Both the position numbers and the translations under genes were made by a program. The notes below the pieces were generated by a model. That model made no database searches and was not told where the DNA came from. It saw only the letters and a program-made list of their open reading frames with translations. This document shows positions 1 through 64,000 of a stretch of DNA of 64,000 nt, piece by piece. Origin of the DNA: a virus; the IMG/VR virus record IMGVR_UViG_3300020197_000017, positions 1-64,000 of that record. One strand, 5' to 3'. Numbering within the stretch: position 1 is the first letter of the stretch; every line of letters begins with the position of its first letter.

Positions 1-1
1 C

Positions 2-1987
2 TACCCGGACGTGCAACAGGCGGTCGCCCGCGTAGGGAATGGCAACCTCAAGTGGGGATGGGGCGATCAGAAGGGGATCGACCCCTGGATGAAGGGCGTC
101 GGGGTCGCCAACGGGGACCCGGTCCATGTCGAACTCAAGAACTGGCGGGAGAAGCTCAAGGCGCGGCAGGCGGGGACGACGACCTCGGAGGGTGCAGTGA
201 CCGCACCGGCGCCCTCCGTAACTTCCAGGTCCACGGAACTGGCCGGGTTCTACCAGAGCACTGGGGGCAAGCGGGAACGCCTCCTGTCGCAGTTCTTCCG
301 TCCCGACATCTGGTTCGTCCCACCGCCGGCGTGCAACATTATCTTCCCGGAAGAGGTCGTGAGCATGTCGTTCAACCGCGACCTGCTCCGAGAGACGACG
401 CGCCTACAGCTCTGGACGTTCAACTCGGTCATCGGCGACGACAACATCGTCAACCAGACCTACTACGCGCCCCAGATCCAGGACGAGCAGAGCCTCACCA
501 GCGGCGGCCTCGGTACCGCTGCGGCCGCCTTCATCTACCCGCACGAGAAGTTCTCCGGGATCGTCCCGAAGATGGACAAGATGAGCGACCTCTCGTTCTA
601 CACGCGGACCTCGGAAGAGCAGGTGACGACGCCGGCCAAGACCGAGACCGTCACGGTCAGCTCGTCGGACACGACGACTGGAGCGACCACGACGGAGTCT
701 GTCACGGTCGAGACGAAGACGCCCGAGAGCACGGAGGCGGTCGCGACGAAGGTCGAGCAGTGGGCCGCGCGCACGACGACCTTCAACTACCTCTCGTACC
801 GCTACGCGGCGCGCACGCTGAGCGCGCAGATGAAGTTCACGCCGCGGTTGGTTGTCGGCTTTCCTGCCCTCATGATCGATCGCACGAAGCCCGAGTCCCT
901 CTCCACCGATGAGGCCGAGGACGCCGCTCCCGCGACGAATCCACTCGACCCCAACCACTTCCTCGGCATGGTGCGCTCGTTGAGCCACTCGGTGACGCAG
1001 AGCGGCGGCACGACGACCGTGACGCTCTCGCACGTGCGCCTTCATCGTTCGGACATGGATGACCTCTTCGCGACGTCGGTCTACGAGAACTCGGGACTCC
1101 TGTCCGTGCAGGTCAACTACGGAAAGGGGGCCGGTCCCGTCACGCTGCACTACGATAACGCCAAGCCCGACCGCGCGACGTTCAAGTGGTTGCAGCGACT
1201 CCGCGACGTGCTCGACAAGGGCGGCGAGTCAGCCGTGGCGAAGGAGATCAAGCTAGGACCCGGCGGGGCGCCACTCGTGTCGCAGATCAAGCTCACGCAA
1301 CCGCCCGCCAGCGCGGATCTCAAACTGCCGGCCGGGACTCCCCAGTCGTTCTACTGGATCTACGAGTACGAGGATGGGACCTCCGAAGTGGACGAGTTCC
1401 CCTTCAAGGAAGTCACTTACGAGGAGAAAGGGTCCGTCGTCGGGTACGTCCCGCTCGAGGAGGCGATCCGTCCGGCCTGGATGGACGACCAGTACTCCAA
1501 CGCCAGGATCGGCGAGATGTACGACGACCTGCTGGGATGCAAGTCCCTCGTGGACCTCTTCGAGGTCAAGCCTCGAACCCTCAACGGTGTCCCGTTCACT
1601 GCCGCCGGCATCGAGGACCTGACGGAGGAAGTGGTGCGCCAGTACAGCATCGCCTCTGACGGGGGCTTCCTCGGGGCCGAGTTCGTTCGCTCCCGCACCA
1701 CCAGGGACTTCGCCAGTCTGGCCCAGGTGCTCGGCCCGCAGACCACGATCAAGGGCACCGAGGATGGGTTCTACTCGCACGCGCTCGGCGACAAGAAGAA
1801 CCTCGAGGGCCCCATGTTCAGCTGGATGACGGGCGCGGCCGAGGGGCAGACTGCCCCGCCAAGCACGCAGCTGTCGCCAGAGGAGCCCAACAAGATCGAC
1901 CCACGTCTGGATGCCCGCCAGGATCGCTACAGGCTCGCACTGACCTACCAGGGAGAGCTCCTGCGTGCACGCGGTCTTCGGGGTTAA
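2..1987 (+). CDS. Baseplate hub-like virion protein (5' end outside window)
   Basis: The reading frame is open from base 2, so the true start lies upstream; about 661 residues are visible. Near the middle is a pattern typical of tail hub proteins of the gp27/gpD type: a segment reading KFTPRLVVGFPALMID, then HFLGMVRSLSHSV and a Thr-rich strand ending in HVRLHR. These resemble the 'pGdpi.i / f.G.V..v.H.i' strands of hub domains. The N-terminal visible part mentions a solvent-exposed segment rich in Trp and Lys, followed by PDIWFVPPP. A Thr/Val-rich low-complexity stretch sits at about residues 205-245. It heads the rightward virion block that continues with gp25- and J-like baseplate genes, which supports a hub role. 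Family assignment rests on motif resemblance only; another baseplate or tail role is possible. Confidence 0.5.
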   Translation, partial: YPDVQQAVARVGNGNLKWGWGDQKGIDPWMKGVGVANGDPVHVELKNWREKLKARQAGTTTSEGAVTAPAPSVTSRSTELAGFYQSTGGKRERLLSQFFRPDIWFVPPPACNIIFPEEVVSMSFNRDLLRETTRLQLWTFNSVIGDDNIVNQTYYAPQIQDEQSLTSGGLGTAAAAFIYPHEKFSGIVPKMDKMSDLSFYTRTSEEQVTTPAKTETVTVSSSDTTTGATTTESVTVETKTPESTEAVATKVEQWAARTTTFNYLSYRYAARTLSAQMKFTPRLVVGFPALMIDRTKPESLSTDEAEDAAPATNPLDPNHFLGMVRSLSHSVTQSGGTTTVTLSHVRLHRSDMDDLFATSVYENSGLLSVQVNYGKGAGPVTLHYDNAKPDRATFKWLQRLRDVLDKGGESAVAKEIKLGPGGAPLVSQIKLTQPPASADLKLPAGTPQSFYWIYEYEDGTSEVDEFPFKEVTYEEKGSVVGYVPLEEAIRPAWMDDQYSNARIGEMYDDLLGCKSLVDLFEVKPRTLNGVPFTAAGIEDLTEEVVRQYSIASDGGFLGAEFVRSRTTRDFASLAQVLGPQTTIKGTEDGFYSHALGDKKNLEGPMFSWMTGAAEGQTAPPSTQLSPEEPNKIDPRLDARQDRYRLALTYQGELLRARGLRG

Positions 1988-2021
1988 TATAGTACCCTCT
2001 CACCTGTTCGAGGTTGCCGCC

Positions 2022-2267
2022 ATGCTCTCTCCCCTGGTCATGCAGGCCTTCGCCGACGAGGTCCAGAAGACCGCGAATGCGGTCACCTCCGCCGGTCACG
2101 CGGCCGGTGACGCCGCGACGCACCTGATCACCAACCCGCGCGTGCTCTTCGGTGGCGGTCTCCTGGCCGGTGCCGTCGGGTTGCACCAGGGGAAGAAGAT
2201 GTGGAACGACATGACCACGGGACGACAGATCCGCCTCGCGAATAGCGGCGGTGGCGGCTACTACTGA
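2022..2267 (+). CDS. Small tagged protein with Gly-rich hydrophobic segment
   Basis: This 81-residue protein starts at the ATG preceded by GAGGT eight bases upstream. An upstream in-frame ATG at 1965 lies inside the preceding gene and has no better ribosome site. Its N-terminus (MLSPLVMQAFADEVQKTA) matches the pattern of a helix ending in K-x-A that recurs in five other proteins of this window. The C-terminal half has a Gly/Ala-rich hydrophobic stretch (FGGGLLAGAVGL) followed by Lys residues and a poly-Gly end. The intergenic gap before it contains the AT-rich string TTAATATAG, unusual in this GC-rich genome and a possible promoter element. The product is not recognised. Membrane association or packaging into the virion is inference from composition and context. 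Confidence 0.75.
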   Translation: MLSPLVMQAFADEVQKTANAVTSAGHAAGDAATHLITNPRVLFGGGLLAGAVGLHQGKKMWNDMTTGRQIRLANSGGGGYY

Positions 2268-2800
2268 TGGCCGAGACCTCACCAGTCCCGGAGAAGCGGA
2301 AGCCTCAGCTGCACGACTCTCCTGCGCTCGAGAGCTACGCGAAGTGGCGCCCTCGCCTGCGTCGCGGTGCCAGCTGGGCGTTCCCCATCGCGGCGGTCGG
2401 GAAGGCGGTCAACCTACCGTATGTCGGGCCCCTCACAGCAGCCGCGGCTACTATCGGGGTGGCCGACGCCACACTGGAGGAGAAGCTCCGGGCATACAAG
2501 GACCACAAGGCGCGCCAGCTCGTGCAGCGCGGATTCGAGGAGAAGCACATGGGCACCAAGACGGCGGCGGCCGAAGACACGAGTCTGTTCCCCGACGCCG
2601 CGGTAGCCGCGGCCGAGCTCGAGGCCGGCCTCGCGCTCACGGGCCTCAAGCGCATGCAGGGAGAGCTCGGAAGTCGCGCACGTGCGCAGCTCGGTGACTG
2701 CTTCCCGACCGCCAGCTCCCGCGAGGGAAGCTACGGGCGCGGACTGCGCCTGACCTCGGGGCACGGCTCGATCGCGCAGCTGCTCGCCCGCGTACGGTAG
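2267..2800 (+). CDS. Unknown virion-associated protein, 177 aa
   Basis: The ATG overlaps the preceding stop by one base (TGATG), so translation is probably coupled to the small tagged gene upstream. The N-terminus is charged and Pro-rich. It is followed by a moderately hydrophobic stretch at about residues 35-65 (WAFPIAAVGKAV, GPLTAAAATIGVADA) that could be a hairpin of two short membrane helices or a buried core. The rest is helical and basic, with the string LVQRGFEEKHMGTKTAA about the middle. I do not recognise a family. Position between a hub-like gene and a sigma factor, and tight packing, suggest late expression. Confidence 0.7.
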   Translation: MAETSPVPEKRKPQLHDSPALESYAKWRPRLRRGASWAFPIAAVGKAVNLPYVGPLTAAAATIGVADATLEEKLRAYKDHKARQLVQRGFEEKHMGTKTAAAEDTSLFPDAAVAAAELEAGLALTGLKRMQGELGSRARAQLGDCFPTASSREGSYGRGLRLTSGHGSIAQLLARVR

Positions 2801-2809
2801 GAGGTGCCC

Positions 2810-3682
2810 GTGGGGCTTCTCCGAGACTTCATCGAGAAGCAGGCCGCCAAGAAGAAGGCGCCTGCGCTCGTTCCAGATGCGCCAGCGGCGGCGCCCACGG
2901 GACCGGCCTGGCACCCCGAGTGGTCTCCCGATGCCGGGTGGCAGCACAAGGAGAACCCCGCGGGATGGCGCAAGCCGAACGACGTCTCCAAGCAGAAGGA
3001 GCTCTTCCTCTGGGACCAGTGGAAGAAGGGAGGCGAGACACCGGAGCTGACCGAGCCACTCCTGAAGTCCCTCAAGCCCCTCATCTACAAGCAGGGCGTA
3101 AGCCAGTGGGTTGACCGCGTGCCGATCTCGAAGCCGGTGCTCGAGCAGAAGGCAGAGCAGTTGGCGATCACCAGCCTGCGCAACTACAACCCGGTGAAGG
3201 CGCAGCTCAACACGCACCTGACGATCCAGCTCCAGGGCATGCACCGGTACGCGACCACGCGGCAGAACATGACGAGACTGACCGAGGAGCGCCGTCGCCT
3301 GGTCGGTCCCTACCTGAAGGCGCGGGCGCGCCTCCAGGACAAGCTGGAGCGCGACCCTACGCTGCTCGAACTCGCCGACGAGATGAAGGAGCCGGTTGGC
3401 AACGTCGAGAAGCTGCTGCTGGAGATGAAGGACGACGTCATGGCCTCCGGCGCCGTGGACGACCCCTTCATCGACGACACGCCCGAGTCCAGGCTCAAGC
3501 TCCAGCTCATCCGCTACAGCCTCACCCCCGACGAGGAGAAGGTCTTCGACTACCTGATGGGCACGGGCGGGAGGCCGCTCATCACGAGCACGGGCGCCAT
3601 CGCCAAGCGTGAGGGCTGGGCCGACTCGAAGGTCTCGCAGCTCAAGCACTCCATCATGAAGAAGTGGACGGGGGCGAAATGA
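2810..3682 (+). CDS. Sigma-70-like transcription initiation factor
   Basis: This 290-residue protein shows the order of sigma-70 regions. Residues about 85-160 resemble region 2, with NYNPVKAQLNTHLTIQLQGM corresponding to the YDPxxGxxFSTxAxxxI core. At about 165-205 is a region-3-like segment with ERDPTLLELADEM, equivalent to GRxPTxEELA. At about 236-288 is a region-4-like helix-turn-helix (LTPDEEKVFDYL, then GAIAKREGWADSKVSQLKHS). No clear region 1 is present; instead there is a Lys/Pro/Ala-rich leader. I chose GTG 2810, five bases after AGGAG; an in-frame GTG at 2804 overlaps that site. It ends in an ATGA overlap. The likely role is to direct the phage-encoded core polymerase (54513-60830) or the host core to phage promoters. 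Partner choice is inference. A non-transcriptional structural role has to be kept in mind because of the neighbours. Confidence 0.72.
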   Translation: MGLLRDFIEKQAAKKKAPALVPDAPAAAPTGPAWHPEWSPDAGWQHKENPAGWRKPNDVSKQKELFLWDQWKKGGETPELTEPLLKSLKPLIYKQGVSQWVDRVPISKPVLEQKAEQLAITSLRNYNPVKAQLNTHLTIQLQGMHRYATTRQNMTRLTEERRRLVGPYLKARARLQDKLERDPTLLELADEMKEPVGNVEKLLLEMKDDVMASGAVDDPFIDDTPESRLKLQLIRYSLTPDEEKVFDYLMGTGGRPLITSTGAIAKREGWADSKVSQLKHSIMKKWTGAK

Positions 3683-3900
3683 GCGCCGAGATGGACGCCT
3701 TCCTGCTCGACTTCGAGACGGAGCTGCGCGCCTACATCGACGCGGAGCGTTCTCGGGTCGAGACAGAGCGCGACTTCCTCCAAGCAGTCCTCGACGGGCG
3801 TACGGACGGCGTCACCGTCGAGGACGTGTCGTCGGACCTCGTGAACACCTACCTTACGTCCTACCTGGGCCAGTTCATTCCGGTCGAAGAGGACGCGTGA
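3679..3900 (+). CDS. Small acidic helical protein, 73 aa
   Basis: It starts at an ATG overlapping the sigma-factor stop (ATGA), with a GGGGCG purine-rich stretch just upstream. The sequence is acidic and mostly helical (FLLDFETELRAYIDAERSRV, VETERDFLQAVLDG). It ends with a Tyr/Leu-rich stretch and EEDA. No family is recognised. The coupling to the sigma-like gene suggests co-expression; an accessory role to that factor is possible but not shown. Confidence 0.7.
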   Translation: MSAEMDAFLLDFETELRAYIDAERSRVETERDFLQAVLDGRTDGVTVEDVSSDLVNTYLTSYLGQFIPVEEDA

Positions 3901-3938
3901 TGCAGGCGCGGGCCCATCCCGCGCAGGGAGATGTCGCC

Positions 3939-4124
3939 ATGCCCACGCTGGAGCTGAGTCGAATACCGCGGGTGCGCCGCGCGCGGGCGGCCCCTCGTGA
4001 GGTGACGGTCGAGCCGCCTGCGCCGGTCCGTACCTCCGCGGTCAGAGCCGCGGAGGAAGCGTCGAACGAGGAGCGGACGGTCACCATCGAGAGCCCCAGT
4101 AGGGTTAGGATCGCGGGGAGGTAG
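3939..4124 (+). CDS. Small basic protein, 61 aa
   Basis: The ATG at 3939 is preceded by GGGAGA at a good distance. An earlier in-frame ATG at 3900 has no comparable site and would add a low-quality leader. The product is short, Arg/Pro/Ala-rich (MPTLELSRIPRVRRARAAP) and probably disordered, ending in a Val/Arg-rich stretch. It sits between the sigma-linked small gene and the fibre-adaptor gene, six bases from the latter. No function can be assigned. Confidence 0.6.
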   Translation: MPTLELSRIPRVRRARAAPREVTVEPPAPVRTSAVRAAEEASNEERTVTIESPSRVRIAGR

Positions 4125-4129
4125 CGCCG

Positions 4130-4777
4130 ATGCCAGCGACATACACCCAGGATATGGATGCCCGGCTCGACTACGTGCTCAAGTGGGGCGCGAAGATTGC
4201 CACGGACGACTACATCACCGCGTCCACCTGGTCGGTCTCGCCGGCGAACGGGCTGACGGCCGATGACCCCACCTTTGACGTGGACGAGGAGAGCACGACC
4301 GTCTGGCTCGAGGGCGGCAGCGCCGGGACGACCTACACAGTCACGAACCACATCGTCACGAACGAAGGGATGGAGGACGACGAGGTCTTCTACGTGGCGG
4401 TCGTGGAGACCGGCGAGACCTCACCGGCCCTCGCCTCCAGCAAGATCTGCAAGGTCACGGGCACCTTCTACGACGCCGGCGGCAACGCTATGGAGGGCGT
4501 CTACGTGCGGTTCACGCCCACCCGCGACACAGAGGCCTTCCTGACCAGCGGGGTCATCGCCGCCGAGGTCTCCGCGAGCTCGGACGCGTCGGGACGGCTC
4601 ACCCTCAACCTCGTCCGCGGGGTGACGGGCATCCTCGCCATCACCGGCGTCGGGATCACCAAGCGGGTGAAGGTGCCGAACGTCGGGGCCCTCGACATCA
4701 AGGCCCTGGTTGACAACGGTGAAGACCTACTTGAAGTCCAGCGGCCGCAGTTCTACAAGCTCCCGCGGAGGTCCTGA
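4130..4777 (+). CDS. Fibre-tail adaptor-like protein with beta-sandwich domain
   Basis: This is a 215-residue protein. The first ~95 residues follow the pattern of small phage fibre-tail adaptor proteins: DYVLKWG, then TASTWSVSP, TTVWLEGGSAGTTYTVTN, and a final strand DDEVFYVAVVE. Residues about 105-205 form a second beta-rich domain (KVTGTFYDAGGNAMEGVYV, RLTLNLVRGVTGIL) that looks like the carboxypeptidase-regulatory/transthyretin-type fold used as a spacer in fibres. Its stop is overlapped by the next start (TGATG). The role is probably structural in the tail or fibre attachment region. Assignment is from motif resemblance. Confidence 0.55.
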   Translation: MPATYTQDMDARLDYVLKWGAKIATDDYITASTWSVSPANGLTADDPTFDVDEESTTVWLEGGSAGTTYTVTNHIVTNEGMEDDEVFYVAVVETGETSPALASSKICKVTGTFYDAGGNAMEGVYVRFTPTRDTEAFLTSGVIAAEVSASSDASGRLTLNLVRGVTGILAITGVGITKRVKVPNVGALDIKALVDNGEDLLEVQRPQFYKLPRRS

Positions 4778-5433
4778 TGTTCAAGACAGCGGAGGTCGTG
4801 CACGAGGCCTATGCGGCTGCCGGGTTTCAGAAGGTAGCCGGCGTAGAGCTTCACCTGGTGGGCTACCACCGGGAACCGACGCACACGAACACCCCCGAGG
4901 CGGAGGCCGCCATGGATGAGTGGGCGAGGGGACTACAGGCGCACGTCTCCAGGGTGAGTCCGTACCCGGAACGAAAGCTGTTTGTGAAGAAGGATCCTGG
5001 GCTTCGAGGGTTCTTCGGCGGGAAGGTAGACGACCCGGAGGGCTACCGGGCGGCCATCTTGGCGAACAGTGCGGCCCGCAAGGAGTGGGAAGCCAAGAAT
5101 CCCAGCCCGGCAGGCTACGTGGACCCGGACGAGTACTCACGGGACAGCCGCATCTTGACGCCGCACGCGAAGGAGGTTCATGGCAAGTTCATGGCCTACA
5201 CGCTCGGGGCCAGCAAGCTCCCGGTGGGGACCACCGACTTCAACTACACGGACACACCCTATGAGAACCGCCTCTCTCGCGCGGACATCATGAAGCTCCT
5301 GGAGCACCATGAGCAGGTCGCGCGTACGGCGACGGAGCCGGGCGCCGCGGAGGCGCACCAGACCTTCCGCGCGCACGCGGACGCCCTGCTGAAGGACCCG
5401 CGCATGAAGTTCGCACGACTGGAGTGGACCTGA
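4777..5433 (+). CDS. Tagged protein (MFKTA N-terminus), 218 aa
   Basis: The N-terminus MFKTAEVVHEAYAAAGFQKVA is close in pattern to the start of the gene at 52726 and to the one at 60827: Met-Phe/Asn-Lys, an amphipathic helix with Tyr and Ala, then K-x-A. Behind this tag the protein is soluble and charged, with no hydrophobic segment and many His, Pro and Tyr residues (GYHREPTHTNTPEAEAAMDE). A helical C-terminus follows (IMKLLEHHEQVARTA). No enzymatic motif is recognised. Codon use is less GC-biased than in neighbouring baseplate genes. It is coupled by one-base overlaps on both sides within the virion block. Virion packaging through the N-terminal tag is an inference. Confidence 0.75.
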   Translation: MFKTAEVVHEAYAAAGFQKVAGVELHLVGYHREPTHTNTPEAEAAMDEWARGLQAHVSRVSPYPERKLFVKKDPGLRGFFGGKVDDPEGYRAAILANSAARKEWEAKNPSPAGYVDPDEYSRDSRILTPHAKEVHGKFMAYTLGASKLPVGTTDFNYTDTPYENRLSRADIMKLLEHHEQVARTATEPGAAEAHQTFRAHADALLKDPRMKFARLEWT

Positions 5434-6359
5434 TGGTTTCCGTCACCTTCGTCGTCACTGATGATGCGATCCCGGCCAACGAGCTGGAGAACGTCGTCGT
5501 GCGCGTCTTCAACGAAGACGGAAGCACCTTCGTCACCCAGGGCACCACCGACGAGGACGGGGAGCTCGTCCTGGAGCTGGACGACGCCACGACCTACTGG
5601 GTGCGCTTCTTCAAGATCGGGTACGCCTTCGACTCCAAGCTCACCATCGACGTGGACTCGGGGGCGAGCTCCAACACGTTCGACGTCGAGGCGCAGGACC
5701 TCACCGTGCTGTCTCCGTCGACGGTGCCCGAACTCTGCAAGGCGGCCGGATACGTCGGGGGCGGTGACCTCCACCCGCGTGCAGGGATCCACTTCACCTT
5801 CATGCTGACAGGGCGTCCTCGCGTGGTGGCGGGGCGTCCGATGGTGCTGCAGGACCTGGTGGTGGTCACGGACGCGGACGGGTGGCTCGAAGTCGAGCTG
5901 GTGCGTAACGGCGTCTACGACTGCGTCATCGAGGACCAGGACGACTGCGTGTACCGTGTGCGCGTCCCCGACCGCTGGTCCGTCTCCATCACCGACCTGA
6001 TCTGGCCCTACCTCTCCGAGCTCGTCTACGAGGAGGACGACGAACCCGTCACGAGCGTGACGGTGACCATCGGGGAGCCCTTGGAGATCGACGCGTACGT
6101 CATCTTCTCGAGTGGCGTGCAGACCCCGTTCAAGCTCGACGGGGACAAGACGTCCAGGGACGTCGGGGACTACATCGCGTACACCTTCAGCGACGAGGCT
6201 CCCGCCATCATCGAGATCTCGGAGGGCGTCATGACCATCACGGGCGTCGTCGCTGGATCGACCGTTCTCACGGCGACCGTCCGCCCCGACCTCGAGGCGG
6301 AGCGGCTGCCAGAGCCCACGCGCACCCTGCCGACGCTGACCATCACGGTCGTGGAGTAG
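5433..6359 (+). CDS. Multi-domain beta-sandwich (Ig-like) tail protein
   Basis: The ATG at 5433 overlaps the upstream stop by one base and has GGAG eight bases before it. The 308-residue product is all-beta. Residues about 1-90 resemble a carboxypeptidase-regulatory-like domain (VVVRVFNEDGSTFVTQ, GELVLELDDATTYWVRF). A middle domain at about 95-190 repeats the same strand order. The last ~90 residues resemble a bacterial Ig-like (Big_2) domain, with IIEISEGVMTITGVVAGSTV matching the 'v.vs.G.vtgv..GtatIta' pattern. Such domains decorate tails and fibres and bind carbohydrates or other virion parts. The exact position in the particle is unknown. Confidence 0.65.
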   Translation: MVSVTFVVTDDAIPANELENVVVRVFNEDGSTFVTQGTTDEDGELVLELDDATTYWVRFFKIGYAFDSKLTIDVDSGASSNTFDVEAQDLTVLSPSTVPELCKAAGYVGGGDLHPRAGIHFTFMLTGRPRVVAGRPMVLQDLVVVTDADGWLEVELVRNGVYDCVIEDQDDCVYRVRVPDRWSVSITDLIWPYLSELVYEEDDEPVTSVTVTIGEPLEIDAYVIFSSGVQTPFKLDGDKTSRDVGDYIAYTFSDEAPAIIEISEGVMTITGVVAGSTVLTATVRPDLEAERLPEPTRTLPTLTITVVE

Positions 6360-6362
6360 TCG

Positions 6363-7796
6363 ATGGGAAGCTCCCTGCCCGCCTCCGACCTCCTCGACGC
6401 CGCGCAACGCGTCTCAAGCGCGAAGGTCGGGTCCTCTCGTGGGGCCGGTGGTTCTCGCTCGACCGACGCCGAGTGGGAGGCGATGCGCGGGAAGCTGGCG
6501 CGTGCTCTTGTGGCCGACCCGGACCTCGTGACCTACTTCGCCTACTTGGTGTCGAACCGGGCGTGCCTGCTGGCACAGCAGGTGGCCAAGGTGCTGAGCT
6601 CCATGGTCGTCTCGGTGGAGGGGTGGAAGTTCGAGCAGGACACTCCGGCGACCCCTGACCGACTGAACCGCGTACTGACTGCGGTCTCCGGCCGCTCCAC
6701 GCTCTCGAGCGAGGACGTCTCCCGCCTCACGACCGAGATCAAGGCATACATCGAGGCCGAGCTGCTGCCGAAGGTCACCAAAGGCTCGCGCCTGCAGGTG
6801 AAGGGGACGACGGCTGTGACGACCTACAGTTCCGCGCGGGCCACGCTGCTGCCGCTGTGGCGGAAGATGTTCGACGCACTCGACGCGACCACCGATCGCC
6901 GAGACTTCGTCCTGGCAGATGTGCGGAACGTGGCGCTGCGGGTCCCAGTCGACGCGCTGGAGGCCACGGCAGCATTGAGCGACCCGACGCAGCTGGTCGA
7001 GTTCACCGTGCAGCTCGCCGCGGCGGGCGCCGCGGTCGAGGCGATGGGGCGAGAGGTGGACCTGCAGACCCGTCTGCAGACCTACGCGCCCGTGTTCCCG
7101 CCCGAGACCTCTGCCAGGACCACCGACACCCTGACGGACGGCTACGTCACGACGATCGCGATCTCCGTATCGCCGGTGGCGCTCGGGATCCGCTCCGGCG
7201 ACACGGTCGTCGCAGCCAGTGGGGGGTCGGCCGATGTGCGCACGGTGTCGGACACCGAGATCACGCTCGGGTCCTCGACCATCACGTCGACGGCTACCGG
7301 CGTCGCCGTGAAGTCCACGGCCTACCTGCAGTGGAAGGCCCTTTGCGAGGAGCTCACCCCCACGTACTCGGCGTTGCCGCTGACCGAGACGTTCCTGAAG
7401 CAGATCCAGCAGCGCGAGGACCGTAGCGCGGCGCGGATCCGCGCCTTGATGGAGTTCCTCTGCAAGAACGCCGTCGTGCTCGACGCCGCCTCCTCGGATG
7501 CGACAGCCGCGCTCGACCGTGTTGGAGGCGAGCTCTATGTCCCCTCCGGAGCGTCGGCCGCCACGCTCCTCCGGAACTTCGCCCCGTTCTTCAGCGCCAG
7601 GACGAAGCGGGCGGGCGACAGGCTGCTCCAGGAACTGGAGGGCGGCGGGTTCGACCATGCCGTCGAGCTCCTCTACCGTGGACGGATCACAGAGCTGATG
7701 ACCGCGCAGGCCAGCCAGATGTCCCGCTCCGGACGTCTGGACGACGTCGTGGCTACTCTGTCCGCCTACACTGGAGGTCTCCGTGGGGTGGGATGA
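6363..7796 (+). CDS. Baseplate or tail structural protein, 477 aa
   Basis: It begins three bases after the previous stop. The N-terminal two thirds are helical, with recurring Ala/Leu heptads and a segment KMFDALDATTDRRDFVLADV. A short beta module follows at about residues 255-325 (IRSGDTVVAASGGSADVRTV, EITLGSSTIT). It belongs to the same GD-x-hydrophobic pattern repeated in the giant baseplate proteins downstream. The C-terminus is helical again. The next gene starts 14 bases inside its 3' end. No family is recognised; the neighbours place it in the baseplate cluster. Confidence 0.7.
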   Translation: MGSSLPASDLLDAAQRVSSAKVGSSRGAGGSRSTDAEWEAMRGKLARALVADPDLVTYFAYLVSNRACLLAQQVAKVLSSMVVSVEGWKFEQDTPATPDRLNRVLTAVSGRSTLSSEDVSRLTTEIKAYIEAELLPKVTKGSRLQVKGTTAVTTYSSARATLLPLWRKMFDALDATTDRRDFVLADVRNVALRVPVDALEATAALSDPTQLVEFTVQLAAAGAAVEAMGREVDLQTRLQTYAPVFPPETSARTTDTLTDGYVTTIAISVSPVALGIRSGDTVVAASGGSADVRTVSDTEITLGSSTITSTATGVAVKSTAYLQWKALCEELTPTYSALPLTETFLKQIQQREDRSAARIRALMEFLCKNAVVLDAASSDATAALDRVGGELYVPSGASAATLLRNFAPFFSARTKRAGDRLLQELEGGGFDHAVELLYRGRITELMTAQASQMSRSGRLDDVVATLSAYTGGLRGVG

Positions 7797-8118
7797 TGCG
7801 CGTGAGAAGGTTTCGCAAGCCCTCTCCCTGGTGCGAGCCCGGGACGTGGCGGCACGTGGTACGAACACCACTCTCGAGATCGCCATCCTCGAGGCAATCG
7901 TCGACCTCGACTCTGCCCAGACCGACGCGGTCGACACGCTCGGCGCGGGTAACCTGATCGAGTACTCGGACGACGGCAACGTCCGCCCGGGACGTCTCCA
8001 GCAGCTCGATGCCCTCGAGGTGACCTTCTTCGGCGAGGACAGAACGGGCAAGACGGATGGCCTTTTCGTGCAGCTGCGTGAGCTGCCGGATCCCGAGTCC
8101 GAGGCGGAGGGACTGTGA
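7783..8118 (+). CDS. Small baseplate-cluster protein, 111 aa
   Basis: Translation probably starts at GTG 7783, with GGAGG five to six bases upstream and a 14-base overlap with the preceding gene. The product has an N-terminal helix (DDAREKVSQALSLVRARDVA). A central Leu/Ile-rich helix follows, then a beta-containing C-terminus (LEVTFFGEDRTGKTDGLFVQ). It ends in a GTGA overlap with the gp25-like gene, so the two are likely made together. No function is recognised. Confidence 0.7.
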   Translation: MGWDDAREKVSQALSLVRARDVAARGTNTTLEIAILEAIVDLDSAQTDAVDTLGAGNLIEYSDDGNVRPGRLQQLDALEVTFFGEDRTGKTDGLFVQLRELPDPESEAEGL

Positions 8119-8762
8119 CGGCCTTCGACTACCAGGTCCTCGCGTTCAACGACGAGGCCCCGCTGCGACAGATCGGGTTCTACAGTCAGCAGCCCCTGAC
8201 CCTGGACATCCGCGGCGAGTCGTTCGTGGGCGTCTCGCTGGTACTCATCAACGGGATCCCCTCCCCCGAGTACGTCATCATGTCTCCGCGCCGCATCCTG
8301 GCGCAGGTGCCCTCCTCGCAACTGGATGCCCAGCTGACGAGCGTACGGGTGCTGCTGGCCCGCACGGGGCAGACGCCCACGTCGGTCATCTCGATGCTGT
8401 CGGTCGTACCCGGTTCCCGCGCATCGGGCTTCACCAAGCTGCTGCAGGCGTTCCTCCGCGTCCTCTTCACCAATCCGGGCGAGGACATGGAGAACCCGTG
8501 GCTCGGTGGAGGCCTGGGCAAGCTGGTCGGGTCCGCCGGTACGCCGTCCGAGCTCAGCTCCAAGGCCTCGGTCGGCGTCAACTCCGCCGCGCAGCATCTT
8601 CTTCGCCTGCAGGCGGCCAACCCTGTACTCACAGACGCCGAGCGGCTACGGTCTGCTACGCTGCTACTCGCCGAGTACGACAGCGCAACCACCTCCGTGA
8701 ACGTGCGCGTCACGCTCACCGCAGTAGACGGCACCACCGGCAAACCCCTCGTGAGCGTGTAG
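8115..8762 (+). CDS. gp25-like baseplate wedge candidate
   Basis: The start is GTG within a GTGA overlap. The N-terminal ~95 residues form a beta domain (QPLTLDIRGESFVGVSLVLI). The C-terminal ~110 residues resemble the gp25/lysozyme-like wedge family: LFTNPGEDMENPWLGGGLGK matches the family's 'LlTnpGEr..nP.fG.GL' signature. The final strands NVRVTLTAVDGTTGKPLVSV match the 'v.v...d...g..l.v' ending. Its place directly upstream of a J/gp6-like gene is the order found in contractile-tail phages such as P2, Mu and T4. The family normally links wedge, sheath and inner baseplate. The extra N-terminal beta domain is unusual for gp25. Confidence 0.6.
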   Translation: MTAFDYQVLAFNDEAPLRQIGFYSQQPLTLDIRGESFVGVSLVLINGIPSPEYVIMSPRRILAQVPSSQLDAQLTSVRVLLARTGQTPTSVISMLSVVPGSRASGFTKLLQAFLRVLFTNPGEDMENPWLGGGLGKLVGSAGTPSELSSKASVGVNSAAQHLLRLQAANPVLTDAERLRSATLLLAEYDSATTSVNVRVTLTAVDGTTGKPLVSV

Positions 8763-8765
8763 ACC

Positions 8766-11700
8766 ATGGCCAACACCCAGTCCCAGGCGGAGGCGATCCG
8801 CGATCTCCTGGTCGAGCGCCTCGAGCTGTTCGACTCGTCGTTGGACACCTCGGAGGGTTCTGCGCTCTGGACGCAGGTCATCGCGCCCGTCTTCGCCCAG
8901 ATGGGCACGGATCCCTTCGACACGGACATCCGGACCTTCCTGAAGGATCGTGTCACGCAGTCCTTCCCGACGGTCTCCGCCCAGGAAGGAGACGCGCTCG
9001 CAGACCTGCTCATCACGCCTCTCGAGGTGCTGATGGAGCCACTGAAGCGCGAGATCCAGATCGTTCGCACAGGACAGTCCGCCCGCTACCCCGAGCAGAT
9101 GCGGCTCGAAGACGCGCGTGACCTCGCCGCGAACTTCTTCATCGAGTGGAACAGCGGCTCCAGGGCAACGGGCGTCGTGCGCATCTACTTCTCGGCTCCC
9201 ACCTACCTGCAGATCCTGCCGACGACCGAGTTCTCGACGGCCAGCGGGCTGATCTTCTACCCGAGCTCGGCCCAGACCGTCCGCCCGGAGACGATGATCC
9301 TGTTCCGGTCAGGGACCGAGTACTACGTCGACGTGCCGCTCACCTCGGCCGACACGGGGAGCGCGTACTCCGTCGCAAAGGGTTCGATCACCAGCGTCAA
9401 GGGGATCACCGGCTACACGCGCCTGGCCAACCTCACCGACTTCGCTGGAGGGGCAGACGCGGAGACCACGACAGAGCTGCTGAAGCGGGTCCGCTCGAGC
9501 CTCACGGAACGCACGCTCAACGTCCGTCGAGGCATCGTGGCGCGCATCGAGACGGACTTCGCCGCGGTCTCGGACGTCGAGGTGGTCGGCTACGGTGACC
9601 CAGAGATGCAGCGTGACATCGTCACGGGCGGCGGGGAGGGCTCCGTCATCGCCAGCGGTGTTTGCATCATCGTCGGGCAGTTCGTGCTGATGTTCTCGAC
9701 GTTCGAGAACCGGGGCAACGACGGACTGACGCAGATCTCCGAGGGGGACGAGATCGAGCTGAACTTCTGGAGCTTCCTCTACTCCACGGAGACGGGCGCC
9801 GCGAACGAGAAGTTCACGATCGACACCATCCTCTTCGACTCGCGGAACAGCATCACGGAGATGCCCTCCATCCTGCTGTTCCGCATCAGCAACGTCCCGT
9901 CCGTCACAGCCCCGGTGGCTGGCATGCTCCCCGGGGTCCTCCCCGGCGTCTTCGCTGTGGTCCGGACCACGGGCAAGATCGAGATCTCCGACATCCCCGG
10001 AGGCATCACCAACCCCAACACGGTGCGCGGAACGATCGAGATCAACGACAACGAGATCCACATCGGCGGGCACTACGACGTGTGGCTGCGTACCTCGAAC
10101 ACTACGGAGAGCTCGGCCACGATGGAGGACATCCGCTCCGAGAGCGCCCTCGTCGAGGGTTCGGACCTCGTGGTGGCTGGTGAGAGTGACCACTACCGCC
10201 ACATCGTCCATAGGAAGTACACCGTGTCGAGCACGTCGTCCTTCCGGCTGGACGGCGCACTCGTCTGCGCGGTCACCGGGGCCCGCGCGACCATCGCGAG
10301 GGTGTCGTCGGCGTCTGGCACCTACACGTACGAGCTCTGGGAGTCGAACGGGGTCCTCTTCGCGGTCAGCGACTCGGTCACGGACGGCACGACGACCGGT
10401 ACGCTCACCGCGGTGGCCTACTCGGATTGGGAGGATGCCGGCGTCGAGCGCGGCATGGTGCTCGCCCTGCCGCGCGGCAACGAGGAGGGCTCGTACCGGA
10501 TCCTGAAGGTCGACGGACCATTCCTCTACCTGGACATCAACCTCACGACGACGGACAAGGCCCAGCTCTTCCGGGTGCTGAGCGAGGTCTCCCTCGACCT
10601 GTTCAACACGAAGTCGATCATCGTGCCTTTCGGGGACGCCGATGGGCGCGACCTGGGCACCACCATCGGCTCGACCACCGTTCGTACCGGCATCAACCTG
10701 CAGGACTACGGGGCGGTCGAGGGAGACACCCTGGAGATCCTCTCGGGGGACGACCAAGGGGCGTACACCATTTCGGAGTGGTCGAGCTTCGGGGGTACGG
10801 GACCCGTCCTCAGCTCGGTGATGTCCGCGACGAACTCCAACCTCGAGTACCGCGTGTACCGCGCGACGCAGCCGGTCGAACGCCCCCTGTTGCGCGTACT
10901 CCCGGACGGCGTGGTGCTGCTCGACGGCGCGGGACAGGACAGCGGGTACAAGATTCCCAACGCCGTCCCTGTGGATGCGCGCCCCGTGCACGCCTACTCC
11001 GGCGCGAAGGCGCTCTCGCAGGGGCTCAACGGTTTCGTCCTGATGGACCCGGGCTCCGGCTGGGCACCCACCGAGGACTACGCAACAGACATCTCTGGCT
11101 ACGACTGGGCGAGCTGGACCGGCGGCAGCTTCGAGGATTTCTACACGGGGGACGAGCTCACCTTCCGGCGGTCCTACACGGACGAGTCTCTGCCGAGTGA
11201 TGGCTACATCGCAGTCATCTCCGTGCACGGCAGCAACGGGCAGATGTACCTGGACTCGAACCTCCCCGACAACGCCAAGAACTTCCTGTCGAGCATGCGG
11301 GAGTGGCTGCTCGACATCATCTCGACGTTCGGGTTCGGGGGTGACGAGGAGGAGCTCGTCAACGCGTTCAGTCCCATCAAGTTCGGACCGAACGAGGACA
11401 CGGCGTTGCCGCTGATCCTGCAGTTCGAGATCATCATCCCCTACGAGGTCTTCGACGGCTGCAACAACGTGTTCGTGGCCCTGCCGGAGTTCGACTGGGA
11501 GAACGAGTTCGCAGACGCAGACACGTTCAACGAGGCCATCGGGCGCTTCAACGATGGCGACATGACTGGACGGGACCCGGCGCTGCTGAAGGCCTCGCGG
11601 GGAGACGTCCTCACGGTCCTGAGTGGCCTCAACACTGGCTCCTACGTCATCGAGCGGGTCGAGGCGTACTACCTCATCAACGGCGGCGCCGTGGTGGACG

Positions 11701-14700
11701 GTGGCGGGTCCATCAACCTCGATGCCGCGTACAAGGTGGGCTTGGTCGTCATTCGGGACGAGTTCCCGGTCCCGGCACTGCAGGGTCTCCCCGAGTTCTT
11801 CAAGGGCGGTTCCGTGCCGTGGGGACTACCTGCCGTCACAGACCTGCCCTTCACGGTCACCGACGAGGACGGCAACCCCGTCGTCGGGTGGGACTGGGTC
11901 GAGCAGGCGCTGACCTGGTTCTTCCGGACGCTCAACAGACTGGGCTTCGACCTCCCCGAGGACGTGTCGCTCGACGTGCCTGAGACGCTGAAGGCGTTCT
12001 GGCAGATGCTCTTCAGCAGCTATGCGGTCGGTCGCCCGACCGCGCCGCAGTACCTGCGCCTCTACTTCCAGGAGCCGACGAGCTGCACGGTCTACGCTCC
12101 CACACCCTGCGCGCGGTACCAATGGGCGCTGCCCTCGCTGACGACTGCGGAGGTCGAGGGCACAGGGATCACGCTCCCCCTTCCGGACCTCGATGGGATG
12201 ACCGTCTCTGTGGAGGTGGAGCGACTGTCTGGGTCGACCACGCTGTCCGGTACCATGATGGCCGACTTCGGCACGGCCGCGACGCTGGAGGAACTCGCCG
12301 AGCTCCTCCAGACGCTCCTCGACCCCGGCGAGGAGTACCTCCTCGTCTCGGGCCCGGCTACCCCCACCGGGGCGCTCACGCTCACCCAGGTGGTGGGCGG
12401 CGTGGACGAGTACGTCTACGTCTCCGCCATCGACCTCACGGCCGGCATGCGCGTGCTCGGGTTCTACGGGCCCGCCCCCGCGAAGTTTCCGGAGCTCAAG
12501 ACCTCCACCAGCTGCTCCATCGCCTACGAACGGATCACGGTCGGCGCAGGCACCGCCCTCGCCTTCGGTCTCGAGATCGAGACCGACCTCACCCACCTGA
12601 CGCCTGTGGCTGCTTTCAACGGCACCTTCGAGCTCGGGGAGACTGTGACGTCGAGCGGCGGAGCCACAGGCGTCGTGTGGGCCATCGCGGACGACACCAC
12701 GGACGCGGTACTCGGACACCTGTGGTTGGTCGAGGTCACCGGCGTCTTTGCTGCCGCGGAGACGGTGACCGGGGACGATAGTGGCGCCACCTTCGTGATC
12801 AGCGTGGCTGACGAGACGGCCACAATCGTGGACACCAACGTCACGGACGGCGTCGACGACATCACGCGGACCTTCGAGGAAGTCGCGACGATGTTCCAGG
12901 CGGAGATCATCGCCTCTGTCGAGTTCAACGTCACTGCGGGTGCGGCGGCCGACTACGACGTGATCGAGATTTCCCCGACGCTCGCGATCACCGTCGAGTT
13001 CGAGGACAGGTCTGGAACGGGGGCCGGACCGGGGCGGTTCGTCTTCTCGGTCGAGGACACCGACCACGTCGACCTGGTCACCGGGATCAACATCGACAGC
13101 CCGATGAGCGGCACGCTGACCGACTTCGCGATCACCTACGTCAACTCGACGCTGCCGGCGACGACGAACTCGACCACGCTCAACGGCATGGACTACGACC
13201 CGACGGTGTCGCTGCTTGAGATCACCGTCAGCGACGGTACCACGCCGGTCGTACTGGCGCCGTCGCTGACCTACTGGGAGGCTCTCGCGTTCAAGATCGC
13301 GGTCCAGGACCTCATCGACGCCGGCGACTTCGAGGGAGCGGCCCAGGTATTGAACGCGGACACGGACTGGTGCGAGAGCAGCGGAACCCGCTACGTCCTC
13401 TGGGTGGACGGCGACACGGGGCTCGTGGCGCGCGGCATCGTCGGTGGGACGGCGTCCTCGATCAGTCTGACGAACCACACGACCTTCGGCTTCGCGACTG
13501 CCAGCGCGACTGGCAGCAGCTCCGTGTCGTGGATGGTGCAAGGAGCCACTGAGCCCGGCGAGACTCAGGCGGCCTTCCAGCACCCGCACGCACCGACGCT
13601 CTTCTCGACTGCGGTGGGGGCCGTGGAGCTCCTCTTCACGCCGTCGGACGAGGCGACTCCCTACCAGGTCTTCCCGGGGCAGACGAGCACCGGCGACACG
13701 GCGACGGTGGACCTTCCGCGTGACCTGGTCGTCGGCTCGCCCTACGAGGGGCAGCTGTCGGTGGAGGTCCGGTTCACGGACGCCGACTACGCATCGCCGA
13801 TCGAGCTCGACATCCGCGAGGAGTCCGATTGGCTCTACGTCTACGAGCAGCGGCGGCTCCTCGAGCACACCAGCTACGAGGCGTCGGACACGGACGTCTC
13901 GAGCGACCGAGTCTCCGCTGTCGTCACCTCCTTCGGCTCGAACAAGGTGCAGCTGCTCAACATGAGCAGTATCGGGCTGTCCGACGAGTTCACCTTCCTC
14001 GCCCCCAACACCGGGCTCGACGGGGACCAGGTGCAGGTGGGCGACGTCCTCTTCATCGAGGAGGGGGACGACCTGGGCGGCTACACCGTCACCGAGCGGT
14101 CAGCTTACGAGCTCGTGCTCGACAAGAACCTCACCGTTAGCTCCGGGCGGATCTACCGCTACGGGAACGACGGCATACTGGTACTCGGCGGCACGCCCAA
14201 GGTCACCTCGCCGACCGCGGCCTTCACGAACGACGACATCGGGAGGTACCTCACGATCTGGTTGTCCAACCGCGAGAACGTGGACGGCAGCTACAAGATC
14301 ACGGCGGTGGAGACGGATGGCTCAGGCTGCACCCTCGAGGGCGACCCCTTCACGCTGGAGGAGGCCGACCTCCACTGGGCGGTCGTGAAGGCCCCGACGG
14401 AGACCGTCGGGGCGTCGGAGACGGGTGGGCGTTCCGCACTCGTAGGCCTCCGTCCGGTGCGCATCTACAGCGGGGAGCCGACCAAGCTCCAGATCGTGAA
14501 GGTGAGTCCCACCCTCGATCGTGCGGAGGCCGCGGTTTACACCACGGTCGACGAGGACCTGTCGCCTCCCAGGAGCGGTGTGCGCCAGCCCTACAAGGTT
14601 GTCCGGCCCGGAACGCAGCACATCTCGGCGACCGCGATGAACGAACAGCGGTCTCGGGGGCTGTACTACTTCGACGTCCTCACCACCTCGCTTGGCGGGG

Positions 14701-15398
14701 ACGATGTCTACAACCTCCCGCGCGACGTGAAGATGGAGCCGGTCTTCGGGACGTACGACTCCTACGGGTACCGCATCGACGTGACCGACAGCCGTTTCAG
14801 CTTCTCCACGAGGGAGGAGGCGTCCCTGGTGCTCTCGTCGGTGTTCTTGCCCAACGGGCTCGATGACCAGCTGAGCAACTTCATCGCGCTGAACGGCCGT
14901 AGTATCCGGCTCGACTACGAGTACGCCCCCACCGTCGCCGAGGTTCAGAGCCTGCTGCTCTCCGACGACAACCGAGTCCTCTGCGCAGACCCGCTCGCGC
15001 GGCACTTCCTGCCGGCCTACGTCTCGCTGGACATCACCTACGTGGGCGGCAACAAGACGTCGACGGTTGCCGGTGCGCTGTCGGACTACGTCAACGGCCT
15101 GAGCGCCGTCGATGAGCTGGACCTCGCAGAGCTCGAGCGCATCCTACACAACAACGGGGTCGCGAAGTACGATCACCCCATCCGGCTGATCACGCTGACC
15201 CACGACCTCGACCGCCGCATCGTGGGTACGCAGGCGGAGGATCGAATCAACGACGACAACATCGCCTACAACGGCACGAACAGGACCACGTTCTTCATCG
15301 CAGGCACCGACGCGTCGACCTTCAGCGCGGAGGAGGATGTGCCGCCTGGTGCGCGGATCTGGCTGGTCCGGGAGTCCTCACGCTCGACGTTCAGGTGA
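8766..15398 (+). CDS. Giant baseplate J/gp6-like wedge protein, 2210 aa
   Basis: Residues about 1-290 show the baseplate J-like pattern. A helical start is followed by ALADLLITPLEVLMEPLKRE, a strand-rich region around GVVRIYFSAPTYLQILP, and GGADAETTTELLKRVRSSL with a following Val/Asp strand. That last part corresponds to the conserved 'GG.d.Esd..lr.R' element. The remaining ~1900 residues are not part of normal J proteins, which are about 300-650 residues long. They contain at least five copies of a short beta module of the form GDxLxIxxGxxxGxYxI (around bases 10447, 10720, 11599, 14037 and 14239), acidic beta domains and a helical insertion at about residue 1060. It probably forms the wedge and much of the baseplate periphery. 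The gene starts four bases after the gp25-like gene. Confidence 0.7.
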   Translation: MANTQSQAEAIRDLLVERLELFDSSLDTSEGSALWTQVIAPVFAQMGTDPFDTDIRTFLKDRVTQSFPTVSAQEGDALADLLITPLEVLMEPLKREIQIVRTGQSARYPEQMRLEDARDLAANFFIEWNSGSRATGVVRIYFSAPTYLQILPTTEFSTASGLIFYPSSAQTVRPETMILFRSGTEYYVDVPLTSADTGSAYSVAKGSITSVKGITGYTRLANLTDFAGGADAETTTELLKRVRSSLTERTLNVRRGIVARIETDFAAVSDVEVVGYGDPEMQRDIVTGGGEGSVIASGVCIIVGQFVLMFSTFENRGNDGLTQISEGDEIELNFWSFLYSTETGAANEKFTIDTILFDSRNSITEMPSILLFRISNVPSVTAPVAGMLPGVLPGVFAVVRTTGKIEISDIPGGITNPNTVRGTIEINDNEIHIGGHYDVWLRTSNTTESSATMEDIRSESALVEGSDLVVAGESDHYRHIVHRKYTVSSTSSFRLDGALVCAVTGARATIARVSSASGTYTYELWESNGVLFAVSDSVTDGTTTGTLTAVAYSDWEDAGVERGMVLALPRGNEEGSYRILKVDGPFLYLDINLTTTDKAQLFRVLSEVSLDLFNTKSIIVPFGDADGRDLGTTIGSTTVRTGINLQDYGAVEGDTLEILSGDDQGAYTISEWSSFGGTGPVLSSVMSATNSNLEYRVYRATQPVERPLLRVLPDGVVLLDGAGQDSGYKIPNAVPVDARPVHAYSGAKALSQGLNGFVLMDPGSGWAPTEDYATDISGYDWASWTGGSFEDFYTGDELTFRRSYTDESLPSDGYIAVISVHGSNGQMYLDSNLPDNAKNFLSSMREWLLDIISTFGFGGDEEELVNAFSPIKFGPNEDTALPLILQFEIIIPYEVFDGCNNVFVALPEFDWENEFADADTFNEAIGRFNDGDMTGRDPALLKASRGDVLTVLSGLNTGSYVIERVEAYYLINGGAVVDGGGSINLDAAYKVGLVVIRDEFPVPALQGLPEFFKGGSVPWGLPAVTDLPFTVTDEDGNPVVGWDWVEQALTWFFRTLNRLGFDLPEDVSLDVPETLKAFWQMLFSSYAVGRPTAPQYLRLYFQEPTSCTVYAPTPCARYQWALPSLTTAEVEGTGITLPLPDLDGMTVSVEVERLSGSTTLSGTMMADFGTAATLEELAELLQTLLDPGEEYLLVSGPATPTGALTLTQVVGGVDEYVYVSAIDLTAGMRVLGFYGPAPAKFPELKTSTSCSIAYERITVGAGTALAFGLEIETDLTHLTPVAAFNGTFELGETVTSSGGATGVVWAIADDTTDAVLGHLWLVEVTGVFAAAETVTGDDSGATFVISVADETATIVDTNVTDGVDDITRTFEEVATMFQAEIIASVEFNVTAGAAADYDVIEISPTLAITVEFEDRSGTGAGPGRFVFSVEDTDHVDLVTGINIDSPMSGTLTDFAITYVNSTLPATTNSTTLNGMDYDPTVSLLEITVSDGTTPVVLAPSLTYWEALAFKIAVQDLIDAGDFEGAAQVLNADTDWCESSGTRYVLWVDGDTGLVARGIVGGTASSISLTNHTTFGFATASATGSSSVSWMVQGATEPGETQAAFQHPHAPTLFSTAVGAVELLFTPSDEATPYQVFPGQTSTGDTATVDLPRDLVVGSPYEGQLSVEVRFTDADYASPIELDIREESDWLYVYEQRRLLEHTSYEASDTDVSSDRVSAVVTSFGSNKVQLLNMSSIGLSDEFTFLAPNTGLDGDQVQVGDVLFIEEGDDLGGYTVTERSAYELVLDKNLTVSSGRIYRYGNDGILVLGGTPKVTSPTAAFTNDDIGRYLTIWLSNRENVDGSYKITAVETDGSGCTLEGDPFTLEEADLHWAVVKAPTETVGASETGGRSALVGLRPVRIYSGEPTKLQIVKVSPTLDRAEAAVYTTVDEDLSPPRSGVRQPYKVVRPGTQHISATAMNEQRSRGLYYFDVLTTSLGGDDVYNLPRDVKMEPVFGTYDSYGYRIDVTDSRFSFSTREEASLVLSSVFLPNGLDDQLSNFIALNGRSIRLDYEYAPTVAEVQSLLLSDDNRVLCADPLARHFLPAYVSLDITYVGGNKTSTVAGALSDYVNGLSAVDELDLAELERILHNNGVAKYDHPIRLITLTHDLDRRIVGTQAEDRINDDNIAYNGTNRTTFFIAGTDASTFSAEEDVPPGARIWLVRESSRSTFR

Positions 15399-15405
15399 GG
15401 CGACC

Positions 15406-15627
15406 ATGGCGCGCACAGAACTTCTCGTACCGCACCCCATCCTCATCGAAGACCCGGCTCGGGTCCTGCGGTACCCTGGGAGTCAGGAACTCCTCGCACC
15501 CGGGCTGCGGGCACCGCAGCTTGGAGATCTCCGTGCGGCGCTCGGCGTCGATCTTCCGCAGCTGATCGCTCCGAGACTCGTGCCCGTGCAGGAGTTCGCG
15601 TACAACGTCCGGATGGAGTACCTGTAA
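15406..15627 (+). CDS. Small tail-cluster protein, 73 aa
   Basis: The ATG at 15406 is preceded by GAGG six bases upstream; longer in-frame starts would lie inside the giant wedge gene. The protein is Pro/Leu-rich (HPILIEDPARVLRYPGSQEL, LPQLIAPRLVPVQEF) with a short charged C-terminus. The look is that of a small connector or peptide clamp, but nothing specific is recognised. It is followed four bases later by the next structural gene. Confidence 0.65.
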   Translation: MARTELLVPHPILIEDPARVLRYPGSQELLAPGLRAPQLGDLRAALGVDLPQLIAPRLVPVQEFAYNVRMEYL

Positions 15628-15631
15628 CGCC

Positions 15632-17908
15632 ATGGCTTCTCCCAGTATCACGAACCGCCGCCCGGACGAGGGAGATACCGACGTGTCGGTGGACACGCCG
15701 TTCCGCTTCGGGATCCGCGATCTCGACACGCGAGCGGACCTGTCCACCGTGTACTGCTCGGTTACCTACGCCAGGGCCTTCTACATTCCGGAGGAGGACG
15801 TGCTCCCGGCCGAGGCGAACATCGAGGGCTCCAGCCTGGTGCTCTCGATGTTCGACGACGCATCGGGCACCACGAACCCTGGCGAGCCTTGTCAGGAGAG
15901 CACGGTCGACCTGGGCGGCGGTGACTGGGTCTACCGCCTCGAGAAGGACGGGGCCGACGACGACCCGCAGGAGGGCGTGCTCTACGTCACCATATCGGCG
16001 CAGGACCCGGTGGGCCCGTACTCGTTCAAGGTCACGCTCGAGGTGGACGGCGCCGGCGTGACCGCCGCACCCTACGCCTACACGACGCACGCGGACTATG
16101 TGGGCGTCGTCCTCGGCTTCGTCTACTGGCCCGAGAACACTGGCATCTTCCTGCTATTCCGCGACGACGGCACCAAACGGATCTCGATTGTCGGGCCGTC
16201 GACGGACGGCATCGGTACGCGGAGCACGGAGGTCTCCACGGTCTTCAACTGGGCCCGGGAGATCACCTACACCATCGTGGTCGACCCAACAGCCTATCGC
16301 CGCCTCATCCAGGTCTTCGCGACGACTCTGGATGGTGAGGAGACCTTGCTCGGGGAGGTGGACCTCGACACCATCAACGAGTTCCTCCCCTCGGTGCGTA
16401 TGGGGCGCTTGTACGCCGAGGACACCCCGACCGGCTACGTGACGGCCCTGGTCGGGTTGGATGGGACGGACACCGGCAACTACCTGGACGTGCACGGCTT
16501 CCAGGTAGCCAACTTCGGGAAGGTGCTGCTCGTCGACGGCAACCCCACGCCTTCTGGGAGCACGGAGGTGGAGCCGGTCGAGGCGCTGTTCGTTCTCGGC
16601 TCCGAGGGTGCCGAGGCCTGGAGGAACTCGGGGAGCTTCGACGAGGAGACCACCGACACTGCCCTCCACATCACGGCCACGACCGGGCCGTCCTGCAAGG
16701 TGCGCACGGAGCCCGACATCACCAACGGGGAGTGGATGCTCCTCGGCACGCTCACCGCGCGGAACGCCGTGCACGCGGGCTCCCACTCGACCGGGATGGG
16801 GCTGCGCGTCGAGGACGGCACGAAGCAGTACTCGCTGGTGCTGCTCGACGACTTCGCCGAGTACACGGTGGGGCTGGTGGACTCCACGGCGGAAGAGGAC
16901 GCCATCCTCGTGGGCTACGGTCTGCCGGCCGAGGCGGTCGACTGGGAAGAGGACGTCCCCTTCATCTTCATGGGGTCGGCGCTCAACGACTTCGTCCGTG
17001 CCTTCTTCGGGGACGAGGACACCACCCCGGCCATCGACAAGGGGTACGGCGCCGCCGGGTACACGGCCACGACGGTCTCCGCGGTCTCCTTCGGCGTCGT
17101 GGAGAGCGGGTCGTTCGCGGGGGACTTCTACCTCACGCACCTCTGGGTCTTCCCCAACTGCACCTTCTACGAGGGCAGCAACGGCACCTACCCGGATGCG
17201 CAGCCTGGTTGGACACGCACGCAGGCCCTGTCGACGCGGTCGCTCGCGGCGACGTCGTTCACCACGGACTGCACGGCCGTGGGTGCCTACGACATCTACT
17301 CCGTGACGGACACCACCTACGGCGCGACCTCCGGGGCCGCAGTCCTGTTCAAGGCACGCATCGGTGACTGGGTCGACTCCGCCGGGGCCACCAACCCCCT
17401 CCGGAGCCAGTTCGGGCCGATCGCGGCGGTCAGGACCAGCACCGTCGCGGTGCAGCTGTGGTTTGTGACGGACTCCGAGGGCACAACCTACGCCTTCCTC
17501 CCGAGCACCTCGACCGACTACCTGGACGTCCTGGCGCAGAACGTGGTGGGGCGCGCCATCTCCGCCGAGATCGACCTGTCCGCAGAGCACGTCTTCCTGC
17601 TGGACGTGAAGCCGCTGCAGCACGTGCGTCTCTATATTGACGAACTGGACGCGCCAGTCCTCGACGTGGCGTGGCCCGCCGAGATCACGCTACGCGGGCT
17701 CCCGACCTACATGCCGGCGAGCGCCGTCGTCGCCGTGGGTTCACTGAATGAAGACGCGGGCGTAGAATGCACCCTCTACTACGCCCGGGCGAGTATCGGG
17801 CGAGGATACGACTTCAGCATCACGATCGACGTCTCCGAGGAGGACCTACAGGACCGCGTCTACGGGAGCCTGGTAGACCTCAACATCGACGTGCAGGACG
17901 AGGACTGA
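15632..17908 (+). CDS. Large beta-rich tail protein, 758 aa
   Basis: The protein opens with a domain typical of baseplate or fibre proteins (SPSITNRRPDEGDTDVSVDT), then an all-beta region. Two segments look like laminin-G/concanavalin-type jelly rolls. One is around residues 150-290, with GVVLGFVYWPENTGIFLLFR. A second is around 560-740, with HVFLLDVKPLQHVRLYIDEL. Such domains commonly bind glycans. No catalytic motif is visible. It ends exactly one base before the 1609-residue protein's start, so both are probably made in fixed proportion. Specific function is unknown. Confidence 0.65.
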   Translation: MASPSITNRRPDEGDTDVSVDTPFRFGIRDLDTRADLSTVYCSVTYARAFYIPEEDVLPAEANIEGSSLVLSMFDDASGTTNPGEPCQESTVDLGGGDWVYRLEKDGADDDPQEGVLYVTISAQDPVGPYSFKVTLEVDGAGVTAAPYAYTTHADYVGVVLGFVYWPENTGIFLLFRDDGTKRISIVGPSTDGIGTRSTEVSTVFNWAREITYTIVVDPTAYRRLIQVFATTLDGEETLLGEVDLDTINEFLPSVRMGRLYAEDTPTGYVTALVGLDGTDTGNYLDVHGFQVANFGKVLLVDGNPTPSGSTEVEPVEALFVLGSEGAEAWRNSGSFDEETTDTALHITATTGPSCKVRTEPDITNGEWMLLGTLTARNAVHAGSHSTGMGLRVEDGTKQYSLVLLDDFAEYTVGLVDSTAEEDAILVGYGLPAEAVDWEEDVPFIFMGSALNDFVRAFFGDEDTTPAIDKGYGAAGYTATTVSAVSFGVVESGSFAGDFYLTHLWVFPNCTFYEGSNGTYPDAQPGWTRTQALSTRSLAATSFTTDCTAVGAYDIYSVTDTTYGATSGAAVLFKARIGDWVDSAGATNPLRSQFGPIAAVRTSTVAVQLWFVTDSEGTTYAFLPSTSTDYLDVLAQNVVGRAISAEIDLSAEHVFLLDVKPLQHVRLYIDELDAPVLDVAWPAEITLRGLPTYMPASAVVAVGSLNEDAGVECTLYYARASIGRGYDFSITIDVSEEDLQDRVYGSLVDLNIDVQDED

Positions 17909-20900
17909 ATGCCGCCTACGCGCACTACCGCCCTTCATGGCTTCTCGATTGAGCCGGCACGCACGAAGCCCGTCGCCGTCATCGATCCGTCGGAGTCCAG
18001 CAAGGTCGTAGGTGCGCTGCTGCGCTTCAGCGGGCGTGGCTCATCGAGTGCAGACGGAGAGGAGCTGACCTACGCCTGGTCCATCGTAGAGAGCCCGCTC
18101 GGGAGCACAGTAACCGAGCTCACGTCCGTCGAGGACGACGGCGGGGTGGCGACCTTCATCCCCGACATCACCGGGCAGTACACGATCGGCCTCGTGGTCT
18201 CGACGCCCTACAGGAGCAGCGAGCAGGTCACGGCGACGGCTGAGGCAACGAGCGTCCTGCTGCCGTTGACGCTGCGGACGACGCCTGACGGCACCGTGAT
18301 GTTCAAGGCGATGTCCTCGTTCTGGCGCATGGTCGAGAACAACGCTGTGTTCTCGACCCTGTGGTCCGGCTACATGCAGGTCACCGGGTCGGACCTGCTG
18401 CGGCTCTTCCAGGCGGACTACGGGAAGTCCATCAGTACGATCCAGGAGATGCTTCAGCGTCGGTGGCTGCCGTATGCGCCGGCACTGGAGCTCGACTCGG
18501 ACCAGTGCGTGGTCGTCTTCGGTGGGCACCAGGGAGGCTCTAGCGCCTACACCCTGTCGGGGGCGGTCGCCACTGTTGGTGTGCTCGTCGGGGAGCGCGA
18601 GGTCGTACTTCGTGACGGAGCCCCTACCCTGGGCGCCGTGGGCACGGAGCTGGTGATCTACACCAGTGCGGGTGCGAACGCGGGCACGTACACGATCAAC
18701 CGGCTGAACTCGGACAGCTCCGGGTACCTCGTCTCGTCCTCGACCCCGTTCCCGTCCTACACGGATGACCGGCGGGTCGCGGCGAGTACGCTCGTGAGCT
18801 TCAGCGGCGACCTCGAGGTCTACGACTCCAACCTGCTCACGGACTTTGCCGCCCTGAACGTCAGCGCAGGCGACGTACTGCAGTTGACCGAGGGCGTTGA
18901 CGCCGGCTACTACAAGATCGCCGCCGTCGGGGTCGTCGGCGGGCTCGCCAACAACCGCACGCTGCGCCTCACAGAGGCTCCCAGGCAGACCAGGTCGGGG
19001 CGCGGCTACAGCGTTTTCGGGGCCGTTCGCCTCACGGCAGAGAAGACACTCTCCGCGGCGACGGATGTCGTCTACCTGCCTGCGACCGAGGCCGATCTCT
19101 CGAGCTTCCAGGTCCGTGAGCTGTCAGGCAGCGGAACGCTGGTCAGCGCCTACGAGATCGCGGTGGAGCCGCGGCATCTGCTCTCCGCGATGGTTGGCGA
19201 GCGCATCTACCTGACGACTGGCCGAACCTCAGCCAGGTCGTACACGATCACGGGGCGGAACTCTGCCGGGACCGGATACCTCGTCGGAGCCTCCTTCGGT
19301 GCCTCTGGGTACCCGGCGGAGGTGTCGTATAGCCTCACGAGCAACGTGGACATCTCTAATCGGCTGCTCATCCTGGAGGACGAGGCATACGGTATCGTTT
19401 CTGCGGAGTACAGCGACGGGACTTCGGCGGAGGACGGCGGGCGCGGCGCTGCGTGGATCCTGACGCTCACCGAGAAGGTCGCACCCGCGGGGCGGGAGGG
19501 CATGTCCTGGCGCATCGCCGCGACGCTCCTCACCCAGGAGCACGCCGATCTCGAGGAGGTCGGCGTCACCGCCGGCGACCTGCTGGTTCTCGAAGCGCGG
19601 CGTACCGACTCCGGCTTCACAGGGGAGATCCCCTGCTACGTCTTCGGGGCGCGCGACAACAAGCTGGCCTTCGACATCGGGAGTGCATTGCCCGGTCTCG
19701 GGACGGCCGGGGGCCTGTCCGACGCCGAGGTGCTGGAGCTCGCGACGGATCTGCGCGTACCCTACGTCTACGAGGACGAGGCGGACGAGATCCACATCAC
19801 GCTCGCCGCGGAGGAGACCCAGTCCCTGGTACGCAGCCTGGGGTTCCAGACGACCTACGAGAACATCCCGATCACGTCCAGCACGACTATCGACCTGGAC
19901 GCGTTTTCGGTGAAGCTCCGGATCAAGAAGCTCGTGCGGAACTGTCGCATCCCCGTGGATGATGCGCTGGTGTCGGTACCGGCGCTGTTCGAGTTCATCG
20001 ACACACCGGCTACAGGGACCAACTCCGACGGAGAGACCATTCTCGTCTCGACGTACGGGGAGACCACGATCCTGGACCGAGCGCCCCTCGAGCTCATCGA
20101 GAACCGCGACTACAGCCTCAGTTCTGACGAGAGCTCCACCGGTACGAACCTCGTCACGACGGCTGACTCAGCGATCCTGTACATCGCCGGCGGCGACCTG
20201 ATCGACCGTGACCTCCGCGTGGGCGACTACATCGACATCACGAGCGGGTTCGACCAGGGGAGGTACTACGTCCACACCGTGCTGGACACCGAGCACGTGC
20301 AGGCGCTCACGGCAGAGGGGACCACGCCGACGAACAGCGCGACCGGACTGTCCTACACGCTGACGCGCCGCACGGCCGGGAACTTCCTCCGCTTCGTTGA
20401 CGGCATGTTCACCCCCGAGGCCCCTGCACCGGACCGCTTCTGGGCACAGCTTAGTCTCTTCGACAACTACGAGGCGATCGAGGACAACTTCGGGGTGCTC
20501 GTGGGCGTCACGAAGGAGCAGCTCGACGAGTACGGGTCCTCCCAGATCTCCTACAAGGGAGCAGTCCGCGCACTCATGTTCGCCTGGACGCGCGGGCCCA
20601 CCCTGAAGTGTGTGACGGTGGGGACGCACGTACTCTTGGGCCTCCCAGTCACAGAGGTGACCGGGCGAGTGGTCGACGTCGACGACACCTACGACTCCGA
20701 GAACTCACGCGGCCGGGTTTTGGTCGAGGACCTGGACGCGGACGGTAACCCCTCCGGCTTCGTGCGCCCCTACCTCTACTATGTGGACGACAACGACGGC
20801 CTGAACGACTTCTTCGGCTTGGCCACGAACCCGGAGACCGGCGCGGCGTATGCCGTGCTCGACGAGGTTCCGGCGATGACGGCGCTCTCTCGGGGCGTCA

Positions 20901-22738
20901 TCGTGGAGGACTACGTCACCGCGCCTGCCTGGTGGAAGACGGGCACCGCGACGGCCGGCACCGAGCTCCAGAAGTTCCACAGCTGGCAGGTACGCGTCGA
21001 CGCCGCGCAGGTCGACTCGCGCGACGTCCCCCTGATCATCGACTTCTGCATGGGCATCCGCCCGATCTATACGAAGCCCACCGTCGTTCTCGTCCTGTAC
21101 CTCGACGACGCTGTGGAGATCACGGAAAAGCTCTACCTGGAAGGCATGCTGTTCTTCGACGACGACCCGGTCCTCGGCGTCGAGGCGACTCACATGGTCG
21201 ACTCGTACAACGGCAGCAGCCTGCCGCACCGTCTCTTCGACTACGGCTCGTTCTCCACGCGCACGCTGTTCGAAGGAGTGGACCTGGTCACCGTCGCTGG
21301 GTCCGGAGTGGTGACCTCAGCTCGCGGAGGCTTCAAGGGAACGCTGAACGCGCCGCCACTCGATCACGCCCTGGACGAACTCATCGGCGTGCTGCCCGGC
21401 GTGAACTCGTACTTCACGGACGACGTGTACTACCGCGGCACGCCGCTGATCCGGGCCGGGGACATCCTCTTCATCACCGAGGGGAACAACCGCGGCCGCT
21501 ACACCGTGGTCACCGTCGACAGCGACACGCAGCTCACCGTCGACGAGCTCCCCGACTACCCCCCGACCACCAGGCCGACTGCCGAGATCGAGGCGGGTAC
21601 GGGGCAGGTCTTCCAGCTCCAGCGGGCGGACTCCCACATCCTCACGACGGGGACGGGCACGGTCCTCAGCAACGCGGGCGCCGGAGACGACGTCACCAGC
21701 GTCATCGAGTCCACCGCGGCCAACTTCCGCTGGAGCGGCGTCGCCGTCGGGGACTACCTGGTGATCACCAGCACGGGTGGCGGCATCGTGCCCGGGCTGC
21801 ACGAGGTACTCGAGGTCGGCGAGTGGCAGGAGGTACGTGAGGACCTGGACACCAAGCTCACCGTGCGCGGAACCCTGAACATCGGCGGGACCTTCACGTT
21901 CTACGTCATGCGCGACGGGCTCCGGGCCAACCCGCTCCACGAGATCTCGGACCTCGCGCTTGTCCACGGCAGCTCCGAGGTGACCAGCGCGACCGCCGGT
22001 CTGGAGCTCCTCCACCTGCGCCCCGGTGACCAGCTGGAGATCCTCGAGGGCATGTACGCCGGGCAGTTCTTCGACATCCTCGACACCACCAGCGACAGCA
22101 CGTTCTGGCTCGACTTCACCTCCGCGGTGAACGAGGCCGCGATCTCGGCGCGCGTGATCCGGCCGACCATTCTCGAGGTGGACCAGCCTCGGGACGAGGA
22201 CTGGGAGCTCGAGAAGTTCTTCCTCGAGGATGACCTCACCACGACCATCGTCGAGCCGATGACCACGGTGGTCTCCGTCGCGGATCTCACGCTGACCATC
22301 GACGACACCGACCCGGACCCGGAGAACTGGACCGCCACGGCGACGTCCGCCGGCACGAACCTGCAGGTCGCCGGCGTGGCCGCGGACGACATCCTCGACG
22401 TGGCCAACGCCAGTGCCAACTCCGGGGCGTTCCGGATCCTCAGCGTGAACGCCTCCGAGATTACGATCATCGGCCTGTGGCGCGAGGAAGAAGGCCCCGC
22501 GGTGTCGGGCGACTTCAAGACGCTGAACGCCGCGTGGGACGTCGTGGACGACCAGGTGACGCTGACCACCGTGATCACCCTTGAGGGCGTCGTCCTGCCG
22601 GGTGACGTCCTCGAGGTGGACGGGGTCGGCTCCTACGTCGTAGCCTCCGTTTCGGGGGCGGTACTCACGCTCACCCGTGATACGGGGGTGAACCCCATGG
22701 CCAGCTATACTGGGCGGGTCACCAGGAGGTCGGTCTGA
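17909..22738 (+). CDS. Giant baseplate/tail protein with repeated beta modules, 1609 aa
   Basis: The start codon directly abuts the previous stop. Residues about 15-115 form a PKD/Ig-like domain (SGRGSSSADGEELTYAWSIV). A helical block at about 130-190 (SFWRMVENNAVFSTLWSGYM, then LLRLFQADYGKSISTIQEML) and another at about 845-910 (EDNFGVLVGVTKEQLDEYG, YKGAVRALMFAWTRGPT) look like baseplate wedge connector elements. Between and after these are at least seven beta modules of the GDxLxIxxGxxxGxYxI type (around bases 18868, 20220, 21457, 22022, 22381 and 22599, with weaker ones at 18640 and 19194). The overall design resembles large wedge-to-fibre linkers. An exact equivalent is not recognised. 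Confidence 0.65.
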   Translation: MPPTRTTALHGFSIEPARTKPVAVIDPSESSKVVGALLRFSGRGSSSADGEELTYAWSIVESPLGSTVTELTSVEDDGGVATFIPDITGQYTIGLVVSTPYRSSEQVTATAEATSVLLPLTLRTTPDGTVMFKAMSSFWRMVENNAVFSTLWSGYMQVTGSDLLRLFQADYGKSISTIQEMLQRRWLPYAPALELDSDQCVVVFGGHQGGSSAYTLSGAVATVGVLVGEREVVLRDGAPTLGAVGTELVIYTSAGANAGTYTINRLNSDSSGYLVSSSTPFPSYTDDRRVAASTLVSFSGDLEVYDSNLLTDFAALNVSAGDVLQLTEGVDAGYYKIAAVGVVGGLANNRTLRLTEAPRQTRSGRGYSVFGAVRLTAEKTLSAATDVVYLPATEADLSSFQVRELSGSGTLVSAYEIAVEPRHLLSAMVGERIYLTTGRTSARSYTITGRNSAGTGYLVGASFGASGYPAEVSYSLTSNVDISNRLLILEDEAYGIVSAEYSDGTSAEDGGRGAAWILTLTEKVAPAGREGMSWRIAATLLTQEHADLEEVGVTAGDLLVLEARRTDSGFTGEIPCYVFGARDNKLAFDIGSALPGLGTAGGLSDAEVLELATDLRVPYVYEDEADEIHITLAAEETQSLVRSLGFQTTYENIPITSSTTIDLDAFSVKLRIKKLVRNCRIPVDDALVSVPALFEFIDTPATGTNSDGETILVSTYGETTILDRAPLELIENRDYSLSSDESSTGTNLVTTADSAILYIAGGDLIDRDLRVGDYIDITSGFDQGRYYVHTVLDTEHVQALTAEGTTPTNSATGLSYTLTRRTAGNFLRFVDGMFTPEAPAPDRFWAQLSLFDNYEAIEDNFGVLVGVTKEQLDEYGSSQISYKGAVRALMFAWTRGPTLKCVTVGTHVLLGLPVTEVTGRVVDVDDTYDSENSRGRVLVEDLDADGNPSGFVRPYLYYVDDNDGLNDFFGLATNPETGAAYAVLDEVPAMTALSRGVIVEDYVTAPAWWKTGTATAGTELQKFHSWQVRVDAAQVDSRDVPLIIDFCMGIRPIYTKPTVVLVLYLDDAVEITEKLYLEGMLFFDDDPVLGVEATHMVDSYNGSSLPHRLFDYGSFSTRTLFEGVDLVTVAGSGVVTSARGGFKGTLNAPPLDHALDELIGVLPGVNSYFTDDVYYRGTPLIRAGDILFITEGNNRGRYTVVTVDSDTQLTVDELPDYPPTTRPTAEIEAGTGQVFQLQRADSHILTTGTGTVLSNAGAGDDVTSVIESTAANFRWSGVAVGDYLVITSTGGGIVPGLHEVLEVGEWQEVREDLDTKLTVRGTLNIGGTFTFYVMRDGLRANPLHEISDLALVHGSSEVTSATAGLELLHLRPGDQLEILEGMYAGQFFDILDTTSDSTFWLDFTSAVNEAAISARVIRPTILEVDQPRDEDWELEKFFLEDDLTTTIVEPMTTVVSVADLTLTIDDTDPDPENWTATATSAGTNLQVAGVAADDILDVANASANSGAFRILSVNASEITIIGLWREEEGPAVSGDFKTLNAAWDVVDDQVTLTTVITLEGVVLPGDVLEVDGVGSYVVASVSGAVLTLTRDTGVNPMASYTGRVTRRSV

Positions 22739-22929
22739 TGCTCCGTAAGCTGTTGAAGGAACGCGCCCACCTCGTAGACGACCTACGCATCTTCGGTGCG
22801 CAGAAGACCACTTTTGCACGCGGCATTCGCATGCCCGACGGCTCGCCTGTCCCCGTGGACATCATCATGAAGAACTTCGGGGTGCCGCGGGAGCAGGCCG
22901 AAGAGATCGCTCGGAGGCAGACGCGATGA
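22738..22929 (+). CDS. Small basic protein, 63 aa
   Basis: It starts by a TGATG overlap with the giant gene and has a strong AGGAGGT ribosome site. The sequence is basic and helical at both ends (MLRKLLKERAHLVDDLRIFG, VPREQAEEIARRQTR), with a short middle hairpin. A TATACT string 26 bases before the ATG could act as a promoter -10 element, but no matching -35 was found. The next gene overlaps its stop by ATGA. Function unknown; it may be a small baseplate or fibre-assembly partner. Confidence 0.7.
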   Translation: MLRKLLKERAHLVDDLRIFGAQKTTFARGIRMPDGSPVPVDIIMKNFGVPREQAEEIARRQTR

Positions 22930-23552
22930 TCGGCATCGTACGCATTTTTCGGTCCTTGATGCCTCCGCGCATGTTCGCGGACGTCTTCAAGCAGAACCCC
23001 CAGATCCGCGGACATCTTACGCTCGAGACGCGGGAGCGCGGCAAGCTCCGTCAGCGCGTCGAGGGTGACAACATCTGGACGCTCACCGGACGCGAGTTCA
23101 TCGCCGAGCTCATCGCGCTGCGCGCGAGCAGTCCGCGGACCGCGTTCCGTGATGACCGCGTGGCCTACATCGGGATGGGATCCGGTGTGCAGTCGGAGGT
23201 CTCCGACATCACGTCGCTGGTGGATCCCGTGGTGTACAGGACCGGGGAGTTCCTGGCTCGTATCGATGCCCCGGCGACCTTCCCGACCTCGGGCACCTCG
23301 ACGACGAACACGGCCGTGCGCTTCGAGCGGGAGTTCACCGTTGGCGAAATCAGCCTCGGGTACAACGTGGTCCTCACCGAGGCCGGGCTGTTCACGGACG
23401 GCGACCCCGACGACGACTGGGACTACTCGGCGACCCCGACCTCCTTCGCCGACACCTCGGGGCGGGCTCCGATGGCCTACAAGACCTACGAGCCCATCAC
23501 CAAGACGACCGACTTCAACCTCCGCGCAATCTGGACCGTTCGGGTAGTCTGA
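22926..23552 (+). CDS. Phage tail/baseplate structural protein, 208 aa
   Basis: This gene is coupled by ATGA to the one before. Its sequence follows a pattern common among phage virion proteins. A helical N-terminus holds a Phe/Ile/Leu core (GREFIAELIALRASS). A strand with YIGMGSGVQ, a loop with FPTSGTSTT, and the ending GEISLGYNVVLTEAGLFTDG follow. The 'iG.Gsg..s' and 'ltEaGLf' elements are typical of this family, which is often annotated as a tail fibre or collar component. The role is probably in baseplate or fibre attachment, given the tail fibre gene two positions downstream. Confidence 0.6.
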   Translation: MIGIVRIFRSLMPPRMFADVFKQNPQIRGHLTLETRERGKLRQRVEGDNIWTLTGREFIAELIALRASSPRTAFRDDRVAYIGMGSGVQSEVSDITSLVDPVVYRTGEFLARIDAPATFPTSGTSTTNTAVRFEREFTVGEISLGYNVVLTEAGLFTDGDPDDDWDYSATPTSFADTSGRAPMAYKTYEPITKTTDFNLRAIWTVRVV

Positions 23553-24466
23553 TGCTGATCGATCCGCAGAGCTTTCATGTGTTCTGCAAGGAGGATGGCT
23601 CCGCACTGCGCGAGCGCATCTCGGTCCACAAGCTCGTTGGTAAGGGCTTGAGTGACAGTGATGGCGCTGGGTTGGCTACCGACAAGTACGTGATGCGCCT
23701 GGACGGGAAGCCCATCGGGAACATGCACGTGCGGAGTGACGGCAGCGTCCTCAAGTCGGCTATCCTCGACGAGTACCGCGGTCTCGGCCTCGGTAGGAAG
23801 ATGTACGGGGAAGTCGGGCGCATGTTGCCCGAGGGCGTGACCCTAAAGTCGGATGTGATTCACGTCTCTGGGGCGGCTACCAAGCTCTGGGATGATATGG
23901 CCGACCGCTCCACGGGAGGACTGCATGCTAAAAGAAACCCGCTGTTCCAGCGAGTACTGCACGCGCGGGATGGAACCGATACATCCATGCTTCCCGGAGC
24001 TGCTCCGATGGCGGAGTACAAGCCCGTATCTCCGATGGCAGTGCGCGAGTCTGGCAAGCGGTCGGCGTTCGAGCTGCATGTACCGGAGGCAGCCCGGCGC
24101 CCCACTGCGACAGTAGCACCTGCGAAACGCGCACCCACAGCATCACCAGTACCGCAGATCTCGCACGCTCCGGCGGCCCCGGTCCACACGCCGCCTCCGG
24201 CGGCCCCGGTCCACACGCCGCCTCCGGCGGCCCCGGTCCACACGCCGCCTCCGGCGGCCCCGGTCCACACGCCGCCTCCGGCGCGTGCAGTTCCGGCAGT
24301 CCATGTGCCGACAGCAGGCACAGCGGCGCCTGTGAAGGGGCCCTTGAGCAGGATGCTCGCGCATGTCACACCGGGGCGTGCGGCGGCTGGCGTGGGCGTT
24401 CTGGCCGCAGGCGGCCTACTGGCGCACCATCTCTACAAGAAGAGCCGGGGAGCTCCCAATGCCTAA
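23552..24466 (+). CDS. GNAT-like acetyltransferase domain with repeat linker and C-terminal hydrophobic helix
   Basis: Residues about 40-125 carry a GNAT signature: a strand with KPIGNMHV, then LDEYRGLGLGRKMYGEVGR, matching the acetyl-CoA-binding R/Q-x-x-G-x-G/A loop of motif A. A strand and helix with the VIHVSG element follow. GNAT enzymes move acetyl from acetyl-CoA to an amine; the substrate here is unknown. The middle is Pro/Ala-rich and contains four exact copies of a nine-residue APVHTPPPA unit. The C-terminus has a hydrophobic Ala/Gly/Leu helix (GVGVLAAGGLLAHHLYKK) followed by basic residues, so the protein may be membrane-anchored or built into the virion. The GC level is lower than in its neighbours. 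The start overlaps the upstream stop by one base, and the tail fibre start lies eight bases inside its end. Confidence 0.65.
   Translation: MLIDPQSFHVFCKEDGSALRERISVHKLVGKGLSDSDGAGLATDKYVMRLDGKPIGNMHVRSDGSVLKSAILDEYRGLGLGRKMYGEVGRMLPEGVTLKSDVIHVSGAATKLWDDMADRSTGGLHAKRNPLFQRVLHARDGTDTSMLPGAAPMAEYKPVSPMAVRESGKRSAFELHVPEAARRPTATVAPAKRAPTASPVPQISHAPAAPVHTPPPAAPVHTPPPAAPVHTPPPAAPVHTPPPARAVPAVHVPTAGTAAPVKGPLSRMLAHVTPGRAAAGVGVLAAGGLLAHHLYKKSRGAPNA
24172..24279 (+). repeat. Four tandem 27-bp repeats inside the GNAT-like gene
   Basis: Four perfect head-to-tail copies begin at 24172, 24199, 24226 and 24253. Each encodes a nine-residue Ala-Pro-Val-His-Thr-Pro-Pro-Pro-Ala unit. The lack of any base difference between copies points to recent expansion or ongoing slippage, so copy number may differ among relatives. 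Confidence 0.95.
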
Positions 24467-27400
24467 GTACATCCGCCGCCCGTTCGCGATGGGCAACACC
24501 GACAGCCCCGTGGTCACCCAGCCCATCCTGCGGGGCTCGGTGATGAAGGACTCGTCCGGTGAGTTCGCGAGCCTTCTGATTCCCAGCGAGCTCGCGATCG
24601 AGACGGAGGACGGCGCCACGTCGGGCGGCATCTCCGTCGTCTTTAAGGGCACCACCATGGTGCAGGTACTCGACGACATCAACTCGGCGCTGACGGGCTA
24701 CGCCACGGCGGAGGAGTACGAGGGCTGCCTGGTCTTGAAGAGTGTCGGGACAGGCGAGGGCGCCTACATCCGCATCATGCCTCCGGTGTCGGGGTTCGAC
24801 GATGCCTCCGCCGTCTTCGGCTTCGAGGTGCACCCGCACCCCCTCGCCACCGTCTCCGCTAGGGACCTCCTCGACACCCCGGTACGCCCGCGGCAGCAGG
24901 AGAACCCGATCGGCACGAAGTTCATCGGCACCGGAGAGGACCGCATCGGCAAGAGCTACAACCGCGCGCTCGACATGCTGGCGCGCAACGGCGACCTGCT
25001 CTACACGTGGCTCCAGCGCTCCGTGGCGCGGAAGGCCACCATCGTGGTCGACTCGACCAGGCACGCGGCCCAGCTCGACACGAACGTGGACGGGACCATC
25101 GACCAGGTGGACCTCTCGGATCTCTCGGTGTTCAACGCGGACCTGGCCGGGCTCCGCCTGTACGTCGGCAAATCGCTGGGGCTGACGCGCAACAGCAACC
25201 TCGCGCAGATCTCCACCGTCTACCAGGTGGCCGACGGGGAGATGAAGGAGATCCCGGCGGGCGACCGCACGGTGCGTATCGGTGCCGTCACCCGCGGACA
25301 GCGCGGTGGTGTGCTCCCGTCGTTCGCAGACGACATCACCGCCCCGACCTCTCCGGTACCGAACACGACGGGCGTCTCCGCCGACGGGGGCAATGCGCTC
25401 GGTGTCGACCGCGCCAAGCACTCCGGCGTCACCATCACCGAGGTCCGCCAGCGTACGACTATCGTGTGTGCTGGCGCGACCTTCGAGACCAACGGTGTCG
25501 TCGCCGGTGACGTCGCCACCATCACCGGTGCCGGGGTCTCCTCCCCCTTCAACCACAACGGTACGTACCGGGTGGACGTGGTCGTGTCCGAGGAAGAGCT
25601 CGTGCTCCGCCCGGCGGACGAGACCACGGACGCGCAGGAGCTGAACCCGGCTGCGGGCGCCTTCGGCACGGTCGTCATCAGCTCTGGCGGGAACTGGGAG
25701 AGCGGGATCTGGCTCAGCTTCTACCCGCCGATGCCGCGCATCCCGGAAGGCGGCAAGTTCATCCTGACCGTCCCGGTCGAGAGCGCGCTCGGCGAGGTCG
25801 CCCTCGAGGACATGGTCAACGGGAGTGTCCGGACGGTGGCCGGCGTCGACGGTTGGTCACTGCTGAACTTGTGGAAGCAGGTCAGCCTCGACGGGGCCTA
25901 CCAGGGGATGGGAGCCGCCCGCGGCGGTGGCTTCTTCGCAAGCATCACCAACCGGCCGTTCCGGCTGGATCTTCGGCACACTGCCACGCTGTCCGACGGG
26001 TCTATCGACCGCACCAGCACGGGTGCCGCTACCCTCGACGCGCACACGCTGCGCCTGACGGCCGCCTCGACGGACCGCTTCGACACCGAGGATGTCGGGA
26101 AGACCATCCTCCTCACCGCCGGCCCCTTCCTCACCAAGGAACCCTGGACGGTCACGCGCCTGATCGACAACGCGACCGTCGAGCTCGCACCGCCCATACA
26201 CAGGGTCGGGTACCAAGAGACCGCTGGAACCACGATCTCGGTGACGTCGTGGATACTCCTGGACGGGGACGCCATCGACGTCCTCGGGGCCCAGCACGTC
26301 GTCTCTCCCGAGTACTTCGGGGACACTGACCAGGCACCTGCTGCGGGCGGCTACGTGTACTCGCGCGAGCAGCGGGACCTGGGGACCACCGACCCTCCGA
26401 CGGCCGGACTGTTCTCGCTCCTCCACCTCGAGCGCGTGCGCCTGCGCCGCAGCGGGGTGAACATCACGATCGTGACCGCAGGTCCTACGACCGCGAGCAA
26501 CACGCTCCCGCTCCCGTTCGACCCCGAGGACACCTACAACATCTACGGGGAGACGTACGAGACGAAGATGGCGTCCGGGCAATCCTCGATCACCTTCGTG
26601 CGCATCCTTCACGGGCCAGACGCCGGCCTGTACCGCGTGAAGGGCCTGAAGAGTGTCTCGGTCAGTACGAACGCGGTCGTGCTGCAGCACATCGACGGCA
26701 GCCCCGTCACGCTTACCAACGGCACGACGCCGAGCATCGCCTTCTACAACGCGACGCTGGCAGCCTCCGTGCCCCTCTACGGGGGGCCCGGCGCTGCGAG
26801 TACCTGGATGGGCGGGCTGAGCCTGTTCGTCGACGGGTACGAGCAGGACGTGGCCTTCGTGGCCCCCGTGCGCATCAACTGGCGAGGGACCGGTACCGGG
26901 CTCTACGCCTGGCTGAACGACGAGGAGTTCAAGGCCTTCGACAATGGCGATGGAGCTGACGGAGCCCTCCTTACAGGGGTTCTCTTCGCGCCAGCGGAGG
27001 GAATCGACATCAAGATGACCGGAGCTGACACAGGTGCGAATGAGCGTAGGTCTGGATACGTCCTGCGCGCACGCGCGCACACAAGTCGCTTTGATTTCAA
27101 TCTACAAGATCCTGGCGCAGCTGGTGCACTCTTTCACTCGCAGAAGGGGTTTGCAGGCTACTTCGGTCAGACTGGTAAGGACCCCGCTGTTGTGGTCCTG
27201 AAGGTAGATGCGGGTGCTGCTGGGGATGAGTCGGCCAGGTTCTCCGGACTCTCCCCGAGTGCTGCGTTGCTTGTCGGGCGGGCAGGCCCGATTAGTACCG
27301 AGAACGTGTCCGGACCTGCGGGGAAGGGCTCGGCTGTAGAGCTCTCAGGCTCACTCTATATCCACCGAGGTAGCTACGTCGGTGGTGCTTCAGTCCCGAC

Positions 27401-30400
27401 GTGGTCTGAGGGCGGTGTCTACGTCGAAGATGTTCTTGGCGCAGGTCGCTGGGCCTATCCTACAGTGGGGATTTACGACTTCGACGGGTCCCCGTACTAC
27501 GGTACAGGGTCGTACTCTGGCTGGGAAGCGCCTACACGCCTTGGAAATCCGGGGGTCATCTATCCGCCGTCGAGCAACGACGCTGATGTGGCTGCCGAGG
27601 TCCTGGCTACAGACTACACCCTATTCAACTTCAAGCATGTCGGCATCGTGCACATCACTGACGTGACGGCACTGACACCGTCACTTACTGCACCGTTCAA
27701 TCGTTTCATTGGATGCCGTTTCAAGCTCGACGACCCGGCGGCGGATCTTGATCAGGTCGAGTTCGCTATTATCGGCTCGATGATGCCGGCTGAAAATGAG
27801 CTCTATCTCGCACTCCACCATCCGACTCAGACTATTGTCGTGGATGCTGGACACTCCAGGTACTTCAAGATTCTTGGACAGCGGTGGTACCAGTCCCATA
27901 TCGACGTGGCTGATTGGGTTCAGGTCGGCACAGAGGATGCGTCGGCATCGCGTACACAGCTTCCACTGCTGACGTGTGATCCGGACGTCCTGAACTCACG
28001 TGTGTCTGTAGTGCCGGACAACGTGCAGTTTCCGAGCCTTGGCCTCCAGACCTACTGCGCGTGGGCTGCTGCTGCGGACGGTGTGTCCATCGGTGCGGCG
28101 AGTGCGGATACATCGACGATGACATCCGTGCACGTCACTGCGAATGCGTATGCGGCTGCACAGCACTGGGATGGAGATTTCGATGACCCTATCTTCACAC
28201 ACGGCTGGTCAACCGATGCCAAGGAACCACGGTCGCCGTTCCCGAACTCCAGCACCATCTCGAATGTAGACGCGAACCACAACTCCAGCGAGGTCCTCGA
28301 CGGAAGCTACGCGGGTAGCTTTGCTGCGGACGACTACACGGCTACGTTCCCTGGCGGAACTGCTCAGGTTGCGTGGTCTTCATCCTGGGGCGGCTCCCTT
28401 GAGATTAGTGGAAACAGACATGCGCAAGTGAGAATCTGGCAGCGTGGACGTACTTTCGTGATGACCAACCATCTGGCGGTACGGGTACAACTCCGTGCCG
28501 CAGTGACGAGACCGCCGATCTTTATACCGGGAACGCGCATGTTCACCATCGCACTGACCAAGAATGATGGGACAGTGGTGGCGCACGCGGCGGTGGGAAT
28601 CCCTACGGACAACCGACCCCACGATGTTTCGGCGACCCTCGAAGTGGACGGTGTGACGAACGCAGCGGCGGACGCTCTCGGTCTCTCCAAAGAGGTGCTG
28701 TCCCTCCACGTCACGGCGCTGGTTGCCCTTGAGGCGGACAACGAAGTCATCTCGATCCTCGAGTTCAAGACTGAACCTGTCACGCGACCTCTTGTTACCA
28801 GCGGCCCTCAGATCGTGACAGGTTCAGTCCTGGCGCATGGATTTCGCTTCACGGACCCGGTCCCTGGTTTTGACACGAAGGGCCCTGCGGATGTCCGTCT
28901 CCTCGGTGGACTTGACTACGCTCGAAATGAAAGTTGGCCAACGTACAACGAGGGTGTCGATGGTTGGGAACATGCCAGCTGCACTGGTACGCAAGAACTC
29001 CGCTGCGGCCCTGGTCTCGTGCGGATGCGGTCAGATGAACAGTATCTCAACTGGAAGATCGCGTTGACTCTCTTGGCCAACGCGCTCGGTGCTACAGACA
29101 TCGACGCCTGGATGACAATATTGGCTTATCAAGCCCTGAACGGGTACGAAAGCGGCACAGAGCCAGCAGGTACATTTGGACCACTAGAGGACGAAGCAAA
29201 TGCCGTGTATGAGAAGTGTGTGCTGGCTGTTAACGAAGGAAACCTCGTAGACAAGGTTGAACTCGCCGAGGAGGCTATGTACCTGGGCAAGGTCCTGGTC
29301 GATGCTCTCCGTGTTGTCGCAAGCCGGGTAGTGGATGGCTCGGGCGACATGGCCGAGGATCTATACGACTACGCGAGACGGGTAGAGGACGCGATGTACT
29401 TCGAACTTCCAGCTACGGGCGAGTACGCCGCGCTTCTTCACGATGAGCCTGAATCGAACTGGATCCGCCCTTGGGTCGATTACTACCGTCTCTTCAGTCA
29501 GGGGGTTCATTCCGCCGCGATCACGCTCTACAACGGAGCCTTCGACCCTCTCTGGTACGCAAAGCAAGCGGACGTCCTCTACAACGACACGGGAACGACT
29601 ACCGAACGTCTGCATTCGGACGCTTTCGTTCCGTGCGGTACCACAGGGTTTCTGGTACCTGTCAATCCTCCACACGGGGCCGTGCTGACCTCGCTCAGTA
29701 TCGGTCTCAGCTTTCGCGCACACAAGTCAGGTCGTTGGGGAATCTACTTCGACATGGTGGACAGCCTTGCTGCTATGGGTACAAGCGGAGCGCCTTCTAC
29801 TGACTATGTCGAGGTTGCCCGTGACGAAGATTGGTTGGCCAAGCAGGGTGTGCGTGTAGAGCTCTGGAGATACAACGCCGTCGATTTCGACGTGAGTGAG
29901 GCTGACTGGGCTTCTTGGTCGGAACATGAACCAGAGTTCGGCTTCGGGGAGCGCTTAGCTCGATTCACGATCAATCTGTCGGAAGTAGCGACCCCGTCGG
30001 ATACTGCCAATACGGTTAGGGAGGCGTGGCGACAGCCTAGTTTTCTCGGTGACTATGGTAGGGACGTGTACGTCGGTAAGGAGCACTTTGCGCGACGTTC
30101 CTGGAACCTGATCGACACAGCCTTCGGTAGTGGTGATGCACGTGCGCGTGTGGATCGCCGACACTACGCCTACATGGTCGTGGTGCGCTTCTTTGGAGGT
30201 ATGCGACAGACCCACGCTTCTGTCGACCTTCCCTACGTACGAGGAGATGCGCCGGGGACGGGGTTTGATTCCAGGTGGGAGATCCCTCAGATGATTACGC
30301 GCAGGAGCGGTACTTCTGACGGGGAGCCCGTTGAGGGTCAGATCTACGGACACTTCGATGCGGCCTATAATGTCGACGGTCTCGAGAACATGAACACGCC

Positions 30401-30491
30401 ATGGGAAGAGAAGTCATTTCCTCCCCAAGTCAAGTTCCGCGGATTGAGACTCGGATGGATCACAGATCGCGCTGGGGATGGGGGCTGGTAG
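24459..30491 (+). CDS. Giant tail fibre protein, 2010 aa, mosaic
   Basis: The ATG at 24459 is preceded by CCGGGGAG. A longer in-frame ATG at 24363 lies within the preceding gene and yields an implausible Trp/Arg-rich leader. The N-terminal ~830 residues are beta-rich with modules like those of the giant baseplate proteins (VVAGDVATITGAGV near 25498; DVGKTILLTAGP near 26092). From about base 26940-27080 onward the base composition drops and codon use becomes relaxed, while the frame stays open. The distal part has beta segments, an acidic helical stretch around residues 1570-1670 (YEKCVLAVNEGNLVDKVELA) and a Trp/Tyr/Phe-rich C-terminus. This fits a conserved attachment half and an exchanged receptor-binding half. 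No peptidase or chaperone motif is recognised at the end. It is the last rightward gene before a strong terminator. Confidence 0.75.
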   Translation: MPKYIRRPFAMGNTDSPVVTQPILRGSVMKDSSGEFASLLIPSELAIETEDGATSGGISVVFKGTTMVQVLDDINSALTGYATAEEYEGCLVLKSVGTGEGAYIRIMPPVSGFDDASAVFGFEVHPHPLATVSARDLLDTPVRPRQQENPIGTKFIGTGEDRIGKSYNRALDMLARNGDLLYTWLQRSVARKATIVVDSTRHAAQLDTNVDGTIDQVDLSDLSVFNADLAGLRLYVGKSLGLTRNSNLAQISTVYQVADGEMKEIPAGDRTVRIGAVTRGQRGGVLPSFADDITAPTSPVPNTTGVSADGGNALGVDRAKHSGVTITEVRQRTTIVCAGATFETNGVVAGDVATITGAGVSSPFNHNGTYRVDVVVSEEELVLRPADETTDAQELNPAAGAFGTVVISSGGNWESGIWLSFYPPMPRIPEGGKFILTVPVESALGEVALEDMVNGSVRTVAGVDGWSLLNLWKQVSLDGAYQGMGAARGGGFFASITNRPFRLDLRHTATLSDGSIDRTSTGAATLDAHTLRLTAASTDRFDTEDVGKTILLTAGPFLTKEPWTVTRLIDNATVELAPPIHRVGYQETAGTTISVTSWILLDGDAIDVLGAQHVVSPEYFGDTDQAPAAGGYVYSREQRDLGTTDPPTAGLFSLLHLERVRLRRSGVNITIVTAGPTTASNTLPLPFDPEDTYNIYGETYETKMASGQSSITFVRILHGPDAGLYRVKGLKSVSVSTNAVVLQHIDGSPVTLTNGTTPSIAFYNATLAASVPLYGGPGAASTWMGGLSLFVDGYEQDVAFVAPVRINWRGTGTGLYAWLNDEEFKAFDNGDGADGALLTGVLFAPAEGIDIKMTGADTGANERRSGYVLRARAHTSRFDFNLQDPGAAGALFHSQKGFAGYFGQTGKDPAVVVLKVDAGAAGDESARFSGLSPSAALLVGRAGPISTENVSGPAGKGSAVELSGSLYIHRGSYVGGASVPTWSEGGVYVEDVLGAGRWAYPTVGIYDFDGSPYYGTGSYSGWEAPTRLGNPGVIYPPSSNDADVAAEVLATDYTLFNFKHVGIVHITDVTALTPSLTAPFNRFIGCRFKLDDPAADLDQVEFAIIGSMMPAENELYLALHHPTQTIVVDAGHSRYFKILGQRWYQSHIDVADWVQVGTEDASASRTQLPLLTCDPDVLNSRVSVVPDNVQFPSLGLQTYCAWAAAADGVSIGAASADTSTMTSVHVTANAYAAAQHWDGDFDDPIFTHGWSTDAKEPRSPFPNSSTISNVDANHNSSEVLDGSYAGSFAADDYTATFPGGTAQVAWSSSWGGSLEISGNRHAQVRIWQRGRTFVMTNHLAVRVQLRAAVTRPPIFIPGTRMFTIALTKNDGTVVAHAAVGIPTDNRPHDVSATLEVDGVTNAAADALGLSKEVLSLHVTALVALEADNEVISILEFKTEPVTRPLVTSGPQIVTGSVLAHGFRFTDPVPGFDTKGPADVRLLGGLDYARNESWPTYNEGVDGWEHASCTGTQELRCGPGLVRMRSDEQYLNWKIALTLLANALGATDIDAWMTILAYQALNGYESGTEPAGTFGPLEDEANAVYEKCVLAVNEGNLVDKVELAEEAMYLGKVLVDALRVVASRVVDGSGDMAEDLYDYARRVEDAMYFELPATGEYAALLHDEPESNWIRPWVDYYRLFSQGVHSAAITLYNGAFDPLWYAKQADVLYNDTGTTTERLHSDAFVPCGTTGFLVPVNPPHGAVLTSLSIGLSFRAHKSGRWGIYFDMVDSLAAMGTSGAPSTDYVEVARDEDWLAKQGVRVELWRYNAVDFDVSEADWASWSEHEPEFGFGERLARFTINLSEVATPSDTANTVREAWRQPSFLGDYGRDVYVGKEHFARRSWNLIDTAFGSGDARARVDRRHYAYMVVVRFFGGMRQTHASVDLPYVRGDAPGTGFDSRWEIPQMITRRSGTSDGEPVEGQIYGHFDAAYNVDGLENMNTPWEEKSFPPQVKFRGLRLGWITDRAGDGGW

Positions 30492-30504
30492 GGCTAAAGA
30501 AAGA

Positions 30505-30534
30505 GTGCGACGGCTTGAAGTTCAGCCGTCGCAC
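30505..30534 (+). terminator. Terminator for the rightward tail block
   Basis: An 11-bp perfect stem (GTGCGACGGCT with its complement) and an 8-base loop begin 14 bases after the tail fibre stop. A pyrimidine-rich run (TCCTTCTCTC) follows. The upstream side is purine-rich (AAAGAAAGA), so the hairpin could act in both directions. Confidence 0.75.
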
Positions 30535-30600
30535 TCCTTCTCTCAATCCTCTTCACAAAGGACGCCGTCGTTGGGACTCTCCTCCGATGTGAAAGATGAG

Positions 30601-30626
30601 GCCGACCGGGTGCTGACCCGGTCGGC
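30601..30626 (-). terminator. Terminator for the leftward replication block
   Basis: An 11-bp perfect stem (GCCGACCGGGT and its complement) has a 4-base loop. Read leftward, it begins two bases after the stop codon of the last small gene (30628) and is followed by CTCATCTTTC, a moderately T-rich run. It lies about 70 bp from the rightward terminator, with transcription converging on the pair. Confidence 0.75.
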
Positions 30627-30627
30627 T

Positions 30628-30813
30628 TCATGGCAATGGAACTCCGAGGCGGACAAGCTGACCGAGAAGGGCCGCGTCCGCCGAGTTGACGTCGAGGTAG
30701 ACGGAGAGGTTGGTCTCCGCCCACTCGATGAGGTCCTCCGGAGTCATACCCCGGAGGACCTCGATGTCAACCTCGACGGAACGCCCGACCTCGTGGCCCT
30801 TCTCTCGGGTCAG
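30628..30813 (-). CDS. Small acidic protein with no normal start codon (CTG start or -1 frameshift product)
   Basis: A 61-codon stretch directly after the upstream gene's stop reads like real protein: EVDIEVLRGMTPEDLIEWAE, then TNLSVYLDVNSADAALL. Its stop lies two bases before the leftward terminator. There is no ATG, GTG or TTG near its beginning. It either starts at CTG in a CTGA overlap with the upstream stop, or is the tail of the 257-residue upstream protein reached by a -1 frameshift, or begins at the internal ATG about 23 codons in (39 residues). No clear ribosome site was found for any option. Function unknown. Confidence 0.5.
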   Translation of the reverse strand: MTREKGHEVGRSVEVDIEVLRGMTPEDLIEWAETNLSVYLDVNSADAALLGQLVRLGVPLP

Positions 30814-31583
30814 TCCGAGACGCGCTTCAGCACGTCCGCGAGGGACTGGTCCTTCTTGTTGATGTCGTTCAGGTAGATGGACTCCACGCCGACGTGGACC
30901 TCGTCCAGCCGGCCCTTGAGGCTCTTGAGGGCCTTCGCGTTGCCGGTCTCGTTGGCGTCGACCTTGGCGTCCAGGGCCTTGATGACGTCACCCAGCGCGG
31001 CCTGGTTCTTCAGGACCTGCTCGAGGAGCTGGATGACCACGTCGTTGCCGCCGCCGTCCTTCTCGCTCTTCTCGCTCTTCCCCTCCGCCTTGGCCTCGGG
31101 CTCGTCGCGACGACCGCGGCCGCGCCCACGCGGGGCCTCGTCCTCGGGCTTCTTCGCCGGCTCCTCGTCCTCGCTGCGCCGCCCGCGACCGCGACCCCGG
31201 GGCGTCTCGTCCTCGTCGCCGCCCTTCTTGGTGTCCTCGTCCTTGGAGGCGCGCCCGCGTCCGCGCGGGGCATCTTCCTCCTCGACCTTCGCGCGCCCTC
31301 GACCCCGGGGCGCCTCGTCCTCGTCCTTGGCGGAGGAGCGGCCGCGGCCGCGCGGGGTCTCCTCGTCGGCGCCCTTGCCGCCGCCCCCGCCCCCCTTCTT
31401 CTTCTCGGCCGCGACCAGGTCGAGCACCTGGTCGTCGTCCAGCTTCTCGATGCCCTTGAAGTGGGGCTTGAGGAGCTCGATGAGCCCGTCGGGATCCATC
31501 TGGAAGAGCTTGAGGTCGTTCGGCTTGGCGAGGCCCGCGACAATGGCGAGCTCGCGGAGGTTGGCCTTCTTCACAGTTGCCAT
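30810..31583 (-). CDS. Protein with acidic PRGRGR repeats and C-terminal coiled coil, 257 aa
   Basis: The ATG at 31583 has a strong GAGAGGAA site. The frame stays open to a GTG at 31802, but that extension looks non-coding in its second half. Residues about 1-65 form a helical domain (NLRELAIVAGLAKPNDLKLF). Residues about 65-170 are low complexity: a Gly run, then five or more copies of an acidic stretch followed by PRGRGR. Residues about 185-257 form a Leu-rich coiled coil (VVIQLLEQVLKNQAALGDVI). The same DE-rich PRGRGR repeats occur at the end of the zinc-ribbon protein at 40173-41519. The Arg-Gly repeats alternating with acid suggest nucleic-acid binding or condensate formation, which is inference. 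Its stop overlaps the following small frame. Confidence 0.75.
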   Translation of the reverse strand: MATVKKANLRELAIVAGLAKPNDLKLFQMDPDGLIELLKPHFKGIEKLDDDQVLDLVAAEKKKGGGGGGKGADEETPRGRGRSSAKDEDEAPRGRGRAKVEEEDAPRGRGRASKDEDTKKGGDEDETPRGRGRGRRSEDEEPAKKPEDEAPRGRGRGRRDEPEAKAEGKSEKSEKDGGGNDVVIQLLEQVLKNQAALGDVIKALDAKVDANETGNAKALKSLKGRLDEVHVGVESIYLNDINKKDQSLADVLKRVSD

Positions 31584-31681
31584 GTGCAGTTCCTCTCTGT
31601 CGTGTCTTCGTGGGTTTGGTTTCGGAAGCAGCGCGTGCACGCCCAGTCTTTCGAGCACGCGTACTCGGGCAGCCCGCTCAC
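31571..31681 (-). CDS. Possible Cys-rich microprotein, 36 aa
   Basis: A GTG at 31681 is preceded by AGGAAGG seven bases upstream. It opens a 36-codon frame with YACSKDWACTRCFRN, a plausible half of a zinc ribbon, and ends inside the start of the next gene. The other frame of the same stretch, open from GTG 31802, begins with CSDRPSCLGCSRLPRC, also Cys-rich. The two halves together would make a convincing four- to eight-Cys protein if a frameshift joined them. This may therefore be a microgene or the second half of a shifted gene. No expression evidence exists in the sequence beyond the ribosome site. Confidence 0.35.
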   Translation of the reverse strand: MSGLPEYACSKDWACTRCFRNQTHEDTTERNCTWQL

Positions 31682-31788
31682 CGGGCAGCCCTTCCTCGTA
31701 CAGGTTGCAGCAGTCCCTGTCCATGAGCATCTGCGCGGTAACGCGCGTGCAGCGCGGGAGGCGCGAGCATCCCAGACAGGAAGGGCGG

Positions 31789-32103
31789 TCAGAGCATGTC
31801 ACGGCTGAAGCCCAGCCAACAGCGCGTGACGATCACGTCTGGGCATCCGTAGGACGTGCACTTGCCAGTGCACCCAGGAAGCTGACTCAGGAGCCTGTTC
31901 TTGTAGCGCGCGATGTGACGCTCGATCGCGACTCGGCGCACCTCCAGTGCGTCCGCCGGGAGGGCCTCGTCCTCGAGAATAGCCTCCACGAGTACGTTCT
32001 TGGGGAGATCCCGCGAGAGGTTGCCCAATCCGGCTACCCGTGCGACCTGCACGAGCTCGCTGAGGTTCATGCCCTGCAGCGTGTTGAGAAGGCTATCGGC
32101 CAT
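31789..32103 (-). CDS. Small protein with SAP/Rho-N-like helix and Cys-rich end, 104 aa
   Basis: The ATG lies inside the 3' end of the RusA-like gene (11-base overlap). Residues about 13-45 (LSELVQVARVAGLGNLSRDL, then PKNVLVEAIL) have the helix-turn-helix spacing of SAP- or Rho-N-type nucleic-acid-binding motifs. The C-terminal 30 residues contain four Cys (CTGKCTSYGC and a later Cys), which could hold a metal ion. It is in the replication/recombination operon after the resolvase gene. A DNA- or RNA-binding accessory role is plausible but unproven. Confidence 0.65.
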   Translation of the reverse strand: MADSLLNTLQGMNLSELVQVARVAGLGNLSRDLPKNVLVEAILEDEALPADALEVRRVAIERHIARYKNRLLSQLPGCTGKCTSYGCPDVIVTRCWLGFSRDML

Positions 32104-32605
32104 GGTGTTCTCGCAGAAACTCGGGTGGTATGCCGTAACGGGTCGGCGACACCTCTTCGAGAACGAGATGGACCGCTGGTGGGTCGTTGTCCCCGCCTAC
32201 CAGCTTCATCTCGGAGTCCTCCCAGAAGAGCGTGTCGTCGATCCCGAGGGCCTCGGCGAGTGCATCCTGGAGCAACTTACGCCGGTTCATCGTGTCGTTC
32301 CGCTTATACGGACTCTTCGCCTGTTCTTTCAGCCAGCCAGCCGTCAGGAGGTCTTCCGCGGGAAAGACGAAGACCGCAGTGAGCGTGTAGACCATCCAGG
32401 GGCGGTGCTCGCGGCTGAACCGCTGCACCTCGAAGAAGAGGTCGTCGTTGATGTGCCGCACGACCTCCTTTTTGTAGTTCTCGGCCTCCGTCGTGTACCG
32501 GATCACCGCCTTCCGCTTCCCCTTCACGTAGACGTACCCGATGTCGCGGATGCGGTTGTCCGACGGCGGTAGCTTCGGGTAGGAGAAGCAGAAGGTCCTG
32601 CCCAT
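32093..32605 (-). CDS. rusA: RusA-like Holliday junction resolvase
   Basis: This 170-residue protein has the RusA family layout. A beta-rich N-terminal part contains YVYVKGKRKAVIRYTTEAE. The catalytic segment RNDTMNRRKLLQDALAEALG follows, and IDDTLFWEDSEMK corresponds to the metal-binding 'D..N..K...DaL.....DD..i' core. RusA enzymes cut four-way DNA junctions by metal-dependent hydrolysis. One usual Asp of the first motif (D.DN) reads NDTMN here, so the metal site may be slightly altered. A TAATG overlap and AGGAGG site couple it to the preceding gene. Its role is probably resolving recombination or replication intermediates before packaging. Confidence 0.75.
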   Translation of the reverse strand: MGRTFCFSYPKLPPSDNRIRDIGYVYVKGKRKAVIRYTTEAENYKKEVVRHINDDLFFEVQRFSREHRPWMVYTLTAVFVFPAEDLLTAGWLKEQAKSPYKRNDTMNRRKLLQDALAEALGIDDTLFWEDSEMKLVGGDNDPPAVHLVLEEVSPTRYGIPPEFLREHHGR

Positions 32606-33231
32606 TAGTCCTCCTGCCCTCGACGGCCGCGGCGGTTTCGGAACCGGGAGTCGCCCGGGCGGTCCCCGCCCTCGGGGATGCGGCCCACGCTCCCGCCCCG
32701 GAACCCCATCTCGAGTTCCATGCGCTTCGTCTCGATGATGCGCGAGATGAACTTCACATCGCGCGAAGCCGCCTCAGCGAGTGTCGAGAGGAGCTCGCAG
32801 TAGGTCTTGGCCTCGATGTAGGAGGCGTTGGCTTCGATGTAGCGGACGTCAAGGATGGCCAGGTCGGCCTTGTCCTGCGCGGTCCCGAGCTTCGACTTCC
32901 TCACCGCAGCGAGGACGAGGTCGAGCTTCTCCTTCGCGGAGAGCATCTCTGCGCGCGACAGGACCACCTGACCCGTGACGTAGTCCGTGTAGGCCACCTG
33001 CAGGGCGTAGTACTCCCCGATGGCGGTCGGCTGCATCCCCGGCAGGTTGAGGGGCACGCGCCCGTCGTACGTCCTGCCGTCGTCGCGCTTGGGTGGCGCG
33101 TCTCGGAGCTTGAGTCCGGTCTTGTTGAAGCGCTCGAGCGCCAGCGACTCCGCCTGGTCGTAGCGGTCCAGGCCCTCGTCGAGACCCATCGTCATCGGGT
33201 CGCTGCTGTCGTCGTGGTCCCTTCGTGCCAC
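32605..33231 (-). CDS. Unknown helical protein in recombination operon, 208 aa
   Basis: I chose GTG 33231, with GGGAGG nine bases upstream and almost touching the preceding stop; longer frames run into the nuclease gene. The protein is largely alpha-helical, with long stretches such as AKEKLDLVLAAVRKSKLGTA and YIEAKTYCELLSTLAEAASR. It ends in an Arg/Gly/Asp-rich disordered tail. No family motif is recognised. Position between a Cas4-type nuclease and a resolvase suggests a recombination partner, for example an annealing or clamp protein, but no sequence signature supports a choice. Confidence 0.7.
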   Translation of the reverse strand: MARRDHDDSSDPMTMGLDEGLDRYDQAESLALERFNKTGLKLRDAPPKRDDGRTYDGRVPLNLPGMQPTAIGEYYALQVAYTDYVTGQVVLSRAEMLSAKEKLDLVLAAVRKSKLGTAQDKADLAILDVRYIEANASYIEAKTYCELLSTLAEAASRDVKFISRIIETKRMELEMGFRGGSVGRIPEGGDRPGDSRFRNRRGRRGQED

Positions 33232-33233
33232 CC

Positions 33234-34091
33234 TCACCTCCCTCCCTGGACCGTGAATGCCTTGCCCGCGCTCTTCTTGATACGCTGGGGGCACACGTAC
33301 CCGTAGGGACACTCCGCGCACTCGGCCGGTGTAGCATCCGCGATCGGGGGTTCGTCGTTGTCGAGGGCCTCCTGCACGCGCTCCCCCTTGGTCCGCACCC
33401 AGCGGCGGAAGACGGAGGGGTCGTACACCTCGACGTACTCCTTGATGTCGTGCGGCCACTGCTTGGAGATGTAGAGGTAGACGATCACTGGGGCATCCAG
33501 GGCGGTGGCGTACAGGCCGGTGGCCTGGATGCGGTGGTCGGGCTTGGGCTCCTTCAGCCCCTCGAACTCCGAGCCCATGCTCTTGATCTCAACCACGACC
33601 CTCACGCTTGGGAGCGTGAGGAGCCCGTCGGTGTTGCCGGCGATCAGCGTTCCGATCTCGATGCGCTTCTCGGGCTCGAACGCGTCACCGAAGTCCTCCG
33701 ACAGGATCGCCTGCGTGAGGTCGTGCATCGCGTGCCCGATGGCGAAGGTGAAGACCAGCGGCGGCTTGAACTGAGGCTTCGGCGCGTACTCGCCCGTCAC
33801 GTCGTAGTAGAGCCGGAGGACGCAGCTGTCCGCCGAGGACGGGTGGATCACCCCCACCGACCTCGGTGGCTTCCGCCGGTGCTTCCCGGTCCCCCTGCAG
33901 TGGTGGCAGTCGCGCTCCTCCGCGGCGTCTGCCTCGATACGAGCCAGGTACTCGGCCTTCGTCAGCCCCACTTCGCTCGCGCGTCGCTTGAGCCCCGCGA
34001 GGACGCGGGCTCGTAGGTCCAGCGACTCCGTCACCTCCTTGAGCTCGCGGTCGGAGGCATTCTTGATGTCGTCCGTGCTGTGCAGGATCAC
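33234..34091 (-). CDS. Cas4/RecB-type PD-(D/E)XK nuclease with Fe-S cluster
   Basis: This 285-residue protein starts at GTG in a GTGA overlap. The nuclease core shows Asp155 in GNTDGLL, Glu168 and Lys170 in VVVEIKS, and the RecB-type Q189-x4-Y194 motif. Cys90, together with Cys258, Cys261 and Cys267 near the C-terminus, gives the one-plus-three spacing that binds a 4Fe-4S cluster in Cas4 and AddB. An extra C-x2-C (residues 62 and 65, CHHCRGTG) precedes the core. Family members are 5'-3' or bidirectional ssDNA exonucleases. In phages they are usually part of recombination or end processing. Neighbouring RecA- and RusA-like genes fit that role. Confidence 0.82.
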   Translation of the reverse strand: MILHSTDDIKNASDRELKEVTESLDLRARVLAGLKRRASEVGLTKAEYLARIEADAAEERDCHHCRGTGKHRRKPPRSVGVIHPSSADSCVLRLYYDVTGEYAPKPQFKPPLVFTFAIGHAMHDLTQAILSEDFGDAFEPEKRIEIGTLIAGNTDGLLTLPSVRVVVEIKSMGSEFEGLKEPKPDHRIQATGLYATALDAPVIVYLYISKQWPHDIKEYVEVYDPSVFRRWVRTKGERVQEALDNDEPPIADATPAECAECPYGYVCPQRIKKSAGKAFTVQGGR

Positions 34092-34552
34092 TCGATCTCC
34101 TTCTGGTAGGAGCGAAGAAGTTGTTCAAACCACCCGCGGGGTACAACGACGAACTGCTCGTTCAGGTTGTCCTCGAAGGCGATGCTCATGACGGGGATCT
34201 CGTCCCCCTGGGCCGCCGCAGCGATCTTGCGTAAGTCGGCCCGCTTCAGGACGTATGACGTCTTTCCCGTGGTCTTGTCCTCCTCGCGGAGCAGTCCACG
34301 CACCTTCACATCGCCCTTGTCTCTCCCCGCGCCCGAGTTCGCGGTGACCCGGCCGCCGACGCTGCGCGCGTTGAAGCGCTCCTGTCGGTCAGACCGACTC
34401 CGCGTGGTCGGTTCGGCAGACCGGCGCGTCTGCTCCTGGGTCGAGAAGGCGTCGAACTCGCGCTCGCAGTCGCGGCAGCAGAGCGAGCTCGCGGAGACTG
34501 GGCTTTCGCGCAGTCTCCGCGAGCCGCAGAACGGACAGACCCTCGAGGGCAT
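34088..34552 (-). CDS. Zinc-ribbon protein with possible resolvase-like domain, 154 aa
   Basis: The N-terminus carries a zinc ribbon: CPFCGSRRLRES followed by CCRDCEREF, four well-spaced Cys. After an Arg/Ser-rich linker, residues about 85-150 form a compact alpha/beta domain (TSYVLKRADLRKIAAAAQGD, IPVMSIAFED, QFVVVPRGWFEQLL). It recalls small phage nuclease-fold proteins in which a helix is followed by 'P.l.i.Fed..yvvlp.ddf'. No complete catalytic triad is evident. It lies between the RecA-like and Cas4-like genes; involvement in recombination or repair is likely, the activity uncertain. Confidence 0.6.
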   Translation of the reverse strand: MPSRVCPFCGSRRLRESPVSASSLCCRDCEREFDAFSTQEQTRRSAEPTTRSRSDRQERFNARSVGGRVTANSGAGRDKGDVKVRGLLREEDKTTGKTSYVLKRADLRKIAAAAQGDEIPVMSIAFEDNLNEQFVVVPRGWFEQLLRSYQKEIE

Positions 34553-34557
34553 GGGCT

Positions 34558-35751
34558 TCAGAAGGCCTGCGCCACGCCGTGGAAGCGGTACAGCGCCTCG
34601 ATCAGCTCGTCCTCGATGCCAGCGAGTCCGATGGTCGCCGCCGCCTTATCCTTGCCGTTGCCCAGGACCAGGCCGCTGTACGAGTAGGAGTTCGCGTTCT
34701 TGTCGATGATGTCCGCGTCCACGCACAGGCGCAGCAGGAGCTCGCCCATGTCGATGTCGCCGCGCCCGAACACGTAGTTGTACTGCCCGGTGTGCCCCTC
34801 GTGACCGCCCGCCTTCTGCTTGGTGATCTCCCACCTGATCGTCTTGCCGATGCGCTCCTTGTCCTCGTCACTCCCGCGAGTGACCCAGCCGGTGCGCGCG
34901 ATCTCGACCGTGAGGAAGCGTGCGTGCTTGAGCGCCCACCCACCGCTCTCGTGCGTCTGCTTCTCGAAGGGCTGCGCCTTCATCTTGTCGCGGACCTGGT
35001 TGATGCCGACGAAGCAGGTGAGGTTCGGGTTCCCCTTACCGTCCGCGCTGAAGGCCGCCGTGAGCTTGCGCATCAGCTTCGTGTTGAGCCCCGCGGGACC
35101 GCCTACGCGGCTGTCCTTGTCGAAGCCCTGCTCCTCCTCGGCGTCGGTCAGGATGGCGCCGAACGAGTCGAGCGCGACGATGTTGAAGTCGCCGCTGCCC
35201 ACGAGCTCCACTGCGATCTCGAAGGACTCCTCGGCCGTGCTGGGCGGCACGACCACGAAGGTGCCGATCTGCTCCTGCATCGCGGCACGCTCGTCCGCGG
35301 TGAGCGACGGTTTCCGCAGCCTCAGGCGGCGCTCGTTCTCCTTCTCGATCTCCGCCCCGGAGAGTGCGACCTTCACGCCACAGAGCTGCCCCTGCGTCTT
35401 GTCGTAGGGCAGCTCGGTACCGATGACCGCGATCGCGCAGTCCGCCCCGTAGAGACGCTGCTGGTTGCGGATGAGACGGTTGAGGAGGAAGTTCTTCCCC
35501 TCGCCCGGCTTGCCCACGAGCATCGTCATGCCGCCGGCAGGGGCACCTCCCCCGGTTCGAATGTCTAGGTCTGGGATGCCGAAGGGCAGGCGGCGCATCG
35601 CCCACGGCATCGTGTACTCGTCGCCCATCATCACGTGACCGGGGTACTTCCCCTTGAGCGTGGCGACGAGGCTGCGGAGCCGCGTCTCCTTCTCGGACAT
35701 CGGCGCCGGCAGCACGGGCCCGTCAGCGTCGGTGGTCTTGCGTCGCGCCAT
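34558..35751 (-). CDS. recA: RecA-like recombinase
   Basis: This 397-residue ATPase has the RecA core. Walker A is at residues 80-87 (GKPGEGKN), Walker B is around 190-200 (FNIVALDSFGAIL), and the L2-region-like motif is INQVRDKM followed by GGWALKHARFLTVEIAR. That last element matches the 'iNQiR.k....GG.aLkfyas.rl.i.r' element of RecA. It would form filaments on ssDNA and promote strand exchange. An oddity is Asn87 where Ser or Thr normally contacts the Mg-nucleotide. The N-terminal ~50 residues are longer than usual. It starts inside the 3' end of a zinc-ribbon gene, with purine-rich GGAGAAGAGGG upstream. Confidence 0.85.
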   Translation of the reverse strand: MARRKTTDADGPVLPAPMSEKETRLRSLVATLKGKYPGHVMMGDEYTMPWAMRRLPFGIPDLDIRTGGGAPAGGMTMLVGKPGEGKNFLLNRLIRNQQRLYGADCAIAVIGTELPYDKTQGQLCGVKVALSGAEIEKENERRLRLRKPSLTADERAAMQEQIGTFVVVPPSTAEESFEIAVELVGSGDFNIVALDSFGAILTDAEEEQGFDKDSRVGGPAGLNTKLMRKLTAAFSADGKGNPNLTCFVGINQVRDKMKAQPFEKQTHESGGWALKHARFLTVEIARTGWVTRGSDEDKERIGKTIRWEITKQKAGGHEGHTGQYNYVFGRGDIDMGELLLRLCVDADIIDKNANSYSYSGLVLGNGKDKAAATIGLAGIEDELIEALYRFHGVAQAF

Positions 35752-35905
35752 CCCTCTTCTCCCACGGCTCGGTGCCGCACTGGGGGCAGTGCGGGGTGAG
35801 TCCGTTGTAGTTGACCTTGTTGGAGCCGCACTGGGGGCAGGGGCGCCCCTTCAGGTTGGCGATCTTCTCGTTCTCGTCGTCGAGGACGACACCGTACTTG
35901 TCCAC
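35723..35905 (-). CDS. Small zinc-ribbon protein, 60 aa
   Basis: GTG 35905 has a strong AGGAGG site at optimal distance. The product contains two C-x2-C pairs, CPQCGSNKVNYNG and CPQCGTEPW, a classical zinc ribbon of rubredoxin-knuckle type. The remainder is charged. It overlaps the recombinase start by 29 bases, so the two are probably co-translated. Such mini-ribbons often bind nucleic acid or act as adaptors. No further function can be assigned. Confidence 0.75.
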   Translation of the reverse strand: MDKYGVVLDDENEKIANLKGRPCPQCGSNKVNYNGLTPHCPQCGTEPWEKRDGATQDHRR

Positions 35906-35932
35906 ACGAACCTCCTGCGGCGTGTGAGTACA

Positions 35933-36247
35933 CTAACCCGATCGGAGCACGTCCGTGAGCTTTCGACGCAAGGACCTTACCGGACGGATCGACAGGATGA
36001 TCCTCGGTACTGGTGCGTAGGAGGTCTCTTGCGGATCCAGGAGTCCCGGCCCCTTCTTCTTGACGGCGCGGCGGTAGGTACGCACCGACGGTACGACGCG
36101 GAAGAGGCCGCGGAACACGACCTCCCCCTGCTGCAGGAGCTCGCCCTCGACAAGCTGCTCGAGCTCGTCGAGGACGTGCGCCACCACGCCCGGGTGGTAG
36201 CCCGTGCGCTTCGCGATGGCGTCGCGCATCTTGGCCCGGGTCAGCAT
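35933..36247 (-). CDS. HU/IHF-like DNA-binding protein
   Basis: This 104-residue protein matches the HU fold order. The first helices are TRAKMRDAIAKRTGYHPGVV, compared with 'kteLi.aia.ktgls...a', followed by VLDELEQLVEGELLQQGEVV. The first beta strand is FRGLFRVVPS, replacing the usual 'l.gFGtFev'. The arm region has a basic stretch RTYRRAVKKKGPG. HU-type proteins bend DNA and help replication or packaging. The usual G-F-G-x-F is altered to R-G-L-F and the C-terminal tail is longer than standard (HU is about 90 residues). It begins directly after the MazG-like gene's TAG. Confidence 0.72.
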   Translation of the reverse strand: MLTRAKMRDAIAKRTGYHPGVVAHVLDELEQLVEGELLQQGEVVFRGLFRVVPSVRTYRRAVKKKGPGLLDPQETSYAPVPRIILSIRPVRSLRRKLTDVLRSG

Positions 36248-36883
36248 CTACTTGTCGTCGGCGCGTTCGAGCACCCGGCGCTCTTCTTCCAGGTCGCGCT
36301 GGTCGAAGCGAACACCGTCGTACTTCTCCGGGAAGCGCACACGCAGCTTCGCGATGTTCCGCCGCATCACCTGCAGGGGGTCGATCTCGACGGCCTCGCA
36401 GAGCGTGCACGCCTCGTCGTACACGTCGAACAGGCGCTGCGCGACGTCCTCCGGCTTCGGCGGCTTGGCGTGGATCGCGTCCCGGCGGACCAGGTCGCCC
36501 CACTCGCAGATGGCCGCGATGAGCGGCTCCCCGGTGCGCGCCTCGTTCCGCATGAACGACGTCGAGGGTGCGCGTGCGGGCATGCTGGTGAACCCGCATG
36601 CCCGCATCGCGACGGCCCAGTACCAGAAGACGTCGCCGACCTCCTCGGCGACGTTCACCCAGTCGCACTTCCGCAGGGCGGCCTGCAGCTCCACGATCTC
36701 GGTCATCATCCCGAGCGCGCTGTGGAGCAGGCGCATCTTCAACTCGCCGGTGATGCCGGGGAAGCTCGCGAGGGCGAACCTGTGGTCGCCGGATACGTAC
36801 ACCTCCTGCCTCACCTCGAAGTGCGGTACCTTCTCGGTCCGCACGGCCGCGTCGATGTACTCGACGGTATCGCTGTTGATCAC
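36248..36883 (-). CDS. MazG-like nucleotide pyrophosphohydrolase
   Basis: GTG 36883 lies in a GTGA overlap and follows GAGGAG; a longer frame to 36982 runs through the upstream gene. The 211-residue product holds the MazG-type helical metal site: LLHSALGMMTEIVELQAALR supplies the E-x2-E part and NVAEEVGDVFWYWAVAMRAC supplies the E-x2-D part. Near the C-terminus is NIAKLRVRFPEKYDG, then FDQRDLEEERRVLE, an ending typical of phage MazG-like proteins. The enzymes split (d)NTPs or alarmones to monophosphates. In phages they may tune nucleotide pools or host starvation signalling. The insertion between the halves is longer than in the minimal family. Confidence 0.78.
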   Translation of the reverse strand: MINSDTVEYIDAAVRTEKVPHFEVRQEVYVSGDHRFALASFPGITGELKMRLLHSALGMMTEIVELQAALRKCDWVNVAEEVGDVFWYWAVAMRACGFTSMPARAPSTSFMRNEARTGEPLIAAICEWGDLVRRDAIHAKPPKPEDVAQRLFDVYDEACTLCEAVEIDPLQVMRRNIAKLRVRFPEKYDGVRFDQRDLEEERRVLERADDK

Positions 36884-37572
36884 GGCTTCTCCTCGGGAGG
36901 GGTGTAGGGGACGTAGTTGTCGCGGTAGGACCGCGGGTCCGGACCGCGGCCACACAGGTGCTCGAACATCTGCTCGTACCAACGAGCCTTCATCTCGTCC
37001 TCGTCCGCCGGACCCTTCAGCCCCTTGCGGTCGCGGTACTTGAAGGCACAGGATGCGCAGTGGACCGCGAACGCGGCGTCCGCCACGCTGCAGCCCGTGG
37101 CCAGGGCGTCCGCGAGCCAGTCACTGGCCTGATCACGGATGCGGTCGATCGTCTCCCGCCCGGCGGCGCTGTAGCGCGTCGGCGCCACGTTGAAGCCGGT
37201 GTTGTCGTCGCCGCTCGCCGGGCTTCCGACGCGAACGAACGCCTCACCCGCGTTCTGCGAGATGACCTGCTGCGGCACCGCAGGCTGCTTGAAGTCCTCG
37301 AAGGACTCCATCCCCTCCCACGTGTGGACCCGGGCCCGCTTCTTTCCCGTCGGGGTCGGCGTGTCCCCGACGTAGACGATCTCCTGCTCCTGCTGGAGGC
37401 GCATGGAGTCGGAGGGGAGGCGGACCTCCACCTCCTCTTCCTTCGCGGGGTCCAGGTGCTTCAACGTGAAGCAGAGCCGCACGTTCTTGATGCCGGTGCG
37501 TGCGTCGCCGCTCATCATCATCTCGTCCGCGAACCCCTCGTACGGAGCCCACTCCTTGTGCTCTGCCATCAT
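36880..37572 (-). CDS. Unknown replication-block protein, 230 aa
   Basis: The start is one of two ATGs (ATGATG) overlapping the DNA polymerase stop, so it is translationally coupled to polymerase. The first ~100 residues are beta-rich and charged (NVRLCFTLKHLDPAKEEEVE). A middle segment has Pro/Gly/Asn-rich loops. The last ~100 residues are helical with several Cys (HCASCAFKYRDRKG) and a Trp/Tyr-rich ending. No family recognised. Operon position suggests a polymerase or nucleotide-related accessory. Confidence 0.7.
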   Translation of the reverse strand: MMAEHKEWAPYEGFADEMMMSGDARTGIKNVRLCFTLKHLDPAKEEEVEVRLPSDSMRLQQEQEIVYVGDTPTPTGKKRARVHTWEGMESFEDFKQPAVPQQVISQNAGEAFVRVGSPASGDDNTGFNVAPTRYSAAGRETIDRIRDQASDWLADALATGCSVADAAFAVHCASCAFKYRDRKGLKGPADEDEMKARWYEQMFEHLCGRGPDPRSYRDNYVPYTPPEEKP

Positions 37573-40091
37573 CCCTTCCCTTCGCCCCAGTTCGGGGCGT
37601 CCTTGACGTCCACGAGGATGGGGACCCGCATGTTGAACGGGTTCTCCATCAGCTTCTTGATCCTCGACTTCGCCGAGGCCACGACCTCTGGGATGTCCGG
37701 GACCTCCCAGATCAGCTCGTCGTGCACCTGCATGAGCATGCGCGCTCCGAGCTGGCGCAACTCCACGTCGCCCTCGCACCGGTCCATGGCCTCATTGCAG
37801 ATGTCCGCCGCGGAGCCCTGGATGCGGCTGTTCGGCGCCTGCCGCTCCGCCTGGGCCTTGCGCTGCCTGTCGTTCGAGATAATGTCCGGTAGGCGGCGCG
37901 GATGTCCGAGCACCGTGTAGACCACCAGGTCCTGCTCGCACTGGCCCCGCGTCTCCTCGATGAAGCGACCGACTCCTGGGAAGATCTCCCAGAGGTAGCG
38001 GTCGATCAGGTCCTGCGCCTCCGGGCAGGTGTCGCGAGGGGGCTGACCCTTCTTGCCCGGACGCTTCACGATGGGCAGGCCGAGCTGCATGCCCAGTTTC
38101 AGCGCGCCGATGCCGTACACGATACCGAAGCCGGTACCCTTGAGCGCCTTTCGGGCGTCAACGAGCAGCTCCTCGCGTGCGGTCAGCTTGTAGCCCTCCT
38201 TGTCCTCAGCGTCCTTGGCGGCCTTGGCCTCCTCGTACGTGATGCCCTTCGGCAGCCCGGCGGCGCCCAGCATGGAGGCGAGCGCCACGGTCTTGCAGTG
38301 CAGGTCCTGCTTCGACCGAATCGCCTCGATCATCGCGTCGTCCTTACTGAAGTGCGCGAGGATGCACATCTCCAGCTGCTTGAAGTCGGCGACGATCAGC
38401 CGCATCGGGAAGTCCGGATCGAGGTCCGGAGGCTCGACGTTCCGCAAGTGCGGCAGGCAGATGTCCGGAGACACGTCGCCCCAGCGCCCGGCGATGAACA
38501 GCCGGCGGATGAGCTTGCCCCACTTGCCCTTCGCCGGGATGTTCTGGAGGTTCGGGTCGTTCGACGAGAGTCGCCAGGTACGCGCGCCGCCGGCGTTCAG
38601 CGAGGTGTGGATGCGCTGGAGGCGGTCGACCCACTGGGGCAGCCCCTCCATGTAGTCGCTGGCGAGCTTGCGGAACTGCCGGTGCTCGCGGATGAGGATC
38701 GACAGCGGGTGTCCCTTGCCCGCGAGCTCCTCCAGCACCTCCTTGTCGGTGCTGGGCGTCTTGTTGGCGGCCGTCGAGCCCTTCGTGTACTTCTTGGGCG
38801 GGTCCCCGAACGGGTCGAACCAGCGCCCCTGGGAGTCCTGCTCGAACAGCTTCGAGAGCAGCTGGTCCGTGCTGCGTGGGTTGAACGACAGGTCCCCCGT
38901 CTCCTTCACGATCGCGCGCTCGATGCGGTCCAGCTCCTTCTGCATGTCCACGGCGTACGCGTGGGTCTGCTCGACGTCGATCCTGAAGCCTCGACGTTCG
39001 AGGTTCCAGAGGATCTGGGAGAAGCGGGTGCGTCGCTCCTCGTAGTGGTCGAGCAGGTAGACGGGGTCTGCCCTCCCGGCGGCCACATCTTCCGTGATCA
39101 TCGCCATGTCCTCACCGGCGAGGAGCTCGCGCATGCGATCGACCAGCTGGTGTGAACCCCAGGCGTCGAGGCTGGCGTAGTCGGCGGTGCTCTCCCGCAG
39201 CATCTCGACAGGGTCCCCAGAGATGCCGGTCTGCGCGAGCAGGTGGTCGTGCACGCGCTGGGTCACCTCGCGCAGGTTGTCGTCGTCCTCCGTGAGCGGA
39301 ACGAGGGCCTTCCGCTCCTTCGAGGGCCACTCACCCGCATTGCCCAGCAGCTCCATGAACTCGGAGACGTAACGGTGGGCACCCGAGTGCGACTCGACGA
39401 GTCCGTGCTCCTCGGCGATGCTGACGACCTGCCGTGGCGTGAGCGTGCACGTCCGCGCCTTCAGTGACAGGTGGAGGCGCTTCAGGTCGTTGAGCACCGC
39501 GGGGTCGCCCTCGACTCGCTTCAGGCGGAGGAGGACATCACGGGCCCACGCCTGCGCCGCCGCGCGCTCGCCCTCGTAGTCGTTCAGCTCGAGGATGTCG
39601 TGGATCTCGCACAGGGTCCGGACTTCTTCGTCCTTACCGCCGGCGCTTCCGAACACCTCCTTGAACGGGGTCATGCGGAGGCCGAGGTACTCGTGCGCGC
39701 ACGACTTCAAGCCGTGGTTGCCCTGGCGGTTCTCGTCGATGCAGAAGTCCATGTCGATGGTATCGACGATGTGCCCGCGCAGGCGGATGCCGTGGTTGGC
39801 GAGCAGGTGTTGGTCGTACTGCGAGTTCGACAGGCGCTTCTCGATGGACTCGTCCTCGAGCAGCTCTGCGAACACGGGCAGCAGTCGGACGGGAGCGCAG
39901 ATGCGCGCCTCCCTGACTGCGAGCGAAAAGAATCGGATGCGGTCGCGCACGATGTCGAGCCCAGTGGTCTCGGTGTCAACACCGAGCCCCTGGTAGCGGC
40001 CTTCGCTCTCGAAGAGCGCACGCCACTGCTGGGCTTCCCGTACTGTGGAGGTGTACACAGGCACCGGGGTGCGCACGATGCGAAAGCTCAT
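37569..40091 (-). CDS. polA: Family A (PolA-type) replicative DNA polymerase with 3'-5' exonuclease
   Basis: This 840-residue enzyme starts with an exonuclease domain: Asp39 and Glu41 in GVDTETTGL (Exo I), and YASLDAWGSHQLVDRM as a later Exo-type motif. Polymerase motif A is around Asp569 (IVADFKQLEM, in place of DYSQIE). Motif B, the O-helix, holds Phe655 and Tyr659 (GFGIVYG). Motif C is H790-D791-E792 (MQVHDELIW). No 5'-3' exonuclease domain is present. A large helical and acidic insertion occupies about residues 150-290. It would copy the phage genome together with the neighbouring primase, helicase and zinc-ribbon protein. Its upstream region holds a long hairpin and its stop is coupled to the next gene. 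Confidence 0.92.
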   Translation of the reverse strand: MSFRIVRTPVPVYTSTVREAQQWRALFESEGRYQGLGVDTETTGLDIVRDRIRFFSLAVREARICAPVRLLPVFAELLEDESIEKRLSNSQYDQHLLANHGIRLRGHIVDTIDMDFCIDENRQGNHGLKSCAHEYLGLRMTPFKEVFGSAGGKDEEVRTLCEIHDILELNDYEGERAAAQAWARDVLLRLKRVEGDPAVLNDLKRLHLSLKARTCTLTPRQVVSIAEEHGLVESHSGAHRYVSEFMELLGNAGEWPSKERKALVPLTEDDDNLREVTQRVHDHLLAQTGISGDPVEMLRESTADYASLDAWGSHQLVDRMRELLAGEDMAMITEDVAAGRADPVYLLDHYEERRTRFSQILWNLERRGFRIDVEQTHAYAVDMQKELDRIERAIVKETGDLSFNPRSTDQLLSKLFEQDSQGRWFDPFGDPPKKYTKGSTAANKTPSTDKEVLEELAGKGHPLSILIREHRQFRKLASDYMEGLPQWVDRLQRIHTSLNAGGARTWRLSSNDPNLQNIPAKGKWGKLIRRLFIAGRWGDVSPDICLPHLRNVEPPDLDPDFPMRLIVADFKQLEMCILAHFSKDDAMIEAIRSKQDLHCKTVALASMLGAAGLPKGITYEEAKAAKDAEDKEGYKLTAREELLVDARKALKGTGFGIVYGIGALKLGMQLGLPIVKRPGKKGQPPRDTCPEAQDLIDRYLWEIFPGVGRFIEETRGQCEQDLVVYTVLGHPRRLPDIISNDRQRKAQAERQAPNSRIQGSAADICNEAMDRCEGDVELRQLGARMLMQVHDELIWEVPDIPEVVASAKSRIKKLMENPFNMRVPILVDVKDAPNWGEGKG

Positions 40092-40129
40092 GCGGTCTTA
40101 CCTCGTGGAAGTGTGGGGCTTATGGCACG
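40092..40129 (-). promoter_or_regulatory. Possible promoter in front of DNA polymerase
   Basis: Read leftward, the interval after the hairpin contains CCATAAG, similar to a -10 hexamer and AT-rich for this genome. GAGGTAAG follows as the ribosome site just before the polymerase ATG. No convincing -35 was found. A promoter here would let polymerase be expressed separately from the upstream genes. Confidence 0.3.
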
Positions 40130-40166
40130 CGCAGGGGCGTGGTGCATGTCACACCACGCCCCTGCG
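40130..40166 (-). terminator. Long perfect hairpin between zinc-ribbon gene and polymerase
   Basis: A 15-bp perfect stem (containing GCAGGGGCGTGGTG and its complement) with a 7-base loop begins seven bases after the stop of the 448-residue gene. No T-run follows on the leftward strand, so it may be a factor-dependent or partial terminator, an attenuator, or an RNA-stabilising or processing hairpin. Confidence 0.6.
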
Positions 40167-40172
40167 GCTCAC

Positions 40173-41519
40173 CTACTCGCGGACGCGGCGCCGGCGCGGC
40201 GGCTCGTCGTCCTCGTCACGGCCGCGGCCGCGCGGCTCGTCCTCGGGCACGTCCTCGTCATCACGGTCACGGCCCCGACCGCGCGGCGCGTCCTCGTAGT
40301 CGTGGTTCCGTCCACGACCCCGCGGCTCCTCGTCCTCCTCGGACTTGCCGCCGTAGCGCTTGTACTTGCCCGGTCCCGCGGTGCTCGGGAACGGGTTCTT
40401 ACACCCGAGCTTGTCCGCAATCCAGTCGTTGTCGTGGGGCGCATGGACCTTCTCGAAGTCCCACTGCGCCAGGGCGTTCTTGCGGATGTCCCCGTCCTCG
40501 GTGAACACCCAGTTCCCGGTTCCCTCGTCGAGCTTCGGGAAGTACTCCTTGCCGTCCTTCTCCCACTCGATCATGTACTCTCCGTTCGGGAGCTGGTACT
40601 GGTCGAGCGGCGTGATCTTCTTGATCACGATGTGGGAGTTGGTACCCTCACCCTCCTTGCGGATGGTGGCCACGACGTCGAAGGCCGTCAGCGGCTCCGG
40701 TCGCTTGCACCTGTTGCAGGAGTTCTCGGGCACGGGGATGCCTACGTGCTTGCACTTCTTGCAGCGGCTGCGCTCGACGGCGAAGGCCGCGATCTCCTTG
40801 CGGCCCATGTCGTCCTTCTCGACGTCGGCGAGCTCGGCGCCGCACTTCTCGCAGAAGAACGCCACCGGGCTGAGGTCACCGCCGCAGCGGCAGAACTTCC
40901 CGGCCTGCTCGTCGATCGCCGAGAGCTCGTCCCGGTGCCCGGAGCCGAGCTCGACGTATTTCTTCTGGAAGAAGCGGACGGTGCCCTCCTCGACGTACCG
41001 GTCGAGGTCCTTGAGGATGCGGTTGCGGTCGCTGGGCTTCTCGACCAGCTCCCAGACCAGCACGGGCTTGCCGCGCTTCTCGCCCTCCTCGTACTTCACG
41101 GTACGCCCGTCGCGCACGAGCGGGACCCGCTCGTAGAGGCCGAAGTGCAGGAGGCCGAAGGAGAAGGTGTTCTTGATGCTGATGCGCCCGTCGCCCTCGG
41201 CCTGGCGCTTGCAGTGCAGGCAATCCTTCTCGCCCGCGTCGATGTTGCACCGGCCGGTGTAGTAGGAGCCCTTGCCCTGGGGCTTGAGCTTCACCCCGTG
41301 CATCTTGCAGGTGTGGAAGTGGGCCAGGCCGACCTCGCCGGTCTCCTCGTCCACGTCCGCGGGATTCGGGTAGGCGCCGCGGGTGAGGAGTATGTCCTCG
41401 AAGTCGGCCTTGGGGATATCGTAGCGGTCCCGCCAGCTCCCCACCCAGCCATTGCCCTTGCCCTTCTGCTCACGGTTGATCACCGAGCGGCGCAGGCCGC
41501 TCACACGTTGAGTACTCAT
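40173..41519 (-). CDS. Zinc-ribbon protein with acidic PRGRGR tail; candidate ssDNA-binding protein, 448 aa
   Basis: Three Cys clusters are visible. The first is around residues 71-103 (Cys71, 91, 100, 103). The second is around 210-230 (FCRCGG and FFCEKCG). The third is around 250-275 (CKKCK and CNRCKRP). The rest is mixed alpha/beta with aromatic and Lys residues (TFSFGLLHFGLYERVPLVR). The last ~60 residues alternate acidic stretches with PRGRGR, ending in basic RRRRV. A long acidic, flexible end is common in phage ssDNA-binding proteins, and the gene lies between primase and polymerase. That role is therefore the best guess, but no OB-fold signature is certain. It starts inside the primase gene (50-base overlap), with GGAG nine bases before the ATG. 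Confidence 0.6.
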   Translation of the reverse strand: MSTQRVSGLRRSVINREQKGKGNGWVGSWRDRYDIPKADFEDILLTRGAYPNPADVDEETGEVGLAHFHTCKMHGVKLKPQGKGSYYTGRCNIDAGEKDCLHCKRQAEGDGRISIKNTFSFGLLHFGLYERVPLVRDGRTVKYEEGEKRGKPVLVWELVEKPSDRNRILKDLDRYVEEGTVRFFQKKYVELGSGHRDELSAIDEQAGKFCRCGGDLSPVAFFCEKCGAELADVEKDDMGRKEIAAFAVERSRCKKCKHVGIPVPENSCNRCKRPEPLTAFDVVATIRKEGEGTNSHIVIKKITPLDQYQLPNGEYMIEWEKDGKEYFPKLDEGTGNWVFTEDGDIRKNALAQWDFEKVHAPHDNDWIADKLGCKNPFPSTAGPGKYKRYGGKSEEDEEPRGRGRNHDYEDAPRGRGRDRDDEDVPEDEPRGRGRDEDDEPPRRRRVRE

Positions 41520-42519
41520 GGTACAGATGTCTCCACTGACGCATTGTTAGAGGCCGCCCGAGTGCCTCGTCGATTTCGGTCTTATTCAAGTCGTCGGGTT
41601 GCAACTTGAGTTCTGGACAGGGATAGCGCATGACCGTTACGTCCATCCCACGGAGCCTATAACCGATCTTGGACGTTCCTATACGCCCCCAACGGTCATT
41701 ATCGAGGCATAGAACCACGTTTGTTCCGAGACGCTCCAGGAACATTTGCTGCGTGTCGCTCATGCTCGTGCCCATCAGCGCCACCGTGTTGTAGTAGCCC
41801 TGCTGCACCAGCCAGAGGCACGCCTTGTAGCCCTCTGCGACGTAGATCGGACCAGGATCTTCCTGGCGGTGGTAGATGCCGGGGTAGACCTTCTCCCACC
41901 GCCAGAAGAAGCGCCTGTTGTTGATATGGTAGTTCTTGAATCCCATCTCCACGAGCTCCCGCTCGTAGACGCGGTATTTTCCACCTCCTCCAGGGTCGTT
42001 GGGTTTGCCGATGATCCCTGCGAGCGTACCGTGTAGGTCCCGCAAGACGTAGGTCGTCCGGCCTCGTTCGACGTCCACTCCGACGTCGTTGTCGACGAGC
42101 ACTGTCTCCTTGAACCCCGCATCCACCAGCTCCGACGGGACGTACTCAAAGAGACCGAGGATCTTCTCCGGTAGGGGGTAGCTGGTGATGAAGATGCCCC
42201 CACTCGAGATGCTGGTACGTTTCTTCTGGCTCGGTGCCACCAGGAACGGGCGTACCCGCTCCATGGTCCGGTCGATGTAGCTGTCCGACTTCTTGAGGCG
42301 CTTCAACAGTTGCGGAAGGCCACCGGCCCCGCAACCCGCGAAACAGTGCCACTGGCCGGTCTCCTCATTGAAGCTGAAGGAGGGTGATGAACGCCCCGGC
42401 TCCTCGCCGTGGATCGGACAGAACCCGATCCAGTTGCCCCCTGCTCCCTGTCGAAGCCCCGCAACGAATGTCGACGCGACTGAGATGACCGGCCCGCTGT
42501 TCTGGGCCTGTGCTGCCAT
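41470..42519 (-). CDS. dnaG: DnaG-type DNA primase
   Basis: This 349-residue enzyme has an N-terminal CHC2 zinc finger (Cys34, His37, Cys59, Cys63; FCPIHGEE and HCFAGCGAGG). The Toprim core has Glu229 in VAEGYKACLWLV and Asp273/Asp275 in LCLDND. It would lay RNA primers for the PolA-type polymerase and work with the DnaB-like helicase encoded just upstream. It lacks a long C-terminal helicase-binding domain, so it is shorter than bacterial DnaG (about 600 residues). Its last 50 bases overlap the start of the next gene. Codon use is a little less GC-biased than in neighbours. Confidence 0.88.
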   Translation of the reverse strand: MAAQAQNSGPVISVASTFVAGLRQGAGGNWIGFCPIHGEEPGRSSPSFSFNEETGQWHCFAGCGAGGLPQLLKRLKKSDSYIDRTMERVRPFLVAPSQKKRTSISSGGIFITSYPLPEKILGLFEYVPSELVDAGFKETVLVDNDVGVDVERGRTTYVLRDLHGTLAGIIGKPNDPGGGGKYRVYERELVEMGFKNYHINNRRFFWRWEKVYPGIYHRQEDPGPIYVAEGYKACLWLVQQGYYNTVALMGTSMSDTQQMFLERLGTNVVLCLDNDRWGRIGTSKIGYRLRGMDVTVMRYPCPELKLQPDDLNKTEIDEALGRPLTMRQWRHLYHEYSTCERPAPLGDQP

Positions 42520-42524
42520 GTTGT

Positions 42525-43973
42525 TCAGTCCCTGAGTCTGGTTGACACTCTCTTGCGCGTACCGGACTTGTTCCGGAAGCGGTCCGAGGGCGCAGCACTT
42601 CCCTCGCCGCTGCCACCGCCAGCGCCTCCCGAGGCGCGCTCCTCCTCCTCGTCGCTCGACATCTTGTCTTCCAGGAAGGCGGCGACATCCACCGTGCCCT
42701 GGAGTAGGGAGAAGTCCTTCCCGGGGTGCGCGTTGATGACGAAGGGGTTGAGCACCGCGTCACGCGTACCTGGGAACGTGAACATGATCTTGGGCTTCCC
42801 GGTCGCGAGGTTGCGCGCCTTGAAGACCCGCATCAGCAGGTCGGTGTCCTGCCCGATGGCGTCGGCGTACCCGACCTCGTCCGTGTCGTCGCCCATGGTC
42901 TTGGACGCTCCGCGGTTCGCCTGGGTCGTGCCGACCACGGGCACCTGAAGCGCCTGCGCCATCGCCTTCAGGTCCGACGAGATGTTCGAGATCTGCTTCC
43001 ATTCCCGGCTGCGCTGGTTCGTGCGCCCATCGCGCATCAGGTAGAACCCGTCGACGATGATGAGGTCGGCTCCGAAGCGCTCCGCCTCCGCCGAGATGAG
43101 GTCGACCGTCGCACCCTTCGACCCGCTGCTCAGCTTCCGGTCGCTGAGGAAGGTCATGGCCGCCTTCTTCCCGCCCTCTCGCGCGCCGGACTTCTCCCAG
43201 TCCTCCAGGCCCTCCAGGGTGTCGAAGAACCGGCGCTCGTCCTGCGCGGAGAGGGTGCCACTCTTCACCTCCTCGTAGTCGACCTCGGCGATGATGGCTG
43301 CCGCACGCCGGACGAGGATCTTGTCAGCCATCTCCTTCGAGTACACGAGCACCCTGTACCCGGCCATGTAGGCGTAGACCGCGATGGCCAGCGCCACCCA
43401 GGTCTTCATCTGCTTCGGCCGTGCGTAGATGACGATGAAGTCCTCGTTCTGCATCCCCGCAGTCGCCTTGTTGAGGGGCGCCCAAGGGAAGGGGATGCCA
43501 GTGATCCCACCAGCCTCCTGCATCCTGTCGTAGTCCTCACGCAGGAGCTTGGCGGCGGTCGACATCATGAGGTGCTTGCTGGAGCTGCCCTGCAAGCCCA
43601 ACTCACGTAGTTGGGGAAGGTATGCGCCGAGGATGACCTGCGGGTCCTCCCCCTCGTCGAGCAGGCTGTCCACCTCCTCGACCAGTGTGCGGATCTCGGC
43701 CTTCACGTTGTTGTCGATCACCTCCTTCATCAGGGCCTCGATCGGGTCCCTGGAGGGGTGGTAGTCGAACTCGGGGAAGACGCGCCGGACCCTCTCCAGG
43801 CTCGGGACGACACCAGGGGCCCGCGGGTCCGAGAAGGCCGCGGTGAGCCAGCGGTACATCTCCCGCGCCTCTTCCGTCTGCAGGTACGCCGCGTTGAACC
43901 CGGACCGCCGAAGTGACGAGAGGTCCCCATCCCGGATAATGTTCGAGATGAGGGTCAGTTCCGCATTCGGCAT
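42525..43973 (-). CDS. dnaB: DnaB-like replicative helicase
   Basis: This 482-residue protein has an N-terminal helical domain (about 1-125) and a RecA-fold motor. The sensor strand FIVIYARPKQMKTWVAL contains the P-loop (residues 184-192), followed by YRVLVYSKEM, and Walker B is LIIVDGFYLM. ISSDLKAMAQALQVPVVGTT and QANR match DnaB motifs H3-H4. The P-loop reads ARPKQMKT rather than GxxxxGKT, with Met in place of the second Gly. The C-terminal ~60 residues are acidic and Gly/Ser-rich. It would unwind DNA as a hexamer ahead of the phage polymerase and recruit primase. Confidence 0.88.
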   Translation of the reverse strand: MPNAELTLISNIIRDGDLSSLRRSGFNAAYLQTEEAREMYRWLTAAFSDPRAPGVVPSLERVRRVFPEFDYHPSRDPIEALMKEVIDNNVKAEIRTLVEEVDSLLDEGEDPQVILGAYLPQLRELGLQGSSSKHLMMSTAAKLLREDYDRMQEAGGITGIPFPWAPLNKATAGMQNEDFIVIYARPKQMKTWVALAIAVYAYMAGYRVLVYSKEMADKILVRRAAAIIAEVDYEEVKSGTLSAQDERRFFDTLEGLEDWEKSGAREGGKKAAMTFLSDRKLSSGSKGATVDLISAEAERFGADLIIVDGFYLMRDGRTNQRSREWKQISNISSDLKAMAQALQVPVVGTTQANRGASKTMGDDTDEVGYADAIGQDTDLLMRVFKARNLATGKPKIMFTFPGTRDAVLNPFVINAHPGKDFSLLQGTVDVAAFLEDKMSSDEEEERASGGAGGGSGEGSAAPSDRFRNKSGTRKRVSTRLRD

Positions 43974-44294
43974 TCAGAGCTCCGTGTCGTCATCGACGTT
44001 CTGCGTGGGCGTCCCATCCTCGCTGGCGGCGGCCAAGGGAGAGACTTCGGTGGTGGCCAGACCGACGATGCCCATCATGTGCACGGCAACCTCGTGCATG
44101 AGGCCGGTCATGTCGTCCACCATCTCCTGGGGAAGCGAGATTAGGGTCTCCTGGTCTCGAGCCAGCACGTCGACCTGCTTCAACGTCTCGTTCACCACCA
44201 CGACGTTGTAGCGGACGACGAACCCGGCTCCGTGCTGGGCCGGCGGGGTGAGCACGCCCGTCACCTGGACCTCGACGCGTACACCCGCGCGCAT
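43974..44294 (-). CDS. Unknown small protein, 106 aa
   Basis: The ATG follows a GGAAGCGGTAG purine stretch and the previous TAG by one base; its stop directly abuts the DnaB-like start. The N-terminal half is strand-rich (RVEVQVTGVLTPP, FVVRYNVVVVNETL). A helix with many Met residues follows (MVDDMTGLMHEVAVHMMGIV), and the C-terminus is acidic. No family recognised. Fixed position before the helicase hints at a replication accessory role. Confidence 0.65.
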   Translation of the reverse strand: MRAGVRVEVQVTGVLTPPAQHGAGFVVRYNVVVVNETLKQVDVLARDQETLISLPQEMVDDMTGLMHEVAVHMMGIVGLATTEVSPLAAASEDGTPTQNVDDDTEL

Positions 44295-44295
44295 G

Positions 44296-44640
44296 CTACC
44301 GCTTCCGCCGGCCGAGGGCGGCCTGGTAGAGCGCCTCGGCGACCTTCACGGCGTCCTCGGTGTACTGGGACGCCAGAGCCGCGGCGATGTCGGACGCGCG
44401 CTCCACGTCTTCCTCCGACTGGTTGACCGTCAGCGAGACGGTGCAGTGCGCGCCGAAGCCGGCGCCGAAGTCCTTGTCGCTCAGGTCGAAGGAGCAGGTC
44501 ACGCGGGCCTGTCCATCGCCGACCAGAGCAGCCAGCCTATCACGTGGCATGGGCACGTCCTCCTCGGTGATGTTCTTGTCGAAATAGCGGCGTTCCTCGC
44601 CGTGCACTACCGTGTAGTGCACGGCGCCCAGCATGACCAC
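44296..44640 (-). CDS. Unknown small protein, 114 aa
   Basis: It probably starts at GTG 44640, seven bases after AGG; ATG 44634 is the alternative. The first half is beta-type (VHYTVVHGEERRYFD, ARVTCSFDLSD, AHCTVSLTVNQSEED). The second half is a helix with ALASQYTEDAVKVAEALYQA. The sandwich-then-helix layout recalls small dimeric proteins, but no specific family is recognised. It lies between two unknown genes of the replication operon. Confidence 0.65.
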   Translation of the reverse strand: MVMLGAVHYTVVHGEERRYFDKNITEEDVPMPRDRLAALVGDGQARVTCSFDLSDKDFGAGFGAHCTVSLTVNQSEEDVERASDIAAALASQYTEDAVKVAEALYQAALGRRKR

Positions 44641-44648
44641 GGCGGCGC

Positions 44649-45125
44649 CTACTTGAGCTCGGGCGGGAGGACCACCGACGCGGTGCCGGTCTTGGTCTTC
44701 AGGTAGGTCTCGTACCGGATCCGCTGCTTCGTGGGGAGGCGCGCGATCTGGTGCGGCTCCACCTTGTACTTGAGAACACCGAGCTTGAGGAGCTCGTCGA
44801 TCTCGCCCACCTCGATGGCCCGGTCGATGAGACCGAGGTCGTCGACCTCGGTCGTGGTACTCGCCGACTTCACCTCGATGGCGTGCCCATTGATCATGTG
44901 CAGACCCTTGCCCATCGGGCGGATGGCCTTCTTGACATCCTCCTGCAGCCCGGGGAGCTCGGTCTCGGCCTCTTCCAGCTCCCGGATCACGTCCGGCATC
45001 TGCTCGCGGAGCGCCGCCTTGATGGTGATGATGGTGTTCTTCCGGCTCTCGAGGGCGGCGACCGCTCGCTCCAGCAGGTAGAGGCCGTCGGCGGGCTCGT
45101 CGTTCTCGCTATTGCTGCGGCTCAT
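44649..45125 (-). CDS. Unknown protein with coiled-coil start, 158 aa
   Basis: I chose the ATG at 45125 in an ATGA overlap with the glycosylase stop; the longer open frame to 45518 lies opposite coding sense of that gene and looks non-coding. The N-terminal ~75 residues are a long amphipathic helix pair (LYLLERAVAALESRKNTIIT, REQMPDVIRELEEAETEL). The rest contains beta strands (GHAIEVKSASTTTEVDDLGL) and a Lys-rich helix. The shape resembles phage Gam-like or tether proteins but lacks a diagnostic motif. Confidence 0.7.
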   Translation of the reverse strand: MSRSNSENDEPADGLYLLERAVAALESRKNTIITIKAALREQMPDVIRELEEAETELPGLQEDVKKAIRPMGKGLHMINGHAIEVKSASTTTEVDDLGLIDRAIEVGEIDELLKLGVLKYKVEPHQIARLPTKQRIRYETYLKTKTGTASVVLPPELK

Positions 45126-45865
45126 CTCTTCTCCAGGAAGGAACGCCCGTAGGCGTTCCGGTGTAGGTTGTCGACCAGGTGCAACCCGTTCTTCAGGTCG
45201 CAGATGGTCTGGTAAGTCTTGCCCTTCTTGCTCTTGACCAGCTTCTGGTCTCCCTCGCGCAGGAGGTACGACGGAAGCAGGATGACGAGCATTGGGTAGC
45301 GGACGGGCGTACCCGTCACGGGACTGGGGATGCTGATGTCGTAGATCGTGCCGCGCTTGTCCGTGATGGCCACCGCCTTCCCCAGGAGGGCTGTGGCCGC
45401 GGTCTTGCCGGCAGCGATGATCAGGAGCGGGTCCACGGCGTAGATGGTTCGGTGCAGCCGGTCGAGGCACTCCTTGACCTCGGCCGTCGTAGGGGTGCGG
45501 TTCTCCTCGGGTCGACACAGGACCGCGTTGGTCCAGAAGATGTACCGATCGAGGTAGTCGCGGAGCTTCATGAAGAACAGGGAGTCCTCCTGGATCTGTG
45601 AGAGGTTGTTGAGCTCGTCATCTTCCGGCCACGCCTTCCGCAGCATGTCCATGAGGAGCTGCCCCGACTCCCCGAGGAAGGCGGCGCCCTCCTCGTCCTC
45701 CAACGCGCCCGGCGCCTCGCCGATCATGACGATCGGCGCCGTGCTGCTCCCGCTCCCGAACACGACCTGGGTCCGGGAATCTTTGAGATACGTGCACCGC
45801 TCGCACGCGTCGTACTCGTCCGAGAGGTCCTCGAGGGCCTTCCTGCCGCAGGTCTCGAACGGCAT
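45122..45865 (-). CDS. Uracil-DNA glycosylase, family 4 type (Fe-S)
   Basis: This 247-residue enzyme has the family 4 layout. Cys21 and Cys24 near the N-terminus pair with Cys117 and Cys133 to hold a 4Fe-4S cluster. Motif A is GEAPGALEDEEGAAFLGES at about residues 49-67, and TNAVLCRPEENRTPTTAEV follows. The usual active-site motif HPSxLLR reads LPSYLLR (197-203), so the conserved His is replaced by Leu. It would remove uracil from DNA by cutting the base-sugar bond. It may keep uracil out of the phage genome or have become specialised. It lies in the leftward replication operon, coupled to the next gene by ATGA. Confidence 0.85.
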   Translation of the reverse strand: MPFETCGRKALEDLSDEYDACERCTYLKDSRTQVVFGSGSSTAPIVMIGEAPGALEDEEGAAFLGESGQLLMDMLRKAWPEDDELNNLSQIQEDSLFFMKLRDYLDRYIFWTNAVLCRPEENRTPTTAEVKECLDRLHRTIYAVDPLLIIAAGKTAATALLGKAVAITDKRGTIYDISIPSPVTGTPVRYPMLVILLPSYLLREGDQKLVKSKKGKTYQTICDLKNGLHLVDNLHRNAYGRSFLEKR

Positions 45866-45866
45866 G

Positions 45867-46238
45867 TCAGCGCCTCGGTCCCATTCCCGGCAGGAGCAGC
45901 CCGGTGCTCCCCGTCATGACGCGGTCGATCTCGACCATGCTCCTGCACTGGCTGAGGTCGAGGTAGGCGTCGACGCGGACCACGACCTTCGTGGGCTTCT
46001 CGAACGGCCCGATCGGCAGCGGGACCACCGTCATCTCGAGGTCCTCGCCCGCACGTGGCCGGTGCTGGATGACGATCTCGTACGCGTCCTTGAGCGCGAC
46101 GTAGCCCTCCTCCGCTGCGAGCGGGGTGTGCGCCTCGCGGTCGAGCTTGCCAACGTAGTAGTACCTGTCGGACCGGACTCCGACGAGGCCGGCTACGCCT
46201 TCCACGTACGGAGGGCCTTGGAGTGTTTGCTGTCCCAT
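45867..46238 (-). CDS. Unknown beta-rich small protein, 123 aa
   Basis: The ATG at 46238 has a very strong AAAGGAGA site although it lies 46 bases inside the helicase gene; this decides the start against longer frames. The protein is mainly strands with alternating Val and charged residues (KVVVRVDAYLDLSQC, EDLEMTVVPLPIGPF) and a Tyr-rich beginning. No family recognised. It precedes the glycosylase by one base. Confidence 0.7.
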   Translation of the reverse strand: MGQQTLQGPPYVEGVAGLVGVRSDRYYYVGKLDREAHTPLAAEEGYVALKDAYEIVIQHRPRAGEDLEMTVVPLPIGPFEKPTKVVVRVDAYLDLSQCRSMVEIDRVMTGSTGLLLPGMGPRR

Positions 46239-47629
46239 GTGTCTCCTTTGATTTTCCAGCCAGAGGTTCGGCACCATTTCAGGACGGACCGGAGCATTCC
46301 GAAGCTCTGCTTGACGCCGCGGTCGGAGAAGATGTCTACGACCGGGTCGAGCTTGCCGCGGAGCGGTCGGAGCACGCGCCCCACCGCCTGCACCCACTCA
46401 GTGGGTGCGTAAGAGTCGACCGCGAGCGGGGTGGTCATGACCAGTGCGCTGAGCGCGGGGCGGTTGTAGTTCTCCTTGCCGACGTGCAGGGTCGCGACCA
46501 CTACGTCGTAATCGTTCAGCTGACGTAGACGCTCCTGTGCGTCCTTCTCGTCGCCGGTGATCCCGCCGCACCGGATACCCTCATCCGTGATCAGTCCGAC
46601 GAGGGTGAAGACGTGGGCCTTCGAGTGGCTCAGGACGTACACCTTGTGCCCTTCACGAGTTCTTCTGACCACGACGTCCACGATCTTGCGGTTCCGCTGG
46701 TCGTCCGCCGCCAGCTTCCCGCGCAGCTTCGAGACGTTCGGCATGCCCTTCACGTCGCAGATGTCCGGGTCGTCCTCGGCTATCACCGTATCCGTCTCGT
46801 GCAGCCAGACCGTTGGCACGAGCGAGTCATCGGACGGGTCGTCGTAGAGCACCGGGCCTATGTGGTAGAGCACGATGCCCTCGCAGCGGTCCCGTCGCTT
46901 CAGCGTTGCGGTCAGCCCGAGACGCTGACCGTTCGTCAGGTCGGACCCGCGGGCGAACCACTCTGCGGCCTGGTGGTGCACCTCGTCGTAGATGGTGAGC
47001 CCGTAGTACGAGTGGAAGTCGTGCGGGAGCTTGCCGGCCTCCGCGCGCTTCACCAGCGTCTGGATGGTGGAGAACACCACGTCTCGCCGATAATCCAGCC
47101 GGTCTCCGAGCACCCAACCGACCTCTCCATCCATGTGGAAGAGCTCGCGAAGCTCGCGCTCCCAGTTCCGCAGGTGCGCCTCCTGGGCAGAGACCACGAG
47201 TACGGGCGCGCCGATCTCGCAGGCGTAGCGGAGCCCCAGCACGGTCTTCCCCTTCCCGGTGTCGAGGCGTAGGACGCCGTCCTGGCCATCCGCGGCGGCC
47301 TGCTGCAGCGCAGCCCACGCCGGGATCTGGTTAGGTCTGAACGCGAAGGAGTCCCGCACACGCAGGGTGCTGGCGCGGAAGGTCTGGGGCCGGAGATCGA
47401 CTACCGAGTCGACCCCCAGCCGAGGCAGGTCCACTCGCCGCACGTAGTTGCGCGGTACCTCCAGGTGGTGCGGGTGCCGCCGTACCAGGATCCTGGGCTC
47501 CATCCCGGCCTCGATCCCGAAGGTGAGGGCGCGCACGATCGGCGCCTCCGTTACGGCACTCCGCGGCAAGAACAGCGACGCGCCGATGTAGGCCACGTCT
47601 GGATCAAGAATGGGCAGGCGGAGCCGCAT
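46193..47629 (-). CDS. SF2 DEAH-type DNA helicase (XPB/UvsW-like)
   Basis: I chose ATG 47629, eight bases after GAGGAAG; TTG 47635 overlaps the upstream stop and is an alternative. The 478-residue product has Q-like QIPAWAALQQA, Walker A DTGKGKT (123-129), motif Ia-type VVSAQEAHLRNW, Walker B DEVHH (about 214-218), motif III LTATLKR and motif VI QAVGRVLRP. This pattern matches the UvsW/XPB group, which unwinds branched DNA or reanneals strands. Phage UvsW-like enzymes work in replication restart and recombination, in keeping with the RecA-, RusA- and Cas4-like genes of the operon. Confidence 0.85.
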   Translation of the reverse strand: MRLRLPILDPDVAYIGASLFLPRSAVTEAPIVRALTFGIEAGMEPRILVRRHPHHLEVPRNYVRRVDLPRLGVDSVVDLRPQTFRASTLRVRDSFAFRPNQIPAWAALQQAAADGQDGVLRLDTGKGKTVLGLRYACEIGAPVLVVSAQEAHLRNWERELRELFHMDGEVGWVLGDRLDYRRDVVFSTIQTLVKRAEAGKLPHDFHSYYGLTIYDEVHHQAAEWFARGSDLTNGQRLGLTATLKRRDRCEGIVLYHIGPVLYDDPSDDSLVPTVWLHETDTVIAEDDPDICDVKGMPNVSKLRGKLAADDQRNRKIVDVVVRRTREGHKVYVLSHSKAHVFTLVGLITDEGIRCGGITGDEKDAQERLRQLNDYDVVVATLHVGKENYNRPALSALVMTTPLAVDSYAPTEWVQAVGRVLRPLRGKLDPVVDIFSDRGVKQSFGMLRSVLKWCRTSGWKIKGDTWDSKHSKALRTWKA

Positions 47630-47631
47630 CG

Positions 47632-48105
47632 TCAATCTTCCTCCTCCTCGTCCTCGTCGCGGTGCCGAGTGCTGCGCTTCGGCTTCCGTGCCCGTTCCTC
47701 GAAGACGTGCTTGAAGGGATCCCGGTAGGGCGCGCGCGGGATCTGGTCCATCGCGAAGATACCCTCGACCATGCCTGCGCGGATCCCTGCCAGGGCCCCG
47801 TTGAACATCAACGCCTCGAAGAAACCCAGCGCCTCGTCGTTCCGCTCCACGAAGCTCTCCGGGTCCGGCGTGACTGCGATGCTGTTCCCCGGGCCCTTTC
47901 GTCCGGCGGAGCGGCGGTCATCCCTGTCGTCCCGATCGTCTCGCCGACTATCCCGCTCCCGCTTGTCCCGCAGGTTGTTCTTGACGATGACGGCGCACGT
48001 CGCCTGCCAGCGGCAGTTGCGGCAGATGCGGTCGTTCTCGTCGTGTTCTCGTTCATCTCCGAAGCAACTGGGCCTGCGGAGCGTGTTTTCTTCATAGCGA
48101 GCCAC
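47632..48105 (-). CDS. Cys-containing protein with Arg/Asp-rich linker, 157 aa
   Basis: This is the first gene of the leftward replication block. The GTG is preceded by AGGAGGG. The N-terminal 40 residues contain four Cys (SCFGDERE, then CRNCRWQATC), suggesting a zinc or Fe-S site. Residues about 48-66 are almost only Arg and Asp (RDDRDDRDDRR). Then comes a helical segment with FFEALMFNGALAGIRAGMVE, and the end is a run of Glu and Asp. No family is recognised. The leading position and possible nucleic-acid binding make a regulator conceivable, but this is speculation. Confidence 0.7.
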   Translation of the reverse strand: MARYEENTLRRPSCFGDEREHDENDRICRNCRWQATCAVIVKNNLRDKRERDSRRDDRDDRDDRRSAGRKGPGNSIAVTPDPESFVERNDEALGFFEALMFNGALAGIRAGMVEGIFAMDQIPRAPYRDPFKHVFEERARKPKRSTRHRDEDEEEED

Positions 48106-48183
48106 TTAGTGCCCTCCTGGTTCGACTCTCTTATGCCGGGGTATGTTACGGTCTGCACATCGACCCCTTCCGTCGAGGTAGAG
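48106..48183. promoter_or_regulatory. Divergent promoter region
   Basis: This 78-bp gap separates the leftward replication block from the rightward portal block and must hold start signals for both. It contains CTCTTATGCCGG (48128-48139), whose reverse reading GCATAAGAG is -10-like for the leftward genes, and TATGTTACGG (48142-48151) for the rightward side. The assignment to host- or phage-type promoters cannot be made from sequence alone. Confidence 0.45.
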
Positions 48184-49203
48184 ATGCGTGTTCTCGATGT
48201 TGCCGACGACTTCGGCGCCTTCCTCAAGGCGGCCATGCCGGTCATGCAGATGGGGCTGGTCAAGACCGCCGCCTGGCGTGAGCCCAGCGCGCTCCGACCT
48301 CGGGACGGTGCGCTCATCCTCATCGACACCGACGGCAAGGAGTACGTGAAGTACGCGTGCTTCGATCCCGGGAATACGGCGGTCTCCATGCTCTACCTCG
48401 AGCACGCGCGACCGCACCTCAACCCGGCCGCCATCAAGGTCGCGGCCACCACCCTCGCCGCGGCCGCGCAGGACTGGGGGCTCCCCGTACCCTCCGAGAT
48501 CGCGAAGATGGCCAGCATTGAGCTGAGCCCGGAGGACCAGCGCCACGTCGTCGATGCACGGCGCGTGCATTACCACCCGCCGAAGGTGGCGGCCGCTCCG
48601 CGGAAGTCGGAGGGGCCGTTCGCGAAGCTCGCTGGCGCGAAGCTGCAGTGGGCCGACATGGACCCGTTCGCGCGGCGCGAGGTTGCGTTGGAGCTCACCA
48701 AGGCGGCGTCGGCCGTCCCGCTCTCGATCCCGGACCACTTCTACCGGTACGCCGGTGAGCGTCTCAGCGGGAAGTTCGCGTCCTACATGCGCGAGCGGCT
48801 CGACTATGTGAGCGACCCCGAGGTGGCCGAGGGGTACCAGACCTTGGCCAAGATCGCCGAGGCATGCACGCCCGACTCCGTCGTGCAGTCGCTGTACGCG
48901 CTCGACGAGCTCGCAGGGCTGCGCTGGGGCGGCGGAGACCGCTACGGCGAGAAGCTGGCTGACCCCGTGCGGTGCGTCTACGACTGCAACAAGATCGCCA
49001 GCTTCTCGTGGAACCACGGGGCCGAGGCCACCAACGAGAACGAGCTCTACGACATGGTTCACGACCCGCGCCGCCTGATGCGGCTCAAGGGCACCTTCAC
49101 GGACGAGCTGTGTGCCCGCATCGAGAAGGACCCGGTCGGTACGTTCAAGGCCATGCCCCACGAGCAGAAGGTGATCCTGTCGCGCATGGCTCGCGAGGTG
49201 TAG
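48184..49203 (+). CDS. Unknown virion-type protein, 339 aa
   Basis: The ATG at 48184 follows GAGGTAG; the frame is open further upstream, but that part lies opposite the divergent gene. The N-terminus MRVLDVADDFGAFLKAAM and the following MQMGLVKTAAW contain the K-x-A helix pattern seen in the tagged protein set. The rest is helical and soluble (LTKAASAVPLSIPDHFYRYA, SGKFASYMRERLDYVSD), with a His-rich segment and a single C-x3-C. No enzymatic motif is recognised. It begins the rightward block leading to the portal and is probably an internal or head-associated protein. Confidence 0.65.
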   Translation: MRVLDVADDFGAFLKAAMPVMQMGLVKTAAWREPSALRPRDGALILIDTDGKEYVKYACFDPGNTAVSMLYLEHARPHLNPAAIKVAATTLAAAAQDWGLPVPSEIAKMASIELSPEDQRHVVDARRVHYHPPKVAAAPRKSEGPFAKLAGAKLQWADMDPFARREVALELTKAASAVPLSIPDHFYRYAGERLSGKFASYMRERLDYVSDPEVAEGYQTLAKIAEACTPDSVVQSLYALDELAGLRWGGGDRYGEKLADPVRCVYDCNKIASFSWNHGAEATNENELYDMVHDPRRLMRLKGTFTDELCARIEKDPVGTFKAMPHEQKVILSRMAREV

Positions 49204-49205
49204 GC

Positions 49206-49994
49206 ATGCCGACGCTCGAGGCCCTACTTGGAGATCGAACTACATCTCCGCTGGCCCTTATGCGCGGTCTCACTGCGCGTTTCGGGCTTGACTGGCTGAC
49301 CTGGGAGCCGGACGCCCTCCAGATGACCCTGGAGCGCGAGCTCGGCGTGCAGGTCCTGCCGGCCGTGATGAGCCTGGCCCTGGCCGGGGCCGCCGTCGCG
49401 CAGCACGACATGTTCTGGCAGAACTGGGAGCACTTCCACTTCCTGACCCAGGCGCTCAACGGGCAGGTCCCCGACTTCAAGAACCACCAGGAGCTCTCCG
49501 TCGGGCAGATGATGCGCGCCGTTCGCGTGGCGGAGCAGATCCGTGAGGACCTCGGAGGCCTGTCGTCGCAGGTCCCCTTCTCGGAGGAGGTCGCGCGGTA
49601 CGTCGCTACGCAGGCGCTGCAGGCGGGTGTCTGGTACCTGCCTCCGCCCCTCGACTTCGCGACGCGCCATGCGAGCGGACTGCGCTACCGGTGTAAGGAC
49701 TGCGGCACGGTCTCCGAGGTGCTGGTGGACGACGGCATGTGCGACGTCTGCGTCGACCGCTTCAACACCAGCAGGCTCGGTGCCTGGCGCCCGGATCCAG
49801 AACGACTCGCGAAGGGCTGGGGGAGCAACATCGAGTACTTCGAGGCGAACCCCACGGCCCCAGTCGCGAAGCGCCTGAAGGAGTTGACCGAGCACCCGGG
49901 ACGCACGTTGCAGGAGACGCAGACGGACATCTGCGTGAGCCGGCTCCTCGCCGCGATAGAGTACGCCAACCAGCCTGGTGCAGGTTTCACATGA
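49206..49994 (+). CDS. Unknown protein with zinc ribbon, 262 aa
   Basis: The ATG lies two bases after the previous stop. The first ~140 residues are helical and Leu/Trp-rich (LPAVMSLALAGAAVAQHDMF, WQNWEHFHFLTQALNG). At about residues 155-185 is a zinc ribbon (RCKDCGTVSEV and CDVCVDRF). The C-terminus is helical. Its stop overlaps the next start by ATGA. No family recognised; the context is head/portal assembly. Confidence 0.7.
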   Translation: MPTLEALLGDRTTSPLALMRGLTARFGLDWLTWEPDALQMTLERELGVQVLPAVMSLALAGAAVAQHDMFWQNWEHFHFLTQALNGQVPDFKNHQELSVGQMMRAVRVAEQIREDLGGLSSQVPFSEEVARYVATQALQAGVWYLPPPLDFATRHASGLRYRCKDCGTVSEVLVDDGMCDVCVDRFNTSRLGAWRPDPERLAKGWGSNIEYFEANPTAPVAKRLKELTEHPGRTLQETQTDICVSRLLAAIEYANQPGAGFT

Positions 49995-50590
49995 ACGCTG
50001 ACGTCTACAGGACCTGCTTCGCAGAACTCAGCAAGGCCGCCTCGCTGGGCGGCGCCGCCCGCGCCGTAGGGAACTTCGCCCGCGATGCCGGAGAACTCAC
50101 ACTGCGTGGGTTCACACCTTCCGGAATCCGGGAGGGCTTCCAGGCCGGTAAGCAGCAGCTCCTGCACGGGGACGCATTCTCGCGTATCGGGGTGGGCGTA
50201 GCGGTTCCGTTCACGGCATGGGACACGGCGAACACCCTTCGCACCAAGACGGACCCTGTGAGCGGCAAGCCCATCGGAGTGTTCGAGCGCGGTGCAACCG
50301 CCCTGGGGAAGGTCACCTCTGGGGTGGCAGGCATGACCGCGTTGAACCATGGAGGTCTTTTTCGCGGGCTCGGGGTCGCGATGGCTGCGGGGCTCGGCAC
50401 GGACATGATTACGCGGCACGCGGGACGGTTCCTTGATCGGAAGTTGATGCCGACGGCGCCGCAGGGCGGCGCCGCGATCGGGCGCATGAGCAGTATGTAC
50501 ACCGCGCGCCCGACCGGGCGCATGGGCAGTATGTACGCCGCGCACCCAGCGACTGCCGCTGGCGGTACACCCGTCGCTCGGGGGGCGTGA
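49991..50590 (+). CDS. Tagged protein with Gly/Ala-rich hydrophobic region, 199 aa
   Basis: The start is in an ATGA overlap. The N-terminus (MNADVYRTCFAELSKAA) has the same helix-plus-K-x-A pattern as other tagged proteins in this window. The middle includes hydrophobic, Gly-rich stretches (GVGVAVPFTAWDTAN, VTSGVAGMTALNHGG, GLGVAMAAGLGTDM) that might form membrane-active helices. The C-terminus contains two imperfect repeats of GRMSSMYTARPT / GRMGSMYAAHPA. The portal start overlaps its stop. It might be an internal head protein ejected with DNA; this is inference. Confidence 0.7.
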   Translation: MNADVYRTCFAELSKAASLGGAARAVGNFARDAGELTLRGFTPSGIREGFQAGKQQLLHGDAFSRIGVGVAVPFTAWDTANTLRTKTDPVSGKPIGVFERGATALGKVTSGVAGMTALNHGGLFRGLGVAMAAGLGTDMITRHAGRFLDRKLMPTAPQGGAAIGRMSSMYTARPTGRMGSMYAAHPATAAGGTPVARGA

Positions 50591-52725
50591 TGAGCATCGG
50601 TGTCCTCGGCGGCGACGCCAGCCGCTTCACCCCGCGCCAGGCCACGTCCTACTGGACGAGCCGCGGGTACGGCGTCCGCTACCCGTCTCCGTTCTTCGAC
50701 GTCGCTCAACAGTTCCTCCCCGAGAACGTCCACCAGCTGCACACCTGGTGTCGGTACTACTTCCTCACGAACCCGGTGATCAACGTCGCCTGCCAGAAGA
50801 TGGCGGAGTACCCGGTGACGCCGCTGGTCTGGGAGACAGACGACGACCAGCTCGGGAAGCTGTACCTCGACCTCGAGGAGCAGTTGAAGCTGCGGCAGTT
50901 CCAGGTCGAGATCGGCCTGGACTACTTCGTCTACGGCAACGCCTTCGCCAGCGTCTTCTTCCAGCTGGAGAAGTACCTCATCTGCAGACACTGCCAGGAG
51001 CGGGTGCGTGCCTCGAAGAACCGGAGCCGCTACAAGTGGCGCGGGGGCCGGTTCTACCTGCACTGCCCGAAGTGCGCTGTCGAGGATTACGCCGACCAGG
51101 CCGACAACTACCCGCGCAACGCGCGAGGGGCCCGCCTCGTCCGCTGGAACCCCGAGAACATCGAGATCAAGTACAACGAGATCACCGGCAACAGCCGGTA
51201 CTACTTCCGCCTGCCGAGGAGCGTCGTCAACGATGTCCGGCTCGGCGACCCCGAGACGATCGAGACCCTCCCCTACCAGTTCCTCGAGGCGGCGCGCACG
51301 AACCGCGCGCTCCTGTTCCACCCCGACAACTTCTTCCACCTGAAGCGCCCCACCATCGCCCAGAAGGACCAGGGCTGGGGGATGCCGCTGATCTTCCCGC
51401 TCCTCAAGGACGCCTTCTACATGCAGGTCATGAAGAAGGCCCAGGAGAGTCTGCTTCTCGAACACGTCGTTCCCCTGCGCATCATCTTCCCCGGGCCCAC
51501 CACCGGCGGCAACGATGGACCCTTCGGCGCGTACAACCTCGTCAACTGGAAGCAGAAGGTCGAGGTCGAGATGGCGATGTGGAAGCGGGACCATAACTAC
51601 ATCCCGATCCTCCCGATGAACATCGGGTACCAGCAGATCGGCGGGCAGGCGAAGGCGCTCATCCTGCACCAGGAGTTCCGCATTCACGCCGAGGCGATGC
51701 TGGCGGGCGCAGGCATCCCCGTAGAGTTCGTCTACGGCGGCTTGCAGTGGTCGAGCTCCAATACCTCGCTGCGCGCTCTCGAAAACACCTTCCTGGGCTA
51801 CAACAAGGAGCGGTACAACCTCACGCGCTTTGTCATCGACAAAGTCGCCTCCCACATGGGGTGGCCGCGCATCCCCTTCCGCTTCGAGAAGTTCCGCATG
51901 GCGGACGACCTGCAGCGGGCGATGTTCTACTTCCAGCTCAACCAGGCGAGCAAGGTCTCCGACCAGCGTCTGCTCGAGGAGATCGGCGAGGACTTCGACA
52001 CCGAGCAGGCGCGGCTCACCGCCGAGATGCGGAAGCAGGTCACGACCCAGCGCGCCACGCAGCTCGCGTCTGCCGACATCCAGGGCGCCGCAATGCTCCG
52101 TACGTCGCGGTACCAGGCCAAGGCGACCGAGATCACGATGAAGGCGCAGGCCTCCACGCAGATGGACATCCAGCAGGAGCAGGCGGCCATGGGGATGGTC
52201 CCCGGTGCCGCGCCTGCGGGCGATCCGGCGGCAGCGGCAGCCAGCGGTGCTCCCGCAGCTGGCGATCCAGCAGCAGGTGCGCAGCAGCCCGAGGCAGCCC
52301 CCGGAGCAGCGCCAGGTGCACCCGCGGGTGCACCTGGGCAGGACGCCGTGCAGCAGACCCCGGGGGTGCCCGAGGGGGCAACGCTCTACGACGAGAACGC
52401 GGCGACCCCCAACGCATCCCGAGGGCCTACCCCGATGGCGGGTCTCGAGTCCACGCTGCAGATGGGACAGGGCGGCTTCGACATGCGCTACGTCGCCCAG
52501 CGTGTCGCTGCCTACATGAACACGCTGAAGCAGCAGCCCGGCGGCGAGCAGCTGATGTACCAGGAGCTCAATAAGCTGCAGATGGAGAGCCCGCAGCTCT
52601 ACCAGATGGTCATCCAGCTGCTGAACAGCAGCGGCTCGGCGCGGAACCCGTTAGACCCGCTCAAGTCCCCCATCACGCCACGGTCCGGTGCGCAGGTCGA
52701 CGCAAGCCGGGCAGTGGGAGGTTAA
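50590..52725 (+). CDS. Portal protein
   Basis: This 711-residue protein (ATG 50590; GTG 50587 also possible) has the features of large myovirus portals. An N-terminal helical clip/stem region (LHTWCRYYFLTNPVINVACQ) opens it, and a wing domain has GWGMPLIFPLLKDAFYMQV. The segment AGIPVEFVYGGLQWSSSNTS, followed by RALENTFLGYNKERYNL, is a common portal signature. After it comes RIPFRFEKFRMADDLQRAMF. The wing carries a zinc ribbon (CRHCQERV at about residues 136-143 and HCPKC around 158). Residues about 535-610 are an Ala/Pro/Gly-rich linker; the last ~80 are helical. It would form the dodecameric DNA entry ring of the capsid. Terminase genes are not nearby. Confidence 0.85.
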   Translation: MSIGVLGGDASRFTPRQATSYWTSRGYGVRYPSPFFDVAQQFLPENVHQLHTWCRYYFLTNPVINVACQKMAEYPVTPLVWETDDDQLGKLYLDLEEQLKLRQFQVEIGLDYFVYGNAFASVFFQLEKYLICRHCQERVRASKNRSRYKWRGGRFYLHCPKCAVEDYADQADNYPRNARGARLVRWNPENIEIKYNEITGNSRYYFRLPRSVVNDVRLGDPETIETLPYQFLEAARTNRALLFHPDNFFHLKRPTIAQKDQGWGMPLIFPLLKDAFYMQVMKKAQESLLLEHVVPLRIIFPGPTTGGNDGPFGAYNLVNWKQKVEVEMAMWKRDHNYIPILPMNIGYQQIGGQAKALILHQEFRIHAEAMLAGAGIPVEFVYGGLQWSSSNTSLRALENTFLGYNKERYNLTRFVIDKVASHMGWPRIPFRFEKFRMADDLQRAMFYFQLNQASKVSDQRLLEEIGEDFDTEQARLTAEMRKQVTTQRATQLASADIQGAAMLRTSRYQAKATEITMKAQASTQMDIQQEQAAMGMVPGAAPAGDPAAAAASGAPAAGDPAAGAQQPEAAPGAAPGAPAGAPGQDAVQQTPGVPEGATLYDENAATPNASRGPTPMAGLESTLQMGQGGFDMRYVAQRVAAYMNTLKQQPGGEQLMYQELNKLQMESPQLYQMVIQLLNSSGSARNPLDPLKSPITPRSGAQVDASRAVGG

Positions 52726-53565
52726 ATGTTCAAGACTGCCTCTGCTGTCTACGATACTTACGCTCTTGCCTACGAGAAGCTGGCTTATGGAAACGAGGAG
52801 CACGCGCAGCTCGCAGACATCGCGGCGAAGTCAGTGGGTAGCGGCGCTCCGTCGCCAGCGGTCGCGTCTACGATCCAGCGCGGCGCCCTGAAGGTGGATA
52901 GCGGCATTCGTCATCCGTGGCTGCCACATACGGATCCCTTGCACTCCTTTCCCGGGTCGCAGACGCGATCGATGGTCGGCAAGAATGTCGCGCAGAAACA
53001 GGACTTGGCAGTGCACGATATCGCCAAGTCCATCGCCACCAAGGGAAGTCCCCTTTCCGGTGCGCGCGCACACCGCGGTTTGATGAACCTTGGAGAGGGG
53101 CACCACCAGCTGATGGACATCGGGGCACACATGGAACGTCCCGAGCGGGAGGGCCAGGTGACACGCCTGCGCGGTGTCATGAAGGGGAAGGAGCACGGAT
53201 ACGGGGGCGGACTTATTTCCGGGCGGGAGCACCATCTCTCCGGGATGAAGCTGAAAAGGGACGGACTGCACGCGGATCTCGATCGGCTGCGCCCCGAGTC
53301 CTCCGCGGTCGATCGCGCGGCCCTTGCGCGTTCGGAGCGCTTCGGTTCTTCGACTGCTAAGAAAGTGCAGGCCCGCCTGGTTTCGCACCACGGCATGTCA
53401 CCACAGGCAGCGGCGGCGAACGCCGAGCATTTCTTCCAGCACATGCAGGCCCCGAGCCTCCCCAGCCGAATCGCTGGGGAGGCATCAAGGACATCCCGCT
53501 ATCTTAGGGGAGAGGCCTCCCGCGCAGGTGGCGCGCTGCGCGCCGCGCTGCGCAGCCTCTACTGA
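52726..53565 (+). CDS. Tagged protein (MFKTA N-terminus), 279 aa
   Basis: A good GGAGG site precedes the ATG, directly after the portal TAA. The N-terminus MFKTASAVYDTYALAYEKLA closely resembles that of the gene at 4777. The rest is basic and His-rich with helical segments (DIAKSIATKGSPLSGARAHR, SHHGMSPQAAAANAEHFFQH) and an Arg/Ala-rich end. The base composition is less GC-rich than the portal. It ends at the first copy of a 21-bp tandem repeat, whose TGA serves as its stop codon. No function recognised; a virion-internal role is suggested by the tag and by the portal next door. Confidence 0.7.
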   Translation: MFKTASAVYDTYALAYEKLAYGNEEHAQLADIAAKSVGSGAPSPAVASTIQRGALKVDSGIRHPWLPHTDPLHSFPGSQTRSMVGKNVAQKQDLAVHDIAKSIATKGSPLSGARAHRGLMNLGEGHHQLMDIGAHMERPEREGQVTRLRGVMKGKEHGYGGGLISGREHHLSGMKLKRDGLHADLDRLRPESSAVDRAALARSERFGSSTAKKVQARLVSHHGMSPQAAAANAEHFFQHMQAPSLPSRIAGEASRTSRYLRGEASRAGGALRAALRSLY

Positions 53566-53744
53566 TGAGGCGGCGGTCCCTCCTGATGAGGCGGCGGTCC
53601 CTCCTGATGAGGCGGCGGTCCCTCCTGATGAGGCGGCGGTCCCTCCTGATGAGGCGGCCGCCTCATAGCTCTCAAAACTGTTCTTATGGTCGAGATGGGT
53701 CCGGTCGTGAAGAACCACATCCACGTCATCAGGCTGTCCACCAT
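53559..53744 (-). CDS. Possible small membrane protein with PPHQEG repeats, 61 aa
   Basis: An ideal AGGAGG site lies five bases before the ATG. CTATAAGATAA, a -10-like element, lies about 20 bases further upstream. The N-terminal ~27 residues are hydrophobic with Trp and Phe (LMTWMWFFTTGPISTI). The rest comes from the 21-bp repeats read leftward and gives five PPHQEGP units. It overlaps the convergent tagged gene by seven bases. The strong start signals speak for a real gene; the repeat tail may be incidental. Confidence 0.45.
   Translation of the reverse strand: MVDSLMTWMWFFTTGPISTIRTVLRAMRRPPHQEGPPPHQEGPPPHQEGPPPHQEGPPPHQ
53563..53665 (+). repeat. 21-bp tandem repeats ending in a palindrome
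   Basis: Four full copies of a 21-bp unit begin at 53563, 53584, 53605 and 53626, and a partial fifth begins at 53647. Each unit starts with TGATGAGGCGG. The last copy is followed by CCGCCTCA, making a perfect 16-bp palindrome at 53650-53665, so this arm could pair with any of the five GAGGCGG arms. The first TGA is the stop codon of the preceding gene. The array may act as a terminator between convergent genes. Confidence 0.9.
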
Positions 53745-53811
53745 TTCTACCTCCTGATTATCTTATAGCCGTGTTACGCCAGATATTGCTGCGGAGGTCG
53801 GACTCGCTCCC

Positions 53812-54207
53812 CTACCTGGGGGTGGCGAGCATCAAGACCGAGCTCTGGAAGCCACAGGCCACGCAGGCCCCGTCAGTCCAGTACGGCTCGATGTAGAACC
53901 CGTCCGTGCACGAGGAGCACACCCACGCGTAGTCGGGCGATCGCTCCTCCAGATCTGCCAACAGCACGGGGCACCTGCCGCAGTTCACGTCCCCACACAT
54001 CCCGCCGCGGTTGTACCGCCCCGGCGGCAGCCGCCGGCGCAGGTACTGCGTTGCGTGCTTCAGCTTCGGGCAGAAGACCAGCGTCTCTTCACCTGCCTCA
54101 CCAGGCAGTGTTGGATCTACCCGTAGTGCTGTCGGCGCCCGGCGTACTCGCGGACTCAGCTGATCGCGTAGTTCTCGCAGGGGTGACGCCTTGCGGCGCT
54201 CAGGCAT
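53812..54207 (-). CDS. Zinc-binding small protein, 131 aa
   Basis: ATG 54207 has GGAG seven bases upstream and lies inside the end of the microprotein gene. After a basic N-terminus the protein contains many Cys: FCPKLKHATQYL, CGDVNCGRCPVLL, VCSSC and ACVACG, enough for two metal ions. The C-terminal part (YIEPYWTDGACVACGFQS) resembles a zinc ribbon. No family recognised. It belongs to a small leftward cluster placed between the portal block and the polymerase. Confidence 0.65.
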   Translation of the reverse strand: MPERRKASPLRELRDQLSPRVRRAPTALRVDPTLPGEAGEETLVFCPKLKHATQYLRRRLPPGRYNRGGMCGDVNCGRCPVLLADLEERSPDYAWVCSSCTDGFYIEPYWTDGACVACGFQSSVLMLATPR

Positions 54208-54322
54208 ACCTACTCCGTCTCTTCCTTCCAATCCGCGGCAACAGCCCGGCCCCGTACTCCGCGAGGCCGGTGGCCACCCCGCTGATGAAGGCGAACAGGA
54301 GCATCCACTCGAGCGTGCTCAT
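54200..54322 (-). CDS. Single-pass membrane microprotein, 40 aa
   Basis: The ATG at 54322 has AGGAGG nine bases upstream. The product has one clear hydrophobic helix (WMLLFAFISGVATGLAEYG) followed by a basic tail (RIGRKRRSRYA), the charge pattern of a membrane protein with its C-terminus inside the cell. Its stop overlaps the next gene's start region by eight bases, so both are probably co-translated. It could be a small lysis or membrane-modifying factor, or a virion membrane peptide. Nothing more specific can be said. Confidence 0.6.
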   Translation of the reverse strand: MSTLEWMLLFAFISGVATGLAEYGAGLLPRIGRKRRSRYA

Positions 54323-54512
54323 CTACGACATCCTCCTGGGCCATCGGCCCCGATACCATCTGGTGTACCAAACTCGCGAACTCTGACAGGGTGGACCGGT
54401 GCGCCCCCGCCGTCTTGTCATGCAGCGCGCGCTTCCGGGGCGTGGTAGAACTTTGAGTCACAGGCTACCTCCGTCATGGCTCTTATGGCCAGTAGTGGAG
54501 CGCTCTTCACAG
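54323..54512. promoter_or_regulatory. Divergent upstream region of RNA polymerase
   Basis: This 190-bp stretch separates the leftward microcluster from the polymerase. It contains TCTTATGGCC (54481-54490), starting 32 bases before the polymerase ATG and similar to TCTTATGCCG in the other divergent region at 48129. Two very short leftward frames (from 54477, and from a nearby ATG with Arg-rich content) lack ribosome sites and are not annotated. The region probably holds promoters for both directions. Confidence 0.4.
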
Positions 54513-57500
54513 ATGCCGAACCTTAACCCAGAAGCCGCTTTCGAGAGTCTCAAGGAGCGCGCCGCCGAGGCGATCCGCGCGCAGTTCCCGTTCGAGGGGG
54601 CGCGGCGGCGGCTGGAGCTGGCTGAGATCGTCTTCGACGACCGCGCGGCCATCTCCTCCGACATCCATCACGTCGACAACCTTGAGGAGCAGTTCCGCGC
54701 GCGGACGACCGGTATGACCTGGGGCGTGCCGGTCCGGGCACGACTGCGTCTCGTTGACAAGACGAGCGGTGCCCTCGTGGAGGAGAAGCTCGTCACGCTC
54801 GCACGCCTCCCGAAGATGACGCGCCGGTACTCCTACATCATCGAGGGGCAGGAGCGACAGCACGACAGCGTCTTCCGCTCGAAGCCCCGCCCCTACCACC
54901 GCATTGCGGGCAACGGCGACCTCCAGGGGCGCTGGAACCTGGCGCGCGGCCGCGGGTTCGACATCGGCTACGAACCCAAGGCCGGCAAGATGACATTCTC
55001 GGTGGGGACCTCGAACCTGCCGCTCTACTCCGTGCTTCGCACACTCGGTGTCACGGATGCGGAGATCGAGCACGCCTGGGGGAACGCCGTCTACGCCGCC
55101 AACACGAAGGCGGTCCACCTCGACAAGGACGTGGACAAGCTCTTCGCAGCGCTCGGGCTGCGCCTCGAGGACCGGTCGCACGGGACGCCGCAGGCGCGTG
55201 CCCAGCGCGTCCGCGAGTACTTCGACAGGGAGACCGAGGTCTGGCCAGACGCGATGAAGTCGGCGTTCGGCAGGGAGTCCTCCAACGTCAACGGCGAGAA
55301 CCTCCTCGCATCCTCGCGCCGGCTCCTGGACATCCAGAAGGGACGCACGAAGGAAGACCCGCCGCCGTCCGAGCTCCCCGATGATCGACAGGCGCTGTCG
55401 GCCAAGTACCTGACCACGACCGAGGACTTCGTCGTGGAGGCCATCCGCCATCACGAGACGCTGCTGCGGCGCCAGGTGCGCGACCGGATCGACAAGCCCG
55501 AGTACGGCATCGACCAGATCATGTCGCCGAACACCTACAACAAGGTCGTCCTGGCACCGTTCGCCCACGCGCAGCGGCCCGACCAGACCAACCCGCTCCA
55601 GTTCCTCTCGGGGCACATGCGGACGACGATCCGCGGCAAGGACTTTGGCGGCGTCGGCAGTGACAAGATCAACCTCGACCCCGACAAGGAACTGAACCCC
55701 ACGCACCTTGGGTTCATCGATCCGATCCAGACCCCAGAGGGAGAGGACACCGGGATCGCGCTGAACCTGCCCCTGGGGATCCACATGTCGCGTGCCGACG
55801 TGCGCGAGGGCTCGAAGAGCAAGACGTCTTCCGGCCAGGACCTACGCACAAAGGTCTTCGACACGAAGACGGGGAAGATGATCTTGGCCTCGCCGGCGGA
55901 CCTCGAGCACGCCATCGTGGCCTACCCGGACCAGGTGCGCTGGGTGCGGGGCATGCCCGAGCCGGTGTCGAACGAGGTCGTCTGCTACGACGAGGAGCGT
56001 CGCACGTCGAAGCGTCCCTGGGCGAAGGTCCGGTACGTGCTCCCGTCGTCGAAGGCCCTGCTCTCCTTCAGTGCGAACCTCATCCCGTTCCTCCAGAACG
56101 ACAACGGCAACCGCGCCATGATGGCTGCCAAGCAGCAGGAGCAGGCGCTCGCACTGGTGCACCGGGAAGCTCCGCTCGTGCAGGTGAAGACGGACGGCGC
56201 CCAGACCTTCGAGCAGGTTGTGGGCTCCTTCGTCTCGCACACGTCGCCCGTGGCCGGCGTGGTCAGGAAGGTGGAGCCGGGCGCCATCCATGTCCAGACG
56301 CCCACGGGCTCCGTGGCGGTCCCGGTCTACAACCACTTCCCGCTGAACGGGGGGAAGAACTCGCTCCACGCTGCACCGCTCGTGAAGGCGGGCGACACCG
56401 TACAGAAGGGCACGCTGCTCGCGGACACGAACTACACGAAGGGCGGCGCGCTCGCGATGGGGGCCAATCTGCGGGTGGCCTACATCCCGTGGAAGGGTCT
56501 GACCTTCGAGGACGGGATCGTCGTGTCCGAGTCCGCCGCGCAGAAGATGGCGTCGGACCACCTGCACGTCTCGGAGATCACGGTCTACGCGAGCATGCTC
56601 GGCGGCACCGGCGGGTCGAAGGCGCGCTGGGCGGACTACGCGACCCCTGCCGCGGCTTCGCCGGAGCACCTGGCCAAGCTCGACGACCGCGGGATCGTGA
56701 AGGAGGGGACGCCTGTACACACCGGCGACATCCTCGTGGCCGTCCTCAGCCCGAAGCAGATGAGCGAGGACGACAAGATCGCTGCGCGCATCCACAAGTC
56801 CCTCGCGAAGCCCTACAAGGACGTGTCGCTCCTGTGGGACCACCCGTACTCCGGGACCGTAGTCAAGATCATCGTCAACGAGACTCTGAACCGGCGCCAG
56901 ATCGCGGTCCACGTGAAGACGTCCAAGCCGCTCGAGATCGGTGACAAGATGGCGGGGCGGCACGGCAACAAGGGCATCATCAGCCGCATCGTCCCCGACT
57001 CCCAGATGCCCCACACGAAGGACGGGCAGCACGTCGAGGTCCTCCTGAACCCCGCGGGCGTGCCCAGCCGTATGAACGTGGGGCAGGTGCTCGAGACGGC
57101 CGCGTCGAAGATCGCGGACAAGACCGGCAAGCCCTACGTCGTGGAGAACTTCGTGCCCGGCGTCGACTACGCCGCGCAGGTCAAGCGGGATCTGGCACGG
57201 TACGGGCTCTCCGATACGGAAGAGCTCATCGACCCGGAGACCGGACGCTCGGTCGGGCAGGTGATGGTCGGCAAGCAGTACATGATGCAGCTGCATCACC
57301 AGGTCGAGAAGAAGATGACCGGTCGGTCCTTCGCGACCGGCTACACGCACTCCGGGGAGGCCCCGAAGGGCTCCGGCGTCCCTGGCGGCGGGCAGAAGAT
57401 GGACATGCTCACGACGTACGCGATGCTCGCGCACGGTGCGAACCAGAACCTCCGGGAGGCCTACACCTTCAAGAGCGACGGGGACCAGCACGCCGCCTGG

Positions 57501-60500
57501 GCCGCCGTGATCTCCGGGAGTCCGCTCCCGCCGCCGCAGCCCTCGCGTGGGATGACCAACTTCCAGCACTACCTACGCGCCATGGGGGTGAACACCGAGA
57601 AGCGTGGCGACGAGTACGTCATGATGCCGATGACGGACGCGCACCTGCTGGGCGACACGAAGCGCGGCATCCACGGCATCTCGAACGGAGAGATCCGGCT
57701 CCCGGAGAAGCAGACCGTCGCTCGCGGGGCGCGGACCGTCGAAGAGTCGGGCGGCCTGTTCGACCCGCGCGTCACGGGCGGCCTCCAGGGCAAGTTCTGG
57801 AGCCACGTGACGCTCGCCGAGCGCATGCCGAACCCCATCTTCGAGGGGGCCATCCAGAACCTGACGGGCCTGACGAAGAAGGAATACGACATGCTCACCA
57901 GCGAGAAGGGGCTGGTCGGCGGGAAGTCAGGGTTCCACATCATCAACGCGCGGCTGTCCGCCATCGACGTGGACAAGGAACTGAAGGCGGAGCAGGCGAA
58001 GCTGGCCACGGCGAGCAGGACCGATCTGAACCGCGGGCTCAAGAAGATCCGGTACCTCGAGGCCCTCAAGGCGCACGACATGTCGCCCCTCGAGGCCTAC
58101 ACGAACCAGCACCTGCCCGTGCTGCCGCCCGCGGTGCGTCGCGTGTCCATCGGGCTCGACGGCAAGCAAGTGACCGACGACCGGAATCCCTTGTACCTGA
58201 ACGTCGGGTACAACAACGGCATCCTCAAGAACCTCGACAAGTCGTCGACGCACGCCGGGGCCCAGAAGGCACGCGCTGAGCTCTACAACAGCATCAGGGC
58301 GCTCCGTGTCGAGGGCATGACCTCTCCCGCAGGCACCGGCAAGCCGCGGCACATGCAGGGGCTCATGGAGCTCCTCTCCGGGAAGACGGAGGATCGCGGG
58401 GCTCCGAAGGAGAGCTTCTTCCAGGAGGGTGTGCTTGCGCGGCGCCAGGATCTCTCCGGACGCTCGACGATCGTCCCTGAGCCGACGCTTGGGCTCGACG
58501 AGGTCGGAGTCCCGCGCCCGATCCTTATGGAGATGTACAAGCCCTTCGTGATCCGCGAGCTCGTGCGGGGCGGGAAGACGCACATCGACGCGCTCAAGTG
58601 GGCCACCGAGAAGCGGGACCACCCTCAGGTCCTCGCGGCACTCGAGCGCGCCGTCGCGGACCACCCGGTGTTCCTCAAGCGCGACCCCGGCCTGCACAAG
58701 TTCAGCATCATGGCGTTCAACCCGAAGATCGTGGACGGCAGCGCCATCAAGATCCACCCACTGGTGACCAAGGGCTTCAACGCGGACTTCGACGGCGACA
58801 CGATGGCCCTCTACGTGCCCGTCTCTCCGCAGGCGGTCGACGAGGCCCGGAAGGTCCTCCCTTCCAAGAACCTGTTCTCGCCCACTACCTATGGACTCAT
58901 GACGGTGCCCGATCAGGACTCCCTGCTTGGGCTCTTCCAGTCTACCAAGTGGGGCGAAGAGGCGAAGACCCCCGCCGGTCTCACGGCCGAGCGGGCCGTC
59001 CAGATGATGCACGACGGGAAGCTGAAGCCGTCGGACGTGATCACGGTCGATGGGAAGAAGACGACTCCCGGTCGACTGGCCTTGGCCGCGCACCTTCCCG
59101 GCGAGATGGCGAAGCATGAGCAGCTCCTGCACGACCCCGCGTTCCGCCTCGACTCGGGGCGGCTGAAGGCGCTACTCACGCGCGTTGGCAAGGAGCACGA
59201 GCAGGCCTTCCCGCACGTCGTCGATGCGTGGAAGGACCTGGGCAACACCATGTCGTTCAAGAACGGGAGCTCCTTCTCGATCGACGACTTCCACGACGGC
59301 GCGGCGTTCCGCGACCAGGTCCTGAAGAAGTACCGGGAGCAGGAGAAGAAGCTGCACGCCACGCCGATGTCGAGCCGGAAGCGTGACCAGGAGATCGTCA
59401 AGCTCTACCAGGACGCACAGGCCGAGCTGAAGCAGCTCGGGGTGGTCCGCTACAACCAGGGTGACAACCGCGTGTGGGAGTGGGCGCAGGCCGGTGCGCG
59501 CGGCAACTGGGGGCAGTTCTCGCAGCTGACCGTCGCCCCCATCCTCGTCGACGACCTGATGAAGCGTCCCGTGCCGGTCCCCATCACCAAGTCCTTCGGT
59601 GAGGGACTGTCTGTCTCCGAGTACTGGGCGTCGATGCACGGTGCTCGCAAGGGCACCATCGACCGCGCGCAGGGCACCAAGGAGCCTGGTGCCGTGACGA
59701 AGGACATCGTGAACACCACGATGGGCATCCAGATCACGGGCGAAGATTGCGGGGCCACGGCCGGCAAGACGGTCAGCGTGGGCGCAGTGGACCTGGTCGA
59801 CCGCTTCCTCGCCACCGACGTCAAGCTCCCGGACGGCCATGCCATCCCCGCGGGCACTCTCGTGACGCCGGCGCTGGTCTCTCAGCTGCGGAACGCTGGT
59901 GTGCAGGAGGTAGTGGCGCGCTCCCCGCTGTTCTGCCGGATGCCGCGCGGCATCTGTGCGAAGTGCTATGGGCACTCGGAGCGCGGGGCCCTGCACGCCG
60001 TCGGGACGAACATCGGGGTCATCGCAGGCCAGGCGCTCGGTGAGCCGATCACCCAGCTCACGATGAAGACCTTCCACACGGGAGGCGTCTCGGGGGCAAA
60101 GACCGCTGTCGACTCCTTCAAGCGCGTGAAGCAGCTGTTCATGCTGCCGGACAAGCTCCCGGACCGCGCCACCCTGGCCACGGTCGGAGGCGTGGTCGAG
60201 AAGATCTCCACGGACGCCCTCGGCGGATTCACCGTGGTCATTGAAGGCAAGCCCCACCGCGTGGTGACCGGGCACCTGCTCGAGCATGTGAAGGTCGGCG
60301 CTCGCGTCCATCGCGGCGATGCGCTCTCCACGGGCCCCACGGATCCACACGAGCTGCTGCACCACACGAAGAGCATCGGGCGCGTCCGGAACTACATCAC
60401 GGACGAGGTGGCCACAGCCTACCAGGGGATGGTGCGGCAGCGGAACATCGAGACCGTCGTGCGGGGGATGACGAACCTCGCCGAGATCCACGATGCCCCG

Positions 60501-60830
60501 CACGCCAGCCCGTTCCGTCGCGGCGAGGTCGTGCCGCTGTCTGCCGTCGAGGCGCACAACGCGGAGGCCGAAGCCGAAGGGCACGAGACGGTCTCGCACG
60601 CACCGGTGCTCCGCGCCATGACCCAGGTCCCGCTCAGCGGCACCGAGGACTGGATGGCGCGCCTCAACTACCAGCGCCTGAAGGACACCTACACCGAGGG
60701 TGCCGCCCAGGGCTGGAAGTCCAACATCCACGAGCACCCGATCCCGGGGCTCGCGCACGGAGCGGAGTTCGGAACACGCCCGCCGCGTGCTATCTCTGCA
60801 CCCTCACCCGCCGCTGGAGTACGTCGATGA
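54513..60830 (+). CDS. rpoBC: Single-chain RNA polymerase: beta fused to beta-prime, 2105 aa
   Basis: One frame holds both large subunits of bacterial-type RNA polymerase. Beta part (about 1-1036): LPKMTRRYSYIIEGQERQ near 100, the rifampicin-region DQTNPL at 357, PTHLGFIDPIQTPEG at 396, GDKMAGRHGNKG at 810 and PSRMNVGQVLE. Beta-prime part (about 1037-2105): SNGEIRLPEKQT, VLPVLPPAVRR-like lid region, ARRQDLSGRS near 1315, catalytic NADFDGD (Asp1425, 1427, 1429), bridge helix HGARKG near 1710, second zinc site Cys1746/1808/1815/1818 with bacterial spacing, trigger loop TQLTMKTFHTGG at 1847, and a C-terminal domain with PHELLHHTKSIG. The beta-prime N-terminal zinc domain is missing. Total length is about three quarters of E. 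coli beta plus beta-prime. ATG 54513 is preceded by GTGGAG at a rather long distance. No alpha or omega gene was seen. Its stop overlaps a virion-type gene. Confidence 0.95.
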   Translation: MPNLNPEAAFESLKERAAEAIRAQFPFEGARRRLELAEIVFDDRAAISSDIHHVDNLEEQFRARTTGMTWGVPVRARLRLVDKTSGALVEEKLVTLARLPKMTRRYSYIIEGQERQHDSVFRSKPRPYHRIAGNGDLQGRWNLARGRGFDIGYEPKAGKMTFSVGTSNLPLYSVLRTLGVTDAEIEHAWGNAVYAANTKAVHLDKDVDKLFAALGLRLEDRSHGTPQARAQRVREYFDRETEVWPDAMKSAFGRESSNVNGENLLASSRRLLDIQKGRTKEDPPPSELPDDRQALSAKYLTTTEDFVVEAIRHHETLLRRQVRDRIDKPEYGIDQIMSPNTYNKVVLAPFAHAQRPDQTNPLQFLSGHMRTTIRGKDFGGVGSDKINLDPDKELNPTHLGFIDPIQTPEGEDTGIALNLPLGIHMSRADVREGSKSKTSSGQDLRTKVFDTKTGKMILASPADLEHAIVAYPDQVRWVRGMPEPVSNEVVCYDEERRTSKRPWAKVRYVLPSSKALLSFSANLIPFLQNDNGNRAMMAAKQQEQALALVHREAPLVQVKTDGAQTFEQVVGSFVSHTSPVAGVVRKVEPGAIHVQTPTGSVAVPVYNHFPLNGGKNSLHAAPLVKAGDTVQKGTLLADTNYTKGGALAMGANLRVAYIPWKGLTFEDGIVVSESAAQKMASDHLHVSEITVYASMLGGTGGSKARWADYATPAAASPEHLAKLDDRGIVKEGTPVHTGDILVAVLSPKQMSEDDKIAARIHKSLAKPYKDVSLLWDHPYSGTVVKIIVNETLNRRQIAVHVKTSKPLEIGDKMAGRHGNKGIISRIVPDSQMPHTKDGQHVEVLLNPAGVPSRMNVGQVLETAASKIADKTGKPYVVENFVPGVDYAAQVKRDLARYGLSDTEELIDPETGRSVGQVMVGKQYMMQLHHQVEKKMTGRSFATGYTHSGEAPKGSGVPGGGQKMDMLTTYAMLAHGANQNLREAYTFKSDGDQHAAWAAVISGSPLPPPQPSRGMTNFQHYLRAMGVNTEKRGDEYVMMPMTDAHLLGDTKRGIHGISNGEIRLPEKQTVARGARTVEESGGLFDPRVTGGLQGKFWSHVTLAERMPNPIFEGAIQNLTGLTKKEYDMLTSEKGLVGGKSGFHIINARLSAIDVDKELKAEQAKLATASRTDLNRGLKKIRYLEALKAHDMSPLEAYTNQHLPVLPPAVRRVSIGLDGKQVTDDRNPLYLNVGYNNGILKNLDKSSTHAGAQKARAELYNSIRALRVEGMTSPAGTGKPRHMQGLMELLSGKTEDRGAPKESFFQEGVLARRQDLSGRSTIVPEPTLGLDEVGVPRPILMEMYKPFVIRELVRGGKTHIDALKWATEKRDHPQVLAALERAVADHPVFLKRDPGLHKFSIMAFNPKIVDGSAIKIHPLVTKGFNADFDGDTMALYVPVSPQAVDEARKVLPSKNLFSPTTYGLMTVPDQDSLLGLFQSTKWGEEAKTPAGLTAERAVQMMHDGKLKPSDVITVDGKKTTPGRLALAAHLPGEMAKHEQLLHDPAFRLDSGRLKALLTRVGKEHEQAFPHVVDAWKDLGNTMSFKNGSSFSIDDFHDGAAFRDQVLKKYREQEKKLHATPMSSRKRDQEIVKLYQDAQAELKQLGVVRYNQGDNRVWEWAQAGARGNWGQFSQLTVAPILVDDLMKRPVPVPITKSFGEGLSVSEYWASMHGARKGTIDRAQGTKEPGAVTKDIVNTTMGIQITGEDCGATAGKTVSVGAVDLVDRFLATDVKLPDGHAIPAGTLVTPALVSQLRNAGVQEVVARSPLFCRMPRGICAKCYGHSERGALHAVGTNIGVIAGQALGEPITQLTMKTFHTGGVSGAKTAVDSFKRVKQLFMLPDKLPDRATLATVGGVVEKISTDALGGFTVVIEGKPHRVVTGHLLEHVKVGARVHRGDALSTGPTDPHELLHHTKSIGRVRNYITDEVATAYQGMVRQRNIETVVRGMTNLAEIHDAPHASPFRRGEVVPLSAVEAHNAEAEAEGHETVSHAPVLRAMTQVPLSGTEDWMARLNYQRLKDTYTEGAAQGWKSNIHEHPIPGLAHGAEFGTRPPRAISAPSPAAGVRR

Positions 60831-61186
60831 ACAAGGTCGCCCACGTCTACGAGATCTACAAGGAAGCGGGTTTCGACAAGGAGGCCATCAGCTTCGCGCC
60901 CGTCGGCGAGGCCGTCACCAGCGGTGCAAAGTGGGTGGGACACCAGGTTGGGCGCCTCGGCGGTGCGATGCAGCGCACGGCGTACCAGGCGAGCCAGGGG
61001 GTTCCTACGCGGGGCACGACGTGGCTCCACGAAGCGGGCCAGGGCGTGCGCAACCTCGGCAGGGGCATCGCGGCGAACCCCGGCACGGCCGCGGGCGTCG
61101 CGGGGCTCGCTGGCGCCGGCATGATCGGTGCCGGAGGCGCGGGCGTCCTCGCCGGCCGCATGACCGCACCGCGGCGCCAGCAGTAG
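60827..61186 (+). CDS. Tagged protein with Gly/Ala-rich hydrophobic end, 119 aa
   Basis: It is coupled to the polymerase by an ATGA overlap. The N-terminus MNKVAHVYEIYKEAGFDKEA carries the recurring tag pattern. A helical middle with Gln, Gly and Thr follows, then a strongly Gly/Ala-rich hydrophobic stretch (AAGVAGLAGAGMIGAGGAGV) and a short basic end (RMTAPRRQQ). This could be one membrane-spanning helix. Direct linkage to the polymerase gene and the following spike-like gene suggests a virion or ejection protein; this is inference. Confidence 0.72.
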   Translation: MNKVAHVYEIYKEAGFDKEAISFAPVGEAVTSGAKWVGHQVGRLGGAMQRTAYQASQGVPTRGTTWLHEAGQGVRNLGRGIAANPGTAAGVAGLAGAGMIGAGGAGVLAGRMTAPRRQQ

Positions 61187-61192
61187 GCCTGC

Positions 61193-62368
61193 ATGACCAC
61201 CGCGAGGCGGGCACACCGCGGGAGCTCCAGCAGCGGACCTCCCAGCGGCGCGATCATCCTGGCGGGGAAGATCATCGACGTCGATCCCCTCCGCTGGACG
61301 TGCATCGTCCGCACGGAGGGGACAGACGTCTCCAAGGTCCTGTACGACGTCCCGCTCGGCGGTAGCTACCTGCACCTGCTGAACGGGGAGGGCATGTATG
61401 TCATGCCCGACATCGGCGCGCTGGTGCAGGTCTGCGAACCGAGCGAGGGGGACTCGCCACCCTTCATCGTCGCGTACCGCCCCTATCCGAGCCGCTCCGT
61501 CGCCACCTCGAGCGACGAGAACAAGCCGTCGGCGACGAACAACCGCCCGCGCATGGGCCCCGGCGACATGGCCATCTTCGGCCGAGACCGGAACGGCCTG
61601 TTCGTTCGGCGTGGCCAGGTGACGGAGATCTTCGGCGGCCCTCTCGCGCGCACGCTTTACCTCGGACGCACGAGCACGATCCACTCGATCTGCCAGGTGG
61701 CGAAGCTCGACGTGTTCGGCGGGTCTGCCCGCTGGGAGGTCGACCGCCCGGAGTCGGACCCGGACGGTCACCAGGCGACGCGACTCGACCTGAAGATGAA
61801 GGAGTACGCGGACGACCGGGCCTACGCAGCGCGTCTGCAGGTGGGTGGGTCCCTCGACGCCACGACTGAGGGTGCGGTTGATGGAGAGGCCGGCGAGAGC
61901 GGCGCACCTCCGGACAGCGTCGAGCTCGCGGGCCCGGTTGTCCGCCTCCGCGTCTACGAGGACGGGGACGTCGAGGAGGCGGACCTCACAGCAGCCTCGT
62001 CCCTCGCGATCAACAAGGGTGGAGAGATCGAGCTCACCACGAAGGGCAAGACCGTCATCAAAATCCTCGGGAGCAGCACCGTCACGCTGACGGTCAACAC
62101 CGATGGTACGGTCACTCTGGACGCGGACACCTCCGTCACCACCACGGCAGCGGGGCTGGCAGTCACGCACACCGGAGACAAGGTGAAGGTGGGGAACGGG
62201 ACCGCGCGCGCTCTCTTCGACCTGAGTTTCAGCGCCGACGCAGCGGCTGCCTGGACCGAGGTCTCCGCGCTGGCGAAGGCGCTCGGCCTGCCCTCCACGA
62301 ATATCGACAAGCACGCTGCCTCCCTCGGCGCGCAGGCCTACACCGCGCAAAAGCTGGAGACGGACTGA
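61193..62368 (+). CDS. Baseplate central spike candidate (gp5/gpV-like), 391 aa
   Basis: Residues about 15-110 resemble an OB-fold spike base (GAIILAGKIIDVDPLRWTCI, MYVMPDIGALVQVCEPSEGD, FIVAYRPYP), like the N-terminal domain of gpV/gp5 proteins that handle a 'pdiGd.V.v' loop. Residues about 270-350 alternate strands with regular spacing (ELTTKGKTVIKILGSSTVTL, TVNTDGTVTLDADTS), as in the beta-helix spike of membrane-puncturing devices. No lysozyme domain is present. The start has only a weak ribosome site and probably depends on coupling. In a contractile phage this would form the tip of the tail tube. Confidence 0.65.
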   Translation: MTTARRAHRGSSSSGPPSGAIILAGKIIDVDPLRWTCIVRTEGTDVSKVLYDVPLGGSYLHLLNGEGMYVMPDIGALVQVCEPSEGDSPPFIVAYRPYPSRSVATSSDENKPSATNNRPRMGPGDMAIFGRDRNGLFVRRGQVTEIFGGPLARTLYLGRTSTIHSICQVAKLDVFGGSARWEVDRPESDPDGHQATRLDLKMKEYADDRAYAARLQVGGSLDATTEGAVDGEAGESGAPPDSVELAGPVVRLRVYEDGDVEEADLTAASSLAINKGGEIELTTKGKTVIKILGSSTVTLTVNTDGTVTLDADTSVTTTAAGLAVTHTGDKVKVGNGTARALFDLSFSADAAAAWTEVSALAKALGLPSTNIDKHAASLGAQAYTAQKLETD

Positions 62369-63120
62369 TGGCGGTCAGCGAGAACTCCCTGCGCAAGGCG
62401 CTGATCGCGGCGATGGAGCAGTACACTCCGGGCTTCGCCGAGTGGAGCGCGGAGGAGAAGCGCCGGTACAGGACCGGCTATGCGCAGGCGCTCGCCACGT
62501 GGCTCTTCGACGCGATCAAGGAGGCGCAGGTCCCCGTGACCGCGGCCCCCGTGACCAGCGTGTTCAGCCGCTCAGGCGACGTTTCCGCGCAGTCAGAAGA
62601 CTACGCCGAGTTCTACCAGCCCCTCGGGGAACCACAAGTTATCTACTACGCGAGCCTGGAGTGGAAGTCTGCGGACCTGTCGGCGCAGTGCGACGGAGCG
62701 ACAATCACCTTCGACCTGCCCGAGACCCCGGCCGCCGCGACCACGGTGCGCCTGTACTGGAACGGACAGCGGCTGATCCCCGGGCGAGACTTCACCGTCG
62801 CCGGGGCGCTGGTCACGCTGGACGCATTTTCGTTCATCCCCGGCGCGGGGCAGGCACTGGAAGCCGAGTACGGGATCACCGGACCGAACGCGGTGCTGAA
62901 GTCGTCCGACCTGTCCGAGCAGTGCGACGGGGAGACGCAGGTCTTCGTGCTACCCGAGCCCGCTGTCACCGGTTCCATGCGCGTCTACCGGAACGGTCAG
63001 CGGCTCCTAACCGGCGTTGACTTCGCGGAGGCAAGCGCATCGACATTTGAGCTACTGGAGGGCTTGACCCCTTCCGCCCTGGAGAGCATCGAGGTAGAAT
63101 ACATCGTCGCCGTGACGTAG
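62368..63120 (+). CDS. Tail or fibre protein with two repeated beta domains, 250 aa
   Basis: The start overlaps the upstream stop (TGATG). An N-terminal helix (NSLRKALIAAMEQYTPGFAE) is followed by VTSVFSRSGDVSAQSEDYAE, which matches a common tail-fibre element of the form 'v.sVfgR.G.v.a..gdY'. Two copies of a ~75-residue module follow. Each starts with DLSxQCDGxT, continues with an LPE/P strand and contains NGQRLxxGxDF, at about residues 105-175 and 180-248. Repeated beta modules with NGQRL are found in fibre or spike appendages. Exact position in the virion unknown. Confidence 0.65.
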   Translation: MAVSENSLRKALIAAMEQYTPGFAEWSAEEKRRYRTGYAQALATWLFDAIKEAQVPVTAAPVTSVFSRSGDVSAQSEDYAEFYQPLGEPQVIYYASLEWKSADLSAQCDGATITFDLPETPAAATTVRLYWNGQRLIPGRDFTVAGALVTLDAFSFIPGAGQALEAEYGITGPNAVLKSSDLSEQCDGETQVFVLPEPAVTGSMRVYRNGQRLLTGVDFAEASASTFELLEGLTPSALESIEVEYIVAVT

Positions 63121-63169
63121 GAGTCGGAAGCGGCACGCTCGCTTTTACCCCTCACGCTCGGAGCCTACC

Positions 63170-64000
63170 GTGCCTCTCCAGTTTGTCACCGACCAGTACA
63201 CCGACAGCAGCGTCACCACCAGCAAACTCGCCGACGCCTCCATCACGGGCGCCAAGCTCGCCGCCGACGCGAAGGCCAGCGCACTCCAGTCGAAGCTGGT
63301 GGGCCGCTGGGTCCAGGTCGCGGAGCAGGCGAGCCCTTCCGCAAGCACGATGAACGTCAAGACCCTGCTGGGCTTCGACAGCGCCGCGGGCGTGGACCCC
63401 GAGGGTGTCGCCAAGGGCAAGGATGCTCTCCTGGAAGCGGCGAACGGCAACGAGTTCAACACCACGACCGGCAAGGTCGGTGCGAACGCTCGCGCCCGCA
63501 GCAGCAAGGTGCCCATCATGGACGCGAGCGGCGATGCCATCGTGGACAGCGTCGGTCGCGAGGTCTGGGGCGTGATCTCCTGTTCCGCCCGCACCACGGC
63601 GGGCAGCTACACCCTCCGCTTCTTCAGCGGCGAGTTCGGCAGCGGGACCGAGATCGCCTACACGATGGCATCGCCGTTCGTCTTCGCCTACGCGCAGATT
63701 TTCGACCTGAACGACATGCCGGTCTGGGATGACGCGACCGTCGCCATGGTTGACAAGTCGGCCGCGCAGCTCGCCGCCGGGCAGATCGTCACCAGCCTCC
63801 TGGCCGCCGACGCCGTCACCAGCGCCAAGCTCTCGTCCTCCGCTGCCGATGACTCCGCCCGCGCCGTGTCCACGAACCACGTCAAGGACTCCGCGATCTC
63901 GTCCACGAAGATCGCGAACGGCGCGGTCGTGGCCGGGAAGTACGCGGCGGGTAGCATCGCCAACGCCGACATGGCCGACTCTGCCGTGAGCGGCGCGAAG
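63170..64000 (+). CDS. Fibre-type protein with SKL repeats (3' end outside window)
   Basis: GTG 63170 has GGAG eight bases upstream, and the frame is open to the window's end (277 codons). The N-terminus contains short repeats of the form SKLADASITGAKLAADA. Similar units return after residue 195 (SLLAADAVTSAKLSS, DSAISSTKIANGAVVAGKYA, NADMADSAVSGAK). Between them is a globular domain of ~150 residues. This repeat type is common in phage fibres, where it forms a trimeric beta-structured shaft. The receptor-binding end lies beyond the window. Confidence 0.75.
   Translation, partial: MPLQFVTDQYTDSSVTTSKLADASITGAKLAADAKASALQSKLVGRWVQVAEQASPSASTMNVKTLLGFDSAAGVDPEGVAKGKDALLEAANGNEFNTTTGKVGANARARSSKVPIMDASGDAIVDSVGREVWGVISCSARTTAGSYTLRFFSGEFGSGTEIAYTMASPFVFAYAQIFDLNDMPVWDDATVAMVDKSAAQLAAGQIVTSLLAADAVTSAKLSSSAADDSARAVSTNHVKDSAISSTKIANGAVVAGKYAAGSIANADMADSAVSGAK

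What the first reader, a model, noticed from the sequence alone, without database searches (positions are those of the whole stretch)
26940..30491. Composition break inside the tail fibre gene
Up to about base 26940 codons strongly prefer G or C in the third position. After about 27080 many third positions are A or T while the frame stays open. The junction lies within one gene, with a conserved-looking N-terminal half and a foreign-looking distal half. This is the expected trace of a receptor-binding domain exchange.
Basis: seen in the sequence. Interest (0 to 1): 0.6.

Follow-up and report, generated by a model that had tools for sequence, protein, structure and literature searches.

The report
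Recombination scar in phage tail fibre
A giant tail-fibre gene of a GC-rich environmental phage switches abruptly, within about 20 bases, to a different codon style two-fifths of the way along; the protein itself carries on unbroken for another 300 residues, so the most likely cause is an ordinary allele swap with a lower-GC relative that happened to cut inside a conserved stretch, and not a receptor domain joined at that point.

Summary
In the 2010-aa tail-fibre-like gene (24459-30491), GC3 falls from 0.91 to 0.62 at nt 26943 (95% range 26928-26949; log-likelihood gain 113 versus at most 7.4 in 200 shuffles). It stays flat to the stop codon, while GC1 and GC2 do not change. The next strongest break among the long window genes tested gains 18.

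In three relatives the protein is homologous straight across the step: codons 829-1140 are 51-65% identical to them and tree with them (99/98), as codons 133-828 do (100/100). The real protein break is about 310 codons further on (codon ~1140, nt ~27,880), ahead of a CBM4-like fold. Beyond it the best tree puts the window with another clade whose GC3 is 0.4-0.7 (91/93; the alternative is not rejected, p=0.10). Relative L006 shows the reverse: a distal exchange with almost no GC3 step.

Best explanation: homologous replacement of the last 3.5 kb from an unsampled, lower-GC3 relative, with the left crossover in a conserved FDNGD motif and the right one near the terminators after the gene. This is ordinary phage mosaicism, cleanly recorded. 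The donor was not found; in-situ codon change or assembly chimerism cannot be fully excluded.

The parts
24459..30491 (+). 2010-aa giant tail-fibre-like gene
   Evidence: Open frame; homologues over its full length in L004, L005, L006 and low-GC phages; follows a Baseplate_J gene cluster. No Pfam or PHROG hit.
24459..26942 (+). proximal part, codons 1-828, GC3 0.91, the phage's usual codon style
   Evidence: 64-66% identity to L004/L005/L006; tree 100/100.
26928..26949 (+). left breakpoint: GC3 step, inside the FKAFDNGD motif conserved in the clade
   Evidence: Profile-likelihood 95% range; alignment.
26943..27875 (+). middle part, codons 829-1139: low GC3 (0.60) but clade-type protein; a small beta domain (codons ~1033-1139) is predicted at its end with modest confidence
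27876..30488 (+). distal variable part, codons 1140-2010: protein homology to the own clade falls to about 35%, similar to that of low-GC phages L045-L047
28074..28784 (+). predicted CBM4-like beta-sandwich (codons ~1206-1442), candidate glycan or receptor-binding domain
   Evidence: AlphaFold2 model; VIA-align Z 11.9, 152 aligned, rmsd 3.3 to CBM4-2 2y64; Foldseek hits to CBM11/22/4 and viral tail fibres. Part of the matched range has low confidence.
29034..29456 (+). helical insert (codons ~1526-1666), mostly absent from L004, L005 and L006; length but little sequence shared with L045-L047
   Evidence: low model confidence.
30423..30488 (+). C-terminal motif (PPQVKFRGLRLGWITDRAGDGGW), conserved across the clade and recognisable in most of the wider family, still in low-GC3 codons
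30498..30631 (.). two facing terminator-like hairpins (30498-30541, 30596-30631); GC rises again between or just after them: likely right end of the imported tract
   Evidence: Self-matches on the opposite strand, sequence, GC profile.

Best explanation
The last ~3.5 kb of the fibre gene (nt ~26943 to ~30,550) replaced the resident segment by homologous recombination with a related phage of lower GC3. The left crossover fell in a conserved stretch (FKAFDNGD), so about 310 codons of shared, clade-type protein came in together with the variable distal part that holds the CBM4-like domain. The right crossover fell near the terminators after the gene. The frame stayed open because donor and recipient are homologous at both ends. 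Shown here: the step, its sharpness, continuous protein homology across it, the later protein break, and lower-GC3 relatives with matching codon usage. Inferred: the direction of the exchange, the single event, the donor, and any effect on host range.
For: Sharp step and homogeneous tract. Codon usage of codons 829-1128 and of 1129-2010 is best matched by low-GC family members L047, L045 and L050, while the own proximal half is among the two worst of the references for both pieces. At amino acids identical in window, L004 and L005, the window uses other codons after the step (GC3 0.56 against 0.81-0.92 in L004) but not before it. Protein clade is unchanged across the step. A lower-GC3 sister of the clade exists (L062: locus GC 0.594, fibre GC3 0.66). 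In the distal part the best tree joins the window to L045-L047 (GC3 0.4-0.7) at 91/93, whereas the same grouping is rejected for the proximal part (p 6e-36). The phage carries a UvsX-like recombinase.
Against: No donor was found in IMG/VR, phage records or GTDB genomes. Protein divergence from L004/L005 does not jump at the step, so the donor would have to be about as far from them as the recipient is. GC1 of the distal part (0.63) is higher than in homologues of similar GC3 (0.56-0.58), i.e. its amino acids look like those of a GC-rich phage. The AU test does not reject grouping of the window's distal part with L004/L005 (p 0.10).
Confidence: 0.72

Rival explanations
1. Receptor-binding domain exchange exactly at the composition junction: a conserved N-terminal half fused to an unrelated distal half at ~26940.
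For: The gene has a more conserved first part and a variable distal part with a CBM-like fold; distal exchange between clades occurs (L006).
Against: Codons 829-1140 are 64-65% identical to L004/L005 and 51% to L006, and stay in the same clade; the protein break is at ~1140, about 930 bases later.
Confidence: 0.06
2. In-situ change of synonymous codons in the distal tract (relaxed or different codon selection, or a local mutation bias), without import.
For: Only third positions changed, GC1/GC2 are the same; protein clade does not change at the step; 13 of 14 homologues have a lower distal than proximal GC3 after stratifying by amino acid, 10 of them with z>2.
Against: The step is within about 20 bases and flat afterwards, which gradual relaxation does not give; the effect (odds ratio 6.4) is far larger than in any relative (0.97 to 2.6); both A and T third bases rise, so no one-base mutator signature; L006 has almost no drop.
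Confidence: 0.12
3. Metagenome assembly chimera: reads of two related phages were joined in the conserved motif.
For: The step lies in a conserved stretch, and the donor-like phage is not otherwise seen in the collections searched.
Against: Two false joins would be needed (left at 26943, right near 30,550), both keeping gene order and an open frame to the conserved C-terminus.
Confidence: 0.1

Closest known systems
Mosaic tail-fibre genes with exchanged distal parts (for example the phage P2 tail fibre genes, Haggard-Ljungquist 1992, as cited in PMC2266997; Alteromonas phage A5, PMC10579305, abstract only)
   Same: Recombination inside the host-recognition module; distal part varies across phage clades.
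   Different: Here the composition junction and the protein-homology junction are about 310 codons apart, which points to a crossover in shared flanking sequence. No effect on host range is tested.
GC3 landscapes of mosaic phage genomes (Lucks 2008, PMC2266997)
   Same: Third-position composition varies along one phage genome; that paper discusses lateral transfer as one possible cause.
   Different: Here a single sharp step inside one gene, checked against relatives at protein level.
CBM4/CBM22-like carbohydrate-binding modules
   Same: Predicted beta-sandwich at codons ~1206-1442, Z up to 11.9.
   Different: Sequence identity 6-15% and no Pfam hit; ligand unknown.

Membership tests
Recombinant (mosaic) phage tail-fibre gene | Two parts of one gene with different phylogenetic affinity | tested here: inconclusive
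   Proximal: clade of L004-L006, grouping with L045-L047 rejected at p 6e-36. Distal: best tree with L045-L047 (91/93), grouping with L004/L005 not rejected (p 0.10).
Recombinant (mosaic) phage tail-fibre gene | Abrupt change of composition or codon usage inside the frame | tested here: met
Recombinant (mosaic) phage tail-fibre gene | Donor allele identified (confirming, not strictly defining) | tested here: inconclusive
   No close relative of the tract in the scans; these scans are pattern-based and metagenomes were not searched, so the donor may be unsampled.
Receptor-domain exchange at the composition junction | Protein homology to relatives ends at the junction | tested here: not met
   Homology continues to codon ~1140.
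Phage tail fibre or receptor-binding protein | Located next to baseplate genes; long; conserved first part, variable distal part | tested here: met
   Baseplate_J at 8766-15398 upstream in the same cluster.
Phage tail fibre or receptor-binding protein | Binds the host surface | not testable with these tools
   Needs binding or host-range assays.
CBM4-like carbohydrate-binding module | Beta-sandwich CBM fold | tested here: met
   Z 11.9, rmsd 3.3, 152 aligned to 2y64; predicted model, locally pLDDT 60-85 but under 50 in part.
CBM4-like carbohydrate-binding module | Sequence match to a CBM family model | tested here: not met
   No Pfam family at E<=1 for the whole protein; hence described as CBM4-like in fold, not as a member.

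The most novel reading that the evidence does not exclude
The low distal GC3 is not an import but a property kept by selection or by a local process in these giant fibres: distal parts use rarer codons (13 of 14 homologues), for instance to slow translation during trimer folding, and the window phage is an extreme case with a sharp functional boundary at codon 828.
Probability: 0.07. Interest if true: 0.5.

Novelty: new member of a known kind. Interest (0 to 1): 0.27.

Why it matters
It is a clean natural record of how a tail fibre is replaced: composition, protein homology and tree topology mark different boundaries. It warns against reading a GC step as a domain boundary. It also brings to light a giant fibre family (about 1,800-2,840 aa) in large environmental phages whose window member has no Pfam or PHROG match.

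Tried and rejected
Pfam and PHROG scans of the fibre gave nothing. Searches for the donor with the two halves and with alignments gave only the same clade or distant types. The structure of codons 740-1180 was poor (mean pLDDT 40), so no fold claim is made for the junction itself. A one-base mutator process was considered: third-position A and T both rise, which does not fit; no template/variable repeat search for a DGR was made. A within-gene GC3 trend common to long genes was considered and rejected for the window: other long genes gain 1-18 log units against 113.

Full report
WHAT WAS CHECKED. The window is part of a 68,792-base IMG/VR virus record. Two relatives with matching gene order here are contigs of 183 and 188 kb, so the record may be a fragment. 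The gene in question is best read from ATG 24459 (MPKYIRRPF, as in the homologues) to 30491, 2010 aa. GC3 along the gene has one strong change point at codon 828, nt 26943: 0.906 before, 0.620 after, log-likelihood gain 113; 200 shuffles reach at most 7.4. The 95% profile range is nt 26928-26949, a step beats every ramp tested, and the tract after it is homogeneous (p=0.65). GC1 and GC2 stay the same. Outside the gene, total GC recovers at about nt 30,600, between or just after two facing terminator-like hairpins. The other genes picked by a simple script have GC3 of about 0.76-0.94.

COMPARISON WITH RELATIVES. Neighbouring genes were used to find relatives in IMG/VR: L004, L005 and L006 have the same fibre gene. 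The protein aligns without interruption across codon 828. By bins of about 100 codons from 632 on, window against L004 is 69, 49 (732-828), then 59, 66, 64, and only then 34, 36, 28%. By local alignment, codons 829-1140 match L005, L004 and L006 at 65, 64 and 51%. The protein break is thus near codon 1140 (nt ~27,880), about 930 bases after the composition step. At amino acids identical in window, L004 and L005, the window uses other codons after the step (GC3 0.56; L004 0.81-0.92) and similar ones before it (0.90; L004 0.92-0.97).

WIDER FAMILY. Searching records of more distant relatives gave fibres of about 1,825 to 2,840 aa in phages with locus GC 0.45-0.68. L062 is the sister of the clade of window, L004, L005 and L006 in the proximal tree (97/97) and has GC3 0.66, so lower-GC3 phages close to the clade exist. 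Synonymous codon usage of both the middle and the distal tract of the window is best predicted by the lower-GC3 members L047, L045 and L050, and its own proximal half is among the two worst predictors.

TREES. Codons 133-828: window with L004-L006, 100/100. Codons 829-1140: same clade, 99/98. Codons 1141-2010: window, L004, L005 and L045-L047 form one distal type, and L006 is outside it (100/100 in the realigned set; lower support). Inside that type the best tree joins the window to L045-L047 (91/93); a grouping with L004/L005 is not rejected (p=0.10). For the proximal part a grouping with L045-L047 is rejected (p=6e-36). L006 is the mirror case: from about codon 930-1030 on its protein departs from L004/L005, with almost no GC3 change (0.95, 0.90, 0.94). 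Composition and domain exchange are therefore separate signals in this family.

WHAT THE DISTAL PART MAY DO. A predicted model of codons 1130-2010 (mean pLDDT 51, with two better-modelled regions) contains a beta-sandwich at codons ~1206-1442 that matches carbohydrate-binding modules of families 4, 11, 22 and others (best Z 11.9, 152 residues, rmsd 3.3) and, in the viral library, tail fibre proteins. Sequence identity is 6-15%, and no Pfam model matches. A role in glycan or receptor binding is an inference from fold, gene position and variability. The helical insert at codons ~1526-1666 is mostly absent from L004-L006.

EXPLANATION. The simplest account is homologous replacement of the segment from ~26,943 to ~30,550 by the allele of a related phage of lower GC3, with the left crossover in the conserved FKAFDNGD motif. 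This explains the sharp edge, the open frame, the protein continuity, the flat tract to the stop codon and the foreign codon style. A UvsX-like recombinase is encoded nearby, which makes such exchange plausible but does not show it. Not explained: the donor was not found, the GC1 of the tract is that of GC-rich homologues, and the divergence from L004/L005 is not raised just after the step. Earlier import of a distal type into the common ancestor with L004/L005, whose own GC3 falls mildly (0.92 to 0.82 at codon 937; 0.89 to 0.77 at codon 1211), followed by a second exchange in the window lineage, would fit but is not shown.

A FAMILY-WIDE TREND. With amino acids stratified, 13 of 14 homologues other than the window have lower GC3 in the distal than in the proximal part (odds ratios 1.16 to 2.64; L052 is the exception at 0.97; the window 6.4). 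The homologues are related, so this is not 14 independent cases, and no second gene family was tested in the same way. Repeated import from lower-GC phages or weaker codon selection could both cause it.

VERDICT. Observation confirmed; interpretation partly supported: an exchange, but the composition step is a crossover point in conserved sequence and not the edge of the receptor-binding domain. This is ordinary phage mosaicism with an instructive geometry.

Noticed in passing
23552-24466 (+): 304-aa ORF with an acetyltransferase-looking start (by eye, no family hit) and 4-5 PAAPVHTPP repeats lies between the 208-aa gene and the fibre; in L004 and L005 the fibre starts about 15-20 bases after the 208-aa gene, so this ORF is extra in the window phage.
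   Followed up: partly
30810-31583 (-): Protein with tandem 'DEAPRGRGR'-like repeats; repeat number and wording vary in L004, L005 and L006.
   Followed up: no
L006 fibre from about window-codon 930-1030 on: Fibre of L006 changes distal type relative to L004/L005 with almost no GC3 change: a domain exchange without a composition scar.
   Followed up: partly
fibre homologues L004-L006, L045-L052, L059, L062, L065: Distal GC3 lower than proximal GC3 in 13 of 14 homologues after stratifying by amino acid.
   Followed up: partly
50590-52725 (+): Portal-like gene: GC3 falls from 0.94 to 0.78 after codon 538, the second strongest within-gene break tested in the window.
   Followed up: no
41470-42306 (-): Gene with GC3 0.76, low for this phage.
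   Followed up: no
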